Part shown: piece after piece, positions 1 through 50,197 of the stretch | Position numbering within the stretch: position 1 is the stretch's first letter | How the letters are laid out: each line of letters starts with the position of its first letter | NCBI GenBank assembly: GCA_014191195.1 | Contig: BJGZ01000013.1 | Span: 24,492-74,688, forward strand | Length of the DNA: 50,197 nucleotides | Origin: Chlorobiota bacterium | Lineage (GTDB): Bacteria > Bacteroidota > Ignavibacteria > Kapaibacteriales > UBA961 | Direction of reading: 5' to 3' | Position numbers and translations under genes: made by a program | The notes under the pieces: generated by a model | What the model was told of the DNA's origin: nothing | What the model saw: only the letters and a program-made list of their open reading frames with translations | The model's database searches: none

Positions 1-635
1 AGTTGCACCATTGATACCTACTGTTGTACCATTTAAGGTTAATGTACCAGTATTACCAATTGTTGTATTTGCTGCACCAGTTGCATTGATATTTGTTGCA
101 CCTACTACTGTAGTTGCACCTGTAATATTTGTTGCGCCTACTACTGTAGTTGAACCTGTAATATCTGTTGCATCGGTGATCGTTACATTTCCAGTTGAAT
201 TACTGATAACGCCTTGTGCATTTAATGTACTTGCTAATGTTGTTGCACCGGTTACATTTAATGTATTACCAAGTGATGTTGCACCTGTAACTGTTCCAGT
301 TCCACCTACACTTAAGTTAGTTGTTACTGTTTCTGAACCTGTTACTGTTGTTGCACCTGTAATACTTACTGGACCACTTGCTGTGATTGCATTACCTGCA
401 CCTGAATTAGTAATCATTACTGTTGGCTCACTACCTGAGCTTGTAGCTACAATTGCTCTACCTGATAGCGCTTCTGCATTAAATGCATGGCCTGTATCAG
501 CTGGATCTGCTGTATTATCTGTATTTACTGCTCTTAAAGCATAACCACCATTTGTTGATCTTGTAAATACTGTAGTTGCTGCTGTTAATGTACCACCTAC
601 ACTCAAATTGCCACCAACTGTTGTATTACCAGTTA
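1..635. repeat. Long direct repeat, copy 1 (pairs with 1309-1943)
   Basis: Line-by-line comparison shows no difference from 1309-1943 over 635 bp, at an offset of 1308 bp (436 codons, in frame). The match ends at 635/1943. Copy 1 may continue left of the window. Confidence 0.9.
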
Positions 636-3600
636 CATTTAATGTACTTGATAATGTTGTTGCACCAGCTACAGTTGCTGTACCACCAACACTTAAGTTA
701 GATGTTACTGACTCTGTTCCTGTTACTGTAGTTGCACCATTGATACCTACTGTTGTACCATTTAAGGTTAATGTACCAGTATTACCAATTGTTGTATTTG
801 CTGCACCAGTTGCATTGATATTTGTTGCACCTACTACTGTAGTTGCACCTGTAATAGTAACAGGGCCAGTTGCTGTGATTGCATTACCTGCTCCTGTATT
901 TGATACTGATAATGTTGTTGTATTACCAGCTGCTGTTGCTGATATCGCATTACCACCATTAACTGTAGTACCTGTATTTGAGAAGGTTGCTGTAGGTTGT
1001 TGATCAGTTGCTGTTGCAACAAGTGCTTTACCACTATTGGATGTCAAGGTTAAGCCTGTGCTTGCACCTGGAAGAGTATTATCTGAATTTGTTATCGTTA
1101 CTGTTGATGCTGCTGCTGCATTTGATGTAAATGTTGATGCACTTGATACTGCACCACCTACTGCTAATGCACCACTTACTGTCTCTGAACCACTAACTGT
1201 TGTATTACCAGTTACATTTAATGTACTTGATAATGTTGTTGCACCAGCTACAGTTGCTGTACCACCAACACTTAAGTTAGATGTTACTGACTCTGTTCCT
1301 GTTACTGTAGTTGCACCATTGATACCTACTGTTGTACCATTTAAGGTTAATGTACCAGTATTACCAATTGTTGTATTTGCTGCACCAGTTGCATTGATAT
1401 TTGTTGCACCTACTACTGTAGTTGCACCTGTAATATTTGTTGCGCCTACTACTGTAGTTGAACCTGTAATATCTGTTGCATCGGTGATCGTTACATTTCC
1501 AGTTGAATTACTGATAACGCCTTGTGCATTTAATGTACTTGCTAATGTTGTTGCACCGGTTACATTTAATGTATTACCAAGTGATGTTGCACCTGTAACT
1601 GTTCCAGTTCCACCTACACTTAAGTTAGTTGTTACTGTTTCTGAACCTGTTACTGTTGTTGCACCTGTAATACTTACTGGACCACTTGCTGTGATTGCAT
1701 TACCTGCACCTGAATTAGTAATCATTACTGTTGGCTCACTACCTGAGCTTGTAGCTACAATTGCTCTACCTGATAGCGCTTCTGCATTAAATGCATGGCC
1801 TGTATCAGCTGGATCTGCTGTATTATCTGTATTTACTGCTCTTAAAGCATAACCACCATTTGTTGATCTTGTAAATACTGTAGTTGCTGCTGTTAATGTA
1901 CCACCTACACTCAAATTGCCACCAACTGTTGTATTACCAGTTAATGTAGTATTGCCTGCTACTGATAAATCACTTCCAGTACCAAGAGTTACATCACCAC
2001 CACCTGTTACTGATATACCACCACCTGTAATACTGATAGCTGTACTTGCTGCACCTCTTGCATTATTAAATAATGCAGTTGGAAATCCTGGTGCTACTGA
2101 ATCATTATTTTCTACTCTTAATGATGTTTGAATATAAGGTGTGGCGCCATCAACATCATAACCTAATATTGTTTGACCTAATGGTACACTTAAAGCTACT
2201 CCACCAGTAATTAAGTTACGTAATTCAGCTGCTACTGCATTTGCATTGTTAACTGTTGCACCAATTGCACCACCAGCTTGTGCTGAATTTGCATTAACTT
2301 CAAAAGCATAGGTTGATTCATTTGTATTAGGTACTTGTGAAACAACTGATAATACTGCTCCACCACCAGCAGTTAGACGTGTAAATTCTACAAGTGGTTG
2401 TGAAGATGAAGCTGCTGCTGCACCTTGACTAATTGTAAATGCACGTGAAAGATTATTTGAGCTATTTGAAACAATGTCCAAAACATTTCCAGAACTGCTG
2501 CTACCAGTATTATTTATTGATACATTCGAATTAACTGGATCGACTTTAAAGAAATCTTGAGTAGTTACAGATATTTTTGGTCCAACAACAAAGTTTCCTG
2601 TTGTTGAATTATAATACATTCTTGTTCTTGAAGTTTGATTATCTGAACCGATAATTAAACCACTCATTGTTCCACCACCTGTTATACCTGCATGGTTTAG
2701 TTCATTTCCTAATTGGAATAATGGAATATTATTTCCGGAAACTGTAGTCCCTTCTAAGTAGCTGTTAACCTGTACATTACCAAATGTTTGTAATGCATAT
2801 TTACCAGCTGCTCCACTATTTGCAATTCTTACTGTAGAATAATCTGCTTTTGCAGTTCCAGAGCCATTATCATTACTGCTTGTAATGTTCATTGCTCTTG
2901 CATTTGTAGATCCAGTATTTGTATTATTTATCGTAGATGAATATCCTGTATTTGCTGATGATACTTCTAATGCTGTACCATTTGCACCTGTTGCTAATGA
3001 ACTGATTGAAACAGCTGGGGCAACACTTGTTGTGCTTGTACGGCTTACTGATAAACCTGTACCAACACCTGCTTGATTTACTGTGACACCTACATTTGGT
3101 GCAGTAGAATTAGCATTTACAACAACAACATTATTTGTGCTATTGCTGATTGTTGTTAAACCAGTGATTGTTGTTGGAGCTGTTACACCAAGTGCATTAC
3201 CAACCATTGTAATTGAATTAGATGCATTACCAATCGTTGTATTTCCTTCTGAAGCACCATCATTAATAGTTGTTATACCATTAATATTTGTTGCGCCATT
3301 TACATTATTGGTTGTTCCTGTTACTGTATTGGTTGTTCCTGTAATTGTTACATTACCTGTATTGCCAATTGTTGTTGAGGCAGCACCTGTTGCATTGATA
3401 CTTGTTGCACCAACTACAGTTGCACCACCATTTACATTTGCACTTCCTGTTATAGTTGCATTTCCACCAACACTTAAGTTAGTTGCAATTGTTTCACTGC
3501 CAGTAACACTTGAATTACCACCTACTGTTAAATTACTTCCAGCACCAAGTGTTAAATCACTTCCACCGCTTAATGTTACATTACCACTTGTTACACTTAA

Positions 3601-6600
3601 TGCATCTTGTGTGGTATTAGCATTTGCTATGGTAACTGTTGGGCTGATTGCACTATTATTTGAAGCATTAATTGCTGTTCCTGTAACTGCAATCGCTCTA
3701 AATCCAGTACCAGTCGCTGTGTTTTCTGCTGTTAATGTATTACCTGCTGTATTACTTGTAAATACTGTTTGAAGCGCTTGTAATGTACCACCAACACTTA
3801 GATTTCCAGTTACTGTTTGATTACCAGCTACTGTGGTTACACCTGATGATGTAATTGTTGTATTGGTAGCATTTATGGAAACATTGCCTGTATTACCTAT
3901 GGAGGTATTACCTGCACCTGTTGCATTAATAGAAGTATTTCCAGTAACGGTTGTTATACCTGTTAAAGTTGTTGGACCATTTACCGCTAAACTTGTATTT
4001 AAGGTAGTTGCACCTGTATTTACTAATGTTCCTGTTAATGTAGTATTTCCACCTACTGTTAAATCACTAGAAGCACCACTGATATTCACATCACCTATTG
4101 CTTTTAATGCAATACCAGAAACATGAATATTGTGTAAGTCTAATGTTGCTGCAGTTGGGCTATTATTATCACCTTCAATTGCAGAACCTGTGATTGCAGT
4201 TGCTTTAATTGCTTCGCCAGAACCTGCATTGTCATTATTATTTACAATTAAGGTATTTGTATTTAAAGCACTAGTTGTTGCAGTAGTTGTACCATTAATA
4301 GCATTTGTACCATTAATTGTATTTGTTGTACCATTAATTGTAACATTGCCAGTATTTCCAATAGTTGTATTTGAAGCACCTGTTGTATTGATATTTGTTG
4401 TACCACTAACAGCTACTGTACCACCTATCATAGTTAATGTATTGCCGGTATTTCCAATAGTTGTATTACCTTCTGCAGCACCATCATTAATAGTAGTTAC
4501 ACCATTAATATTTGTTGCGCCATTAACTGTATTAGTTGTCCCTGTAATTGTGACATTACCTGTATTACCAATTAAAGTATTTGCATTGCCTGTTGTATTT
4601 ATTGAAGTAGCACCTGTTACACCAACAGTAGTACCTGTTACAGTTACACCGCCTGTTACATTACCAATTGAAGTACTATTTGTACCAGTTGTATTAACAT
4701 TCGTTGTTCCTGTAATGGTATTTGTTGTTCCTGTAATAACATTTGATGTACCGCTTAATGTATTTGTACCACCATTCAATGACACTGTCGATAAGCTATT
4801 ACCAATTTGAGTAGCAGCTGCACCAGAAGTATTAATTGTTGTTGCACCCAATACATTTGTTGCGCCAGATACGCTAATATTTGTACCAGCAACTGTTACA
4901 TTGCCTGTATTTCCAATATTAGTATTTCCAGCACCAGCAGTATTTATTGAAGTATTTCCAGTAACTGTTGTTACGCCATTAACACCTACTGTATTACCTG
5001 TTAATGTTAATGCATCAGCTGTATTACCAATAGTTGTTATGCCATCATTAGCTGTTGAATTTATTGTTGTAGCACCATTTACATCAAATGTTGTTGCATT
5101 TACATTCACGGCATTATTCAAATTACCAATGTTTGTATTACCACTATTTGATGCTACATTGATTGATGCACCACCAATTGAGGTGATTCCACCATTAAAT
5201 GTTGCAGCGCCTGTATGAGTACTTGTACCTGTTAATGTTGAATTACCAGTTACATTTAATGTACCTCCAATTGCAGTGTTTCCAGCAATTGTTCCAGTGC
5301 CACCAACACTTAAGTTAGCTGTTACTGTTTCAGAACCTGTTACTGTTGTTGCTCCATTAATGCCTACTGTAGCACCTGTTAATGTTAAGGTACTTGCACT
5401 ATTACCAATTGTGGTACTTGCTCCTGTGCCGGTTCCAGTCGGAATTGTTGTATTTAATGTAAGTCCATTACCACGGATATCAGTTGTATTTCCAGCATTT
5501 CCAATGTCTGTTTTACCTGCACTTAAAACACGATTAATTTGAGTTCCACCCTCAACATTTAATGCTAATACACTGCTACCAGATGTTAATGCTACTAAAC
5601 CTTCTCTAGTAGTAGTTAATCCAGTATTTACAACAAGACTACCATCAATCACTGCACCATTCGTTGTAACCAATAATTGATTATTTAATGTTGTGGTACC
5701 GTTAACTGTTGTTGGTCCGTTGACTAATAAACTAGTATTAAGTGTAGTAGCACCAGTGTTAACCAATGTGCCTGTAACTGTTTCATTACCTGTTATTGTA
5801 GTATTACCTACTATACCTGTTGCACCTGTGATTGTAGTTGGACCAGTAATGCCTACTGTACTACCAGACATTGTTAATGTATTAGAACCATTACCAATTG
5901 TTGTATTGCCTTCTGAAGCACCACTATTGATTGTTGTAATACCATTAACATCTAATGTATTATTTACTGTTGTTGCGCCATTTAATGTTGTAGCACCTGT
6001 TACTGTGGTTGTACCACCTACATTCAAATTGCTACCTGCATTTAATTTTACATCGCCAGCAGTTACTTGGATTGCATTACCACCTACACCTGCATTGCTT
6101 GCTAAGATGGCTGCTTTTGTTGTACTTGAATTTGAGGCTTCTATTGCATTACCTGTTGCTGCTACTGCTTGGAATGCTTTTCCTGTTGATGTATTCTCTG
6201 CTTTTAATGATGCACCTGGATCTGCTACACCAGATGTAAATATTGTTTGTAATGCTGTTAATGTACCACCTACACTTACATCGCCTGTCACTGTTTGATT
6301 ACCTGTAATTGTTGTATTACCTGTAATTGTTGTTGGGGCTGTAATACCTAATGAACTACCTTTTAATGTTAAGATATTTCCTGTATTACCTATGGAGGTT
6401 GCACCTGAAGCAGCTGTTGTATTTACTGTTGTTGTACCAGATACATCTACTGTACTACCTTTGGCAATAAGTGTATTATTACCATTACCAATTGTGGTAG
6501 TTCCTGAGCTAGATGTAGAGTTAATACTTGTATTACCTGCTACTGTTGTAACACCAGTTAAATTGGTTGCGCCATTTACATTCGCGCCACCATTCATGGT

Positions 6601-9600
6601 TGCTAAACCTGTTACTGTTTCTGTTCCACTAACTACTTCTGATGCTACTGTTGTTGCACCTGCATTTAATGAACCAGTTACAGTTTCATTGCCTGTAATT
6701 GTTGTATTTCCTACTATTCCTGTGGCACCTGTAATTGTAGTTGCACCAGTAATGCCTACTGTATTGCCACTATTACCAATTGATGTATTTCCTTCTGCTG
6801 CACCTGTATTAATATTGGTTACACCATTAATGTCAATTCCTGTTGTTGTGGAATTACCATTAAGAGTAACGATACCAGTTGCATTACCTATTGTTGTATT
6901 ATTATTACCTGTTGCATTAACATTTGTTGTACCTACAACTGTGGTTGCGCCATTTAGATTAGTTGCACCATTTACTGTTGCACCACCATTCATGGTTGCT
7001 AAACCAGTTACTGTTTCTGTTCCATTAACTACTTCTGATGCTACTGTTGTTGCACCTGCATTTAATGAACCAGTTACAGTTTCATTACCTGTAATTGTTG
7101 TATTTCCAACTATCCCTGTAGCACCAGTAATGGTTGTTGCACCATTGATACCTACTGATCCACCTGTTAATGTTAGGGCATCTGCTGTATTGCCAATAGT
7201 AGTGATACCATCATTGGCTGTTGTATTTATTGTTGTTGCGCCATTTACATCAAATGTTGTTGAATTAACATTCACTGCATTATTCAAATTACCAATAATT
7301 GTTGCACCGCTATTGGATGCTGTATTAATTGATGCACCACCAATTGAGGTGATTCCACCATTAAATGTTGCTGCGCCTGTATGAGTACTTGTACCTGTTA
7401 ATGTTGAATTACCAGTTACATTTAATGTACCTCCAACAGATGTAGCGCCTAATGATGAAGTACCTGCATTTAGTGTTCCTACTGTTGTGTTTCCACCTAC
7501 TACAGTACCACCAATTGATACATTACCTGTAACTGTTTCATTGCCTGTAATTGTTGTAGCACCAGTTATATTAGTTACACCATTAATGCCTACTGTATTA
7601 CCAGATAATGTTAATGTATTAGAACCATTACCAATTGTAGTATTGCCTTCTGCAGCACCATTATTGATTGTTGTTGTTCCATTAACATCTAATGTATTAT
7701 TTACTGTTGTTGCGCCATTTAATGTTGTAGCACCTGTTACTGTGGTTGTACCACCTACATTCAAATTGCTACCTGCATTTAATGTTACATTACCACCAGT
7801 TACTTGGATTGCATTACCACCTAAACCAGCATTTTTAGCAACAATCGCTGCTTGAGTTGTGCTGGTATTAGATGCATCAACTGCATTACCTGTTGCTGCT
7901 ACTGCTTGGAATGCTTTTCCTGTTGATGTATTCTCTGCTTTTAATGATGCACCAGGATCTGCTACACCAGATGTAAATATTGTTTGTAATGCTGTTAATG
8001 TACCACCTACACTTAAGTTACCAGTTACTGTTTCATTTCCAGTTAATGTTGTATTACCTGTCATTGAAATAGTAGCGCCACTAAGTGTTAACAAATCACC
8101 AGTATTACCAATATCTGTATTATTTGCAGCAGATGTGTTAAGTGCATTAATTCTTGTTGCACCCTCAACTACTGTTTGACCATTAATATTCGTTGTATTA
8201 TTTACTGTAGTAGGACCATTAAAGGTAGCTGCACCAGTATGTAAACTTGCACCTGTAATTGTAGTATTACCAGCAATGCTAACATTACCAGTAACTGTTT
8301 CATTACCTGTTAAAGTTGTATTTCCAGTTAAAGATAATGTGCCAGTAGAATTACCAATTGATGTATTTGATGTTCCACCAGTATTGATACTTGTTGTACC
8401 AGTAATACTTGTAGGTCCATTAACAGTTTCACCACCATTTAATGTAGTTAAACCAGCAACTGTTGCTGTTCCAGCAACTATTAAGTTTGTACCTACAGTA
8501 GAATTACCAGTAACTGATTCATTACCACCTACAATCAAATTGCTATTGCTGTTTAATGTTACATTACCACCAGTAACTTGAATTGCATTACCAGTAGCAT
8601 TACCATTAGATGCAATAATAGTTCCATTAGTTGCACTTGAATTAGAAGCAACAATTGCACTTCCACTTTGAGCACCAGCTGTAAATGCACGGCCAGTACC
8701 TGTATTTCTTGCTTCTAATGATGAACCAGGATCTGCAACATTACTTGTGAATAATGTTTGAAGCGCTTGTAAAGTACCACCAACACTTAAGTTTCCACTA
8801 ACTGATGAATTACCATTTACTTGTGTATTACCAGTAACTGTTGTATTACCACCAAATGTAGTATTACCAGAAACACTTAATGCAGGTCCACCTGCATTTG
8901 TATTTGTAATAGTTACTGTTGGTTGTATTAATGATGATGCAATAGCATTAGTATTACCATTAAGATTTGTAGTTCCATTAACAGTAGTTGTATTATTGAT
9001 TGTAGTTGCACCAGCTAAGGTTGTTGCACCTGTAACTCCAAGAGTTCCACCAATATTTGTTGCACCTGTTTGTGCATCTACTGTCATTCTTGATGCATTA
9101 GCACCTACTTGTAAACCACCACCAACTTGATTAGCTACAAAAACACCATTTGAAAAACCAGATGATGGATTAGTTATTCCAGTACCAACTTGAACATTAT
9201 TATCACCAGTAGTTAAGATACTATTGATTTCAATATTACCATTTGTACGAAGTGCTAATCTATTGCCTGCTGCAGTATTACTAATTAATACTGTTGGAAC
9301 AGATGCTGTACCACTTGTAGCTTCAATTGCATTTTGTCCAGTTCCATTTTGAGTTACTACTAAAGCGTCTGCATTAGCATTTGTAACTACTCTCATACCA
9401 GGAGCTGTTGAAGATGTTCCAGAAATAGTTACTTCTACACCAGGATTATTATTACCTGAATTATCAAATGCTTTGGTAACAGAAACGCCAGAACCAGTAC
9501 CACTATGTGTTACTGATAAACCAGAATTATTAGAAACTGGTGAACTCATCACAATATTAGCGCCTGTACCAGTACCACTATTATTGATATTTAAGCCTGT

Positions 9601-11796
9601 ACCAGAACCTGTGCGGTCTACATTAATTGCAGGAGCACTATTAATTCCTAGGTTTTGTGTAATATTTAAAGAAGTGCCAAGACCATTGCTTGCTAAGCTA
9701 GCAACAGAACCTGCACCTGCTTGTGTACCTGTAAATGACGATGTTCCTGCACCTGAATTAGAATTTACTGTAATACCATTACCAGAAATACCAGTTGTAT
9801 TTGTATTATTAATGCTGATACCAGCACCATTACCATTTTGAGTAATTCTTACAGCTTCTGATGCATTAGTTGAAGGAATAGTTACATCAACACCTCTGCC
9901 ACCAGCAGATGTAGCTGTAACTGCTGGGCCTGCAGCTGCAGATGCCGCTACGCCAGTTCCAGTTAAACTTGCTATTGCATTTACAGCAGTACCACCATTT
10001 GTTGTTGTTGCATTAACACCAAAACCAGAAGTAGATGTTGCATTAACACCATTACCTGAACCATTTGCTGTTGCAACTACTGCATTACCTGTACCAGATG
10101 TTGTACCACTAATTGCTGCACCACTACCTGTAGAAGCAGTAACACCAGCGCCAGATCCACTGTGAGTAACTGCAATACCAGCTACATTATTATTAGCACC
10201 TTGGGCTACTGTAATACCAGAACCAGATGTTGTTGTATTTGATACAGCAATACCTACTGTTCCTGCACCTACTGTATTATTATTAGCAATTACATTAATA
10301 CCAGAACCTATAGTACCAGGATGTGTAATTCTAGCAGCTGGGCCAGTTGCGAATGGGCTAACTGCAGCGTCTAATGCAATACCAGTATTAGTATTGATTT
10401 GAACACCAGCTCCAGTTCCTGTAGTAGTTACACCAACGGCTGCTGCTGTACCTGCATTAGTTACGGAAACTGCACTTGCTGTAGCATTAACATCTAATTG
10501 ATTTGCAACTAATGCATTTGCTGTAGATGCTGTGCTACGATTACGGAAAACTGCTGTAGGTGCATTACCGCTATTTGTTAAGCGGAACATTGCATTTACA
10601 CTAGTTGAAAGATTAATTGTTGTATCAGCATCAATTGGAAATGCGAGACTATCATTACGTGCCCAAGCTAATGCTGTACCATCAAAACGTAAAATTTGAT
10701 TACGTAAAGTAGGATTATTTAACCAGCCTTGGCGTCCACCAGCTTGACCATCAATACCAACTAATAAACGATTTGCACCAACATCAACAGTTGTATTAGC
10801 TGTTGCATTAGTTTCTGTTGCAAATGTTCTTGGGGTTAATTTTCTCCATCCAAGTGAAGTGCCATCCCAATGAAGTGCTGTATGAGGTAAAGCTGCTGTA
10901 GGAGCATCTAACCATTCCATTGAGTTAGCGCCTGTTCCCATGAGAAGTTTCCATGGTGCTACAGTGGTAGGAGTTGTTTTTAAATTTTCTGGAGTAATTG
11001 TGCTAAGAGCAATTTTATTTCCTGTTACAGAACGGTCTGCAAGGTTTGAATTAGAAATGCTTCCAGCAGCAATTTTAGTTGAATCAATTGCGCCATTTGC
11101 AATTTTTGGACGTGTTACAGCTAAGTCTGCAATACGATCTGTTTTAACTGCACTAACAGCAATTTTTGGATTAGGATAATCACCTGTTAAATCTCCACTA
11201 GCTGGGCCAGATGGAGGAAATTCAAGATTAGCAGAAAGTTTTGACTTGGTAATTGCTCCGTCAGCAATTTTAGAAGTTGTTATCGCTCCATCTTTAACAG
11301 TTGGGTTTGGATAATCACCAATCAAATCTCCACCTGCAACACCTGTTGGTGCTGCAAAATCTGCTCTCGTTGCATGGTCTGCATCTAATGCTCTTTTAGC
11401 TAATTTAGCTGTATCTGCATTGATTGCTGTAAATGCATAAGGAGCCGGTGTAAGACGTACTCTTACTACTGGCTCTGGAGCTGATTGAGGAGTTGTTGTT
11501 AACCAATAACCTTTATCAAATGCTAAATCTAAAGTCTTTCTTTCACCTAATACAGCACTGAATAAACCATTCTGTGTTTGCACAACATGATTTTCAGTGT
11601 ATAATGGGGTTCCACCAGATTCTAATTCATAAATCCTGAATGTTACATTATATGTATCATTTTTGACAGGAATATTATTTGCATCTGTTAAAACACCTTG
11701 ATAGGTTAAAAAACGCGGAACTTGTGCTTCTACATTGCTAACTGGTAATGCAAGCGCGCTTGAGGCGGCTAGACCAATAAGGAGACTTCTTCTCAT
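1..11796 (-). CDS. Giant repetitive exported surface protein, C-terminus beyond window
   Basis: The frame is open from ATG at 11796 to the left edge, exactly 3932 codons with no stop seen, so the gene is 3'-truncated. GGAG lies at 11806-11803, 7 bases before the ATG. Residues 1-25 are a signal peptide (MRRSLLIGLAASSALALPVS, then a cleavage region ending in EAQ). Next comes a head of about 90 residues (VPRFLTYQGVLTDANN, then YNVTFRIYELESGGTPLY), a module common at the N-terminus of tail-fibre-like FCB proteins. Residues 150-270 hold repeats such as GDLTGDYPNP and ADGAIT-SKIADGAI. The remainder is low-complexity Thr/Asn/Gly/Val/Ala repeat of the type GATTVTGTE, GNTTVGGN, LSVGGT, almost free of Cys and aromatics, with a hexapeptide-like beat suggesting a beta-solenoid stalk. 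I infer a surface adhesin or fibre. An S74-type chaperone or a sorting domain could lie beyond the window. It is probably co-transcribed with the T9SS cargo gene 51 bp upstream. Confidence 0.9.
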   Translation of the reverse strand, partial: MRRSLLIGLAASSALALPVSNVEAQVPRFLTYQGVLTDANNIPVKNDTYNVTFRIYELESGGTPLYTENHVVQTQNGLFSAVLGERKTLDLAFDKGYWLTTTPQSAPEPVVRVRLTPAPYAFTAINADTAKLAKRALDADHATRADFAAPTGVAGGDLIGDYPNPTVKDGAITTSKIADGAITKSKLSANLEFPPSGPASGDLTGDYPNPKIAVSAVKTDRIADLAVTRPKIANGAIDSTKIAAGSISNSNLADRSVTGNKIALSTITPENLKTTPTTVAPWKLLMGTGANSMEWLDAPTAALPHTALHWDGTSLGWRKLTPRTFATETNATANTTVDVGANRLLVGIDGQAGGRQGWLNNPTLRNQILRFDGTALAWARNDSLAFPIDADTTINLSTSVNAMFRLTNSGNAPTAVFRNRSTASTANALVANQLDVNATASAVSVTNAGTAAAVGVTTTGTGAGVQINTNTGIALDAAVSPFATGPAARITHPGTIGSGINVIANNNTVGAGTVGIAVSNTTTSGSGITVAQGANNNVAGIAVTHSGSGAGVTASTGSGAAISGTTSGTGNAVVATANGSGNGVNATSTSGFGVNATTTNGGTAVNAIASLTGTGVAASAAAGPAVTATSAGGRGVDVTIPSTNASEAVRITQNGNGAGISINNTNTTGISGNGITVNSNSGAGTSSFTGTQAGAGSVASLASNGLGTSLNITQNLGINSAPAINVDRTGSGTGLNINNSGTGTGANIVMSSPVSNNSGLSVTHSGTGSGVSVTKAFDNSGNNNPGVEVTISGTSSTAPGMRVVTNANADALVVTQNGTGQNAIEATSGTASVPTVLISNTAAGNRLALRTNGNIEINSILTTGDNNVQVGTGITNPSSGFSNGVFVANQVGGGLQVGANASRMTVDAQTGATNIGGTLGVTGATTLAGATTINNTTTVNGTTNLNGNTNAIASSLIQPTVTITNTNAGGPALSVSGNTTFGGNTTVTGNTQVNGNSSVSGNLSVGGTLQALQTLFTSNVADPGSSLEARNTGTGRAFTAGAQSGSAIVASNSSATNGTIIASNGNATGNAIQVTGGNVTLNSNSNLIVGGNESVTGNSTVGTNLIVAGTATVAGLTTLNGGETVNGPTSITGTTSINTGGTSNTSIGNSTGTLSLTGNTTLTGNETVTGNVSIAGNTTITGASLHTGAATFNGPTTVNNTTNINGQTVVEGATRINALNTSAANNTDIGNTGDLLTLSGATISMTGNTTLTGNETVTGNLSVGGTLTALQTIFTSGVADPGASLKAENTSTGKAFQAVAATGNAVDASNTSTTQAAIVAKNAGLGGNAIQVTGGNVTLNAGSNLNVGGTTTVTGATTLNGATTVNNTLDVNGTTTINNGAAEGNTTIGNGSNTLTLSGNTVGINGVTNITGATTITGNETVTGNVSIGGTVVGGNTTVGTLNAGTSSLGATSVGGTLNVTGNSTLTGTSTHTGAATFNGGITSIGGASINTASNSGATIIGNLNNAVNVNSTTFDVNGATTINTTANDGITTIGNTADALTLTGGSVGINGATTITGATGIVGNTTITGNETVTGSLNAGATTVASEVVNGTETVTGLATMNGGATVNGATNLNGATTVVGTTNVNATGNNNTTIGNATGIVTLNGNSTTTGIDINGVTNINTGAAEGNTSIGNSGNTVGITGATTITGATGIVGNTTITGNETVTGSLNAGATTVASEVVSGTETVTGLATMNGGANVNGATNLTGVTTVAGNTSINSTSSSGTTTIGNGNNTLIAKGSTVDVSGTTTVNTTAASGATSIGNTGNILTLKGSSLGITAPTTITGNTTITGNQTVTGDVSVGGTLTALQTIFTSGVADPGASLKAENTSTGKAFQAVAATGNAIEASNSSTTKAAILASNAGVGGNAIQVTAGDVKLNAGSNLNVGGTTTVTGATTLNGATTVNNTLDVNGITTINSGASEGNTTIGNGSNTLTMSGSTVGITGPTTITGATGIVGNTTITGNETVTGTLVNTGATTLNTSLLVNGPTTVNGTTTLNNQLLVTTNGAVIDGSLVVNTGLTTTREGLVALTSGSSVLALNVEGGTQINRVLSAGKTDIGNAGNTTDIRGNGLTLNTTIPTGTGTGASTTIGNSASTLTLTGATVGINGATTVTGSETVTANLSVGGTGTIAGNTAIGGTLNVTGNSTLTGTSTHTGAATFNGGITSIGGASINVASNSGNTNIGNLNNAVNVNATTFDVNGATTINSTANDGITTIGNTADALTLTGNTVGVNGVTTVTGNTSINTAGAGNTNIGNTGNVTVAGTNISVSGATNVLGATTINTSGAAATQIGNSLSTVSLNGGTNTLSGTSNVITGTTNTITGTTNVNTTGTNSTSIGNVTGGVTVTGTTVGVTGATSINTTGNANTLIGNTGNVTITGTTNTVNGATNINGVTTINDGAAEGNTTIGNTGNTLTMIGGTVAVSGTTNINTTGASNTTIGNTGNVTINGTTNTINGTNAINGTTTATTSALNTNTLIVNNNDNAGSGEAIKATAITGSAIEGDNNSPTAATLDLHNIHVSGIALKAIGDVNISGASSDLTVGGNTTLTGTLVNTGATTLNTSLAVNGPTTLTGITTVTGNTSINATGAGNTSIGNTGNVSINATNTTITSSGVTTVAGNQTVTGNLSVGGTLQALQTVFTSNTAGNTLTAENTATGTGFRAIAVTGTAINASNNSAISPTVTIANANTTQDALSVTSGNVTLSGGSDLTLGAGSNLTVGGNSSVTGSETIATNLSVGGNATITGSANVNGGATVVGATSINATGAASTTIGNTGNVTITGTTNTVTGTTNNVNGATNINGITTINDGASEGNTTIGNASNSITMVGNALGVTAPTTITGLTTISNSTNNVVVVNANSTAPNVGVTVNQAGVGTGLSVSRTSTTSVAPAVSISSLATGANGTALEVSSANTGYSSTINNTNTGSTNARAMNITSSNDNGSGTAKADYSTVRIANSGAAGKYALQTFGNVQVNSYLEGTTVSGNNIPLFQLGNELNHAGITGGGTMSGLIIGSDNQTSRTRMYYNSTTGNFVVGPKISVTTQDFFKVDPVNSNVSINNTGSSSSGNVLDIVSNSSNNLSRAFTISQGAAAASSSQPLVEFTRLTAGGGAVLSVVSQVPNTNESTYAFEVNANSAQAGGAIGATVNNANAVAAELRNLITGGVALSVPLGQTILGYDVDGATPYIQTSLRVENNDSVAPGFPTALFNNARGAASTAISITGGGISVTGGGDVTLGTGSDLSVAGNTTLTGNTTVGGNLSVGGTLTAATTVFTRSTNGGYALRAVNTDNTADPADTGHAFNAEALSGRAIVATSSGSEPTVMITNSGAGNAITASGPVSITGATTVTGSETVTTNLSVGGTGTVTGATSLGNTLNVTGATTLASTLNAQGVISNSTGNVTITDATDITGSTTVVGATNITGATTVVGATNINATGAANTTIGNTGTLTLNGTTVGINGATTVTGTESVTSNLSVGGTATVAGATTLSSTLNVTGNTTVSGSETVSGALAVGGAVSSASTFTSNAAAASTVTITNSDNTLPGASTGLTLTSNSGKALVATATDQQPTATFSNTGTTVNGGNAISATAAGNTTTLSVSNTGAGNAITATGPVTITGATTVVGATNINATGAANTTIGNTGTLTLNGTTVGINGATTVTGTESVTSNLSVGGTATVAGATTLSSTLNVTGNTTVGGNLSVGGTLTAATTVFTRSTNGGYALRAVNTDNTADPADTGHAFNAEALSGRAIVATSSGSEPTVMITNSGAGNAITASGPVSITGATTVTGSETVTTNLSVGGTGTVTGATSLGNTLNVTGATTLASTLNAQGVISNSTGNVTITDATDITGSTTVVGATNITGATTVVGATNINATGAANTTIGNTGTLTLNGTTVGINGAT
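616..856. repeat. Nested direct repeat, copy 1 (pairs with 1195-1435)
   Basis: 241 bp matching 1195-1435 without visible difference, at an offset of 579 bp (193 codons). It overlaps both ends of the 635-bp repeat, so this part of the giant gene is a mosaic of shuffled blocks. Confidence 0.85.
1195..1435. repeat. Nested direct repeat, copy 2 (pairs with 616-856)
   Basis: Second copy of the 241-bp block. It flows directly into copy 2 of the 635-bp repeat, sharing 1309-1435. Confidence 0.85.
1309..1943. repeat. Long direct repeat, copy 2 (pairs with 1-635)
   Basis: Second copy of the 635-bp block. Synonymous sites match too, which implies recent duplication or ongoing gene conversion rather than selection on the protein alone. 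Confidence 0.9.
4997..5272. repeat. Diverged direct repeat (pairs with 7163-7438)
   Basis: About 276 bp resembling 7163-7438 at an offset of 2166 bp (722 codons). There are scattered substitutions, with the last 110 bp nearly identical. It is older than the 635-bp pair. Confidence 0.7.
5849..6275. repeat. Diverged direct repeat (pairs with 7586-8012)
   Basis: About 427 bp resembling 7586-8012 at an offset of 1737 bp (579 codons). It includes one copy of the 'ADPGASLKAENTSTGKAF' cassette. Substitutions are scattered and no frame change is visible. Confidence 0.7.
6585..6725. repeat. Diverged direct repeat (pairs with 6981-7121)
   Basis: About 141 bp resembling 6981-7121 at an offset of 396 bp (132 codons), with only a few substitutions. 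Confidence 0.7.
6981..7121. repeat. Diverged direct repeat (pairs with 6585-6725)
   Basis: Partner of the block 396 bp to the left, in the same reading frame of the giant gene. Confidence 0.7.
7163..7438. repeat. Diverged direct repeat (pairs with 4997-5272)
   Basis: Partner of the block 2166 bp to the left, in the same frame. Confidence 0.7.
7586..8012. repeat. Diverged direct repeat (pairs with 5849-6275)
   Basis: Partner of the block 1737 bp to the left, in the same frame. Confidence 0.7.
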
Positions 11797-11847
11797 GCTA
11801 AACTCCAAAAAAAAATATAATATTTTAAAATTTTAAAATCAATGTTA

Positions 11848-12432
11848 TTATTTAACCAACATCATAGGAATGCGGGACTTCATATTATCCCCTGCACTTG
11901 TTAATGACATCTCACATATATAATTGCCGGCTCCTAAGTCTGCTCCAGAATCATCTTTGGCATCCCAAGTAACCATATGATCACCAATTTCTCTAAACTC
12001 ATTATTTACTAAAGTTCTTACTTCTCTACCTACCATATCATAAATTTTGATTGATACAGTCGCACTTTGCTCTACAATAAAATTGATAGTTGTTTGATAT
12101 GCAAAAGGATTAGGATAGTTAAATAATAAAGGATTTGAACCCATAGTACCTGTATTATCATCTACTCCAGTAGGACCAGACGCTAGTCCAGCAAAACCCC
12201 AGAATCCTATATACATTTTATAAGGATTAGCAGATACAGTTCCAACAACAGGTTGGCCAATTGTAGAAGAAGTTCTGTATTGTCCACTAGCAACATTAAT
12301 TGCACCACCACTAGCAATTACATGCCAATTAACTTTAGCTGGCGCCTGTGCTTGAACAATGGATGTACTTGCAACACTCATTCCCAAAAGAATAAGCATT
12401 GAAAACATCACATTTTTTAAAACAACTTTCAT
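11848..12432 (-). CDS. Small secreted protein with T9SS type A sorting domain
   Basis: 194 residues. A signal peptide (to about residue 29, ending VQAQ) is followed by a region of about 70 residues with the 'W-x-VIASGGA ... IGQP' pattern often seen before sorting domains. A C-terminal domain starts at NYPNPFAYQTTINF, continues with a conserved 'IYDMVGREV' strand and a FlgD-like 'WDAKDDSGADLGAGNY' loop, and ends in Leu-Val-Lys. This is the type A sorting signature: exported by Sec, passed through T9SS, cleaved by PorU and anchored or released at the surface. GGAG sits 5-8 bases before the ATG. Only 51 bp separate it from the giant repeat gene downstream and I see no terminator, so the two are probably one transcript. 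The mature part is too small for an enzyme; a structural or partner role is guesswork. Confidence 0.85.
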   Translation of the reverse strand: MKVVLKNVMFSMLILLGMSVASTSIVQAQAPAKVNWHVIASGGAINVASGQYRTSSTIGQPVVGTVSANPYKMYIGFWGFAGLASGPTGVDDNTGTMGSNPLLFNYPNPFAYQTTINFIVEQSATVSIKIYDMVGREVRTLVNNEFREIGDHMVTWDAKDDSGADLGAGNYICEMSLTSAGDNMKSRIPMMLVK

Positions 12433-12944
12433 AAATACTCCAATATTTGAGTCTATTTTTTAATAAAATTTTCAAAAGTAAGTATCAGAATTCTTTGAGC
12501 TTTTGCTCATAGCAAGCTATTGCATGCAAGAATCATTCCAAAATAAATAGTCTAATTTCTTTTATCTAATGCGATTTTCTTTGGTTTTATACAAATTCGC
12601 TTAGAGAAAAATATTACCACTCAGCAAGAAACATACAAAATATGTATATCAGAGAAAAAACGTAAGTATATAATTAATATAGACTTATATAAAATTCATA
12701 TAGTTTTGTTTTAACTTTTACGTAAAACGGCTATAAAACGATACGTTAATTTACTAAATATATGAAAAATAACAAATAAAGTTTTGATAATGCATGAACA
12801 AATTGCTATTCCAACTTTTTAAAACCAGCACTTCATTCACAACAGTGTGTGGATAAAAGTGTGTAATATTTTACACTAGTGTCAAAACAACAGAATATAC
12901 TTTTCAGTCATAAATTTTTCTGCTAAAATCATGCCAAGCAACAT
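12433..12944. other. 512-bp AT-rich intergenic region with palindromes
   Basis: No credible gene. It lies between two minus-strand genes and probably carries the promoter of the 11848-12432 gene. TACTTTTG (12480-12473 on the minus strand) fits the Bacteroidota -7 pattern TAnnTTTG, but I found no convincing -33 partner. Overlapping inverted repeats sit at 12861-12882, next to one perfect DnaA-box 9-mer (TGTGGATAA, 12848-12856). A small hairpin TGAGC-TTTT-GCTCA is at 12496-12509. Confidence 0.5.
12861..12882. promoter_or_regulatory. Overlapping palindromes, possible operator
   Basis: GTGTA-N6-TACAC at 12861-12876 overlaps the perfect palindrome ACACTAGTGT at 12873-12882. The first arm pair resembles the one at 23187-23202. 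The function is unknown; protein binding is inferred only from symmetry. Confidence 0.3.
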
Positions 12945-15758
12945 TTATTTTTTCTTTTTCTTTATTTTTTTTTCGAATTTAAATATATCAAGCATGTTAA
13001 TTTCTTTTTCTTTACTGATAATATTCTCAATTACAGAAGCCCAGAATGCATCTTTTTTGAATTCATATTCTTTTTGGATTAAAGAATACAATTCCTTTTT
13101 AATTGTAATTTCTTGATTTAAACACAATGTAGATATATCTTTCACGGTTACGCTTGAGTCTTTAAGTATTATAGCAGATGATAGATACAGTTTCATTTCT
13201 GTATTTACTCCATTCCCAAACAATATCTGCAAGTTATTAGTAATCAACTTTTTTGAATTCATTATCCCTTGTATGGCACTATTTCTTGTCAATTGAAATT
13301 CTGATTTATGTAAAAGTGACTTAAAAATCTGAGATACATTACTGGGAAATAATATACCTATTGAATATGCTGCCCTTGCCCTAACAGATTGATGTGTATC
13401 ATTTAGTAACTGTACTAATGTATCTATGATAATATGAGAAGTATCTCCAATTTCTCCTAATTGTTGAGCACACAAGGCTCTGATTCTCCAATCTTGATCA
13501 TTAGTATAAGAATATATATTTTCGATTGCTTTTTTTATTTTCAATTTACCACACATAGCTAATGCAAAAGTTTTTACTGCATATGTTTCTGATTCTAAAG
13601 AATCTAATAATATAGATTGTATTGTATCAGCATATGCCTCGTATAACTTTGGCAATAAATAGTCTAATGCCAGTCTCTCTCTTGGAGATTCTGTTCCAAA
13701 TTTTGTAGATAAGAATAATATTGCATCCATTCCTTTTGATATCAATGCATTTCTGGCTGGAATTACATTGTACTGATATTTTTGTGGTGCTGCTGATGCT
13801 TGAATAAATAAACTATCAATATTTTGTGATAAAGGTTCATTGATATTAGTTTGATTTGTAGTTGCAATTGATAATGTGCTAGGATGTAGAATATCCTGAT
13901 CTAAAAAAAGTCCAAATGTAGATTGAAGTGTGAATGAATTATTTTTTAATTGACTTCCATATATGTCTACACCATTTCCATCAGCAAAAATTCCAATCAT
14001 TCCATAATTTCTTCTGAAATCTGAATATCCCATAGTATTCGTTGTATTTTTAGCTATATAAGAATCACTTCCTATTAGATCTAAAAATATGGAAATTGCA
14101 TTTGCATTTCCTGCACCTAAAGAAAGGCTTTCAGCTTGATAACTATCATTTCCTGCTTCATCAACTAATATTCCACTTGCTATATCATGACCACAGCCCT
14201 GCGATACTCCATGAGATACATATATATCATCACCTTGCTTATCCCATAATAATCCTTGGGCCAAATGAACCCCAGAGCCTTGGGCATATTGATAGGCTTG
14301 ATATTTATCTTCTCCCTCAGCATCATATAATGCCCCAAATGAATACCAATAACCTGTGCCCTGAGCATAAATATCCGCTATATATGTGTCATTACCTCGT
14401 AAATCCAACAATAATGCAAAGCCTCCTGAGGCAATCGGACGATATCCCAATGCTGCTCCTTGAGCAAATGACTCATAATGTGCATCATATCGTAAGAAGT
14501 CTTGAAAAGGGCTTGCACATACATACGTATCATTACCTGTCTTATCAGCCAATATACCAATACCTTGGGTTGCTGCAAAAGCTTGTCCATGTGCATCTAT
14601 TGTATATGTATCATTGCCAGCATCATCTATGAATAAGCCAATTCCAAAAGAACCCATTCCTTGAGTATTTGAACCAGCTCTATATGTATCATTTCCATCA
14701 TAATCATGTAGATATCCAATACCAAAAACACCCGATGCTTGAGAAAAATTATGTGAATGATATAAATCATCACCTTGGACATCATACAATAATCCAGCGC
14801 CAAATAATCCAGAAGCAATCGTGAAATCGCCTCCTAAATACTTATCATTACCACCTAAATCTATAATACATTGTATTGGCTTTGTTAAAGCTTGTGCTTT
14901 ACCAGATATTGGAATATATGTATCATCTCCTCCTGGATCTAAAATAAAGATATAATCTCCCTGATACATATCATCGCCATAACTTCCAATGGCAATCATT
15001 CCATACTTAGTTTTAATTTTTATTGGTTCTAATGAGTTTTTATATACTTCATGCATTCCCTTGCTGATTTGAATCAGCCCTTCATATGTTCTAGCTAAAG
15101 ATAAACCATTAGAAATAATAGTTTTAGGAGATTCAGCCTCATTAAAAAATTGTTTAGATACAAATTGTCCTTGTATCTCAGCTGCTTTAAGTTCATAAAG
15201 ATTTGCAGATTCTCCGTCTTTTGTAATCATGATTATCGAATCTGCTTGGCTTACTAAAAATGTATTCTTTAATAATTCAAATCTAGATTTTTGCATATTT
15301 TGTATTGCAGATATCAAAGGCCCAATATATTGTCTAATTACAAAAGCTGTAGTCAAATTTGAAATCGTGTCTAATCCTAAACCCAATATCCCATCTAATT
15401 TTGTTGCAGAAATATTATCTGAAAGATATGCAGCATTATATTGTATTCCACCTGCATCGTTAAGCATCAATGAAAACCATTTATCTGCATTTGACGAAGA
15501 ATAGTCACTAAATAATTGAACATGGTTATTTACAATATCTCCCATGTCCATAGGTTTTTCAAAAAGACGTTTTTGTAATAATGATCGATGCTTGTCTATA
15601 CTTATAGCATCCCAATTCATAAACAAGTCTTTTCTTTGCATCTTTAACTTAAGTAAAGATGTATCTAATAATTGAAATGCTTTTTGATCAAAACCCTTTT
15701 GACCATACATAGATACAGAAAATGAACATGCAAACAATATGAATAGAAGTGCTTTCAT
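12945..15758 (-). CDS. Secreted 'GND-x-Y' beta-repeat protein with HEAT repeats
   Basis: About 937 residues. The signal peptide is MKALLFILFACSFSVSMYGQ. The first 260 residues match no family I know. Residues about 260-600 carry roughly 13 copies of G(N/D)D-x-Y (GDDTY, GNDKY, GNDTY, GDDIY, GNDSY) at a steady 26-27-residue step, with a shared core 'QG-x-G-x(2)-GIG-x-L-x-D'. This suggests a beta-helix with Asp-rich, possibly Ca-binding, turns. Residues about 690-870 hold HEAT-like helical pairs (DQDWRIRALCAQQLGEIGD; HQSVRARAAYSIG). The tail ends KKIKKKKK and no sorting domain is visible. ATG 15758 overlaps the TGA of the upstream DUF971 gene by one base; GTG at 15761 is an alternative start. 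The coupling suggests co-expression with DUF971, but no function can be stated. Confidence 0.85.
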   Translation of the reverse strand: MKALLFILFACSFSVSMYGQKGFDQKAFQLLDTSLLKLKMQRKDLFMNWDAISIDKHRSLLQKRLFEKPMDMGDIVNNHVQLFSDYSSSNADKWFSLMLNDAGGIQYNAAYLSDNISATKLDGILGLGLDTISNLTTAFVIRQYIGPLISAIQNMQKSRFELLKNTFLVSQADSIIMITKDGESANLYELKAAEIQGQFVSKQFFNEAESPKTIISNGLSLARTYEGLIQISKGMHEVYKNSLEPIKIKTKYGMIAIGSYGDDMYQGDYIFILDPGGDDTYIPISGKAQALTKPIQCIIDLGGNDKYLGGDFTIASGLFGAGLLYDVQGDDLYHSHNFSQASGVFGIGYLHDYDGNDTYRAGSNTQGMGSFGIGLFIDDAGNDTYTIDAHGQAFAATQGIGILADKTGNDTYVCASPFQDFLRYDAHYESFAQGAALGYRPIASGGFALLLDLRGNDTYIADIYAQGTGYWYSFGALYDAEGEDKYQAYQYAQGSGVHLAQGLLWDKQGDDIYVSHGVSQGCGHDIASGILVDEAGNDSYQAESLSLGAGNANAISIFLDLIGSDSYIAKNTTNTMGYSDFRRNYGMIGIFADGNGVDIYGSQLKNNSFTLQSTFGLFLDQDILHPSTLSIATTNQTNINEPLSQNIDSLFIQASAAPQKYQYNVIPARNALISKGMDAILFLSTKFGTESPRERLALDYLLPKLYEAYADTIQSILLDSLESETYAVKTFALAMCGKLKIKKAIENIYSYTNDQDWRIRALCAQQLGEIGDTSHIIIDTLVQLLNDTHQSVRARAAYSIGILFPSNVSQIFKSLLHKSEFQLTRNSAIQGIMNSKKLITNNLQILFGNGVNTEMKLYLSSAIILKDSSVTVKDISTLCLNQEITIKKELYSLIQKEYEFKKDAFWASVIENIISKEKEINMLDIFKFEKKIKKKKK

Positions 15759-16117
15759 CACTGTTTATTATCTTCCATTTGTGATAATTGCTCTAAATCT
15801 GAAAAAGACAATGTATATTTTTCAGACAATTGACGTAGTTTTTCCCACGTATAAATTCCTGTATGATGGCCATCCTTCCAATTTGCCTGAATACCATAAT
15901 TTCCTACCGGTATTAATGCTTCTAATTCATTCATACCCGGTAAAAATGTCTTTATTCCAAAGGAGATTCTTTGTCCCATAATTTCCTCCCCTTGGCATGC
16001 AGCACATGGACATTCCTCACGCATTTTTTCTAATTGAATTATATATTCTGATTTGTCTTGCCAAATTATCTTCAATAAATAAGGCTTTGGTCTTTCTATG
16101 GTAATTGGTGGATTCAT
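15758..16117 (-). CDS. DUF971 (GBBH-like N-terminal domain) protein
   Basis: 119 residues. The family hallmarks are present: a Cys cluster REECPCAAC near residues 34-42 and 'DGHHTGIYTWEKLRQL' near residues 82-97. This small domain is also the N-terminal part of gamma-butyrobetaine hydroxylase, where it binds zinc. Stand-alone versions are common in bacteria and often sit near iron-sulfur or cofactor genes, but their role is not settled. Its TGA overlaps the ATG of the downstream repeat protein, so translation of the two is probably coupled. Confidence 0.85.
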   Translation of the reverse strand: MNPPITIERPKPYLLKIIWQDKSEYIIQLEKMREECPCAACQGEEIMGQRISFGIKTFLPGMNELEALIPVGNYGIQANWKDGHHTGIYTWEKLRQLSEKYTLSFSDLEQLSQMEDNKQ

Positions 16118-16263
16118 ATTTGTGCTTTATAATAATGCAATAGATCTTTATATGTTGATATTAATTTCTATGCCAAATCTACTCATACTTATACCTAAAA
16201 TAGGTATTTATGAATGGTTATATATTAATACCGAATATTCATTCTTTATGATATAAAACAAAA

Positions 16264-17577
16264 TTAACCATAAATATATATCATCTCTGCAATAAATAAT
16301 ATGCATTGTGCAATTGGTAGAATATAATATTTGATTGATATATGGGTAGTTTTAGTGAAGGATAATAATGCTATAGCTATAATAAAAAAAGGTAATAAGG
16401 GCTCATGATATCTAGCAGATCCAAAAAAGACAATATGCACACATGTCCATAAGAATATAAACAATAATGACAGTTTTCCATATTCAGTAGAGGCCACATA
16501 AACAAGGCTATACCAACCATATAGTAATAAGATTAAACTAGGTAAAAGTGCTAATAATGAGAAATGGAATGGCACAGAAGCAGCTGTCTGCTTATAACTT
16601 TTATTATGAGTATCACTTGTTAAAAAAGATAATAACATGTACATATCTGAAGACCACATAAATCCTATTTTTTGGGGAATCTTTACAATGATTTTTAATG
16701 GATTTTCTATGATATATTGTAGGCCTAATGCATATCCAATTGAATCTCTTTGAATTTCATTTTTGATATTAATTAATTCAGGAGGTTCATGTGTAAATTT
16801 ATATGATCCGTTTGCTTGGTCATTATTACCTATCCAAAAATTTATTCCACCATTTGTTGTTAATTGGGGTTTACCAAAAACAACATAATTTCTAATCATC
16901 CAAGGTGTAATTGCACATAGAATCCCTAAGACCATTATGATAATAGATGGTATTACATGTTTATATAAAGATTTCTTTTTGTATAGATAAATTAGTAATA
17001 ATACAATAATGGGAATTAAAGCTGTTGGCCTTGTAAGGATAGAATAGCCCAGAATTATTCCAGAAATAAAATGCCAATACTTATTAGTTTTTTTAATTAA
17101 TATGTATGTACTTAGTAAAAGCAAAAGAGTACATAATGGCTCAGATAAAAGCAATAAGGATTGTCCAATTGTAACAGGAATAAAAAGCCAAATAAAAGCC
17201 CCCACTATAGCAGATTTTTTATGTGAGTTAATGAAGAGAATAATATGATAAATCAAATATCCTGACCATACAATTAGTAATGATTGAAATATTTGCCCTG
17301 CTTTATAAAATGGAAATAATGTATAAACTACACTCAATAAAAATGGATATCCAATCGGACGATATGCAGTATGGATAGTATCATATCCAAAAATACCGTG
17401 CTCTGAAATATTTAAAGCTAATATATGATAATCATAAGCGTCAGATAATGGCTGTTGATGTGTACTTACAATCAATAAAACCCGAATACCAAAAGCTAAT
17501 AATAATAGCCATAAGATTATATTCTTTTGTAAAAAGAAATTGTTTAGTAGCAATTTGATATGATTAAGTGTATTCAT
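16264..17577 (-). CDS. Membrane glycosyltransferase, GT39/ArnT-like (PMT_2)
   Basis: 437 residues with about 10-12 hydrophobic segments. The first long loop carries the acidic residues and pattern typical of polyprenyl-phosphate-sugar-dependent transferases: SDAYDYHILALNI with Asp46 and Asp49, then 'AYRPIGYPFLLS'. Such enzymes move a sugar from an undecaprenyl- or dolichyl-type carrier to a lipid or protein on the outer face of the inner membrane. The acceptor cannot be read from sequence; surface glycans of T9SS cargo are one possibility. It lies 146 bp upstream of the DUF971 gene on the same strand. The gap has only a weak inverted repeat (ATACCT-AAAAT-AGGTAT), so an operon is uncertain. 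Confidence 0.8.
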   Translation of the reverse strand: MNTLNHIKLLLNNFFLQKNIILWLLLLAFGIRVLLIVSTHQQPLSDAYDYHILALNISEHGIFGYDTIHTAYRPIGYPFLLSVVYTLFPFYKAGQIFQSLLIVWSGYLIYHIILFINSHKKSAIVGAFIWLFIPVTIGQSLLLLSEPLCTLLLLLSTYILIKKTNKYWHFISGIILGYSILTRPTALIPIIVLLLIYLYKKKSLYKHVIPSIIIMVLGILCAITPWMIRNYVVFGKPQLTTNGGINFWIGNNDQANGSYKFTHEPPELINIKNEIQRDSIGYALGLQYIIENPLKIIVKIPQKIGFMWSSDMYMLLSFLTSDTHNKSYKQTAASVPFHFSLLALLPSLILLLYGWYSLVYVASTEYGKLSLLFIFLWTCVHIVFFGSARYHEPLLPFFIIAIALLSFTKTTHISIKYYILPIAQCILFIAEMIYIYG

Positions 17578-17584
17578 GTAATAG

Positions 17585-17620
17585 ACAAAAAAACAGGGAA
17601 ATACCTAATAGATATTTCCC
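17585..17620 (-). terminator. Rho-independent terminator after porV
   Basis: Perfect 8-bp stem GGGAAATA/TATTTCCC (17596-17603 with 17613-17620) around a 9-base loop. Read leftward it is followed by CTG and a run of seven T (17593-17587). It closes porU-porV and separates it from the glycosyltransferase gene. Confidence 0.85.
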
Positions 17621-17647
17621 TTTAAGAATTTCTTTATTTTTTATTAT

Positions 17648-18730
17648 TTAAGGAATATTACCAATAAGAGAGAATCTCATTGTATTACCCAAAGGATGAT
17701 TTTCTTCTGTTGGAATGATAAAACTGAAATCCATATTAAATACATCATAACGAATACCAGTACCGAAGGTAAAAAACCGTCTATTACCTACAGAAGCAGG
17801 CTCTGTAAAATAACCAGCCCTTAAAGCAACTACTTTTTCATACCAATATTCCATACCGAATGAAGATTCAATTCCACCAACTTCCCAAGCAGTAATAAAT
17901 GATTTTGGTATAGGATCATTTACCAAACTATCGCGTCTTACAAGTAATTTTGCGATATCAACAGCTAAAGTTAGTTCATTAAATTCATCTTCTAGAACTT
18001 TAAGTGAAGTACCAAGTCTTAAGGTAGTTGGTAGTGGGTCAGATACATTTAAATAGGTTACTTTAGGTCCAATATTAGCAAGATTAAAACCTAAGCCAAA
18101 TTTATCGCCAATATCCCATCCGAATAGATCAAGATTAGAGGGACGCCACAGCATACCTAAATCGAATGCAACACTTCTACCGATACCGTCGCCAGTGCCA
18201 CTTCCTTGTGCATTGACAGGTGCCCCGAGATTAGATTGAATATATTTTAATTGAAATCCAGCACCAATATCATCGGCTATCAAAGTGCCATAACCAAAAC
18301 CTAATGCAAACTCGAAAGAGCGAAAAGTATTAAGGACTTTTCCGCTAAAGTCTGTTCTTTTGAATTCGCCAAGATTCATCAGCATAAAATTCACATTAAT
18401 TGTCCCTTCTAGGCTAGGAACATATTGTCCATATGCTGCATGCGCATAAAACAAATCAGCATTAAATTGGGGCAACCATTTTGCATAAGCTAAACCAACT
18501 TTTCTATTTAATTGTTTTGTAGTTTCTGGCATTTGAAAGGCCAAGCCACCAACATTCCAATGAGTAGCATAAATATTATCGGCTAAACCAGTACCAACTT
18601 CTCCCATCCCATTTGCGCGAGAATCAGGAGAAATCGTAATGAATGGAACGGCAGCTTGTCCAAAAGCAATAGTTCCAGAGCATAGAACACAAGCAATAAT
18701 CTTGCTCACAACCCACAATAGTCTTTTCAT
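17648..18730 (-). CDS. porV: T9SS outer-membrane protein PorV (LptO family)
   Basis: 360 residues from ATG 18730, preceded by GGA seven bases upstream. An ATG at 18748 has no ribosome site and would put six residues before the signal peptide. Mature protein opens with 'AAVPFITISPDSRANGMGEVGTG', close to the PorV/PorQ consensus, followed by alternating beta strands of a FadL-like barrel and a C-terminal 'FSFIIP-x-EE-x-HPLGNTMRFSL' segment typical of the family. PorV receives cargo from the translocon and works with PorU in the attachment complex. It lies 39 bp downstream of porU. A PorQ/PorP-like paralogue is possible but less likely because of the porU linkage. Confidence 0.88.
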   Translation of the reverse strand: MKRLLWVVSKIIACVLCSGTIAFGQAAVPFITISPDSRANGMGEVGTGLADNIYATHWNVGGLAFQMPETTKQLNRKVGLAYAKWLPQFNADLFYAHAAYGQYVPSLEGTINVNFMLMNLGEFKRTDFSGKVLNTFRSFEFALGFGYGTLIADDIGAGFQLKYIQSNLGAPVNAQGSGTGDGIGRSVAFDLGMLWRPSNLDLFGWDIGDKFGLGFNLANIGPKVTYLNVSDPLPTTLRLGTSLKVLEDEFNELTLAVDIAKLLVRRDSLVNDPIPKSFITAWEVGGIESSFGMEYWYEKVVALRAGYFTEPASVGNRRFFTFGTGIRYDVFNMDFSFIIPTEENHPLGNTMRFSLIGNIP

Positions 18731-18769
18731 AAATATTCCATCTATCATTATTATATTAATTTGTCTTAA

Positions 18770-21700
18770 TTATCTAATCTTTAATATTTCATCTGTCATA
18801 CGCATGCTAGATCCATTAGCTGAATAGGCAATCACAGAACAAATATATAAACCAGAGCTAACCGCATTTCCATCATTATCTTTTCCATCCCATTCATAAA
18901 TCCATGAATGGAGTTCATTTTGGGTAACTTTATCAGATTTAATTAAAGCACCATTGACAGCAAAAATACGAATTTCGGCAAAGGTTGGTAAAGTTTGATT
19001 ATGATTAAATCTGATAGAAGTAGAATTTATCATTGGATTAGGATAAATACTTAATCCTTCAGTAATCATATTTGAATCATTATCTGCTAATCTAAAATAG
19101 GTTTCGGCTTCTGAATAATTATTCCATACATCCCAAGCTCTTACACGAACAGAAGTGGTTTGTATAGGAAGATTTAAGATTCTCTTTTGCGTTGTACCTT
19201 TTCTAGAATCAGTTATTTCTGTTTCGAAACCATCTGTTAAATCTACTGGTATATAGCTTGTATTGAACCAAGCTTCTATTTTATGTCCGATACCAGCACC
19301 TGTAGAATTTATACCAGTTTCATCGAATAAGTCTACAATCAAAAGAGGTGATTTTCTTATTAAATTTCCAGGTTGAAAAGTCCTATCGTCCATATAAACT
19401 TGTATTATAGGACCAGATTTATCAATATCATCAGATTGTTCAATACCACCTACTGTAAAAGCCTGTGAGCATCCTTTGGCAGAACTTCCTTGTTCTGGGT
19501 CATATGCATAACTAAACAATTTTCCTTTTTTATTAGAAAAGCTAATATCCTTTGGAATGACAAATGATGCGGTAAACGAGCCATCTTTTACAGGATAAGA
19601 ACTTCTATTTAAAACACCACCATTTTCTAGAATTTCATGGGTAGCATTGTCTTTTGGGTCAAATGCTTTTAACTGAATATCATGTTCTTTCATTGTTAAA
19701 AGTATTCTACCATTAAAGGAATTCAACTTGGTTTTATCAATCGACTTAATAATCTCACCTTGTATCTCTACTTTTTGCAAAGCTTTTACTTTGGGTAATA
19801 AAGAATCGGCGGGTAATGGAGTACTTTGTGGAATGTCGGAATTATTAATACTAAGAACTTGTACATCAAGATTTGGTATTTTCAAATGCATTGAAGGATC
19901 GCCCAAAATCAAATATTTTTCTGCATTATCATCATATAAATATTGTTTTGTTCTATATAATGCATCTCCAATGGATAGATAATCTCCATTAGCTTCTTTT
20001 GTAAAAAGAAATTTATAGTACATCTCGCAAATATCTGCATTTTGATAAGAGAATACTGGACGTGTTGCTGCAAATACTCCGATTGCTCCACCCCTTGTAC
20101 TTCTAATCAATTCCTCTGCTCCAGATTCTCTTTCTGCATCATCGAATCTTGCAAAATCACACGTTGCTGCGGTAAGATAGAAAAGCCTATCTTTATTTGT
20201 CATTTGAGGTATAGTTGTTTCTTTTTCAAAGATCCTTTCATGCGCCCAGAGTCTAGGACTTCCATGTCCTATCCAATTTAACAATACAGCACCTGTAGTA
20301 TTAATATCGGTTAAAAGTTGTTGCGTAACTGCTGGTTTGCGCCTTCCATTTGGTACATTTTCTACAGGATATTCAGCTAAATATATTTTTTTTAACTGCA
20401 TATCACTAGGAATTACAGTTGAAGCTAACATTTCTGATTGTTGAGTATGTTGAGTTCCATCAGATCCAACACCAACTGGGCCATCATCAGCAACCAAACA
20501 AACTGTAGTTTGCCATTGTCCTGGATCTGAGTTTTCTTCATAATGTTGTAATTTATCTACTAGTTCTAAGCCATTAATAGGTGAAAGAACCGGCATTCTA
20601 CCAGCAGAAATATCAACTTTGGCATCATTACCAATCGTTCTGGCAAAATAATCATCGATACAAGATGTAATGGTTGCATTAAATGATCCACATTCTTGAT
20701 CGGTTTGGTATGTAGGAACATAGTTAGTAGCAGCTAATTGAATGCCTCTATAATCATAATGTCCATCGCCCCAAAGCAATAAATATTGAGGCTTATTAGT
20801 CCAATAATTCAAAGCATACGATACATAATCTCTAATTGCAGTTATATCTGTTATACCACTAGAAAATTCATTATAGATTTGCTCTGTAGTCGCAATTTTT
20901 ACTGTTATTTTGCTAGTACTTTCTTTAAACTTTTTATACTTCTCGGCTGATTCCATTAAATCTGCATGAGTTATAAGAAGCATTGAAGCGCCATTTATAT
21001 CATGTCTTAAATTTGCAAAATCAGTTATAATCAGTTTTGGATTTTTAAATTCGGAAGCTAAAAAATATCTTTTAGCTTGATTATTATTTTGCATAGCACG
21101 AAAAATATACAAGCCACCTGTTACAGAGATATTTTGTAATAATTCTGGGTTTTTATCATCTGTAATATCGAATCCAAAAATCTCATTTCCTGAGAATTGA
21201 TTTATTGAATATTCAATTCCACCATTGATTGTAGAATCAGAAAATATTTCTAATTGATTAGAAGTGGCTGTAAATTCTCGTGGATAAAGAATTTCGAACC
21301 AATCAACAAATCCTGAACTTGTAGCACCAGCAGATGGATTTCTATAAGAAAACTTAAGAATACTTCTATTATCATTCGAAATAGTATTAGCTGGAATTGT
21401 AAAACTCTGTTCGCAAGAACTTATTGATTCTACATAATTATAATAACTGTCATAAGGATTTGTACCTAGAACATACATTGAATCAAAAACTGTATTATTC
21501 TCACTTATTGAGAAGTAACCAGTTTTAGTAGATTTATGTGATACACAATACCGATATGTAATTTCACCACTTCTTGATAATCCATGTAGTATCGTAGAAT
21601 AGTTAAGTGGAACAGTGCTTTCTACAGATTTACCATACCACGTTCTTCCAGATGGGGCTGCAAGGGCATTATATAATTCATCTTCAGTAAATACTCTACT

Positions 21701-22858
21701 GTTAAATTTAGTTGGCTTACTAATAACTTGATCATCTTTTAAACTTGGTAAAGCTTCAGCGCGCAAACCAATTGAGCCACCTGCAGTAATCAAGTATACA
21801 TTTTCTTTTGAAAATGGATGAGTAAAATGTCTATAATCACCATTTTTATATATAAAACCAGATGGGCCTTCTCCATAAAAATATATAGCATCCAATTCCC
21901 CATTAGCCTTTGTTTTAACTATAATCTTTTGTTCATTCATTGTATTAGATAATGCCGAATCAACATTTTCTGACAATAACTTTGCCCCATTTCCATATAC
22001 TTTAATGGTTGGTATTTCTTCTGGTTTTATTGATAAACCTGCAGATGAAAGGCTAGCAGCATCAACTTTATATATTCCTTGAGAAGAAACAATCATTTTT
22101 AACCATTTAGACTTTACAGTTTCTTGAACTTTTGCTATATTTTTAGAAAATGCAGTTGAAGAAGCTAGAATCCAATCTTTAGTTTCATGATGATTTATAG
22201 ATATCTCTGGATCATATTCATCTTTTACTGTTGATATTGAAGGTCCATTCGGAGTAAATCTAATCTCAACAATAAGATTTTTAGGTATATCAATTGTTCC
22301 AGATTGATTGTCATACTTTGCTATAATCACCGATAATTGCGCAAGATGTCTATTCCTTGCAATTCCCTGATACACTAAAGAAGACCAAGCACTATGATTC
22401 TGTTCTTGGTAAAGGTGCTCATCTATCTCATATGTAGGGATTGCTGGATTATCACCATCTAATTGCATATATGGTTTTGGAGTAATCATTCCTTTAATTC
22501 TAGACACAGATTGCGCTTTAGATGCATATAACTGAAATGCTTTGGCATTGGGAACTGTAATAGGAATTGAATATTGAAGTTGTAATGGACCACCCGATTG
22601 CTTTGCCACAGCAAAAGCACCAGTTATTCTAGGGAGAATTGTTAGATTTCCATTTGTTAAGCGAAGAGTGTCGAAGCCCTTTAATTCAGGTTGAAATTTT
22701 AAGATTAGTATCTCTTTAGTGGATGTTACTATCGAGCAACCTTTAGGTAAAAATATATCAGTCTTTGCAATAATATTCCCTGACATTGCAAAAATAAACC
22801 CTAAAACCAATGATAATTGGAAATTTGTCATCAAATTTTTTACAATTGAAAATACCAT
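18770..22858 (-). CDS. porU: T9SS sortase PorU, gingipain-family (C25) peptidase
   Basis: 1362 residues with a signal peptide or anchor near residues 10-31. After about 600 residues of beta-rich prodomain comes the C25 peptidase fold: 'PQYLLLWGDGHYDYRG', 'VPTYQTD', 'DDYFA', and the catalytic dyad His865 in NWIGHGS and Cys900 in TAATCDFARFD (spacing 35, close to gingipain spacing), then 'GGAIGVFAATRPVF' and 'YLILGDPSMHL'. The last 80 residues (GLSIYPNPMINSTSIRF to the end) are a FlgD-like sorting-type domain. PorU removes C-terminal signals from T9SS cargo and joins them to A-LPS. It sits just upstream of porV, which supports PorU rather than a cargo gingipain. Both catalytic residues are intact. 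Confidence 0.92.
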   Translation of the reverse strand: MVFSIVKNLMTNFQLSLVLGFIFAMSGNIIAKTDIFLPKGCSIVTSTKEILILKFQPELKGFDTLRLTNGNLTILPRITGAFAVAKQSGGPLQLQYSIPITVPNAKAFQLYASKAQSVSRIKGMITPKPYMQLDGDNPAIPTYEIDEHLYQEQNHSAWSSLVYQGIARNRHLAQLSVIIAKYDNQSGTIDIPKNLIVEIRFTPNGPSISTVKDEYDPEISINHHETKDWILASSTAFSKNIAKVQETVKSKWLKMIVSSQGIYKVDAASLSSAGLSIKPEEIPTIKVYGNGAKLLSENVDSALSNTMNEQKIIVKTKANGELDAIYFYGEGPSGFIYKNGDYRHFTHPFSKENVYLITAGGSIGLRAEALPSLKDDQVISKPTKFNSRVFTEDELYNALAAPSGRTWYGKSVESTVPLNYSTILHGLSRSGEITYRYCVSHKSTKTGYFSISENNTVFDSMYVLGTNPYDSYYNYVESISSCEQSFTIPANTISNDNRSILKFSYRNPSAGATSSGFVDWFEILYPREFTATSNQLEIFSDSTINGGIEYSINQFSGNEIFGFDITDDKNPELLQNISVTGGLYIFRAMQNNNQAKRYFLASEFKNPKLIITDFANLRHDINGASMLLITHADLMESAEKYKKFKESTSKITVKIATTEQIYNEFSSGITDITAIRDYVSYALNYWTNKPQYLLLWGDGHYDYRGIQLAATNYVPTYQTDQECGSFNATITSCIDDYFARTIGNDAKVDISAGRMPVLSPINGLELVDKLQHYEENSDPGQWQTTVCLVADDGPVGVGSDGTQHTQQSEMLASTVIPSDMQLKKIYLAEYPVENVPNGRRKPAVTQQLLTDINTTGAVLLNWIGHGSPRLWAHERIFEKETTIPQMTNKDRLFYLTAATCDFARFDDAERESGAEELIRSTRGGAIGVFAATRPVFSYQNADICEMYYKFLFTKEANGDYLSIGDALYRTKQYLYDDNAEKYLILGDPSMHLKIPNLDVQVLSINNSDIPQSTPLPADSLLPKVKALQKVEIQGEIIKSIDKTKLNSFNGRILLTMKEHDIQLKAFDPKDNATHEILENGGVLNRSSYPVKDGSFTASFVIPKDISFSNKKGKLFSYAYDPEQGSSAKGCSQAFTVGGIEQSDDIDKSGPIIQVYMDDRTFQPGNLIRKSPLLIVDLFDETGINSTGAGIGHKIEAWFNTSYIPVDLTDGFETEITDSRKGTTQKRILNLPIQTTSVRVRAWDVWNNYSEAETYFRLADNDSNMITEGLSIYPNPMINSTSIRFNHNQTLPTFAEIRIFAVNGALIKSDKVTQNELHSWIYEWDGKDNDGNAVSSGLYICSVIAYSANGSSMRMTDEILKIR

Positions 22859-23281
22859 ATACTTGCCAAAATTGAGCCCTTGGGCATTTAAAAAATCTGG
22901 GGTGATTCATTTGTTTTATTACTTTAGACAAATGATGTGCCAGTTATTTAAACATATTTTTTATAAGTGGTTAAAAAATGCAAAAGAAACTTTTGTACAT
23001 AACCTTATAAAGACAAGTATAAAGAGTGTATAGGCGCTTATAATATAGTTATTAAGTGTTAAAAACTTGAATGCAAAATAGCAAACGCAATTATACAATG
23101 CAAAAGAAAATATAATTTTAATATGTTTTCTATTATATGTCTCTACTTTGTGATAAAGTGTGTTTTTTGTACATTTGTATCCTTGTGTGTACATTTTTAC
23201 ACAATGTAACTCTGTATACTTCATTATTTTACATATAATGCAATCTTATTATAACATATATTCATTATTAGCTAAGCCCTT
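22859..23281. other. 423-bp divergent intergenic region (porU / LysE-type gene)
   Basis: AT-rich with no convincing gene. It must hold promoters for porU (leftward) and the exporter (rightward). TTGTAC-like hexamers and TATAAT-like stretches occur but none can be chosen with confidence. An inverted repeat is at 23186-23203, about 80 bp before the exporter ATG. Confidence 0.5.
23186..23203. promoter_or_regulatory. Palindrome TGTGTA-N6-TACACA, possible operator
   Basis: Perfect 6-bp arms. The inner 17 bases match 12860-12876 at 15 positions. It lies upstream of the LysE-type exporter. Confidence 0.3.
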
Positions 23282-24010
23282 ATGATAATATCAGTATTAA
23301 TAGGATTTTTGATTGGATTTGTTCTTGCGATTGCACCAGGGCCAGTAGGCGTTTCTGTAATACGCTTAGCATTAAGGGATGATAAAAGAAGCGGAATTAT
23401 GATGGGCATTGGTGCTTCTTTTATGGATTTTATATACTGTATTATTGCTATGGGTTTTACAACTGCAATATTTTCTAGTGTAGATTCATTTTTTTCTTCT
23501 TATCCATTTGCAATGTTATCATTTCAAGGTATTTGTGTTTTAGGAATGATAATGTATGGATTAATACAGTTTAGATCTCCTAAACCAATAGTAAATTCTC
23601 ATAATATATCTACAGTTAAATTGTCCTATTATCAACGTTTCTCAGAGAAATTACAACATGGTGGGCCATTTTTGTTTGGCATTGCAATAGCATTAACCAA
23701 TATTGCCAATCCAACATTTTTGCCCTCACTTACTTATACATGTTTATATGTTCAGCATAGCCGATTGATTGAAATATCTTCATTGGGTACTATAGGTTTT
23801 TCATTGGGTTTTGGTATAGGTAATTTTGCATGGATGTATATATTACTAAGAGTATTGATGCATTTTAAAGCTAGATTTTCTGCAGAATTTACATATCGAA
23901 TTCAAAAGTTTGCAGGGTTAACAATGTTGGGAGTAGGAACATATTTAGGATATAGGGTTATTCTTTTAACTAAATGGCCTGAAATTTTAAGATTAATTTT
24001 TACATTTTGA
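23282..24010 (+). CDS. LysE/RhtB-family exporter
   Basis: 242 residues with about six membrane segments. It starts 'IGFLIGFVLAIAPGPVGVSVI', the LysE-family signature (A-x-x-PGP) at the end of the first helix, followed by a 'G-x(3)-G-x-S-x(2)-D' second segment. Members expel amino acids or small metabolites by proton exchange; the substrate cannot be told here. It is probably a single-gene unit, divergent from porU. It ends with TGA, which shows TGA is a normal stop in this genome. Confidence 0.8.
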   Translation: MIISVLIGFLIGFVLAIAPGPVGVSVIRLALRDDKRSGIMMGIGASFMDFIYCIIAMGFTTAIFSSVDSFFSSYPFAMLSFQGICVLGMIMYGLIQFRSPKPIVNSHNISTVKLSYYQRFSEKLQHGGPFLFGIAIALTNIANPTFLPSLTYTCLYVQHSRLIEISSLGTIGFSLGFGIGNFAWMYILLRVLMHFKARFSAEFTYRIQKFAGLTMLGVGTYLGYRVILLTKWPEILRLIFTF

Positions 24011-24214
24011 TCCATATTTGATAGTAAATATTGATATAATTATCTGATTTATCTATTACATTACCTCTATTGCCGTAAACTTGGCATAATCCTTGTAATC
24101 AATACTTATTGCTAATAATAACAACAATGTTTGTTTTAAAACTTCTATAGTTTTGTTGTTTTAATAGTTAGAAGTTTCACGTTGATTTTTTTATTCAAAT
24201 ATAGAGTTAGCGAT

Positions 24215-27200
24215 ATGTTTTTATCTACATGTTTACATCGTATTAAGGCATTATGTTTTGTCTTGCTCATATTAACCGGGTTTTCACATGTTTTATCTCA
24301 AGAAGCAGGTTGGGATTGGGCTAAGAATAGTGGTGGCCGTACATTTGATGAATGCGTAACAGTTCATCGGTATAATGGTAATACCATTTTTGCGGGTGGT
24401 GTATATACAGGTATAGCACAATTTGGACCCTATATTTTAAACTGCAATGGACAAGAAGATGGCTTAATAATGAGATATACGGGTTTCGGTGACATTGTGT
24501 GGGCTTTAAAAATTGGAGGCACTGGCAATGATAAAGTGAATTCGATGTTTTCTGACCCAGATGGCAATGTGTATGTAACCGGATATTTTGAAAATATTGC
24601 AGCCTTAAATTCTGCTAAAATCACTAGTAATGGTGGCAAAGATATTTTTCTTGCTAAATATACTGCATTAGGAGATTTAGTGTGGGCTCGTAATTATGGT
24701 GGACAAGGCAATGAACAGGGAACATCCGTTACTTGTGACCGAGATGGAAATGTATATCTAACAGGTATTTATTCTGATTCTATAAAATTTGGAAATCTAA
24801 ACAAACTAACGGCTAATGGTGGAACCGATATGTTTGTTCTTAAAATCAATAAAGAAGGTGTTGAAGTTACTGCAAGAACATCAGGAGGAGCACAAAACGA
24901 TAATTCTACTGGCCTCATTAGCGATACAACTGGCTTATATATGGTTGGTACATTTAATGGAACTGCTACTTTTGGGAATTTTACTACTACCTCTTATGGT
25001 GGAAGTGATATATTTTTAGTGAAATATGCTCTAGAAAATTTACAAGAACAATGGCTGAAAAAAATTGGTAGCAGTGGAAATGACTTTTCAGATGAAATTA
25101 CAAATGATACAAATAGATATATAATGTTTAATGGTACTGTATCTGGTGCAGTGAAAGCAGATACAATTACTACAACAACATATGGCGCAACTGATGGTTT
25201 TGTAGCTAAATACAATGAATTTGGTAATATTATTTATGCCAAAAGCTTTGGTTCTACAGAAAATGATGAATGCACAGGAATTTCATCGGATTTTGATGGC
25301 AATACCATTGTTGCTGCAAATATCAGAAATACCGCAATTATCGATACATTTAGTATTTCTTCTCAAGGCGAAAGAGATATTGCAGTGTTTTTAATGGATA
25401 GTTTGTCAAAAGTTAAATGGGTGCAAAAGGCTGGCTCTTCATCTGATGAATATGTACATTCAATAGCAAATAATTTTGATAAAGGTGGTTTTATTGGCGG
25501 GGCAACTGCTTATCAAGCATCTTTTTCTAAAACATTATTAACAGGCCGCGGAGGCTTTGATGTAATGGCAGCCCACATTTTAAATATCCGTGGAAATGAT
25601 GCTGGCATTACTTCTATTATTATGCCAACAGTACCCTATAATTCAGGCTTTCAATCAGTTAAAGCAATTGTAAAGAATTTTGGTAAATTTAGGATTGATA
25701 GTATAAAAATTGACTGGCGAATTAATGGTACTGCTTTGCCAGTTAAAAATATTTACACAATGATTATGCCTGGTCAATCTCTAACTGTTGTACTTGGAAA
25801 TATTTCTTTTCCTGCAGCCACATTAACCAATATACAGGTTACAAGCATATTACCAAACGGACAAGGCGATGAAAATCCTGCAAATGATGTTGAAATTTTA
25901 AGGACTGGGCCAGGGCTTTTAAAAGGAACATATACTGTTGGTGGCTCTTCTCCACAATTTAATACCTTAGCAATAGCTTGTTCTTATATCAATAATTGGG
26001 GAATTTTAGATTCAGTTACTTTTTCTGTTAGATCGGGATCTTATGTAGCCCAAATATCTATGGGAGAAATTCCTGGTGCTTCCCCATCTAAACCAATTGT
26101 AATTATTAAAGACTCAAAAGCTATTACTCCACCAAGTGTTTCTTTCGAATCATTATACCCAGAAAACAATTATGTAATGAAGTTAAATGGTACTGATGGA
26201 ATACGCTTTAATTCAATAGATTTTACTTCACTTGGTGCTGTGTATGGAAATGTATTTGTACTTAATAAACACACCAAAAGAATAAGTATAGAAAATTCTT
26301 CTATAGAGGTTTCTTCTGCTTTAACTAGCAAGAATATTTATAGTTCTGAAGATAATAAAGCGGATTCTTTATCCATTCAAAATTGTAAGATTAAAGGTGG
26401 TGGATATGCAGTTTATATGCCTTATGATACTTCAGCAAATGCTAGCAATACTTTATCAATTATAAATAATAATATATCTTCAGTTAAAGCAACTGCAATA
26501 CATATTGCAAATACTATTGCACCAGTCATTCATAATAATATCATTAATGCAAATAATGAAAATATCAATGGTATTAATATCCTTAAATCTAGCGGTTCTG
26601 GAAAAATTACAAATAATTATATTTCTCAAATCAAAGCAGGAACTGGTATCTGGACAGCTTCTATCATAGGTGATACAGCTAATCCTTATCTATTTGCAAA
26701 TAATCTTGTAAAGGCCGGTATTCCATCAACTTCTGCTACTGGTATGTATGTAAAAAATGCTATCAATACTAGAATTTATCATAATACATTGCATTCTCAA
26801 AGCTCTATTCCAGGAAAAGCTGCATTAGAAACTATGGGCGGAAATAAATTAGATATTCAAAATAATATCTTCTATAATTCTGGTGGTGGCTATGCTGTTT
26901 TATATGCATATGATACAATTAGTGGAAGACCACAAATGATTTCTGATTATAATAATTTATATTCTTCAGGAACAACCTTAGCTGCATTAACTGATGGTGT
27001 GAATGATTTCTTTCCTCCAGATTTACCATTTTGGAAAGCAGCTCCAATCAGTTTAGATTCACATTCAGTATCAAAATTAGTAGCCTTTAAATCAGATTTA
27101 ATGAAATTAGAGTTAACTGATGAATTGTTATATGGAAATTCTGCAATCAGAACTATAGTCCCTAAAGATATAGATACCCAGAATAGAACTCGCTCTTATA

Positions 27201-28882
27201 TGGGCGCAGATGAAATTATCCCAGTTATTACCATTGTTCAACAGCCTCAAAGAGTTTCCACTTGCTTAGGTAATAATGCAGTTTTTAAAGTAAATGCTAC
27301 AATTACAAATGGTGCAAACTTAACATATCAATGGACTAAGAATAATGTATCTATCCAAGACTCAACACGTTCTGAATTATCATTAAAAAATATAAAAATA
27401 CTTGATGAAGGTTTTTATCGTTGTGTTCTTTCTGGTAATTCAGGTGCAGATACCATTCAAACAAATATTTGTCAATTAATTGTAGCTACTAAAACTATTA
27501 TCTTAAATGAACCACAAACACAATTTGTTCAACAAGGTGGTACAGCAATTCTTGAAGTAGGAGCAGAAGCTGGTGGTATTCCACCTTCTAATCAAGTATT
27601 TTATCGTTGGTTTAAAGACACCACAGAATTTATTATTAATAGTGGCAATATTTCAGGTGCAAATAGTCCAAGACTAACAATAAAGAAAATTTCTCCTGCT
27701 GATACTGGAACACGCTATAGAGTTATTGTAGAAGGTGCATGTGGAATTGATACTAGTGAAACAGTAGGAATCTTTATGCCAGGAGTACTATTCTCTTCTC
27801 AACCTAAAGATACATCAGTTTGTTTAGGCGAACCTGTTCAGGTTTCAGCCAAAGTGTTTCCTACAATTGCAGGTCTTCAATTATCATTTCAATGGAAAAA
27901 AAATAATATTGCTTTAGTAGATAATAAAATTATTACTGGCGCAAGAACTACAACCCTTTCGATAAAAACACTTACTCCTGTAGATACATCATCAGAATAT
28001 GTTCTAGAAGTAACAGTGTTTGAAAGTAAAGCTCGTTTCTTTTCCGATATCATTAAAATATTACTGAATAAACCAACTGCTGTTCTAGTAGGACCAAAAT
28101 CCAAGAATGCATGTCCAAATAAACCGCATACTCTTTATTGTACTGTAGAAGGCGCAAAGCTTCAATATCAATGGCAAAGAAATGATACTAATATTCTTGG
28201 TGCTGTAGACTCTGCATATACGATTACAAAAATGGACCCAAGGTATGATGGACGCTATAGAGTAGTTGTTACTGGTGTTTGTGGTACAAGTGCATCAGAA
28301 ACGGCAATCATAAAATCTTTACCAGCTTTAGAAATATTAGTTCAACCTTTAAGTTTATTTACAACTAATTTTGGTAGAACAATTATTCTATCGCTTAATG
28401 CAGCTGGTGCAACTCCATTTACATTCGAGTGGTTTCATAATGGTGTGAAAGACCCATTAAACGAAGATAAGATTTTCTCTAGATCCAATAGTACAATTGC
28501 AGATACTGGATTATATTGGTGTAGAATTTCTAATGGATGCGATACTATTTACTCAGATACAACTCGCGTAAAATTATTCCCTACTAGTATTGATGAGAAT
28601 AATGAAATTTCTTCTACTGGTACGCTTTCTTTTAATACAATTATCCCTAATCCTACAGAACAAGAAGCTTCCGCTCATTTTTCTATTGCTCAATCTGGAA
28701 TTGTCAAAATTTCTATTTCAGATATGATGGGAAGAATAGTTTCATTACCATTTAATTCATTTGTAGAAGCAGGATATCATTCGATTCCATTGAATATTAA
28801 TTCCTTACCAAATGGAATATATCAATGCTCTATTTATGTACAGGGTATAACTCAATCTAAGCTTATCATTCTACAAAAATAA
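24215..28882 (+). CDS. Large T9SS cargo: SBBP propeller, beta-helix, Ig-like domains, sorting domain
   Basis: 1555 residues from ATG 24215; a TTG at 24182 would add 11 residues ahead of the signal peptide (MFLSTCLHRIKALCFVLLIL). Domains in order: SBBP-type beta-propeller repeats to about residue 440 (patterns like 'GNVYVTGYF', 'GGTDMFVLK', 'GGSDIFLVKY'), a CARDB-like Ig fold (about 450-560), a right-handed beta-helix (about 610-1000, with 'NNNISSVKA' and 'HNNIINANN' coils), three to four Ig-like domains (about 1040-1460, each with 'YQW' or 'YRW' and 'D-x-G-x-Y-R'), and a type A sorting domain (IIPNPTEQEA, then 'ISDMMGRIV', ending LIILQK). I infer a surface-exposed or secreted adhesin-like protein matured by PorU. 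A strong terminator follows. Confidence 0.88.
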   Translation: MFLSTCLHRIKALCFVLLILTGFSHVLSQEAGWDWAKNSGGRTFDECVTVHRYNGNTIFAGGVYTGIAQFGPYILNCNGQEDGLIMRYTGFGDIVWALKIGGTGNDKVNSMFSDPDGNVYVTGYFENIAALNSAKITSNGGKDIFLAKYTALGDLVWARNYGGQGNEQGTSVTCDRDGNVYLTGIYSDSIKFGNLNKLTANGGTDMFVLKINKEGVEVTARTSGGAQNDNSTGLISDTTGLYMVGTFNGTATFGNFTTTSYGGSDIFLVKYALENLQEQWLKKIGSSGNDFSDEITNDTNRYIMFNGTVSGAVKADTITTTTYGATDGFVAKYNEFGNIIYAKSFGSTENDECTGISSDFDGNTIVAANIRNTAIIDTFSISSQGERDIAVFLMDSLSKVKWVQKAGSSSDEYVHSIANNFDKGGFIGGATAYQASFSKTLLTGRGGFDVMAAHILNIRGNDAGITSIIMPTVPYNSGFQSVKAIVKNFGKFRIDSIKIDWRINGTALPVKNIYTMIMPGQSLTVVLGNISFPAATLTNIQVTSILPNGQGDENPANDVEILRTGPGLLKGTYTVGGSSPQFNTLAIACSYINNWGILDSVTFSVRSGSYVAQISMGEIPGASPSKPIVIIKDSKAITPPSVSFESLYPENNYVMKLNGTDGIRFNSIDFTSLGAVYGNVFVLNKHTKRISIENSSIEVSSALTSKNIYSSEDNKADSLSIQNCKIKGGGYAVYMPYDTSANASNTLSIINNNISSVKATAIHIANTIAPVIHNNIINANNENINGINILKSSGSGKITNNYISQIKAGTGIWTASIIGDTANPYLFANNLVKAGIPSTSATGMYVKNAINTRIYHNTLHSQSSIPGKAALETMGGNKLDIQNNIFYNSGGGYAVLYAYDTISGRPQMISDYNNLYSSGTTLAALTDGVNDFFPPDLPFWKAAPISLDSHSVSKLVAFKSDLMKLELTDELLYGNSAIRTIVPKDIDTQNRTRSYMGADEIIPVITIVQQPQRVSTCLGNNAVFKVNATITNGANLTYQWTKNNVSIQDSTRSELSLKNIKILDEGFYRCVLSGNSGADTIQTNICQLIVATKTIILNEPQTQFVQQGGTAILEVGAEAGGIPPSNQVFYRWFKDTTEFIINSGNISGANSPRLTIKKISPADTGTRYRVIVEGACGIDTSETVGIFMPGVLFSSQPKDTSVCLGEPVQVSAKVFPTIAGLQLSFQWKKNNIALVDNKIITGARTTTLSIKTLTPVDTSSEYVLEVTVFESKARFFSDIIKILLNKPTAVLVGPKSKNACPNKPHTLYCTVEGAKLQYQWQRNDTNILGAVDSAYTITKMDPRYDGRYRVVVTGVCGTSASETAIIKSLPALEILVQPLSLFTTNFGRTIILSLNAAGATPFTFEWFHNGVKDPLNEDKIFSRSNSTIADTGLYWCRISNGCDTIYSDTTRVKLFPTSIDENNEISSTGTLSFNTIIPNPTEQEASAHFSIAQSGIVKISISDMMGRIVSLPFNSFVEAGYHSIPLNINSLPNGIYQCSIYVQGITQSKLIILQK

Positions 28883-28899
28883 AAACTGAACTTTTTTAT

Positions 28900-28934
28900 A
28901 AATGCCATGTGTTAAAGCACATGGCATTTTTTTT
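28900..28934 (+). terminator. Strong rho-independent terminator
   Basis: 12-bp perfect stem AAATGCCATGTG/CACATGGCATTT (28900-28911 with 28918-28929), 6-base loop, then T tract to 28934. It ends the cargo gene. The Bcp gene starts 16 bp later and so needs its own promoter or read-through. Confidence 0.9.
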
Positions 28935-28950
28935 ATAAGGAAATATCGAA

Positions 28951-29418
28951 ATGAGTATTGATATACTTTCAGTAGCACCATCTTTTAAAGCTGTACATCA
29001 CCTAAATGAAACAATTTCATTAGATGATGTAAAAGGAAAATGGATTGTCCTTTATTTCTATCCAAAAGATAATACAAGTGGTTGTACTGTAGAAGCTTGC
29101 GATTTCCGTGATTCTATGGAAAGCTTACAATCATTAAATACAATGATTATTGGTATAAGCCCTGATAGTGTTAAATCACATCAAAAATTTATTAATGATC
29201 ATCAACTTAATTTTATGCTTCTAAGTGATGAAGACAAATCTATTTGTACAGCTTATGGAGTGTGGGTAGAAAAATCAATGTATGGAAGAAAATATATGGG
29301 CGTAGAACGATCTACATTCATCATCGATCCACAAGGTATTATCCAACAGAAATATTCTAAAGTTAAAGTACCTGGTCATGTATCAGAGATATCTAACTGG
29401 TTGAAATCACATCAATAA
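28951..29418 (+). CDS. bcp: Thioredoxin-dependent peroxiredoxin, Bcp/PrxQ type
   Basis: 155 residues, normal for the family. YPKDNTSGCTVEAC carries peroxidatic Cys45 and, five residues on, resolving Cys50, the atypical 2-Cys PrxQ layout. The Pro-x(3)-Thr-x(2)-Cys motif and a later conserved Arg (VERSTFIID) complete the site. It reduces hydroperoxides using thioredoxin, which makes the interrupted thioredoxin frame at 38796-39122 of interest. AGGA lies before the ATG. Confidence 0.93.
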   Translation: MSIDILSVAPSFKAVHHLNETISLDDVKGKWIVLYFYPKDNTSGCTVEACDFRDSMESLQSLNTMIIGISPDSVKSHQKFINDHQLNFMLLSDEDKSICTAYGVWVEKSMYGRKYMGVERSTFIIDPQGIIQQKYSKVKVPGHVSEISNWLKSHQ

Positions 29419-29533
29419 GCAAATATTATAGTTGTTTATTTATCATAAATACATTAGTTTTGCAATCTTTCTAATTTAGTACCAACCATAATTGTTCTTT
29501 TGAGAATATCTTTATGGCGGTTTTTTAAATATT

Positions 29534-29563
29534 GCGCGGGAAGACATACCGGTTACCCGCTGC
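29534..29563 (+). promoter_or_regulatory. Possible structured leader of rpsD
   Basis: GC-GCGGG pairs with CCCGC-T-GC (7 bp, one bulged T) about 20 bases before the rpsD ATG, enclosing a loop that contains ACCGGT. S4 regulates its own mRNA in other bacteria, so this may be a feedback site. This is inferred from pairing and position only. Confidence 0.35.
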
Positions 29564-29581
29564 TAGGTACATGGAGATTAT

Positions 29582-30184
29582 ATGAATTATACCGGCCCTA
29601 AAATCCGCAATTCCAGAAAATTGGGTATTGCACTTACACCTAAAGCACGCAAATATATGGAGCGTAAGCCCCATCCACCAGGACAACATGGTGGCACTAA
29701 GCGTCGCGGTAAATTATCAGTTTATGGACAACAATTATTTGAAAAGCAAAAATTACGTTTGCAATTCAATATCCATGAACGCCAAATGTCTAATTATTTC
29801 AAAAAAGCTGCTCGCTTAACCGGAAATACTGGAGATGTTTTACTTCAAATTCTAGAATCACGTTTAGATGCTGTTGTCTTCCGTTCAGGAATGGCTCGTT
29901 CAATGGCTTCTGCTCGTCAATTTGTTAATCATGGTCATTTTTCAGTAAATGGCAAACCTGTTAATGTACCTTCATATTTAGTAAAGCCTAATGATACTGT
30001 AAGTGTACGTGAAAAGAGTCGTAAAATGGAAGCATTCCAAGAAGCAGTTAGAGCTGCAGTGCCTCCTCCTTATATTTCTCTTTCTAAAGCAGATTTTTCT
30101 GTAAAATTCCTTTATTTGCCACCAAGAGAAGAAGTTCCTGTTATTTGTGAAATTCCTCTTGTTATCGAATATTATTCTCGTTAA
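29582..30184 (+). CDS. rpsD: 30S ribosomal protein S4
   Basis: 200 residues and full length. The N-terminal half binds 16S rRNA (YTGPKIRNSRKLG; PPGQHG), and an S4 RNA-binding domain lies at about residues 92-155 (SRLDAVVFRSGMARSMASARQFV; HGHFSVNGKPV). The zinc-binding cysteines of some S4 forms are absent. GGAG is 5-8 bases before the ATG. In most relatives rpsD lies between rpsK and rpoA; here that place is empty and rpsD stands alone on the opposite strand, between bcp and gmd, with its own leader and terminator. Confidence 0.97.
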   Translation: MNYTGPKIRNSRKLGIALTPKARKYMERKPHPPGQHGGTKRRGKLSVYGQQLFEKQKLRLQFNIHERQMSNYFKKAARLTGNTGDVLLQILESRLDAVVFRSGMARSMASARQFVNHGHFSVNGKPVNVPSYLVKPNDTVSVREKSRKMEAFQEAVRAAVPPPYISLSKADFSVKFLYLPPREEVPVICEIPLVIEYYSR

Positions 30185-30203
30185 TAATATCGAAATATAT
30201 AGT

Positions 30204-30235
30204 AAAAGAGCTCTCCACATTGGAGAGCTCTTTTT
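30204..30235. terminator. Bidirectional terminator, rpsD / gmd
   Basis: 14-bp perfect stem AAAAGAGCTCTCCA/TGGAGAGCTCTTTT around a 3-base loop, A-flanked on the left and T-flanked on the right. It therefore ends both rpsD (rightward) and gmd (leftward). Confidence 0.9.
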
Positions 30236-30255
30236 GTTTATAGATATGTTTTCTA

Positions 30256-31389
30256 TTATCCAATTTGTCTTATATTTTTACCTATAACTTTACTTTGATT
30301 GCTATGTATCCAATCAAAACCCTTATAAGACATAGCTTTTATTCCTTCTCCAGGACAATTTAATCCCAATGAAATCATATCATAATCAACCATGATATGT
30401 ACTAATTCTTCAAAAAGTACTCTTGGTTCCCAATGTAATTGACGCTTTGCCTTTGTAATATCTGCTTGTAAAAAATCAACTTCCGTAGGTCTAAAATATC
30501 TTTCATCAATTTTTACTAGAATATTTCCATTAGCAGGATTAACTCCTATTTCATCTTTACCAAAGCCTTTCCACTCGATTGTAATACCAGCATAAGTAAA
30601 TGATAATTCTATAAATTGTCTTACAGAATAGCTTTTGCCAGTGCCAACTGTATAATCATCAGCCTTATCTTGTTGAAGCATCAGCCACATCATTTCAACA
30701 TATTCTGGAGCAAAACCCCAATCTCTTTTTGCTTCTAAATTGCCAATATATAATGTATCCTGTTTTCCAGCAATAATTGCTGCAACAGCTCTGGTTATCT
30801 TACGAGTTACAAATATCTCGCCTCTTCTAGGACTTTCATGATTAAATAATATGCCATTACATGCAAACATATTATATGCTTCCCTATAATTTACCGTCAT
30901 CCAATAAGCATATAATTTTGCTGCTGCATAAGGGCTTTTCGGATGAAAAGGCGTGGTTTCAGATTGTGGTGCAGGGGCAGATCCGTAAAGTTCTGATGAG
31001 GATGCTTGATAAAACTTAGTATCAATTCCACTGCGCCTTATAGCTTCTAAAATCCTTGTTGTTCCTAAAGCAGTAATATCACCAGTATATTCTGGCATAT
31101 CAAATGACACACGAACATGGCTTTGTGCACCCAAATGATAAATTTCATTAGGTTGAATCTTATGCATTATCTCTGTTAAAATACCAGGATCTGATAAATC
31201 ACCATAATGCAATTTCAAAGAAGACCCTTCGATATGTGGGTCAACATAAATATGATCTATTCTCTGAGTATTAAATGTACTGGCTCTTCGAATAATTCCG
31301 TGAACTTCATATCCTTTGCTTAATAAGAATTCTGCTAGATACGATCCATCTTGTCCAGTAATTCCAGTAATAAGTGCTTTTTTAGACAT
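30256..31389 (-). CDS. gmd: GDP-mannose 4,6-dehydratase
   Basis: 377 residues, as in the family. An NADP-binding GITGQDG is at residues 9-15. Active-site Ser131/Glu133 lie in ASSSELYG and Tyr154-x(3)-Lys158 in SPYAAAK. '[16 protein letters not shown]' and '[10 protein letters not shown]' are GMD signatures. It turns GDP-mannose into GDP-4-keto-6-deoxymannose, the precursor of GDP-fucose, GDP-rhamnose or GDP-perosamine, presumably for surface glycans. The partner reductase is not in the window. It is the last gene of the yicC-gmk-rsmB-like-gmd run, 29 bp after its neighbour. Confidence 0.96.
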
Positions 31390-31418
31390 TATATATCTCT
31401 CTGTATTTCCTGTATAAT

Positions 31419-32855
31419 TTACGCATTACGTCGCATCCTAGAAACAAAAAATCCATCTGTTCCATGAATACTTGGTAATAATGATAGATCACATTGAGTT
31501 TTTGTGATATCTAATGCTTCAATAGTTTTTTGTGGATATGCATGATATAATGGATCTGGTAAAAAATCTGGATTTTGCTGTAAAAATGAGTGTACTATAT
31601 CTCCATTTTCTTCTTTTAGCAATGAACATGTAGCATATATTAATATTCCACCAGGTTTCACAAATTCAGAAGCCTTTTGCAAAATATCACTTTGCTTTTC
31701 AACTATCTTTTGTACATGTTTAGGTTCTAATCGCCACTTTATCATCGGCATTCTTCTTACTGTTCCCATTCCTGTACATGGAGCATCAACAAGCACAGCA
31801 TCACATGCATCTTTATAATATGATAATGTTTTCTGCTTTTTATCTTTACTTGTTTTAGATTGCATAGATACAATATGAATTGACCTTATTTGAGCTTTTG
31901 CCGACCTAAAATGCAATTCTCTTAATCTTGAATACTCTATATCTGTACTTATAATCTCACCCTGATCCTGTTGCATTGCAGCCAAATGTAATGTCTTTCC
32001 ACCTGCACCTGCACAATAATCTAATATTCGCCAATCAGATTCGGGATTCAATGCTAATGATATTAATTGACTTCCCTCATCTTGTATTTCTATAGATCCA
32101 TTCATATATAAAGGAAAGTCTTGTAGCTTTACACGTTCTAATAAGATGATAGCATCAGGCGCATATTGTCCTACACGACATTGTATTCCATGTTGTTGCA
32201 TTATCTGAAATGCAGTGTGTATCGAAATTGCCAAACTATTAACTCGTATTCCAACAGTTGCACTTTTATACAATGACTTACACAATGTCAAAATAGAATG
32301 ATTGTTCATTTTTGATTGTTGTAATGATTCAATGATCCATCTTGGCATACAACATATGATAGAGAATGTATCTAAATCATTATTTAGATCATCTGTATAT
32401 TGTTCAGCTATTAAGGATAATTGACGATATAGATTGCACACATTTTCAATCCAAAGAGTAGCAGCTTCAGAAGATATATCTGCTTTTTGCATTAATGTTT
32501 GCACAATACCTTCATGAACAGAACTACAACCAAAAGCGGGCTGAATTAAATGTTCACAATTAAAATAATGTTCATTTTTTCCAATAATACAAGTAGATAG
32601 GCAAGCAAAGATTTCTTTTTGATAATCACTTTGTTGTAAAGGGTGTAATTGGGATAGATTATCTGAAAGATAATCTATTAGAGATGCAGTTCTTAGGGAA
32701 GCAAACACTAATTCTGAGAGGAATTTTCTTTCTTTACTACCAATATATTTTTTACTGCGAAAATAATCTGATGCTAATGTTTCAGCACTTTGATTAGATT
32801 TCTTGATTATTTTATATAATTGGGCAGCATGGCCAATAAGCGATGGAAATTGCAC
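31419..32855 (-). CDS. RsmB/NOL1-Sun family rRNA m5C methyltransferase
   Basis: 478 residues. An N-terminal NusB-like helical domain (about 1-150) precedes a Rossmann methyltransferase with SAM motif CAGAGGKT (281-288), DAPCTG with Cys360 and ATCS with Cys410, the two cysteines used by m5C RNA methyltransferases. It most likely methylates 16S rRNA (RsmB-type, position 967 in E. coli numbering), though other Sun-family targets are possible. The start appears to be GTG at 32855, 14 bp after gmk, without a clear ribosome site; translational coupling to gmk is plausible. Confidence 0.87.
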
Positions 32856-32869
32856 GGTAGTATTAAATA

Positions 32870-33436
32870 TTATTCGTTAGAAAGAGCATTATGGACAATT
32901 GCAGTAGCTTTGGCTAATGTTTCATGCAAATCATCATTAATGATAATATGGTCAAAATACTCTCTATATTCCATTTCCATAGCAGCACGGCTTAATCTTT
33001 GTTGAATTTGCTGTAAAGATTCAGTGCTTCGTTTAATTAATCGATCTTTAAGTATTTGTAAAGAAGGAGGAGCAATATATATAAGTAAGGATTCTTTTGG
33101 ATATGCTTTTTGTAAAGATACAGCACCACGAACATCCACATCAAATAATATTACTGCATTTTCCTGAATTTTCTTTTGGGTTTGTGAAAGAAGACTACCA
33201 TAATAATTGCCAAATATTTCTTCATATTCTAACAAGTCTCCTTTTTCAATACAAGAAATGAAATCTTCAGAAGATAAAAAGAAATAATCTTTTCCATGTT
33301 CTTCACCAGAACGCATAGGCCTGGTAGTAGCAGAAACAGAAAATTTGCATTGAGGAAAACTTCCAAGTAGATGTTTGGCTACTGTGGTTTTTCCTGCGCC
33401 ACTTGGAGCAGATAATACAATAAGATGTATAGACAT
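32870..33436 (-). CDS. gmk: Guanylate kinase
   Basis: 188 residues. P-loop APSGAGKTT at residues 10-18, GMP-binding 'SVSATTRPMRSGEEHGKDYFF', then 'LLEYEEIFGNYYG' and 'ILFDVDVRGA'. It phosphorylates GMP to GDP. It lies 30 bp downstream of yicC, the usual yicC-gmk pairing, which supports a shared transcript. Confidence 0.97.
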   Translation of the reverse strand: MSIHLIVLSAPSGAGKTTVAKHLLGSFPQCKFSVSATTRPMRSGEEHGKDYFFLSSEDFISCIEKGDLLEYEEIFGNYYGSLLSQTQKKIQENAVILFDVDVRGAVSLQKAYPKESLLIYIAPPSLQILKDRLIKRSTESLQQIQQRLSRAAMEMEYREYFDHIIINDDLHETLAKATAIVHNALSNE

Positions 33437-33466
33437 TACAATGAGTTGAACAATAATGGAAAAAGA

Positions 33467-34342
33467 TTATTCAATATTTTGAACTTGTTCGCGAATTCTC
33501 TCTAATTCTTCTTTCATTCCAACTACGATATGAGAAATCTCAATATCATTAGCTTTTGAACCAATAGTATTTACTTCTCGATTCATTTCTTGTAAGAGAA
33601 AATTTAATTTTCTTCCAATTGGTTCCTTTTCAATTGCAAGTTCATGAAAGAATTTAATATGACTTCTTAATCGAACACATTCTTCTGAAACATCTAATTT
33701 ATCAGCTAAAAAGATAATTTCTTGTTGAATTCGCAATTCATCAATCTCATCTTTTTCGAAAAGAAGAGCAATTTTTTGTCGCATTTTTTCGCGTTCTTCT
33801 GGAATCCTTTGAGCAGATTTATGTTCAACAATAAGTAAATCTTGCAATATTTTATCTACTCTAGACAACATATCTTTGGCTAATTCTTTCCCTTCTATTC
33901 CACGAGAAATTTCTAAATCAATTAATGCTTTTTTTAGTGCTTCGCAAACAATTTCCCATTGTAATTCACTCATATCATCTTTGTCATTTTCTAGAAAATG
34001 CTGAGAGAATTGAAGCATATTATTGATTGATATGTCAGATTCAATGTGTAATTGTTTTTGCATCTCAAGTAATGAACTATGAATAGCCATTGCTTTTTCA
34101 AGATTCATTTTGGGAATTCTGATGTCACCTTCGGAGGATTCTATAACGATAAAAGCAGAGATTGTACCTCGATTAAGAGCTTTTCTAATCATTTCTCTGA
34201 TATCAATTTCTCGATGTGATAAATTACGAGGTAATTTTACAGAAGTTTCTAAATAGCGACCATTTACACTTTTTAACTCTATAATGGCACTAATCCCCTT
34301 TTCATGATATTCTGCTTTACTATACCCGGTCATGCTTTTCAT
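33467..34342 (-). CDS. YicC/YloC-family endoribonuclease
   Basis: 291 residues. It opens with the invariant MKSMTGY, has 'ELKSVNGRYLE' and 'GTISAFI' in the N-terminal domain, and ends in the DUF1732 part with 'EEC-x-RL-x-SH' and 'QEMNREVNTIGSKANDI'. E. coli YicC is an RNase involved in small-RNA turnover; the role here is inherited from the family. First gene of the leftward operon, divergent from ribD. Confidence 0.93.
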   Translation of the reverse strand: MKSMTGYSKAEYHEKGISAIIELKSVNGRYLETSVKLPRNLSHREIDIREMIRKALNRGTISAFIVIESSEGDIRIPKMNLEKAMAIHSSLLEMQKQLHIESDISINNMLQFSQHFLENDKDDMSELQWEIVCEALKKALIDLEISRGIEGKELAKDMLSRVDKILQDLLIVEHKSAQRIPEEREKMRQKIALLFEKDEIDELRIQQEIIFLADKLDVSEECVRLRSHIKFFHELAIEKEPIGRKLNFLLQEMNREVNTIGSKANDIEISHIVVGMKEELERIREQVQNIE

Positions 34343-34507
34343 ATATTGCTCTTATCAGAGAATGAATTGAACTAATGGCAGCAAATGTAAGCATTTGACA
34401 AACAAAATATTGAAAACTGAATGCCAATATGTATATCATATGTCTAGATTGTTTAGGCCACAACATATTTGTTAATTTGCACATATTCTGCATTTATAGG
34501 TAATTCA

Positions 34508-35605
34508 ATGAATCAGCATCAAGAAATGATGAATAGAGTCCTAAAGCTTGCTTTAAGAGGTTCAGGCAAAGTTAGTCCTAATCCTAGAGTGGGCTGTGTA
34601 ATTGTTAAAGAAAATAAGATTATAGCCGAAGGTTGGCATAGAGAATTTGGAGGCATTCATGCTGAAGCAGATGCTTTGCTGCACTGTATTGAAGATCCAA
34701 AAGGAGCAATTGCATATGTAAACCTCGAACCATGTTCGCATGTCGGTAAAAACCCACCATGTGCTCCTCTATTAATTGAAAAAGGGATTAAAACAGTTGT
34801 TATAGGAATGAAAGACCCTAATCCACTAGTATCAGGTAAGGGTATTGAATTATTAAGGAAGTCTGGAATAGAAGTCATTCAGGACATTTGTACAGAAGAA
34901 TCATTATGGATTAATAGATTTTTTAATAAACATATAGTAAGTGGAATTCCATATATCATTGGTAAAATTGCTCAATCAATAGATGGATGTATTTCTACAA
35001 AAAGTGGTGAATCTCAATGGATATCTGGAAAAGAAAGCAGAAAAACAGTCCATAGATTAAGGGCAGAAGTAGATGCTGTTTTAATTGGTAAAGGAACTGC
35101 TTTGGCCGATAATCCTTCATTAACTGTCAGAGATGTTCCTGGTAGAAATCCATTAAGAATTGTATTAGACACTAACTGTAGCTTACCAGAACATTTACAG
35201 ATATTTACTGATGATTATGCTTGTTTAACAATCATCTGCTGTTCTAAAGAGATGGAAGAATCTTCAAGGGTTGTGTCTTTACAAAAAAAGGGGATACATT
35301 TTTTATTCTGCGATACAGATGACTCTGGAAAAATAGACCTTATTTCTACTTTAAAATCTTTATATACTACTTTTCATATTGGATCTATACTTGCGGAATG
35401 CGGGGGGAAGCTAATGAGTAATTTTCTTCAATTTGGAGTTTTAGATGAATTACATGTTTTTATTGCTCCCATAATAATTGGAAATGGAATTTCTGCTTTT
35501 AACTCGATAGAAAGCAATCTCTTAAGGGATTCATATACCTTTAGCAATCAAGCTGTATTAAAAAGCGATGAAGACTTACATATTATATATACTAAAAAAA
35601 TATAA
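34508..35605 (+). CDS. ribD: Bifunctional riboflavin deaminase/reductase RibD
   Basis: 365 residues from ATG 34508, with AGG eight bases before it; a TTG at 34469 would add 13 poorly matched residues. The N-terminal cytidine-deaminase-like domain has His51-Ala-Glu53 and Cys76/Cys85 (PCSHVGKNPPC) for zinc. The C-terminal reductase domain starts near residue 145 ('GKIAQSIDGCIST', 'VLIGKGTALADNPSLTVR'). It carries out the second and third steps of riboflavin synthesis. Other rib genes are not adjacent. Confidence 0.95.
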   Translation: MNQHQEMMNRVLKLALRGSGKVSPNPRVGCVIVKENKIIAEGWHREFGGIHAEADALLHCIEDPKGAIAYVNLEPCSHVGKNPPCAPLLIEKGIKTVVIGMKDPNPLVSGKGIELLRKSGIEVIQDICTEESLWINRFFNKHIVSGIPYIIGKIAQSIDGCISTKSGESQWISGKESRKTVHRLRAEVDAVLIGKGTALADNPSLTVRDVPGRNPLRIVLDTNCSLPEHLQIFTDDYACLTIICCSKEMEESSRVVSLQKKGIHFLFCDTDDSGKIDLISTLKSLYTTFHIGSILAECGGKLMSNFLQFGVLDELHVFIAPIIIGNGISAFNSIESNLLRDSYTFSNQAVLKSDEDLHIIYTKKI

Positions 35606-35617
35606 GCATGTATATTA

Positions 35618-35647
35618 ATAAAAAAGGGATATGATAACATATCCCTT
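35618..35647 (-). terminator. Terminator of the redox lipoprotein gene
   Basis: 10-bp perfect stem AAGGGATATG/CATATCCCTT around ATAA, followed on the minus strand by six T. On the plus strand no T tract follows, so it acts mainly leftward. Confidence 0.85.
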
Positions 35648-35669
35648 AATAGATAAATATTGAGTCAAT

Positions 35670-36224
35670 TTAGAATTTAAAGCCTTCTAATAATATTGAT
35701 TCTAATACTTCGGATGGCTTATCATCTTTTTTGCTACCACCAGATACATATAATACATCATCAATTACTTCCATTGAATATTTTGCATTACCATTAACAG
35801 TAATAAATATTGAAGGTAATCCACGTAAAGTAAATTTATCTTTTAATGGATGATTATCGGTAAAAGACTTCATAGAATAAATCACAATATTAGCATCAGG
35901 AACGCCCGCATCTTTAAGAATTCGAATTGCATGGGGAAATGTCTTTTTTGTCCCATTACAAGAACAAGAAGGATTTACAAAAAAGTAAATCATTTGATTT
36001 TTATTTTTGAATTCAGCTGCAATATCTCTGATTTTAGAATCATCTGGTGCATATAATGTCTTTTCGGCTTCAAACCATGAATATCCCGCAGAATTATTTA
36101 AATCAGATAAAGATAATTGAGTAGCAGTTCCGGTAGAAGGCCCTGTTGTTTGATTGCATGAAGACATGGTTATTGTCCCTACAATCAAAATTGCCAATGC
36201 AATCGATGAAAAAAGTGTTTTCAT
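35670..36224 (-). CDS. Thioredoxin-fold lipoprotein
   Basis: 184 residues from ATG 36224, chosen because GGAGGTGAT, a near-perfect ribosome site, sits just upstream; the frame extends 11 codons further without one. A lipoprotein signal with lipobox MSSC gives a lipid-modified Cys near residue 23. The rest resembles a thioredoxin fold: strand 'MIYFFVNPSC-S-C' where CPxC would lie, later 'FTLRGLPSIFITVNG' matching the cis-Pro loop. The Cys-Ser-Cys motif is unusual for a thiol reductase, so the activity is uncertain. It ends at a strong terminator and is probably periplasmic. Confidence 0.75.
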   Translation of the reverse strand: MKTLFSSIALAILIVGTITMSSCNQTTGPSTGTATQLSLSDLNNSAGYSWFEAEKTLYAPDDSKIRDIAAEFKNKNQMIYFFVNPSCSCNGTKKTFPHAIRILKDAGVPDANIVIYSMKSFTDNHPLKDKFTLRGLPSIFITVNGNAKYSMEVIDDVLYVSGGSKKDDKPSEVLESILLEGFKF

Positions 36225-36309
36225 AATATCACCTCCATAAATTATATAGTGGAACAAGTGTGTTTTAAGAGTATCTAAAATAGAAAATATTTAAATAAAA
36301 TTATATTTT

Positions 36310-38763
36310 TTAACGAATGATTTTTGCCCAAGCATCTTTTTGCCACGGTTTTGAATCATTATTGCTTTTCTTTGCTTGAAGAATAAGTTGTTTATACTGT
36401 GACTGCTGATAAAAGTATTGAAGAACTTCGATTGCAGAACTTGATAATCTAGAATTAGGATTCCATGCAGCATCTAAAAGATGTAATATCAAAGATTCAT
36501 TTAAATAATTGATACGTTTTAGGGAATTCATAGCATTTCTTCGAGTCCAAAATTCAAATGCAATACTTGTATAATCGATTAACTTATCGAGGGCTTTTTG
36601 ATCTCCCTTTCCAGCTTTAATCTCGAGTGATTTAATCGATATTTGATCATATAAGCCTGCTTCATTTGATGTTTTTTCTAGATACGAATCTGCAGAAGAA
36701 GGAAATTGATCGCATAATTTTTCAAGGGCTGTTGTAATTATGGCATATGATTCATCTGTTAATAATTGTTCTACAGAAGATTTTAATTCCAGTGGTATGG
36801 TTTTTAATACATTTAATCCAGCTTTGCGGACATCTTCTGATTTATCTTTTAGGGCATTTGCGATAAGATTTATTGCATTTGGAGTACCTAATTCATGCAT
36901 TTGAACAATAATTTCATTTTTGATTGCATAAAATTGCTCTTTTTCAAAAACTTGTTGTAAAAGAAGCTCTTTACCATCATTATTCATATCCTTTAATGCA
37001 ATAAGAGCATCATATCTATCTATCATATGCGGTGCATTGATTACCTGATATTTTAATTCATCAAATGTTTTTTTGAATGTAGCCTTTTTTAATACTCTAC
37101 TGCCTGGGTCAAAAAGTACAAAAGCAATTTCTTTATTTGATGAATTTGGAATTAATACATTATGCCTTATAGATGAAATCCATTCTGTTTTTGAATCTTT
37201 CGTGCCATCTTTATAATAAACATCAAATACTATAGGCATTTTGAATGGACCTGTTAATTCATCTGTTGTATGTATTTGATCTACATGGACTGCAGTTGCT
37301 CTTCCATTGACATTTCTGATATCTTCATATTCAACTTTATAATGGGGTTCACCGCCACGATAAAGCCATTGATCAAAAAACCAATCTGGTGTAATACCTA
37401 ATGTATCTTGGAATGCCAAATAAAGATCATTAGTTTCTACATTCGCATAATTATGATGTTCTACATAGTGTTTGATTACTTTTCTAATTTCTTCTTCACC
37501 AAACACATACATCATCATATCGATAACTGCAGAACCTTTGGGATAAATTCTTGCTGAGCCAGAACTTGGATGGACTATTGGTAAACGATCTTTTTCTGAA
37601 GCATTTATTGCAGAATTATGTTCGCCTCTTAGATTCCATTCATACGCATCTTCTCCAAAGTTCTTTTTGGATTCAGGTGTTATTGTACCGGTATATTTTT
37701 TGAAAAAGTATTTTGGATAGAATGTAGCAAAACTTTCTTGCAACCATACATGTTTTTGAACACGGGCAGTGATAAAATCACCAAACCATTGATGAGTTAA
37801 CTCGTGAACATTTGTGCCGATATAACTTCTATCTTTAAAACCTCTTGGATCAACAAAAGAGAAATCACCAAAAGTAGTTGCTGTAGTATTCTCCATAGCA
37901 CCGAATGTAAAATCTTGAACCATTATTTGAGAGTATAATTCCCATGGATATGGAATACCTATAAATGATTCTAGAAAGTCCATAGATTCAGTTGAATACA
38001 AATATGTAGGTTCTACTCTATTTTTATATTCAGGATAATAATATAGATTATTAACGATTCCAGAAGAACTTTTACGAGTCTCTACTGCATATTTACCAAT
38101 AACTAATGTTAATAAATATGGTGCATGAGGATGCATCATGCGATAATGCCACGTTTTTGTTCCATCGCTATTTGATTGTTCATTTAGTTTGGTACCATTA
38201 GATAAAACATGATAGTTTTTATCGAATGTGACAATTGTTTCTGTGATATATTTATCATTCATTTCATCATACATGGGCACCCATGCGCGAGAGTCTATCC
38301 CTTGTCCTTGACTCCATATTTGCTTTCTGCATCTATTTGTTGTGTCATTCCATCCGATAAAATATAATCCTGAACGGGGATATGCTTCATAAACGAATGA
38401 AACACTATCTATAGATCCCCATTTCATTTGTTGCGGGTATACGGTAATACCATTATCTGTAACAGAATAACGAGCAGGCTTACCATTTACAGATGCTTCA
38501 GAAATCTTCATTTTGATTGCATCAAAAAAGATGGAATCAACAGTTTTTCTTAAAGGTTTAAAAACATGGGTAACAATTCCCTTTACCAACCCCTTTTCTG
38601 GTTCAAATTTAACTTTTAATGTCATTCTTTGAACATCTATAGGATGTTCTCTGGGCTCGCTATTGGGCTCATTAACATAAGAGTTTGTTCTATATGGTAA
38701 TTGTGCAAATATTGAAATTGTACTAAAAAGAAAAACGACTATGAAAGATACTCTGACCTTCAT
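36310..38763 (-). CDS. M1-family zinc aminopeptidase, secreted, with HEAT-like C-terminus
   Basis: 817 residues. A signal peptide (to about residue 20, ending IFAQ) is followed by the M1 N-terminal beta domain. The substrate motif GAMEN is at 288-292 and the zinc site HELTH at 320-324, with the third ligand Glu343 (LQESFATF) 19 residues later. Tyr in 'ARIYPKGSAVIDMMM' probably stabilises the transition state. From about residue 590 the protein turns to HEAT-like helices. It would remove N-terminal residues from peptides in the periplasm or outside. AAGGA lies eight bases before the ATG. The gene starts 32 bp after the end of the interrupted thioredoxin frame. Confidence 0.93.
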   Translation of the reverse strand: MKVRVSFIVVFLFSTISIFAQLPYRTNSYVNEPNSEPREHPIDVQRMTLKVKFEPEKGLVKGIVTHVFKPLRKTVDSIFFDAIKMKISEASVNGKPARYSVTDNGITVYPQQMKWGSIDSVSFVYEAYPRSGLYFIGWNDTTNRCRKQIWSQGQGIDSRAWVPMYDEMNDKYITETIVTFDKNYHVLSNGTKLNEQSNSDGTKTWHYRMMHPHAPYLLTLVIGKYAVETRKSSSGIVNNLYYYPEYKNRVEPTYLYSTESMDFLESFIGIPYPWELYSQIMVQDFTFGAMENTTATTFGDFSFVDPRGFKDRSYIGTNVHELTHQWFGDFITARVQKHVWLQESFATFYPKYFFKKYTGTITPESKKNFGEDAYEWNLRGEHNSAINASEKDRLPIVHPSSGSARIYPKGSAVIDMMMYVFGEEEIRKVIKHYVEHHNYANVETNDLYLAFQDTLGITPDWFFDQWLYRGGEPHYKVEYEDIRNVNGRATAVHVDQIHTTDELTGPFKMPIVFDVYYKDGTKDSKTEWISSIRHNVLIPNSSNKEIAFVLFDPGSRVLKKATFKKTFDELKYQVINAPHMIDRYDALIALKDMNNDGKELLLQQVFEKEQFYAIKNEIIVQMHELGTPNAINLIANALKDKSEDVRKAGLNVLKTIPLELKSSVEQLLTDESYAIITTALEKLCDQFPSSADSYLEKTSNEAGLYDQISIKSLEIKAGKGDQKALDKLIDYTSIAFEFWTRRNAMNSLKRINYLNESLILHLLDAAWNPNSRLSSSAIEVLQYFYQQSQYKQLILQAKKSNNDSKPWQKDAWAKIIR

Positions 38764-38795
38764 GTTTCATCCTTTGCAATTGTTAAGAAAGTATA

Positions 38796-39122
38796 TTACA
38801 AAATACGAAGAAACATGGATTTTTTCCCTACATATTGCTTGATTACTTGTTCTAATTGACTTGCTTACATTATACCTGATTGTCTCCATAGTACTTTACC
38901 ATCCCGGAAAAGCATTAATGTTGGCACAGATTGTATAGAATATTGTCTTGCTGTTTGTGGATTTCTGTCTATATCCATTTTCATGATAATTACTTTATTT
39001 CCAATAGAAGATTGTAATTCTGCTAGAATTGGAGGCATCATTTTGCATGGACCTCACCATTCAGCGGAAAAATCGACAAGAACCGGAGTATCTGTTTGTA
39101 TTAATTCTGAAATAATTGCCAT
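38796..39122 (-). pseudogene. Thioredoxin frame with TGA at active-site Cys and TAA at codon 86: selenoprotein candidate or broken trx
   Basis: From ATG 39122 the frame reads 'MAIISELIQTDTPVLVDF', then SAEW, a TGA (39056-39054) and GPCKMMPPILAEL, the thioredoxin WCGPCK site with the first Cys replaced by a stop. It continues through 'VPTLMLFRDGKVL' with the cis-Pro to TAA at codon 86 (38867-38865), then in the same frame 'ASQLEQVIKQYVGKK' and a final TAA at 38796. Total 108 codons plus stop, a normal thioredoxin length, with no frameshift. TGA ends two other genes here, so it is not globally reassigned. Selenocysteine at codon 23 is possible, since a hairpin follows at a suitable distance. 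The second stop points to decay, or to a shortened 85-residue protein lacking the last helix. No clear ribosome site precedes the ATG. It lies 95 bp after the TauE/SafE-type gene. Confidence 0.8.
39016..39030 (-). promoter_or_regulatory. Candidate bacterial SECIS hairpin
   Basis: On the minus strand AATTCT-AGC-AGAATT, a perfect 6-bp stem with a 3-base loop, begins 24 bases after the in-frame TGA. The loop G is the second loop base, 31 bases from the TGA. This meets the published bacterial SECIS pattern: stem 4-16 bp, loop 3-14 with G in the first two positions, 16-37 bases from TGA. The same bases encode the ordinary thioredoxin segment Pro-Ile-Leu-Ala-Glu-Leu, so the hairpin could be chance. 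Confidence 0.3.
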
Positions 39123-39217
39123 ATTATTATTGGATTTTTTTGATTCTTTGTATAAAATCTTATTCAAAATAAACAGACTTCTAATATCAAACACAGTTAC
39201 AAAAGTGACACAGACAT

Positions 39218-39589
39218 TTACTTATCAAAGAATAATGTTTTAATAGAAATTCCCATCAATAATAAAGCAAAAATCTTTTTTAATAATTGTTGCGGGATTT
39301 CTTGGGCAAATTTTGCCCCAAAATATCCACTAATAACAAATGCTAAGGCTAAAATTAAAGAAGCTTTGATATCAACATTACCAGCTTTATAATATTGCCA
39401 TGCAGCAAGTAATCCAATAGGCATTACAAACATCATCAAAGTTGTCCCTTGGGCAATATGCTGTGGAAATCCTAGAATTAGAACTAATGCTGGAATAATA
39501 ATCACAGCACCACCAATTCCTAATAAACCGCCTAAAAATCCTGCTATAGTTCCAATCAAAATTAAAAATAAAGTTGTTGTATCCTGCAT
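39218..39589 (-). CDS. Half-size TauE/SafE (TSUP) transporter
   Basis: 123 residues with four membrane segments, about half of a usual 240-260-residue TSUP permease. It contains one family repeat: 'GTIAGFLGGLLGIGGAVIIIPAL', then 'QGTTLMMFV' and 'SGYFGAKFA'. Single-repeat TSUP proteins of this size exist and are thought to dimerise, so it is probably complete; a good ribosome site (AAGGTAAG) precedes the ATG. The family exports sulfite, sulfoacetate or other organosulfur anions. The downstream thioredoxin frame is on the same strand. Confidence 0.8.
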   Translation of the reverse strand: MQDTTTLFLILIGTIAGFLGGLLGIGGAVIIIPALVLILGFPQHIAQGTTLMMFVMPIGLLAAWQYYKAGNVDIKASLILALAFVISGYFGAKFAQEIPQQLLKKIFALLLMGISIKTLFFDK

Positions 39590-39644
39590 ATTCTTACCTT
39601 AATAAATGAGTATAAGCAAAATTGCATTTTTACTGATAATAATT

Positions 39645-39660
39645 TGTAACTGATGTTACA
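39645..39660. promoter_or_regulatory. Palindrome TGTAAC-TGAT-GTTACA, possible operator
   Basis: Perfect 6-bp arms in the divergent gap between the TauE/SafE-type gene and purF. The shape TGTAA-N6-TTACA resembles CRP/FNR-family sites. The regulator and target are unknown. Confidence 0.35.
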
Positions 39661-39759
39661 TATCAATGAAACAAATGCAAAATGAAACAGATAAACTATA
39701 CTCAAATTTCGTATTTTCGTTCATGAATATTCCTTCTTCATCCTTTCAAGTACACATCA

Positions 39760-41259
39760 ATGAACCAGCTTCGTGATTTAGATAAACCAAATTGTAATTG
39801 TGGCATTGTAGGTGTTTTTAATCATCCACAAGCATCTGTTATGGCATACTATGCTTTGCATGCATTGCAACATAGGGGACAAGAAGCCGCTGGAATTGTT
39901 GCAGCTAAAAAAAATGGTGATGATGAACCATATAAATTTTCTGTCCATAAAGGCGAAGGCTTAGTTCTTGATGTATTCTCTGATTCAGATATCTTAACAA
40001 ATAAATTACAAGGCACTGTTGCTATAGCACATAATCGCTATTCTACCACTGGAAGTGGTGGATTAACTAATGTGCAACCATTTTTAACAAAGTATAAGTC
40101 TGGTTCTATAGCAGTAGCTCATAATGGAAATTTAACGAATACAAAACAGCTAAGGAATCAATTACAAGAAGAAGGATCTATCTTTCAGACAACAACAGAT
40201 AGCGAATTATTTCTTCATCTTATTGCTAGAAGTAAAAAAGATCAACAGCTTGAACAAATTCGTGAAGCTTTAATGACAGCCAGAGGGGCCTATTCTCTTG
40301 TTATTTTAACTAATTCATGTTTAGTAGCTGCAAGAGATCCCTTCGGTTTCCGCCCTTTATGCATAGGCCGAAAAAAAGTTGGTGATTCTATGGCTTATTT
40401 TGTTGTGTCCGAAACCTGCGCACTTGATATTATAAGCGCAGAATATATTAGAGATATAGCCCATAATGAGATTATTGTTATCGATGATGATACTGTTAAA
40501 ACAGGAAATATCAAAAGCTATACAATCGATGAAATTACTCCAGAGTCAAGACATTGTATTTTTGAATACATTTATTTTTCAAGACCAGACTCTAAAATCT
40601 TTGGACATAATGTAGACAAAGTACGCCGAAGACTTGGTAAAAATCTTGCTCTTGAAAGCGCTGTACATGCTTCTGAACCAGATGAAAAAGTAATTTGTAT
40701 TGCAGTTCCTGATAGTGGGAATACAGCAACTTTGGGATATGCAAAAGTTAACAATAAAATGGGAATACCCACTAAATATGAAATCGGTTTAATAAGAAGT
40801 CATTATGTTGGAAGAACATTTATTGCTCCTGGCCAAGACAATAGAGAATTTAAGGTTAAAACGAAATTCAATACTGTTCGCGGGGTATTAGAAGGTAAAA
40901 CTGTGGTTGTGATTGACGATTCAATCGTTAGAGGTACTACTTCAAAAGCTTTAGTTAATTTAATTCGCGAAGCAAAACCAAAAAAAGTTCATATGCGAAT
41001 TACGTCGCCACCTATAAAATTTCCTTGTAAATATGGAATGGATTTTCCCAGCAAAGTAGAACTTATAGCAAACCACTATTCCAATGAAGAAGAGATTTCT
41101 AAAGCTTTAAATGCAGATACTTTACATTATTTATCAGTTGAATCTTTAATGGAATCTGTTCCTCAAGAAGCAGGAATTGGATATTGTAATGCTTGCTTTA
41201 CAGGTAATTATCCTGTAGAAATTGATATCCATGCTCATAAATTTTCTATTGAAGAATAA
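39760..41259 (+). CDS. purF: Amidophosphoribosyltransferase
   Basis: 499 residues. A short propeptide ends before Cys14 in CNCGIVGVF, the Ntn-type glutaminase nucleophile. 'RYSTTGSGGLTNVQPF' and 'AVAHNGNLTN' belong to the glutaminase domain. The PRPP loop is VVVIDDSIVRGTTS. Cysteines in CIFEYIYFSRPDS, FPCKYGMDFPS and GYCNACFTGNYP match the [4Fe-4S]-binding, propeptide-processed type known from Bacillus. It makes phosphoribosylamine, the first step of purine synthesis. Only three bases separate it from yciH; with murC the three probably form one operon. Confidence 0.97.
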   Translation: MNQLRDLDKPNCNCGIVGVFNHPQASVMAYYALHALQHRGQEAAGIVAAKKNGDDEPYKFSVHKGEGLVLDVFSDSDILTNKLQGTVAIAHNRYSTTGSGGLTNVQPFLTKYKSGSIAVAHNGNLTNTKQLRNQLQEEGSIFQTTTDSELFLHLIARSKKDQQLEQIREALMTARGAYSLVILTNSCLVAARDPFGFRPLCIGRKKVGDSMAYFVVSETCALDIISAEYIRDIAHNEIIVIDDDTVKTGNIKSYTIDEITPESRHCIFEYIYFSRPDSKIFGHNVDKVRRRLGKNLALESAVHASEPDEKVICIAVPDSGNTATLGYAKVNNKMGIPTKYEIGLIRSHYVGRTFIAPGQDNREFKVKTKFNTVRGVLEGKTVVVIDDSIVRGTTSKALVNLIREAKPKKVHMRITSPPIKFPCKYGMDFPSKVELIANHYSNEEEISKALNADTLHYLSVESLMESVPQEAGIGYCNACFTGNYPVEIDIHAHKFSIEE

Positions 41260-41262
41260 TGT

Positions 41263-41601
41263 ATGGCTAAATTGACTTCATTAAGCGATTTATCAACTTT
41301 GTTATCGCAAGATTATAAAGTTGCAGAAAAAATACAGAAGCAGTTAGGGTATGATGGAAAACCTGTCCAGATTAAAGTATACATTGAAAAAAAAGGTAGA
41401 GGCGGTAAAACTGTGACTATTGTGTCTGGTTTTCAGTCAAAACCAGATGAATTAGACTTTTTATGCCAGTTATTAAAAAAATCTTGTGGTTCTGGTGGAA
41501 CTGTTCGAGATAATCTGATTGAAATACAAGGTGATCACAGATCATCGGTTACAAAAAAGCTTCAGAATATGAATTATTCTGTCAAAGAAATTCATTCATA
41601 A
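41263..41601 (+). CDS. yciH: SUI1/eIF1-family translation factor (YciH)
   Basis: 112 residues. It contains the eIF1 core 'IYIEKKGRGGKTVTIVSGF' (first residues approximate) and 'KKSCGSGGTVRDNLIEIQGDH'. Bacterial YciH can check initiation fidelity, like eIF1/IF3, and has been linked to stress translation; this role is taken from the family. It sits between purF (3 bp) and murC (15 bp). Confidence 0.92.
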   Translation: MAKLTSLSDLSTLLSQDYKVAEKIQKQLGYDGKPVQIKVYIEKKGRGGKTVTIVSGFQSKPDELDFLCQLLKKSCGSGGTVRDNLIEIQGDHRSSVTKKLQNMNYSVKEIHS

Positions 41602-41616
41602 GTCATTAAAAAAACT

Positions 41617-42993
41617 ATGATTTTTACGTCGATTAAACATATTCATTTTGTTGGTATAGGCGGAATTGGAATGAGTGGGATTGCTGAAATCCTTATCAAT
41701 CTAGGCTTTACTATCAGTGGTTCGGATTTATCCGTATCAGAAAATACGGAATATCTTGCTTCACTTGGTGCACATATTTATACCGGGCATGCAGCTGAAC
41801 ATATAATTGGTGCAGAGGCAGTTGTGTATTCAAGCGCCGTTAAACCTCAAGAAAATCAAGAAACCATTGCAGCTTTTGAAAAGGGTATTCCAGTAATCCG
41901 AAGAGCTGAAATGTTAGCAGAATTATCAAGACTTAATTATACTTTAGCCTTAGCTGGAACTCATGGTAAAACCACAACAACATCTTTATGTGGTTTAGTA
42001 TTAATGAAAGGTGGTATAGACCCAACTGTAATTGTAGGTGGAAGGCTGGATGGGCTTGGTGGCACAAATGCTAGATTAGGAAAAGGGCAATGGACAGTAG
42101 TAGAAGCTGATGAATATGATAGGTCCTTTTTGCAGTTATTCCCTACTATTGCTGTTATTAATAATATTGAAGCCGAACATCTTGATATTTATGGAACTGA
42201 AGAAGAAGTAAAAAAAGCATTTATTGAATTTGCTTCTAAAGTACCTTTTTATGGATTGATTGCTTTAGGTTTAGATGATTCTGGTGTTCGCGATATTCTT
42301 CCTCATATCAATAAAAAGATTATTACTTTTGGTTTATCTCGTCAATGCGATATACGAGCAATTGATATTGTTTCCCATGAACAAAGTTCTACATTTACAG
42401 TTAAAGCACATGGTAAAGATCTTGGAAAAATCACCATACAAATACCAGGGCTATATAATGTTAAAAATTCTTTAGCTGCAATTACTGTAGGTCTTCATTT
42501 AGAAATACCATTTGAAACCATTAAAAGTGCATTAGAGACTTTTGGAGGTGTATATCGTCGTTTCGAAATTAAAGGTATGATAGATGATATATTAATAGTT
42601 GATGATTATGCCCATCATCCTACAGAATTATTGAATGCTTTGGCAGCAGCTAGAGCTGGTTGGAAAGACAGACGTATTGTATGTGTATTTCAACCACATA
42701 CATATACCAGAACACGAGATTTTTATAAAGAATTTGGGCTTTCTTTTGACGATGCGGATATAGTGTTTATCACAGATATTTATCCTGCAAGAGAAATTCC
42801 AATTGAAGGAATTACCGGTGAATTGATTGCTCAGTCTGCAAAAAAGGCAGGTCACCGTAATGTTCATTATGTGCAGAATAAAGCAGACTTAGAACATGTG
42901 GTAAAATCTATTATTCAACCAGGTGATCTTGTTTTAACCGTAGGTGCTGGAGATATAACAAAATTATCCGATATATTACTTGTTGGCAAATAG
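41617..42993 (+). CDS. murC: UDP-N-acetylmuramate--L-alanine ligase
   Basis: 458 residues. The N-terminal UDP-binding motif is 'FVGIGGIGMSGIAEIL', the Mur-ligase ATP loop GTHGKTTTT is at 114-122, and the central motif includes 'EADEYDRSF'. The C-terminal domain has 'YAHHPTEL' and 'FQPHTYTRTRDF'. It adds L-Ala to UDP-MurNAc in peptidoglycan synthesis. It is apart from any mur/dcw cluster in this window. Its last 18 bases overlap the end of kynU on the other strand. Confidence 0.97.
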   Translation: MIFTSIKHIHFVGIGGIGMSGIAEILINLGFTISGSDLSVSENTEYLASLGAHIYTGHAAEHIIGAEAVVYSSAVKPQENQETIAAFEKGIPVIRRAEMLAELSRLNYTLALAGTHGKTTTTSLCGLVLMKGGIDPTVIVGGRLDGLGGTNARLGKGQWTVVEADEYDRSFLQLFPTIAVINNIEAEHLDIYGTEEEVKKAFIEFASKVPFYGLIALGLDDSGVRDILPHINKKIITFGLSRQCDIRAIDIVSHEQSSTFTVKAHGKDLGKITIQIPGLYNVKNSLAAITVGLHLEIPFETIKSALETFGGVYRRFEIKGMIDDILIVDDYAHHPTELLNALAAARAGWKDRRIVCVFQPHTYTRTRDFYKEFGLSFDDADIVFITDIYPAREIPIEGITGELIAQSAKKAGHRNVHYVQNKADLEHVVKSIIQPGDLVLTVGAGDITKLSDILLVGK

Positions 42994-44265
42994 TCGGATA
43001 CAATGTTCCTTAAATTTTTCTGAGAACTTTGTAATATCTGCAAATGAATTATATAATGGTGCAGGAGCCAATCTTATGATATTGGGTTCTCTCCAATCCA
43101 CTATTATTCCATATGATAATAGACTATCTATCAATTCTTTCCCATGTTTATGAATTAACATAGATAATTGAGCCCCTCTTTCTTTACTATTTTTGGGAGT
43201 TATTATTTCTAAGGGAATATGTGGATACTCTTGTAATAAGGAATGCAACATATATTCAGCATAACCTGTAAGCGCATCTCTTTTAGCAAATAATACCCGT
43301 AAATCGGCTTTATCAAATATATCTAAAGAAGCTCTTAATGCTGCCATTTGAAATACTTGCGCATTACTTACTTGCCAACCTTGAGCTCCGGGTTCGGGAA
43401 TAAATCCTTTTTTCATTAAAAATCTTGACGATTCTTGATATCCCCACCAGCCTGCAAAACGAGGTAATTCATCAGAATATGCATGTTTTTCGTGGATAAA
43501 AAGTCCTCCAATACCACCCGGACCAGAATTTAAATACTTATAAGAACACCACACTGCAAAATCTATGTTCCAATCATGTAATTCTAATTCAACATTTCCT
43601 ATAGCATGTGCTAAATCAAGGCCACAACAAGCACCTACATCATGGGCTGCAGCTGCAATTTTCTGCATATTAAATCTTTGCCCAGTTAAATATTGAACCC
43701 CGCTAAACATCAATAATGCTAGTTCTTTACCATGAAATGAAATTGCAGACAGAATGTCTTCTGTCCTAAGTGTGTATTCTCCTTCTCTAGGAAATAGTTC
43801 AATTATTGTAGTGTCAGGGTGAAAACCATGAAATCTAACTTGGGATTCGATAGCATATTGATCTGAAGGAAAAGCATTTCCTTCCATAATAATCTTATAT
43901 CTTTGATGTGTAGGCTTATAAAATGAAACCAATGCAAAGTGAAGATTTGCTGTTAATGTATTTGTAGCAACAACTTCTAATGGTAAAGCTCCTACTAATC
44001 TAGCCAATGATTCTGTTAATACTTTATGATATGAAAACCAAGGTCTTTTGGAATTAAAATGACCCTCTACTCCATATTCTCTCCAATCTTTTAGTTCCTG
44101 TTCTATATAGTCTGAAACGCCTTTAGGTTGAAGTCCTAGAGAATTACCACAAAAATATAATGCTGAATGTCCATTATGTTGTGGAAAATAGAAATCATCT
44201 CTGCATAGTGCAAGTGCATCACTTTTATCTGCTAACAATGCAAAATCTGCTGAATAATGTGTCAT
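42976..44265 (-). CDS. kynU: Kynureninase
   Basis: 429 residues from ATG 44265, preceded by AGGTGA at the right spacing; a GTG three codons earlier is less likely. PLP Lys243 lies in WCSYKYLNSGPGG and the PLP-binding 'DLAHAIGN' precedes it. 'YFCGNSLGLQPK' and 'FAGWWGY' are kynureninase hallmarks. It splits kynurenine or 3-hydroxykynurenine to anthranilate or 3-hydroxyanthranilate plus alanine. No other kyn or nad gene lies here, so tryptophan breakdown and NAD synthesis cannot be told apart. The gap to pdxA is 12 bp and murC is overlapped tail to tail. Confidence 0.95.
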   Translation of the reverse strand: MTHYSADFALLADKSDALALCRDDFYFPQHNGHSALYFCGNSLGLQPKGVSDYIEQELKDWREYGVEGHFNSKRPWFSYHKVLTESLARLVGALPLEVVATNTLTANLHFALVSFYKPTHQRYKIIMEGNAFPSDQYAIESQVRFHGFHPDTTIIELFPREGEYTLRTEDILSAISFHGKELALLMFSGVQYLTGQRFNMQKIAAAAHDVGACCGLDLAHAIGNVELELHDWNIDFAVWCSYKYLNSGPGGIGGLFIHEKHAYSDELPRFAGWWGYQESSRFLMKKGFIPEPGAQGWQVSNAQVFQMAALRASLDIFDKADLRVLFAKRDALTGYAEYMLHSLLQEYPHIPLEIITPKNSKERGAQLSMLIHKHGKELIDSLLSYGIIVDWREPNIIRLAPAPLYNSFADITKFSEKFKEHCIRLFANK

Positions 44266-44277
44266 TATATTCACCTT

Positions 44278-45234
44278 TTATGCCTTATTAGCTGCAAATT
44301 CTATTGCAGATAAGATAGCTTGTTTAGTGCTTTCAAAATGTGCGATATTCTTTCCAGCTATATCATATGCAGTACCATGATCGGGAGACATACGTATAAT
44401 TGGCAAACCAACTGTAACATTTACGCCTGAATAACCAGAAATCATTTTTAATGGAATTAAACCTTGATCATGATACATTGCTAAAACAGCATCATAGTTT
44501 TGATATTTCTTTTGTGCAAAAAAGGCATCTGCAGAGAATGGTCCATCAATATTGATATTGAGGGATTTACATTGATCAATTGCAGGAATAATACTGATTT
44601 GTTCTTCATTACCAATATCTCCTTGCTCTCCTGCATGAGGATTTAATCCTAAAACCGCTATTGTTGGTTGATCAATAAGCCAATCTTCGCATAAAGAAGT
44701 ATGTAATATGTTAATTGTTTGTACAAGAGAGTCTTTAGATATCATTGAAGATACTTTTTCTAGCGGGACATGGATCGTGGCAAGCGCTACTCGAAATTGT
44801 TTTGCGAACAATATCATTAATGGTTGAGCTTGATTTGTATATGCTGATAACATTTCTGTTTGACCAGGAAAATCCCAATCATATTGTCTTAAAGATGCCT
44901 TTGATATCGGCAATGTAATCAATGCATCTGCTTTTTTATTATATACATGATGAATAGATATTTCTAGTGATTCAATAGCTAATTTAGCAGATTCTTTAGT
45001 TGCAATACCATATGTAATTGGTGAATACATTGTACATGGATGAATTGTAATGACATGATTACCACTTACTACAGTATTATTAATCAAAGGTCCTGCTAAT
45101 CCAGACTCTTCAAGTGTTTTAGGGTGAATACATAAAATCAATTCATGATCAAATATATCCATTGATTGTAGAGACTTAAAGAAGGTTTCAAGTCCTATCC
45201 CATTCACATCACCGCATGATACAAATAGCTTCAT
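44278..45234 (-). CDS. pdxA: 4-hydroxythreonine-4-phosphate dehydrogenase
   Basis: 318 residues. 'GDVNGIGLE' near the start is the family G-D-P-x-G-(I/V)-G-P-E motif with the usual Pro residues changed to Val and Leu. 'NPHAGEQGDIGNEE', 'AMYHDQGLIPLK' with metal-binding His, and 'RMSPDHGTAYDIAGK' are all present. It acts in the DXP-dependent pyridoxal phosphate pathway, which supplies the cofactor of the neighbouring kynureninase. The ATG is only 18 bp past the rplQ terminator and lacks a clear ribosome site. Confidence 0.94.
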   Translation of the reverse strand: MKLFVSCGDVNGIGLETFFKSLQSMDIFDHELILCIHPKTLEESGLAGPLINNTVVSGNHVITIHPCTMYSPITYGIATKESAKLAIESLEISIHHVYNKKADALITLPISKASLRQYDWDFPGQTEMLSAYTNQAQPLMILFAKQFRVALATIHVPLEKVSSMISKDSLVQTINILHTSLCEDWLIDQPTIAVLGLNPHAGEQGDIGNEEQISIIPAIDQCKSLNINIDGPFSADAFFAQKKYQNYDAVLAMYHDQGLIPLKMISGYSGVNVTVGLPIIRMSPDHGTAYDIAGKNIAHFESTKQAILSAIEFAANKA

Positions 45235-45251
45235 ATTATATATATATCATA

Positions 45252-45283
45252 TAAAAAAAAAGGCAACTGAAATCAGTTGCCTT
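45252..45283 (-). terminator. Terminator of the secY-rplQ operon
   Basis: 10-bp perfect stem AAGGCAACTG/CAGTTGCCTT around a 4-base loop, followed on the minus strand by a run of eight T. It lies just after rplQ and just before pdxA. Confidence 0.92.
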
Positions 45284-45302
45284 AAAATCTATGTCGATTA
45301 AC

Positions 45303-45995
45303 TTATTCAGCGGATTCTTCTTTTTGCTCTTCTGAAGAAGTTTCCTCTTGTGGAATGTCTTCAGCTAAAGATTCTTCGACGGCTGTATCTACTTCTTCTA
45401 CAATTGTATCGGTATATATTACATCCACTTCTGCAATATCTTCTTTTACTTCTTCTGCAATAATTGGTGCTACTGCGCTTGTAATAATTGCAGACTTTGT
45501 AGTAGCTTTCACTGGCCTAGCAGATTGTTTTTTCTTCAATCTTATAACACCATCTTGTGGAAGTGCAAAATCTACTAATTCAATAATAGCTTCTTTACCG
45601 CCATCACCACGACGTGGCCCAAGCTTAATAATACGTGTATATCCACCATCACGGGTTAAAACAGCGGGTGCTATTGTGTCAAATAGTTCCTGAAGTACTG
45701 CCTTATTTTTGATAAAGCGTCCAACTTGACGGCGTTGATTAAAGTCTGTTGTTGACTTAATTACTTCACCATTCTTATTAGGACGTGAATTTGGAAGAAT
45801 ACCATTTTGCTCATTGCGAAGTGCAATTCTGGCTCTTGTAATAAGTGCTTCTGCAAATGGACGTAATTCTTTTGCTTTTGCTTCTGTAGTTACAATCTTT
45901 TTATGAAGAAATAAATCAGTAGCCATATTGCACATAAGGGCTTTCTTGTGGCTCCATGTACGGCCAAGTTTCCTTCCAACTCTACGATGAATCAT
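45303..45995 (-). CDS. rplQ: 50S ribosomal protein L17 with long acidic tail
   Basis: 230 residues; L17 is usually 115-130. Residues 1-145 are standard (MIHRRVGRKLGRTWSHKKAL; 'GGYTRIIKLGPRRGD'; 'IIELVD'). The last 80 or so switch to an Ala/Val linker and then a Glu/Asp/Ser tail (EEVKEDIAEVDV, EETSSEEQKEESAE) that is probably disordered. Longer L17 proteins with charged tails are known in Bacteroidota, so this is likely genuine. It is the last gene of the operon, 31 bp after rpoA. Confidence 0.95.
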   Translation of the reverse strand: MIHRRVGRKLGRTWSHKKALMCNMATDLFLHKKIVTTEAKAKELRPFAEALITRARIALRNEQNGILPNSRPNKNGEVIKSTTDFNQRRQVGRFIKNKAVLQELFDTIAPAVLTRDGGYTRIIKLGPRRGDGGKEAIIELVDFALPQDGVIRLKKKQSARPVKATTKSAIITSAVAPIIAEEVKEDIAEVDVIYTDTIVEEVDTAVEESLAEDIPQEETSSEEQKEESAE

Positions 45996-46026
45996 TGTTA
46001 TTTCTCTCTATTCAAATCTAGATGAT

Positions 46027-47043
46027 TTATGCTTCTGAATCAGCTGTTTTAGCTTCTTCTTTAACATATTTTTCTATGTTCATGCCAAAAACCAAACCAT
46101 GAACACGAACAATTTCCGCTAATTCAGTTAATGATTTACGGCCAAAGTTTCTGAATTTGAGCAAATCTTGCTCATTTAATGATACCAATTCAGCAAGTGA
46201 TTTGATATTTGCAGCCTTCAAGCAATTATGTGCACGAACAGAAAGTTCTAATTCATCTACAGGAGTAAATAGAATTCTTCTCATACGTGATTTTTCAGCT
46301 TCTTTTGCTTCTTCTTCAACTACTTCTTGAGCTTCTTGTTCACGACGCATTTGTTCAAAGTTTACAAATAACATCAAGTGTTCTTGAAGAATAGCAGCAG
46401 CTTCTTGTATAGATTCTTGTGCTGTTACTGTACCATCTGTATACACATCTAGAGTTAGTTTTTCATAGTCAGTTTTTTGTCCAACACGAAAAGGCTCTAT
46501 TGTATAAACAACATTTTTAATTGGTGTAAAGATTGAATCTATAGGAATCATTCCTAATGGATATTCAGAACTATTATGTTCTTCTCCAGGTATATATCCT
46601 TTTCCACGACCAATTTTAAATTCAACATCAAACTCAGCATCATCAGCCAAAGTAGCAATATACTTTTCAGGTTCCATTACTTCTATATGAGGACATGCTT
46701 CTTGTATATCAGCTGCTGTCCAGATCTTAGGACCTTTAAGCTTTAAGGACATTTTACTATTCTTTTTATCTAAAAGACGAAAACGAACTTCTTTTAGATT
46801 GAGGATAATTTCACACATATCTTCTACAACACCAGGAATTGTTTCAAATTCATGCTGAACATTGCCTAGCTTAACACCAACAATAGCATGGCCTGGAATA
46901 GAAGATAATAATACTCTGCGAAGCGCATTACCTATTGTAACACCATAACCTTCTTCTAGAGGTTGAAGAACATAACGTCCTTTAAAAGCGATGTCAGTTT
47001 CTTCAATATGAACCCTTTCGGGCATTTGCATGGATGTATTCAT
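46027..47043 (-). CDS. rpoA: RNA polymerase alpha subunit
   Basis: 338 residues from ATG 47043. The frame is open 36 codons further, but that part is unlike RpoA, and the usual start is near MNTSMQMPERVHIEE. The N-terminal dimerisation domain has 'GRYVLQPLEEGYGVTIGNALRRVLLSSIPG'; the C-terminal DNA-binding domain (about 265-330) has 'LELSVRAHNCLKAANI' and 'LLKFRNFGRKSLTEL'. It is separated from rpsK by 127 bp, unusually wide because rpsD is missing from between them. Confidence 0.97.
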   Translation of the reverse strand: MNTSMQMPERVHIEETDIAFKGRYVLQPLEEGYGVTIGNALRRVLLSSIPGHAIVGVKLGNVQHEFETIPGVVEDMCEIILNLKEVRFRLLDKKNSKMSLKLKGPKIWTAADIQEACPHIEVMEPEKYIATLADDAEFDVEFKIGRGKGYIPGEEHNSSEYPLGMIPIDSIFTPIKNVVYTIEPFRVGQKTDYEKLTLDVYTDGTVTAQESIQEAAAILQEHLMLFVNFEQMRREQEAQEVVEEEAKEAEKSRMRRILFTPVDELELSVRAHNCLKAANIKSLAELVSLNEQDLLKFRNFGRKSLTELAEIVRVHGLVFGMNIEKYVKEEAKTADSEA

Positions 47044-47061
47044 TTTTTTTCTCTTACTAAT

Positions 47062-47087
47062 AGCGTCGCTGCAAAATAACAGCGGCT
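47062..47087 (-). promoter_or_regulatory. Hairpin in the rpoA leader
   Basis: On the minus strand AGC-CGCTG pairs with CAGCG-AC-GCT (8 bp, two bulged bases) around an 8-base loop, 19 bases before the rpoA ATG. It lies where rpsD normally sits. Function unknown; there is no T tract, so it is not a terminator. Confidence 0.35.
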
Positions 47088-47170
47088 GGGTGAGAGCAAT
47101 TATTTTATTTAAAACAATATCAGAGTTCACAATGCCTGCATTTGAAGGCATCTAAAATATAATCGAATAA

Positions 47171-47557
47171 TTAAACTCTTCTGCGTTTAGGAGGACGGCA
47201 TCCATTATGAGGCAATGGAGTTTTATCCAATATATTCAATATTTCAAGTCCTGCTTGAGATAAAGCTCTGATTGCTGCCTCACGTCCAGAGCCAGGGCCC
47301 CTAACGATAACCTCAACCTTTCTTAATCCCATTTCATGAGCTTCTTTTGCTGCTCTTTCTGCAGAAACTTGAGATGCATAAGGAGTATTCTTTTTGGAAC
47401 CACGGAAGCCATTGCGTCCTGCGGAAGACCAAGTAAGAACATTACCATATGTATCGGTTATAGTAACAATTACATTGTTGAAAGTTGCACGAATAAGTGC
47501 TTTTCCATGTATGTCACTAACCGTTTTTTTCTTAACACGCTTTTTAGCTGCGGCCAT
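47171..47557 (-). CDS. rpsK: 30S ribosomal protein S11
   Basis: 128 residues. Signatures '[18 protein letters not shown]', '[20 protein letters not shown]', '[17 protein letters not shown]', ending in [11 protein letters not shown]. Part of the 30S platform. It lies 30 bp after rpsM. Confidence 0.98.
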
Positions 47558-47587
47558 AGTATTCGGTATATGATGTTAACAAACTTA

Positions 47588-47965
47588 TTATTTCCTAGCT
47601 GCTTTTTTCTTGCCTGCTACTGTTTTACGACGACCTTTTCTTGTACGAGAATTGGTACGTGTACGCTGTCCACGTGCAGGAAGACCACGACGATGTCTTA
47701 TGCCTCTATAGCACCCAATATCCATCAATCTTTTGATGTTCAATTGAATTTCAGAACGAAGCTGTCCTTCAACTTTATAATCTGCAATAGCAGAACGTAT
47801 ACGTGCAATTTCTTCATCTGTCCAGGTCATTATTCGCTTTTCAAACTCAATACCTGCTTTGGTAAGAATTCGAGAAGAGGTTTCTTTGCCTACGCCGAAG
47901 ATATACGTAAGCCCAATAATGCCTCGTTTATTTTTTGGCAAATCTATGCCGGCGATACGAGCCAC
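47588..47965 (-). CDS. rpsM: 30S ribosomal protein S13
   Basis: 125 residues. It starts at GTG 47965 (encoding Met in [15 protein letters not shown]) with AAGGAG seven to twelve bases upstream. '[16 protein letters not shown]' and the basic tail are typical of S13. A head protein of the 30S subunit. Confidence 0.97.
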
Positions 47966-47979
47966 AAGCGTTCTCCTTA

Positions 47980-48096
47980 TTATCCTTGACGTTGCTTAAA
48001 GCGTGGATTTTTCTTGTTGATAATATACACTTTGCCTCTTCGGACAACAATTTTGTCATCCGGGCTGCGTTTTTTTACTGATGCTTGAACTTTCAT
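47980..48096 (-). CDS. rpmJ: 50S ribosomal protein L36, Cys-less form
   Basis: 38 residues: [20 protein letters not shown] at the start and [11 protein letters not shown] at the end. The zinc-ribbon Cys/His of the common form are replaced (Arg-Ser-Pro-Asp-Asp where C-x-x-C begins), as in other Bacteroidota. It lies 9 bp after infA and 14 bp before rpsM. Confidence 0.96.
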
Positions 48097-48105
48097 AGCT
48101 ATTCT

Positions 48106-48324
48106 TTATTTATAGCGGTAAACAATACGGCCTTTTGCAAGATCATAGGGTGATAACTCTACTGTTACCTTATCGCCCTGCAAAATCTTTATAAAATTCA
48201 TTCTCATCTTTCCCGATATATGACACAGTACTTTATGGTTATTTTCTAACTTAACTATAAACTGGGTATTAGGTAATGTTTCATCTATAACACCATCAAT
48301 CCTAATAAGATCTTGTTTCGACAT
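48106..48324 (-). CDS. infA: Translation initiation factor IF-1
   Basis: 72 residues, a single S1-like OB fold: '[20 protein letters not shown]', '[20 protein letters not shown]', '[20 protein letters not shown]'. It binds the 30S A site during initiation. Its start is 4 bp after the map stop. Confidence 0.97.
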
Positions 48325-48328
48325 TAAG

Positions 48329-49114
48329 TTAATCCATCAAAGTAAGTATTATCGGTTTGCCCTCTTCTACGAGGACAGTATGTTCAAAATGTGCTGATGG
48401 TTTTCTATCGGCTGTTATAACTGTCCAACCATCACTTAATGTTTTAACATTATGTGTACCAATATTAACCATCGGTTCAATTGCTATTGTTTTTCCTCTT
48501 TGCAATTTTGCATTGGGATAGTACGAACGTTGTAACAAAGGTGGTACAAAATTCGGAATAGCAGGATCTTCATGTAATTGTTTGCCTATTCCATGCCCAA
48601 CTAATTGCCTAACTACAGAGAATCCATTATTTTCAACATGTGATTGAACAGCTCTTGCTATATCATAAACTTTATTTCTAGCTATAGCTTGCTGAACTCC
48701 TAGATCTAATGATTCTTGTGTTGTTTTTAATAATCTTTCTATCTCTGCTGAAATAGTGCCAACTGAAAAAGTGTATGCACTATCACCGAAATAACCATTA
48801 TACTGAACGCCACAATCTATAGAAACTATATCACCATCTTCTATCACTCTATCACTTGGTATTCCATGTACAACTTCTTCATTAACTGAAATACAAAGTG
48901 TATGCTTAAAATCTTTTCCGTCTACTTTATAACCTTTAAAAGCTGGTATTGCATTTTGAGTTAAAATGTAATCCTCTGCTATTTTGTCTAAATCAAAAGT
49001 TTTAATGCCTACATTAATACTTTTTCCGACTAGCATTATTGTTTCTGCTACTATTCGACAAGCCTTCTCAATATTTTTTATTGGGCTATCAATATGTAAT
49101 GTTGCAGATTCCAT
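48329..49114 (-). CDS. map: Methionine aminopeptidase, type I
   Basis: 261 residues. The five metal ligands are visible: Asp100 (VSIDCG), Asp111 ([10 protein letters not shown]), His174 ([14 protein letters not shown]), Glu213 (AIEPMV) and Glu244 (AHFEHTVLV). It removes N-terminal Met from new proteins. It lies 5 bp after secY, the usual secY-map-infA order. Confidence 0.97.
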
Positions 49115-49119
49115 TTCAA

Positions 49120-50197
49120 CTAAAAACCGCCAGCACCTGAATTTGCTCTACCACGAATTTTACCACTTTTCATAAAACCGTCATAATGACGCATCAATAA
49201 GTACGATTCTACTTGTTGTAATGTATCTAAAGCTACACCTACAACTATAAGCAAACTTGTACCCCCAAAGAATGAGGCAAATGCAGGTTGTACGCGTAAA
49301 ACATTAGAAACAAATGTTGGCATAATTGCTATAAGTGCAAGAAACATAGCGCCAGGCAAAGTTATTCTAGTTAATATATTTTCAATATAGTCTGCTGTTG
49401 GAGCTCCTGGCCTAACACCAGGGATAAATCCACCTTGTTTTTTCATATTATCTGCTACATCTTTTGGATTAAAAGCTACAGCTGTGTAAAAATATGTAAA
49501 AAACACAATTAAAGTAGAATACGTAAGAGCGTAAATATATGATTGTTCCCTAAACAATTGACTCGAGATCCACTGCAAAGAAGTGTTTTCAGGGAAAAAG
49601 CTTAAAATTGTACTCGGAATAAACAATATAGACTGAGCAAAAATGATAGGCATAACACCCGAAGTATTTACTCTTAATGGAATATATTGAGTAGTTCCGC
49701 CATAAACCTTTTTACCAACAACTCTTTTTGCATATTGAACAGGTATTCTTCGTGCTCCCTGGGTAATTAGTACAACACCAGCTATTATAAAAACTAGAAT
49801 TGCAAAAATTATCAAATGGACAAATAGCTGAGGAGTAGAGTTTATATAGTTAATTTCAGCGAATATTGCATCTGGTAGCCTTGCAACTATACCAATAAAG
49901 ATTATAAGTGAAATACCATTCCCTAAACCTCTTTCAGTAATTTGCTCACCAAGCCACATTAAAAATATCGTACCGGATGAAAGCAATATAATGGAAGTAA
50001 ATGTGAACCATGCAACCATATCTGGAGAAACAGCAGAAGCTGCTGATGAACCTGGATTAGCAATTTTGATACTTACACCCCATGCTTGCAAACATGCAAT
50101 AAAAACTGTTAGATATCGTGTGAATTGGGTTATTTTTTTTCTTCCTTCTTCGCCTTCCCTTTGCAATCTTTGTACTTCAGGCATAACTATTCCAGCT
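49120..50197 (-). CDS. secY: Preprotein translocase subunit SecY (N-terminus beyond window)
   Basis: 359 codons are present; the 5' end lies to the right of the window. The in-frame ATG at 50184 is internal: the sequence before it stays open and 'PEVQRLQREGEEGRKKITQFTRY' is the cytosolic loop before TM3. Further marks are 'MWLGEQITERGLGNGISLIIF' and 'KDVADNMKKQGGFIPGVRPG'. About 80-100 residues (TM1-2) are missing. It forms the Sec channel that exports the T9SS cargo and lipoproteins in this window. Stop TAG. Confidence 0.96.
   Translation of the reverse strand, partial: AGIVMPEVQRLQREGEEGRKKITQFTRYLTVFIACLQAWGVSIKIANPGSSAASAVSPDMVAWFTFTSIILLSSGTIFLMWLGEQITERGLGNGISLIIFIGIVARLPDAIFAEINYINSTPQLFVHLIIFAILVFIIAGVVLITQGARRIPVQYAKRVVGKKVYGGTTQYIPLRVNTSGVMPIIFAQSILFIPSTILSFFPENTSLQWISSQLFREQSYIYALTYSTLIVFFTYFYTAVAFNPKDVADNMKKQGGFIPGVRPGAPTADYIENILTRITLPGAMFLALIAIMPTFVSNVLRVQPAFASFFGGTSLLIVVGVALDTLQQVESYLLMRHYDGFMKSGKIRGRANSGAGGF

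Follow-up and report, generated by a model that had tools for sequence, protein, structure and literature searches.

The locus and its genes

The window, that is, the whole stretch of 50,197 nt analysed here, spans positions 24492-74688 of contig C13 in the source genome (G000), which belongs to a little-studied bacterium of the Kapaibacterium group; 24 kb of the same contig lie to its left. Its first quarter is dominated by a minus-strand frame that runs for 3932 codons without a stop, starts at an ATG (position 11796), has a ribosome site, GGAG, 6 nt ahead of that codon and encodes an N-terminal signal peptide, as the preliminary description of this DNA had reported. The longest open frame in 300 Markov-model sequences of matched composition was 181 codons. 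The third-position bias between the internal repeats of the gene gave a mixed picture, and we draw no conclusion from it.

The plus-strand Pro/Val-rich frames that had also been described opposite this gene were found, the longest being 330 aa at 6392-7384. They are best read as shadow frames of the Thr/Gly/Asn-rich minus-strand gene, because the head encoded by the minus frame is 49-56% identical to the heads of related genomes and because an intact relative in genome G003 (2885 aa) shows similar Pro/Val-rich antisense frames. The features of the locus are listed in Table 1.

Table 1. Features of the fibre locus in window coordinates.
Feature	Position	Strand	Basis or remark
Giant fibre gene, residues 1-3932	1..11796	-	Open reading frame; extends past the window edge (scaffold gap)
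Exact duplicate of 1309-1943	1..635	.	Sequence comparison; the first 127 nt, which flank the gap, occur three times in the window (start, 730, 1309) and once across the gap
Shaft, residues 871-3932 in the window	1..9186	-	Thr/Gly/Asn-rich repeats, six-residue period
YPNP spacers and DUF5907-like/tail-fibre-like stretch, ~residues 162-279	10960..11313	-	Profile matches
Head domain, ~residues 26-129	11410..11721	-	Remote similarity to NF053851, the MAT N-terminal domain
Signal peptide, residues 1-25 (MRRSLLIGLAASSALALPVSNVEAQ)	11722..11796	-	By inspection; orthologue N-termini similar
Small partner gene, 194 aa	11848..12432	-	Signal peptide, TIGQ...GFW domain, T9SS type A sorting domain
HEAT-repeat protein	12945..15761	-	Kept beside the pair in other genus members; in G009 by sequence resemblance
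Membrane glycosyltransferase-like protein (PMT_2)	16264..17577	-	Domain match
PorV, T9SS outer-membrane protein	17648..18748	-	PorV_fam, 273.6 bits (cut-off 90)
PorU, T9SS sortase	18770..22858	-	798.8 bits (cut-off 420)

Length of the giant protein

The frame runs off the window, as had been noted, because the window starts directly after a 10-N scaffold gap (C13:24482-24491). Given that the contig ends flanking this gap share an exact 127-nt overlap, the break appears to be an assembly artefact inside a repeat, where a short-read assembler joined two contigs. Extending the contig leftwards, a check that the preliminary description had proposed, carried the frame on for 1227 codons to a stop, in a phase kept by direct overlap of the contig ends, and a strong terminator follows the stop codon beyond the gap. 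With such an overlap the giant protein would comprise ~5117 aa, ~1185 of them past the window edge. Because window positions 1-635 repeat 1309-1943 letter for letter, neither the number of repeats in the draft nor the true length of the protein is certain; the latter may be about 5,100 residues or more.

Matches to the head were obtained in 46 of the 61 genomes searched, the source genome included, and Candidatus Kapaibacterium sp. MYJ.27 carries the head domain. Complete relatives of the giant protein, each an intact frame on a single contig and with the same head, were found in G003 and in G009 (3080 aa); the G003 relative alone also shares the C-terminal tip.

Architecture of the giant protein

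The GDLTGDYPNP-type spacers and Thr/Asn/Gly repeats ascribed to this protein are present, with YPNP at residues 162 and 207, and the head and spacers match PHROG tail-fibre families (best E=5.7e-21). In the shaft, the lag-6 correlation was 0.213, whereas shuffled sequences reached at most 0.056, revealing a six-residue period. Structure models, with pLDDT values of 59 and 46, were of low confidence; that of the head was beta-rich in its moderate-confidence part, and the monomer model of shaft residues 900-1159 (260 residues) showed short strands six residues apart. A PDB comparison of the head model returned common beta-sandwich arrangements only (best Z 7.5), which we do not take as homology, a Foldseek search with the same model gave nothing under 0.001, and phmmer with the head sequence gave chance-level matches only. 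The shaft repeat model gave no match. The C-terminal tip, comprising the last 80-140 residues, is 35% identical to that of the G003 fibre, and its profile gave no credible match in the PDB (E 0.055) and none in Pfam.

The head matched the N-terminal domain of mosaic adhesive trimer (MAT) fibres (NF053851) with 27.4 bits (E 2.5e-6) over positions 9-75 of 162, about half of the profile and below the curated cut-off of 60 bits. Weak matches of this kind, mostly covering approximately positions 3-78, recur through the order, where 77 of the 123 genomes searched have one in a head; the 14 control genomes have none. This points to a distant sequence relation between the head and the MAT N-terminal domain. 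A match above the cut-off occurred in a single one of the 123 genomes (G044). The giant protein would appear to work like a MAT fibre, yet it lies outside the family by the family's own cut-off.

The preliminary description had suggested a C-terminal anchor of the Peptidase_S74, YadA or T9SS-sorting type, none of which was found. Over the C-terminal 1227 aa, Pfam gave no Peptidase_S74 match up to E=1, and neither Pfam nor NCBIfam detected a T9SS sorting domain, whether of type A or of type B; a Pfam search of the giant protein gave no YadA anchor either. As for the very long surface fibre proposed there, the PHROG matches, the MAT relation and the six-residue period give good support to a fibre of this length that carries a tail-fibre-like head, while its location at the surface is what we infer.

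T9SS genes around the fibre gene

Immediately downstream of the giant gene lies the gene for PorZ (261.9 bits, cut-off 260), and upstream follow, in order, the small partner protein, the HEAT protein, the glycosyltransferase-like protein, PorV and PorU. The PorV gene scored 236.6 bits against the equivalog PorV model, slightly below its 250. The order PorV, HEAT protein, small protein and fibre is common to G001, G003 and G006, as judged by sequence resemblance, and this PorU/PorV neighbourhood of the fibre gene was seen in one genus only. The link of the giant gene to the T9SS, which the preliminary description lacked, resides in its neighbouring genes.

The T9SS sorting domain is matched 87 times in the source genome, so that finding a T9SS-sorted neighbour by chance would be no great rarity, and the weight rests on the recurrence of the pair. 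One such match lies farther along the window, at the C-terminus of a 1566-aa frame (24182-28882; match at C13:53131-53361).

A recurring upstream partner

A gap of 51 nt separates the small partner gene from the giant gene downstream of it. Its sorting domain scored 28.8 bits against TIGR04183, over the cut-off of 23, and together with the signal peptide recognised by inspection this type A domain marks the protein as a probable T9SS cargo. The TIGQ...GFW domain of ~60 residues had no Pfam match and weakly resembled the NCBIfam model CPR_pilus_PamT, with E values of 3e-5 to 5e-4, far below its cut-off; a literature search found no paper behind that model.

Across 123 genomes of the order, a head gene lay directly downstream of the partner in 26 of the 30 best loci, and two of the four exceptions were cut by contig ends. 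By mapped positions among the matches listed, a detected head followed within 1500 nt in at least 52 of 108 short partners versus at least 1 of 42 long forms; over all 150 partners, the matches listed place a head upstream in at least five, and no opposite-strand head appears among them. Random placement would give 0.06 partner-head links for the first 70 partners. The linked cases span six families of the order (f1, f2, f3, f4, f6 and f7), and in the source genome each of the two strong copies of this domain is followed by a head gene. Outside the order the TIGQ...GFW domain is rarer, being found in nine genomes of the phylum sample, with a head downstream in one of the nine loci examined.

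Proposed model and alternatives

Taking these observations together, we lean slightly towards a surface fibre of MAT-like build that has the T9SS-sorted small protein as its anchor. The giant protein would be a probably trimeric surface fibre with a conserved N-terminal base, a repetitive beta shaft and a small C-terminal tip, entering the periplasm via its predicted signal peptide and then crossing the outer membrane. The sorting domain of the 194-residue protein would direct its secretion by the T9SS; the attachment complex of PorU, PorV and PorZ, whose genes surround the partner gene, would then process it, leaving it fixed on the outer surface. In Porphyromonas, proteins with a type A CTD are attached by the T9SS to anionic LPS (PMC8545088, PMC9143113). 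The TIGQ...GFW domain of the small protein may hold the fibre base, so that the fibre could project outward for attachment or cell-cell contact. The broader idea of a two-gene display in Kapaibacterium-type bacteria, with a T9SS-sorted surface adaptor capturing the base of MAT-like giant fibres that have no sorting signal of their own, is put forward tentatively, as something we would not yet call probable.

The strongest alternative, which we consider rather unlikely, keeps the same fibre but treats the upstream T9SS protein as independent cargo of the operon, the head being anchored to another outer-membrane component. Many heads, including other head genes of the source genome, have no TIGQ...GFW partner, the domain also occurs beside genes other than heads, and the surface element that holds the N-terminal base of the Bdellovibrio MAT fibres is unidentified (PMC10769870), all of which would suit an independent cargo; however, the order and spacing of the pair recur in six families, beyond loose co-location. 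That the giant protein stays in the periplasm or is released, as a matrix or sheath component that forms no projecting fibre, seems improbable: its want of an outer-membrane anchor or sorting domain would agree with such a fate, but the tail-fibre and MAT-type head, the tip domain and the T9SS attachment genes on both sides argue for a fibre.

An assembly artefact, in which misjoined repeats simulate a gene of a length that does not exist, is very improbable despite the scaffold gap with its exact overlap and the exact internal copies, given that the intact single-contig relatives carry the same head and that the uncertainty concerns length. Least probable of all is a prophage tail fibre, for which the PHROG matches in the spacer region speak, but against which stand the N-terminal signal peptide, identified neighbours that are T9SS and other cell genes, and the conservation of the locus with the same neighbours across the genus.

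Comparison with known systems

The anchored surface fibre that we favour most closely resembles the MAT fibres of Bdellovibrio bacteriovorus (PMC10769870; NF053851), with which it shares a signal peptide, a related N-terminal domain, a tail-fibre-like beta shaft, a C-terminal tip and the presence of several copies per genome. By contrast, MAT fibres are typically ~1000 aa, about one fifth of the length estimated here, and the N-domain match of the giant protein stays under the family cut-off, its tip has no recognised fold, and its gene sits in a T9SS context beside a T9SS-sorted partner. Length, T9SS locus and conserved partner are what make it unusual. Phage tail fibres with YPNP-type spacers and repeats of the DUF5907 kind (PHROG 892 and others) share this spacer and repeat region with the head, but the giant protein differs from them in its signal peptide, its chromosomal T9SS locus and the fact that no phage structural genes were recognised alongside. 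SprB of Flavobacterium is a giant surface adhesin of the T9SS. Like SprB-type adhesins, the giant protein would be a repetitive surface protein of great length made by an organism with a T9SS, but searches of it found no sorting domain of either type A or type B. A literature search on Kapabacteria fibres returned nothing relevant.

The conserved T9SS-sorted neighbour offers, in another phylum, a testable candidate anchor for the MAT-type base and ties phage-like fibres to the T9SS. If true, the two-gene display would reveal the kind of surface element that a MAT-type base binds.

Further fibre and repeat genes

Repeat genes break the G000 assembly at several places. A head-type repeat frame of 1097 aa with many YPNP repeats runs off the contig end at the start of contig C12 (L024:2-3295), and another of 1116 aa, likewise rich in YPNP repeats, does so at the end of contig C24 (L025:4115-7463). 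Although both contigs end in head-type repeats, the ends do not overlap each other, and we therefore rejected joining the two frames into one gene. Short-read assembly cuts giant repeat genes, and their lengths are easily misjudged.

In genome G025 (contig C128), a related fibre of 3758 aa (L070:3786-15059) contains 22 DUF5907 repeats and matches to LbR_Ice_bind. Its C-terminus gave weak S74-like and T9SS-sorting matches, both below cut-off, which would be in keeping with, but does not prove, a connection between fibre and sorting signal. The only NF053851 match over the cut-off in the order (111.8 bits) lies in a 205-aa frame at G044:C94:6401-6868 and may represent a transfer or a contaminant. 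The second pair of the source genome, on contig C1 (L026:2643-7260), consists of a small sorted protein followed by head proteins of 512 aa and 796 aa, and is also present in Kapaibacterium MYJ.27.

Follow-up and report, generated by a model that had tools for sequence, protein, structure and literature searches.

The minus-strand gene at 12945-15758 of the window (the whole 50,197-nucleotide stretch of Chlorobiota DNA that was analysed) raises the question of what a protein that joins a long run of G(N/D)D-x-Y motifs to HEAT repeats is, and what it might do. The open reading frame encodes 937 amino acids from its ATG; an alternative GTG start lies one codon earlier and would extend the frame to 12945-15761. 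Thirteen G-x-[D/E]-x-Y motifs were found in the protein, ten of them strictly G[N/D]D-x-Y, matching the approximately thirteen reported in the initial annotation. At most five motifs appeared in 10,000 shuffles of the protein, which ruled out a chance or low-complexity origin. The start-to-start steps are 16, 26, 26, 26, 26, 27, 47, 27, 27, 27, 27 and 33 residues, so that the 26-27-residue spacing, described earlier as very steady, holds for nine of the twelve steps but fails for those of 16, 47 and 33. The 47-residue step is a single coil with a conserved inserted loop.

Structure prediction bore out the regular helix that had been proposed for these repeats, in the form of a 13-coil beta-solenoid. 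The AlphaFold2 model of the whole protein (70 sequences; pLDDT 91.2, pTM 0.87) consists of helices, the beta-solenoid and a HEAT arm, and the solenoid modelled alone (69 sequences) reached a pLDDT of 95.4 and a pTM of 0.93. The suspected HEAT tail was confirmed by Pfam (PF13646, 52.5 bits against a cut-off of 27.7; PF02985, 35.2 against 23.5), and the suspected export agrees with a hydrophobic, signal-peptide-type segment at the N-terminus, as judged by crude hydropathy only. The gene and its main parts are as follows.

12945..15758, minus strand: whole gene, 937 amino acids, comprising export signal, helical domain, GND-x-Y beta-solenoid and HEAT arm
15699..15758, minus strand: signal-peptide-like N-terminus, residues 1-20, cleavage site not predicted (hydropathy; helix 2-17 in the AlphaFold2 model)
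15033..15686, minus strand: N-terminal domain made up of helices only, residues 25-242, with low conservation (AlphaFold2 model; identity)
13899..15023, minus strand: beta-solenoid of 13 coils, residues 246-620, per-coil consensus D-x-x-G-[N/D]-D-x-Y (motifs, model, fold match)
12951..13826, minus strand: HEAT-repeat arm, residues 645-936, best Pfam HEAT_2 stretch 753-831 (Pfam, model, fold search)
12948..12971, minus strand: Lys-rich C-terminal tail, residues 930-937, lineage-restricted (sequence)

The solenoid is by far the best conserved of these parts. Among 57 full-length proteins, mean pairwise identity is 54.5% in the solenoid, 22% in the N-terminal domain, 33% in residues 645-840 and 15% in residues 841-937. 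The Lys-rich end, singled out earlier as a poly-Lys terminus, is present here but is not a feature of the family, since six or more Lys or Arg residues occur among the last 15 in just 13 of 56 full-length relatives. The statement that the protein fits no recognised family held for the solenoid. Pfam matched only HEAT models on the 937-residue protein and left the solenoid uncovered, NCBIfam gave only HEAT-type rows below cut-off, and phmmer against PDB chains returned only HEAT-repeat chains (alphaRep and similar) for the whole protein. A PDB sequence search with the solenoid alone found no match, the best profile E-value being 0.43. Nothing significant was found in the viral library, there was no match among plasmids, and PADLOC and PHROGs gave weak rows only; no paper on the solenoid family was recognised among titles and the opening lines of abstracts. 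The HEAT arm, by comparison, is of the same type as PBS-lyase-type HEAT proteins (HEAT_2, PF13646), with Z scores of up to 16.0 for alphaRep and 14.7 for the CpcE/CpcF complex, but differs from them in being exported and in being fused to, or encoded beside, a beta-solenoid.

Fold searches with the whole model listed only HEAT and other helical-repeat proteins, and the solenoid was therefore predicted and searched separately. The top fold given by VIA-align was 3p4g_B (Z 23.0, rmsd 2.4 Å, 259 aligned residues, 17% identity), followed by TibA (Z 17.1), LH3 (15.3) and the RTX-type chain RsaA (14.1). With Foldseek nothing reached E ≤ 0.001 (the best row had an E-value of 0.052 and 3p4g one of 0.59), so the likeness to the antifreeze fold comes solely from VIA-align. 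The 3p4g match of the predicted solenoid indicates fold class, not function. The matched structure is region IV of the Marinomonas primoryensis ice adhesin (MpAFP), which is described (PMC3492233) as a right-handed beta-helix that binds Ca2+ and is built from thirteen RTX-like repeats of 19 residues; the consensus of the RTX nonapeptide is GGxGxDxUx. The two proteins share the right-handed beta-helix, the number of repeats, a G-N-D turn and repeated acidic residues. The solenoid differs in its longer coils (26-27 residues compared with 19), in having D for G at RTX position 1 and a Tyr after the turn, in its inserted loop and invariant Gln/Arg/Trp/His/Asp site, and in its HEAT fusion; it has no Thr ice-binding array, and no sequence match between the two was found.

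The turn itself is strongly conserved. Over 13 coils in 70 sequences, D occupies position -3 in 90% of cases, G position 0 in 98%, N or D position +1 in 79%, D position +2 in 97%, and Y position +4 in 97%. The G (98%), D (97%) and Y (97%) coincide with RTX positions 4, 6 and 8, and the pattern G(4)-x-D(6)-x-U(8) is shared with RTX (PF00353) proteins. The two leading glycines of the consensus are missing, position 1 being D in 90% and G in 7%, and position 2 being G in 11%. No HemolysinCabind (PF00353) row at E ≤ 1 was listed for 69 solenoids, and the window's genome gave 0 matches, although this model spans consecutive nonapeptides and is a weak test for a protein with one nonapeptide-like turn per coil. 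Because two defining features were tested for and not found, the solenoid was not assigned to RTX (PF00353). The RTX resemblance suggested in the initial annotation thus stands for the look of the turn, which occurs once in each longer coil, and for the nearest fold, an RTX-like Ca2+ beta-helix, but not for membership of PF00353.

The solenoid carries a net charge whose median over 69 proteins is -26 (range -39 to -18), which calls for cations. The RTX-like turn, the acidic charge and the 3p4g fold together make Ca2+ at each turn likely, by analogy with the fold class and from the acidic ladder, and the scaffold is predicted to work like an RTX-type Ca2+ helix. We consider it highly probable that the solenoid is stiffened by Ca2+. 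The same resemblances, namely the nearest fold and the agreement at positions 4, 6 and 8 of the RTX consensus (PMC3492233), would also suit a role in surface adhesion or ice binding like that of MpAFP or the RTX adhesins. There is only a slim chance that this is correct: the Thr expected at position 3 of an ice-binding array was not seen (A 19%, S 18% and G 15% were the most frequent there, and position 5 is N or D in 79%), a mean identity of 54.5% over phyla is unlike a fast-evolving adhesin, the PF00353 searches of the window's genome and the 69 solenoids were negative, and the protein begins with a Sec-type segment (crudely assigned) rather than carrying a C-terminal type I signal.

The solenoid also carries a set of residues that do not follow its period, most of them in two stretches.

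14421..14501, minus strand: loop inserted in the 47-residue coil, residues 420-446, containing D420, R423, Y424, H427, Q433, R440, P441 and GG445-446 (conservation)
14184..14363, minus strand: conserved-site core, residues 466-525, with Q466, YW470-471, QY490-491, H498 and GVSQGCGHD 517-525 (conservation)

Positions invariant in the 70 alignment rows include D420, R423, Q433, R440, P441, Q466, YW470-471, QY490-491, H498 and H524. The relatives from named records had been fetched with patterns holding H498 or H524, and counts for these two residues are inflated. A cleaner test of conservation is provided by 33 full-length orthologues, because their retrieval involved no such patterns (33 of 44 loci, the other 11 being partial, paralogous or HEAT-only), and in them the positions just named are at least 95% conserved. 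In 12 paralogues of other architecture, Q433, R440, GG445-446, Y470, W471, H498 and D525 were kept in all 12, Q466 in 11 and H524 in 10, whereas D420, R423, Y424, H427 and C522 were not kept. This pattern looks like that expected of a site for binding or catalysis whose cap is particular to the subfamily, in which the conserved residues would meet in one pocket.

A purely structural reading must be weighed against this, in which the protein is an envelope rod or spacer stiffened by Ca2+ and side-chain ladders, the conserved residues serve folding, and HEAT is the sole binding part. Tyr, Asp and Gln ladders do recur in register along the coils, with Gln at +11, and these may be purely structural; solenoid folds also often need capping residues. 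However, W471, H498 and D525, which share place +16 in three successive coils, differ in kind and so break the periodicity, and all three survive in each of the 12 paralogues that carry other domains; a rod with a purely structural role would be expected to tolerate drift. The structural rod is accordingly considered unlikely, and it is probable that the conserved residues form a functional site. That this site is catalytic is a possibility we rate somewhat below even. No known catalytic motif was recognised in the solenoid. Glycan-active enzymes with right-handed beta-helices, such as isopullulanase (3wwg, Z 9.6) and lacto-N-biosidase (7v6i, Z 10.7), belong to the same fold class, but with low Z scores and no shared sequence motif seen they only illustrate, by analogy, how a helix can carry a site.

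The reading of a functional site leads to a two-module proposal, to which we give a roughly even chance: the protein would be an exported component of the cell envelope, in which a Ca2+-type solenoid scaffold bears a ligand-binding or catalytic site and is joined to a HEAT arm. The first module would be a rigid rod, a right-handed beta-solenoid of 13 coils, in which the D-x-x-G-[N/D]-D-x-Y turn of each coil is likely to hold one Ca2+ along one edge, as in MpAFP region IV. Coils 7-11 and the inserted loop would bear, at places other than the Ca2+ turn, Q433, R440, Y470-W471, H498 and H524-D525, to which D420, R423, Y424, H427 and R582-R583 would be added in the subfamily of the present protein. 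The site may bind, and possibly chemically process, an envelope ligand, for which a glycan or an anionic molecule is our guess. The second module, the HEAT arm, might dock a partner protein or substrate carrier. The sequence, its periodicity, the domains, their conservation and the tie between solenoid and HEAT over phyla were observed directly, and the folds are predicted by a high-confidence model; Ca2+ binding, the meeting of the residues in one pocket, the enzymatic or receptor activity and the role of the HEAT arm are inferred.

The relation between the two modules was traced through relatives. A scan of named genome records with the single protein as query found nothing; a profile scan of the same kind of records gave 300 coding loci, and the analysis went on with the best 80. 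Alignment A2 (70 rows) comprises the window's protein and 69 of these best 80 of 300 loci, after removal of six loci for length, truncation or masked letters and of five truncated ones by hand (L079, L080, L088, L092, L093); L115 was additionally dropped for alignment A3. HEAT is fused to the solenoid in 57 of the 70 A2 proteins, whose relatives come from the best 80 of 300 loci, and the 13 A2 proteins without HEAT comprise 11 that are split and two that contig ends truncate. In all 12 split loci (the 11 and L123), the gene that follows on the same strand encodes HEAT. In another 20 genomes from the Zixibacteria phylum, hand-picked from listed matches, the next same-strand frame was HEAT in every case; 18 of these frames were returned by the ORF picker, and the other two, hidden behind a longer opposite-strand frame, were found on checking. 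Such fusion or adjacency over phyla ties the solenoid and HEAT modules together. Each of the seven split HEAT partners that were inspected begins with a hydrophobic stretch (those of L113, L118 and L121 being the most signal-peptide-like), and by sequence both modules appear to be exported.

The family extends well beyond the window's genome, which has one copy. A match was found in 32 of 41 near relatives (the window's genome counted). In a phylum sample, 22 of 296 genomes had the solenoid, all of them from the window's own class; in a class sample, 62 of 119 genomes matched the full profile, but 12 of them by HEAT only, so that 50 have the solenoid. The solenoid was present in 93 of 98 genomes of the phylum to which one Zixibacterial genome belongs. 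Deposited titles among the best 80 of 300 loci include Kapabacteria, Ignavibacteria, Chlorobiota, Zixibacteria, Eisenbacteria and Latescibacterota, together with Cloacimonadota, Calditrichaeota, WOR-3, Stahlbacteria and Neomarinimicrobiota. The solenoid family is real, broad, with members in several little-studied phyla, and unannotated in the libraries searched. A solenoid that is on average 54.5% identical across many phyla and present in nearly every sampled genome of one, yet absent by sequence from Pfam, NCBIfam and the PDB, constitutes a sizeable annotation gap, and its conserved site and constant HEAT partner make function testable in one purified protein.

Paralogues of other architecture, which lack HEAT, also exist. 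Those of the PDZ type (L137, L139, L140, L145) carry a PDZ-type domain ahead of the solenoid, and of the two among these four that were scanned, L140 scored 35.9 bits and L137 26.8 against the PDZ_2 cut-off of 27. Eight paralogues are of a plain type, and the four scanned gave no Pfam row. On a quick tree of 81 rows, the PDZ type required one change, the plain type one, the split type two and the fused type three, the rows counted as fused including two cut by contig ends ahead of HEAT. Four genomes (G188, G195, G202, G209) have three solenoid-family members each. In two genomes, RibD (riboflavin biosynthesis) runs in frame, with no stop, into an export signal and solenoid (L072:6816-10751, L115:2380-5048). 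The initial annotation, borne out in part, had missed this wide distribution, as well as the non-periodic site, the split solenoid and HEAT pairs, and the PDZ and plain paralogues. We tentatively propose, at a probability nearer one third than one half, that the solenoid is an enzyme or receptor of a new beta-helix class stiffened by Ca2+ (site Q433, R440, Y470-W471, H498, H524-D525), and that it is a near-universal exported component of several FCB-kind candidate phyla that has diversified by replacing the HEAT arm with PDZ or with none. Such a class would extend the RTX/antifreeze-type Ca2+ helix to apparent catalysis or ligand binding, as opposed to secretion or adhesion.

The gene neighbourhood offered two further readings, the first of which involves the upstream neighbour.

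15758..16117, minus strand: DUF971 / GBBH-like_N gene (PF06155), upstream neighbour, not a conserved partner (Pfam, ORF map)

This gene ends at 15758 and overlaps the ATG of the repeat gene by one base, a stop/start overlap that speaks for a translationally coupled unit with a shared function; the initial annotation had described the protein as coupled to DUF971. A DUF971 homologue (BLASTP E ≤ 1e-6) lies near the repeat gene in just four of the best 80 of 300 loci, all of them the window's nearest kin on the quick tree. The partnership was therefore rejected, and a shared function has hardly any probability left. Elsewhere the neighbours are NFACT, RibD and TPR genes (a second Kapabacterial clade), or DnaE, recombinase, TatC, NrdR, RNase_H_2, DnaB, FBPase and others (other lineages); these housekeeping genes change from one lineage to the next and point to no pathway. 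Of nine genes just downstream of the solenoid-HEAT pair that were scanned in the Zixibacterial phylum, eight have an RNase_H_2 domain (L168, L169, L170, L175, L176, L179, L184, L187).

The second reading is that of an accessory or cargo of type IX secretion. PorV-like and PorU-like (peptidase C25) genes of this system lie side by side at 17648-22858 (minus strand) of the window, and these and a sorting-tail protein are within about 7 kb of the repeat gene. Homologues of the window's PorV and PorU, however, accompany only four of the best 80 of 300 loci, and the repeat protein has no match to the C-terminal sorting domains PF18962 or PF13585 at E ≤ 1. PorV-like genes were present in every genome sampled (119 of 119 in the class, 98 of 98 in the Zixibacterial phylum), so co-occurrence discriminates nothing; with the solenoid in 50 of the same 119 there is no tracking, and a link by co-occurrence was rejected. 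A role in type IX secretion is very improbable, slightly more so than the adhesin.

Downstream of the repeat gene, a giant open frame (1-11808, minus strand) of at least 3936 codons runs off the window; it is full of 18/21-base tandem repeats and long direct repeats, and Pfam gave nothing for it at E ≤ 0.001. A 194-residue protein (11848-12432, minus strand), with FlgD_ig and a type IX sorting tail that scores below cut-off, is encoded between this frame and the repeat gene. Homologues of the 194-residue protein and the giant frame follow the repeat gene in the same order in several near relatives (for example L046, L047, L048 and L050).
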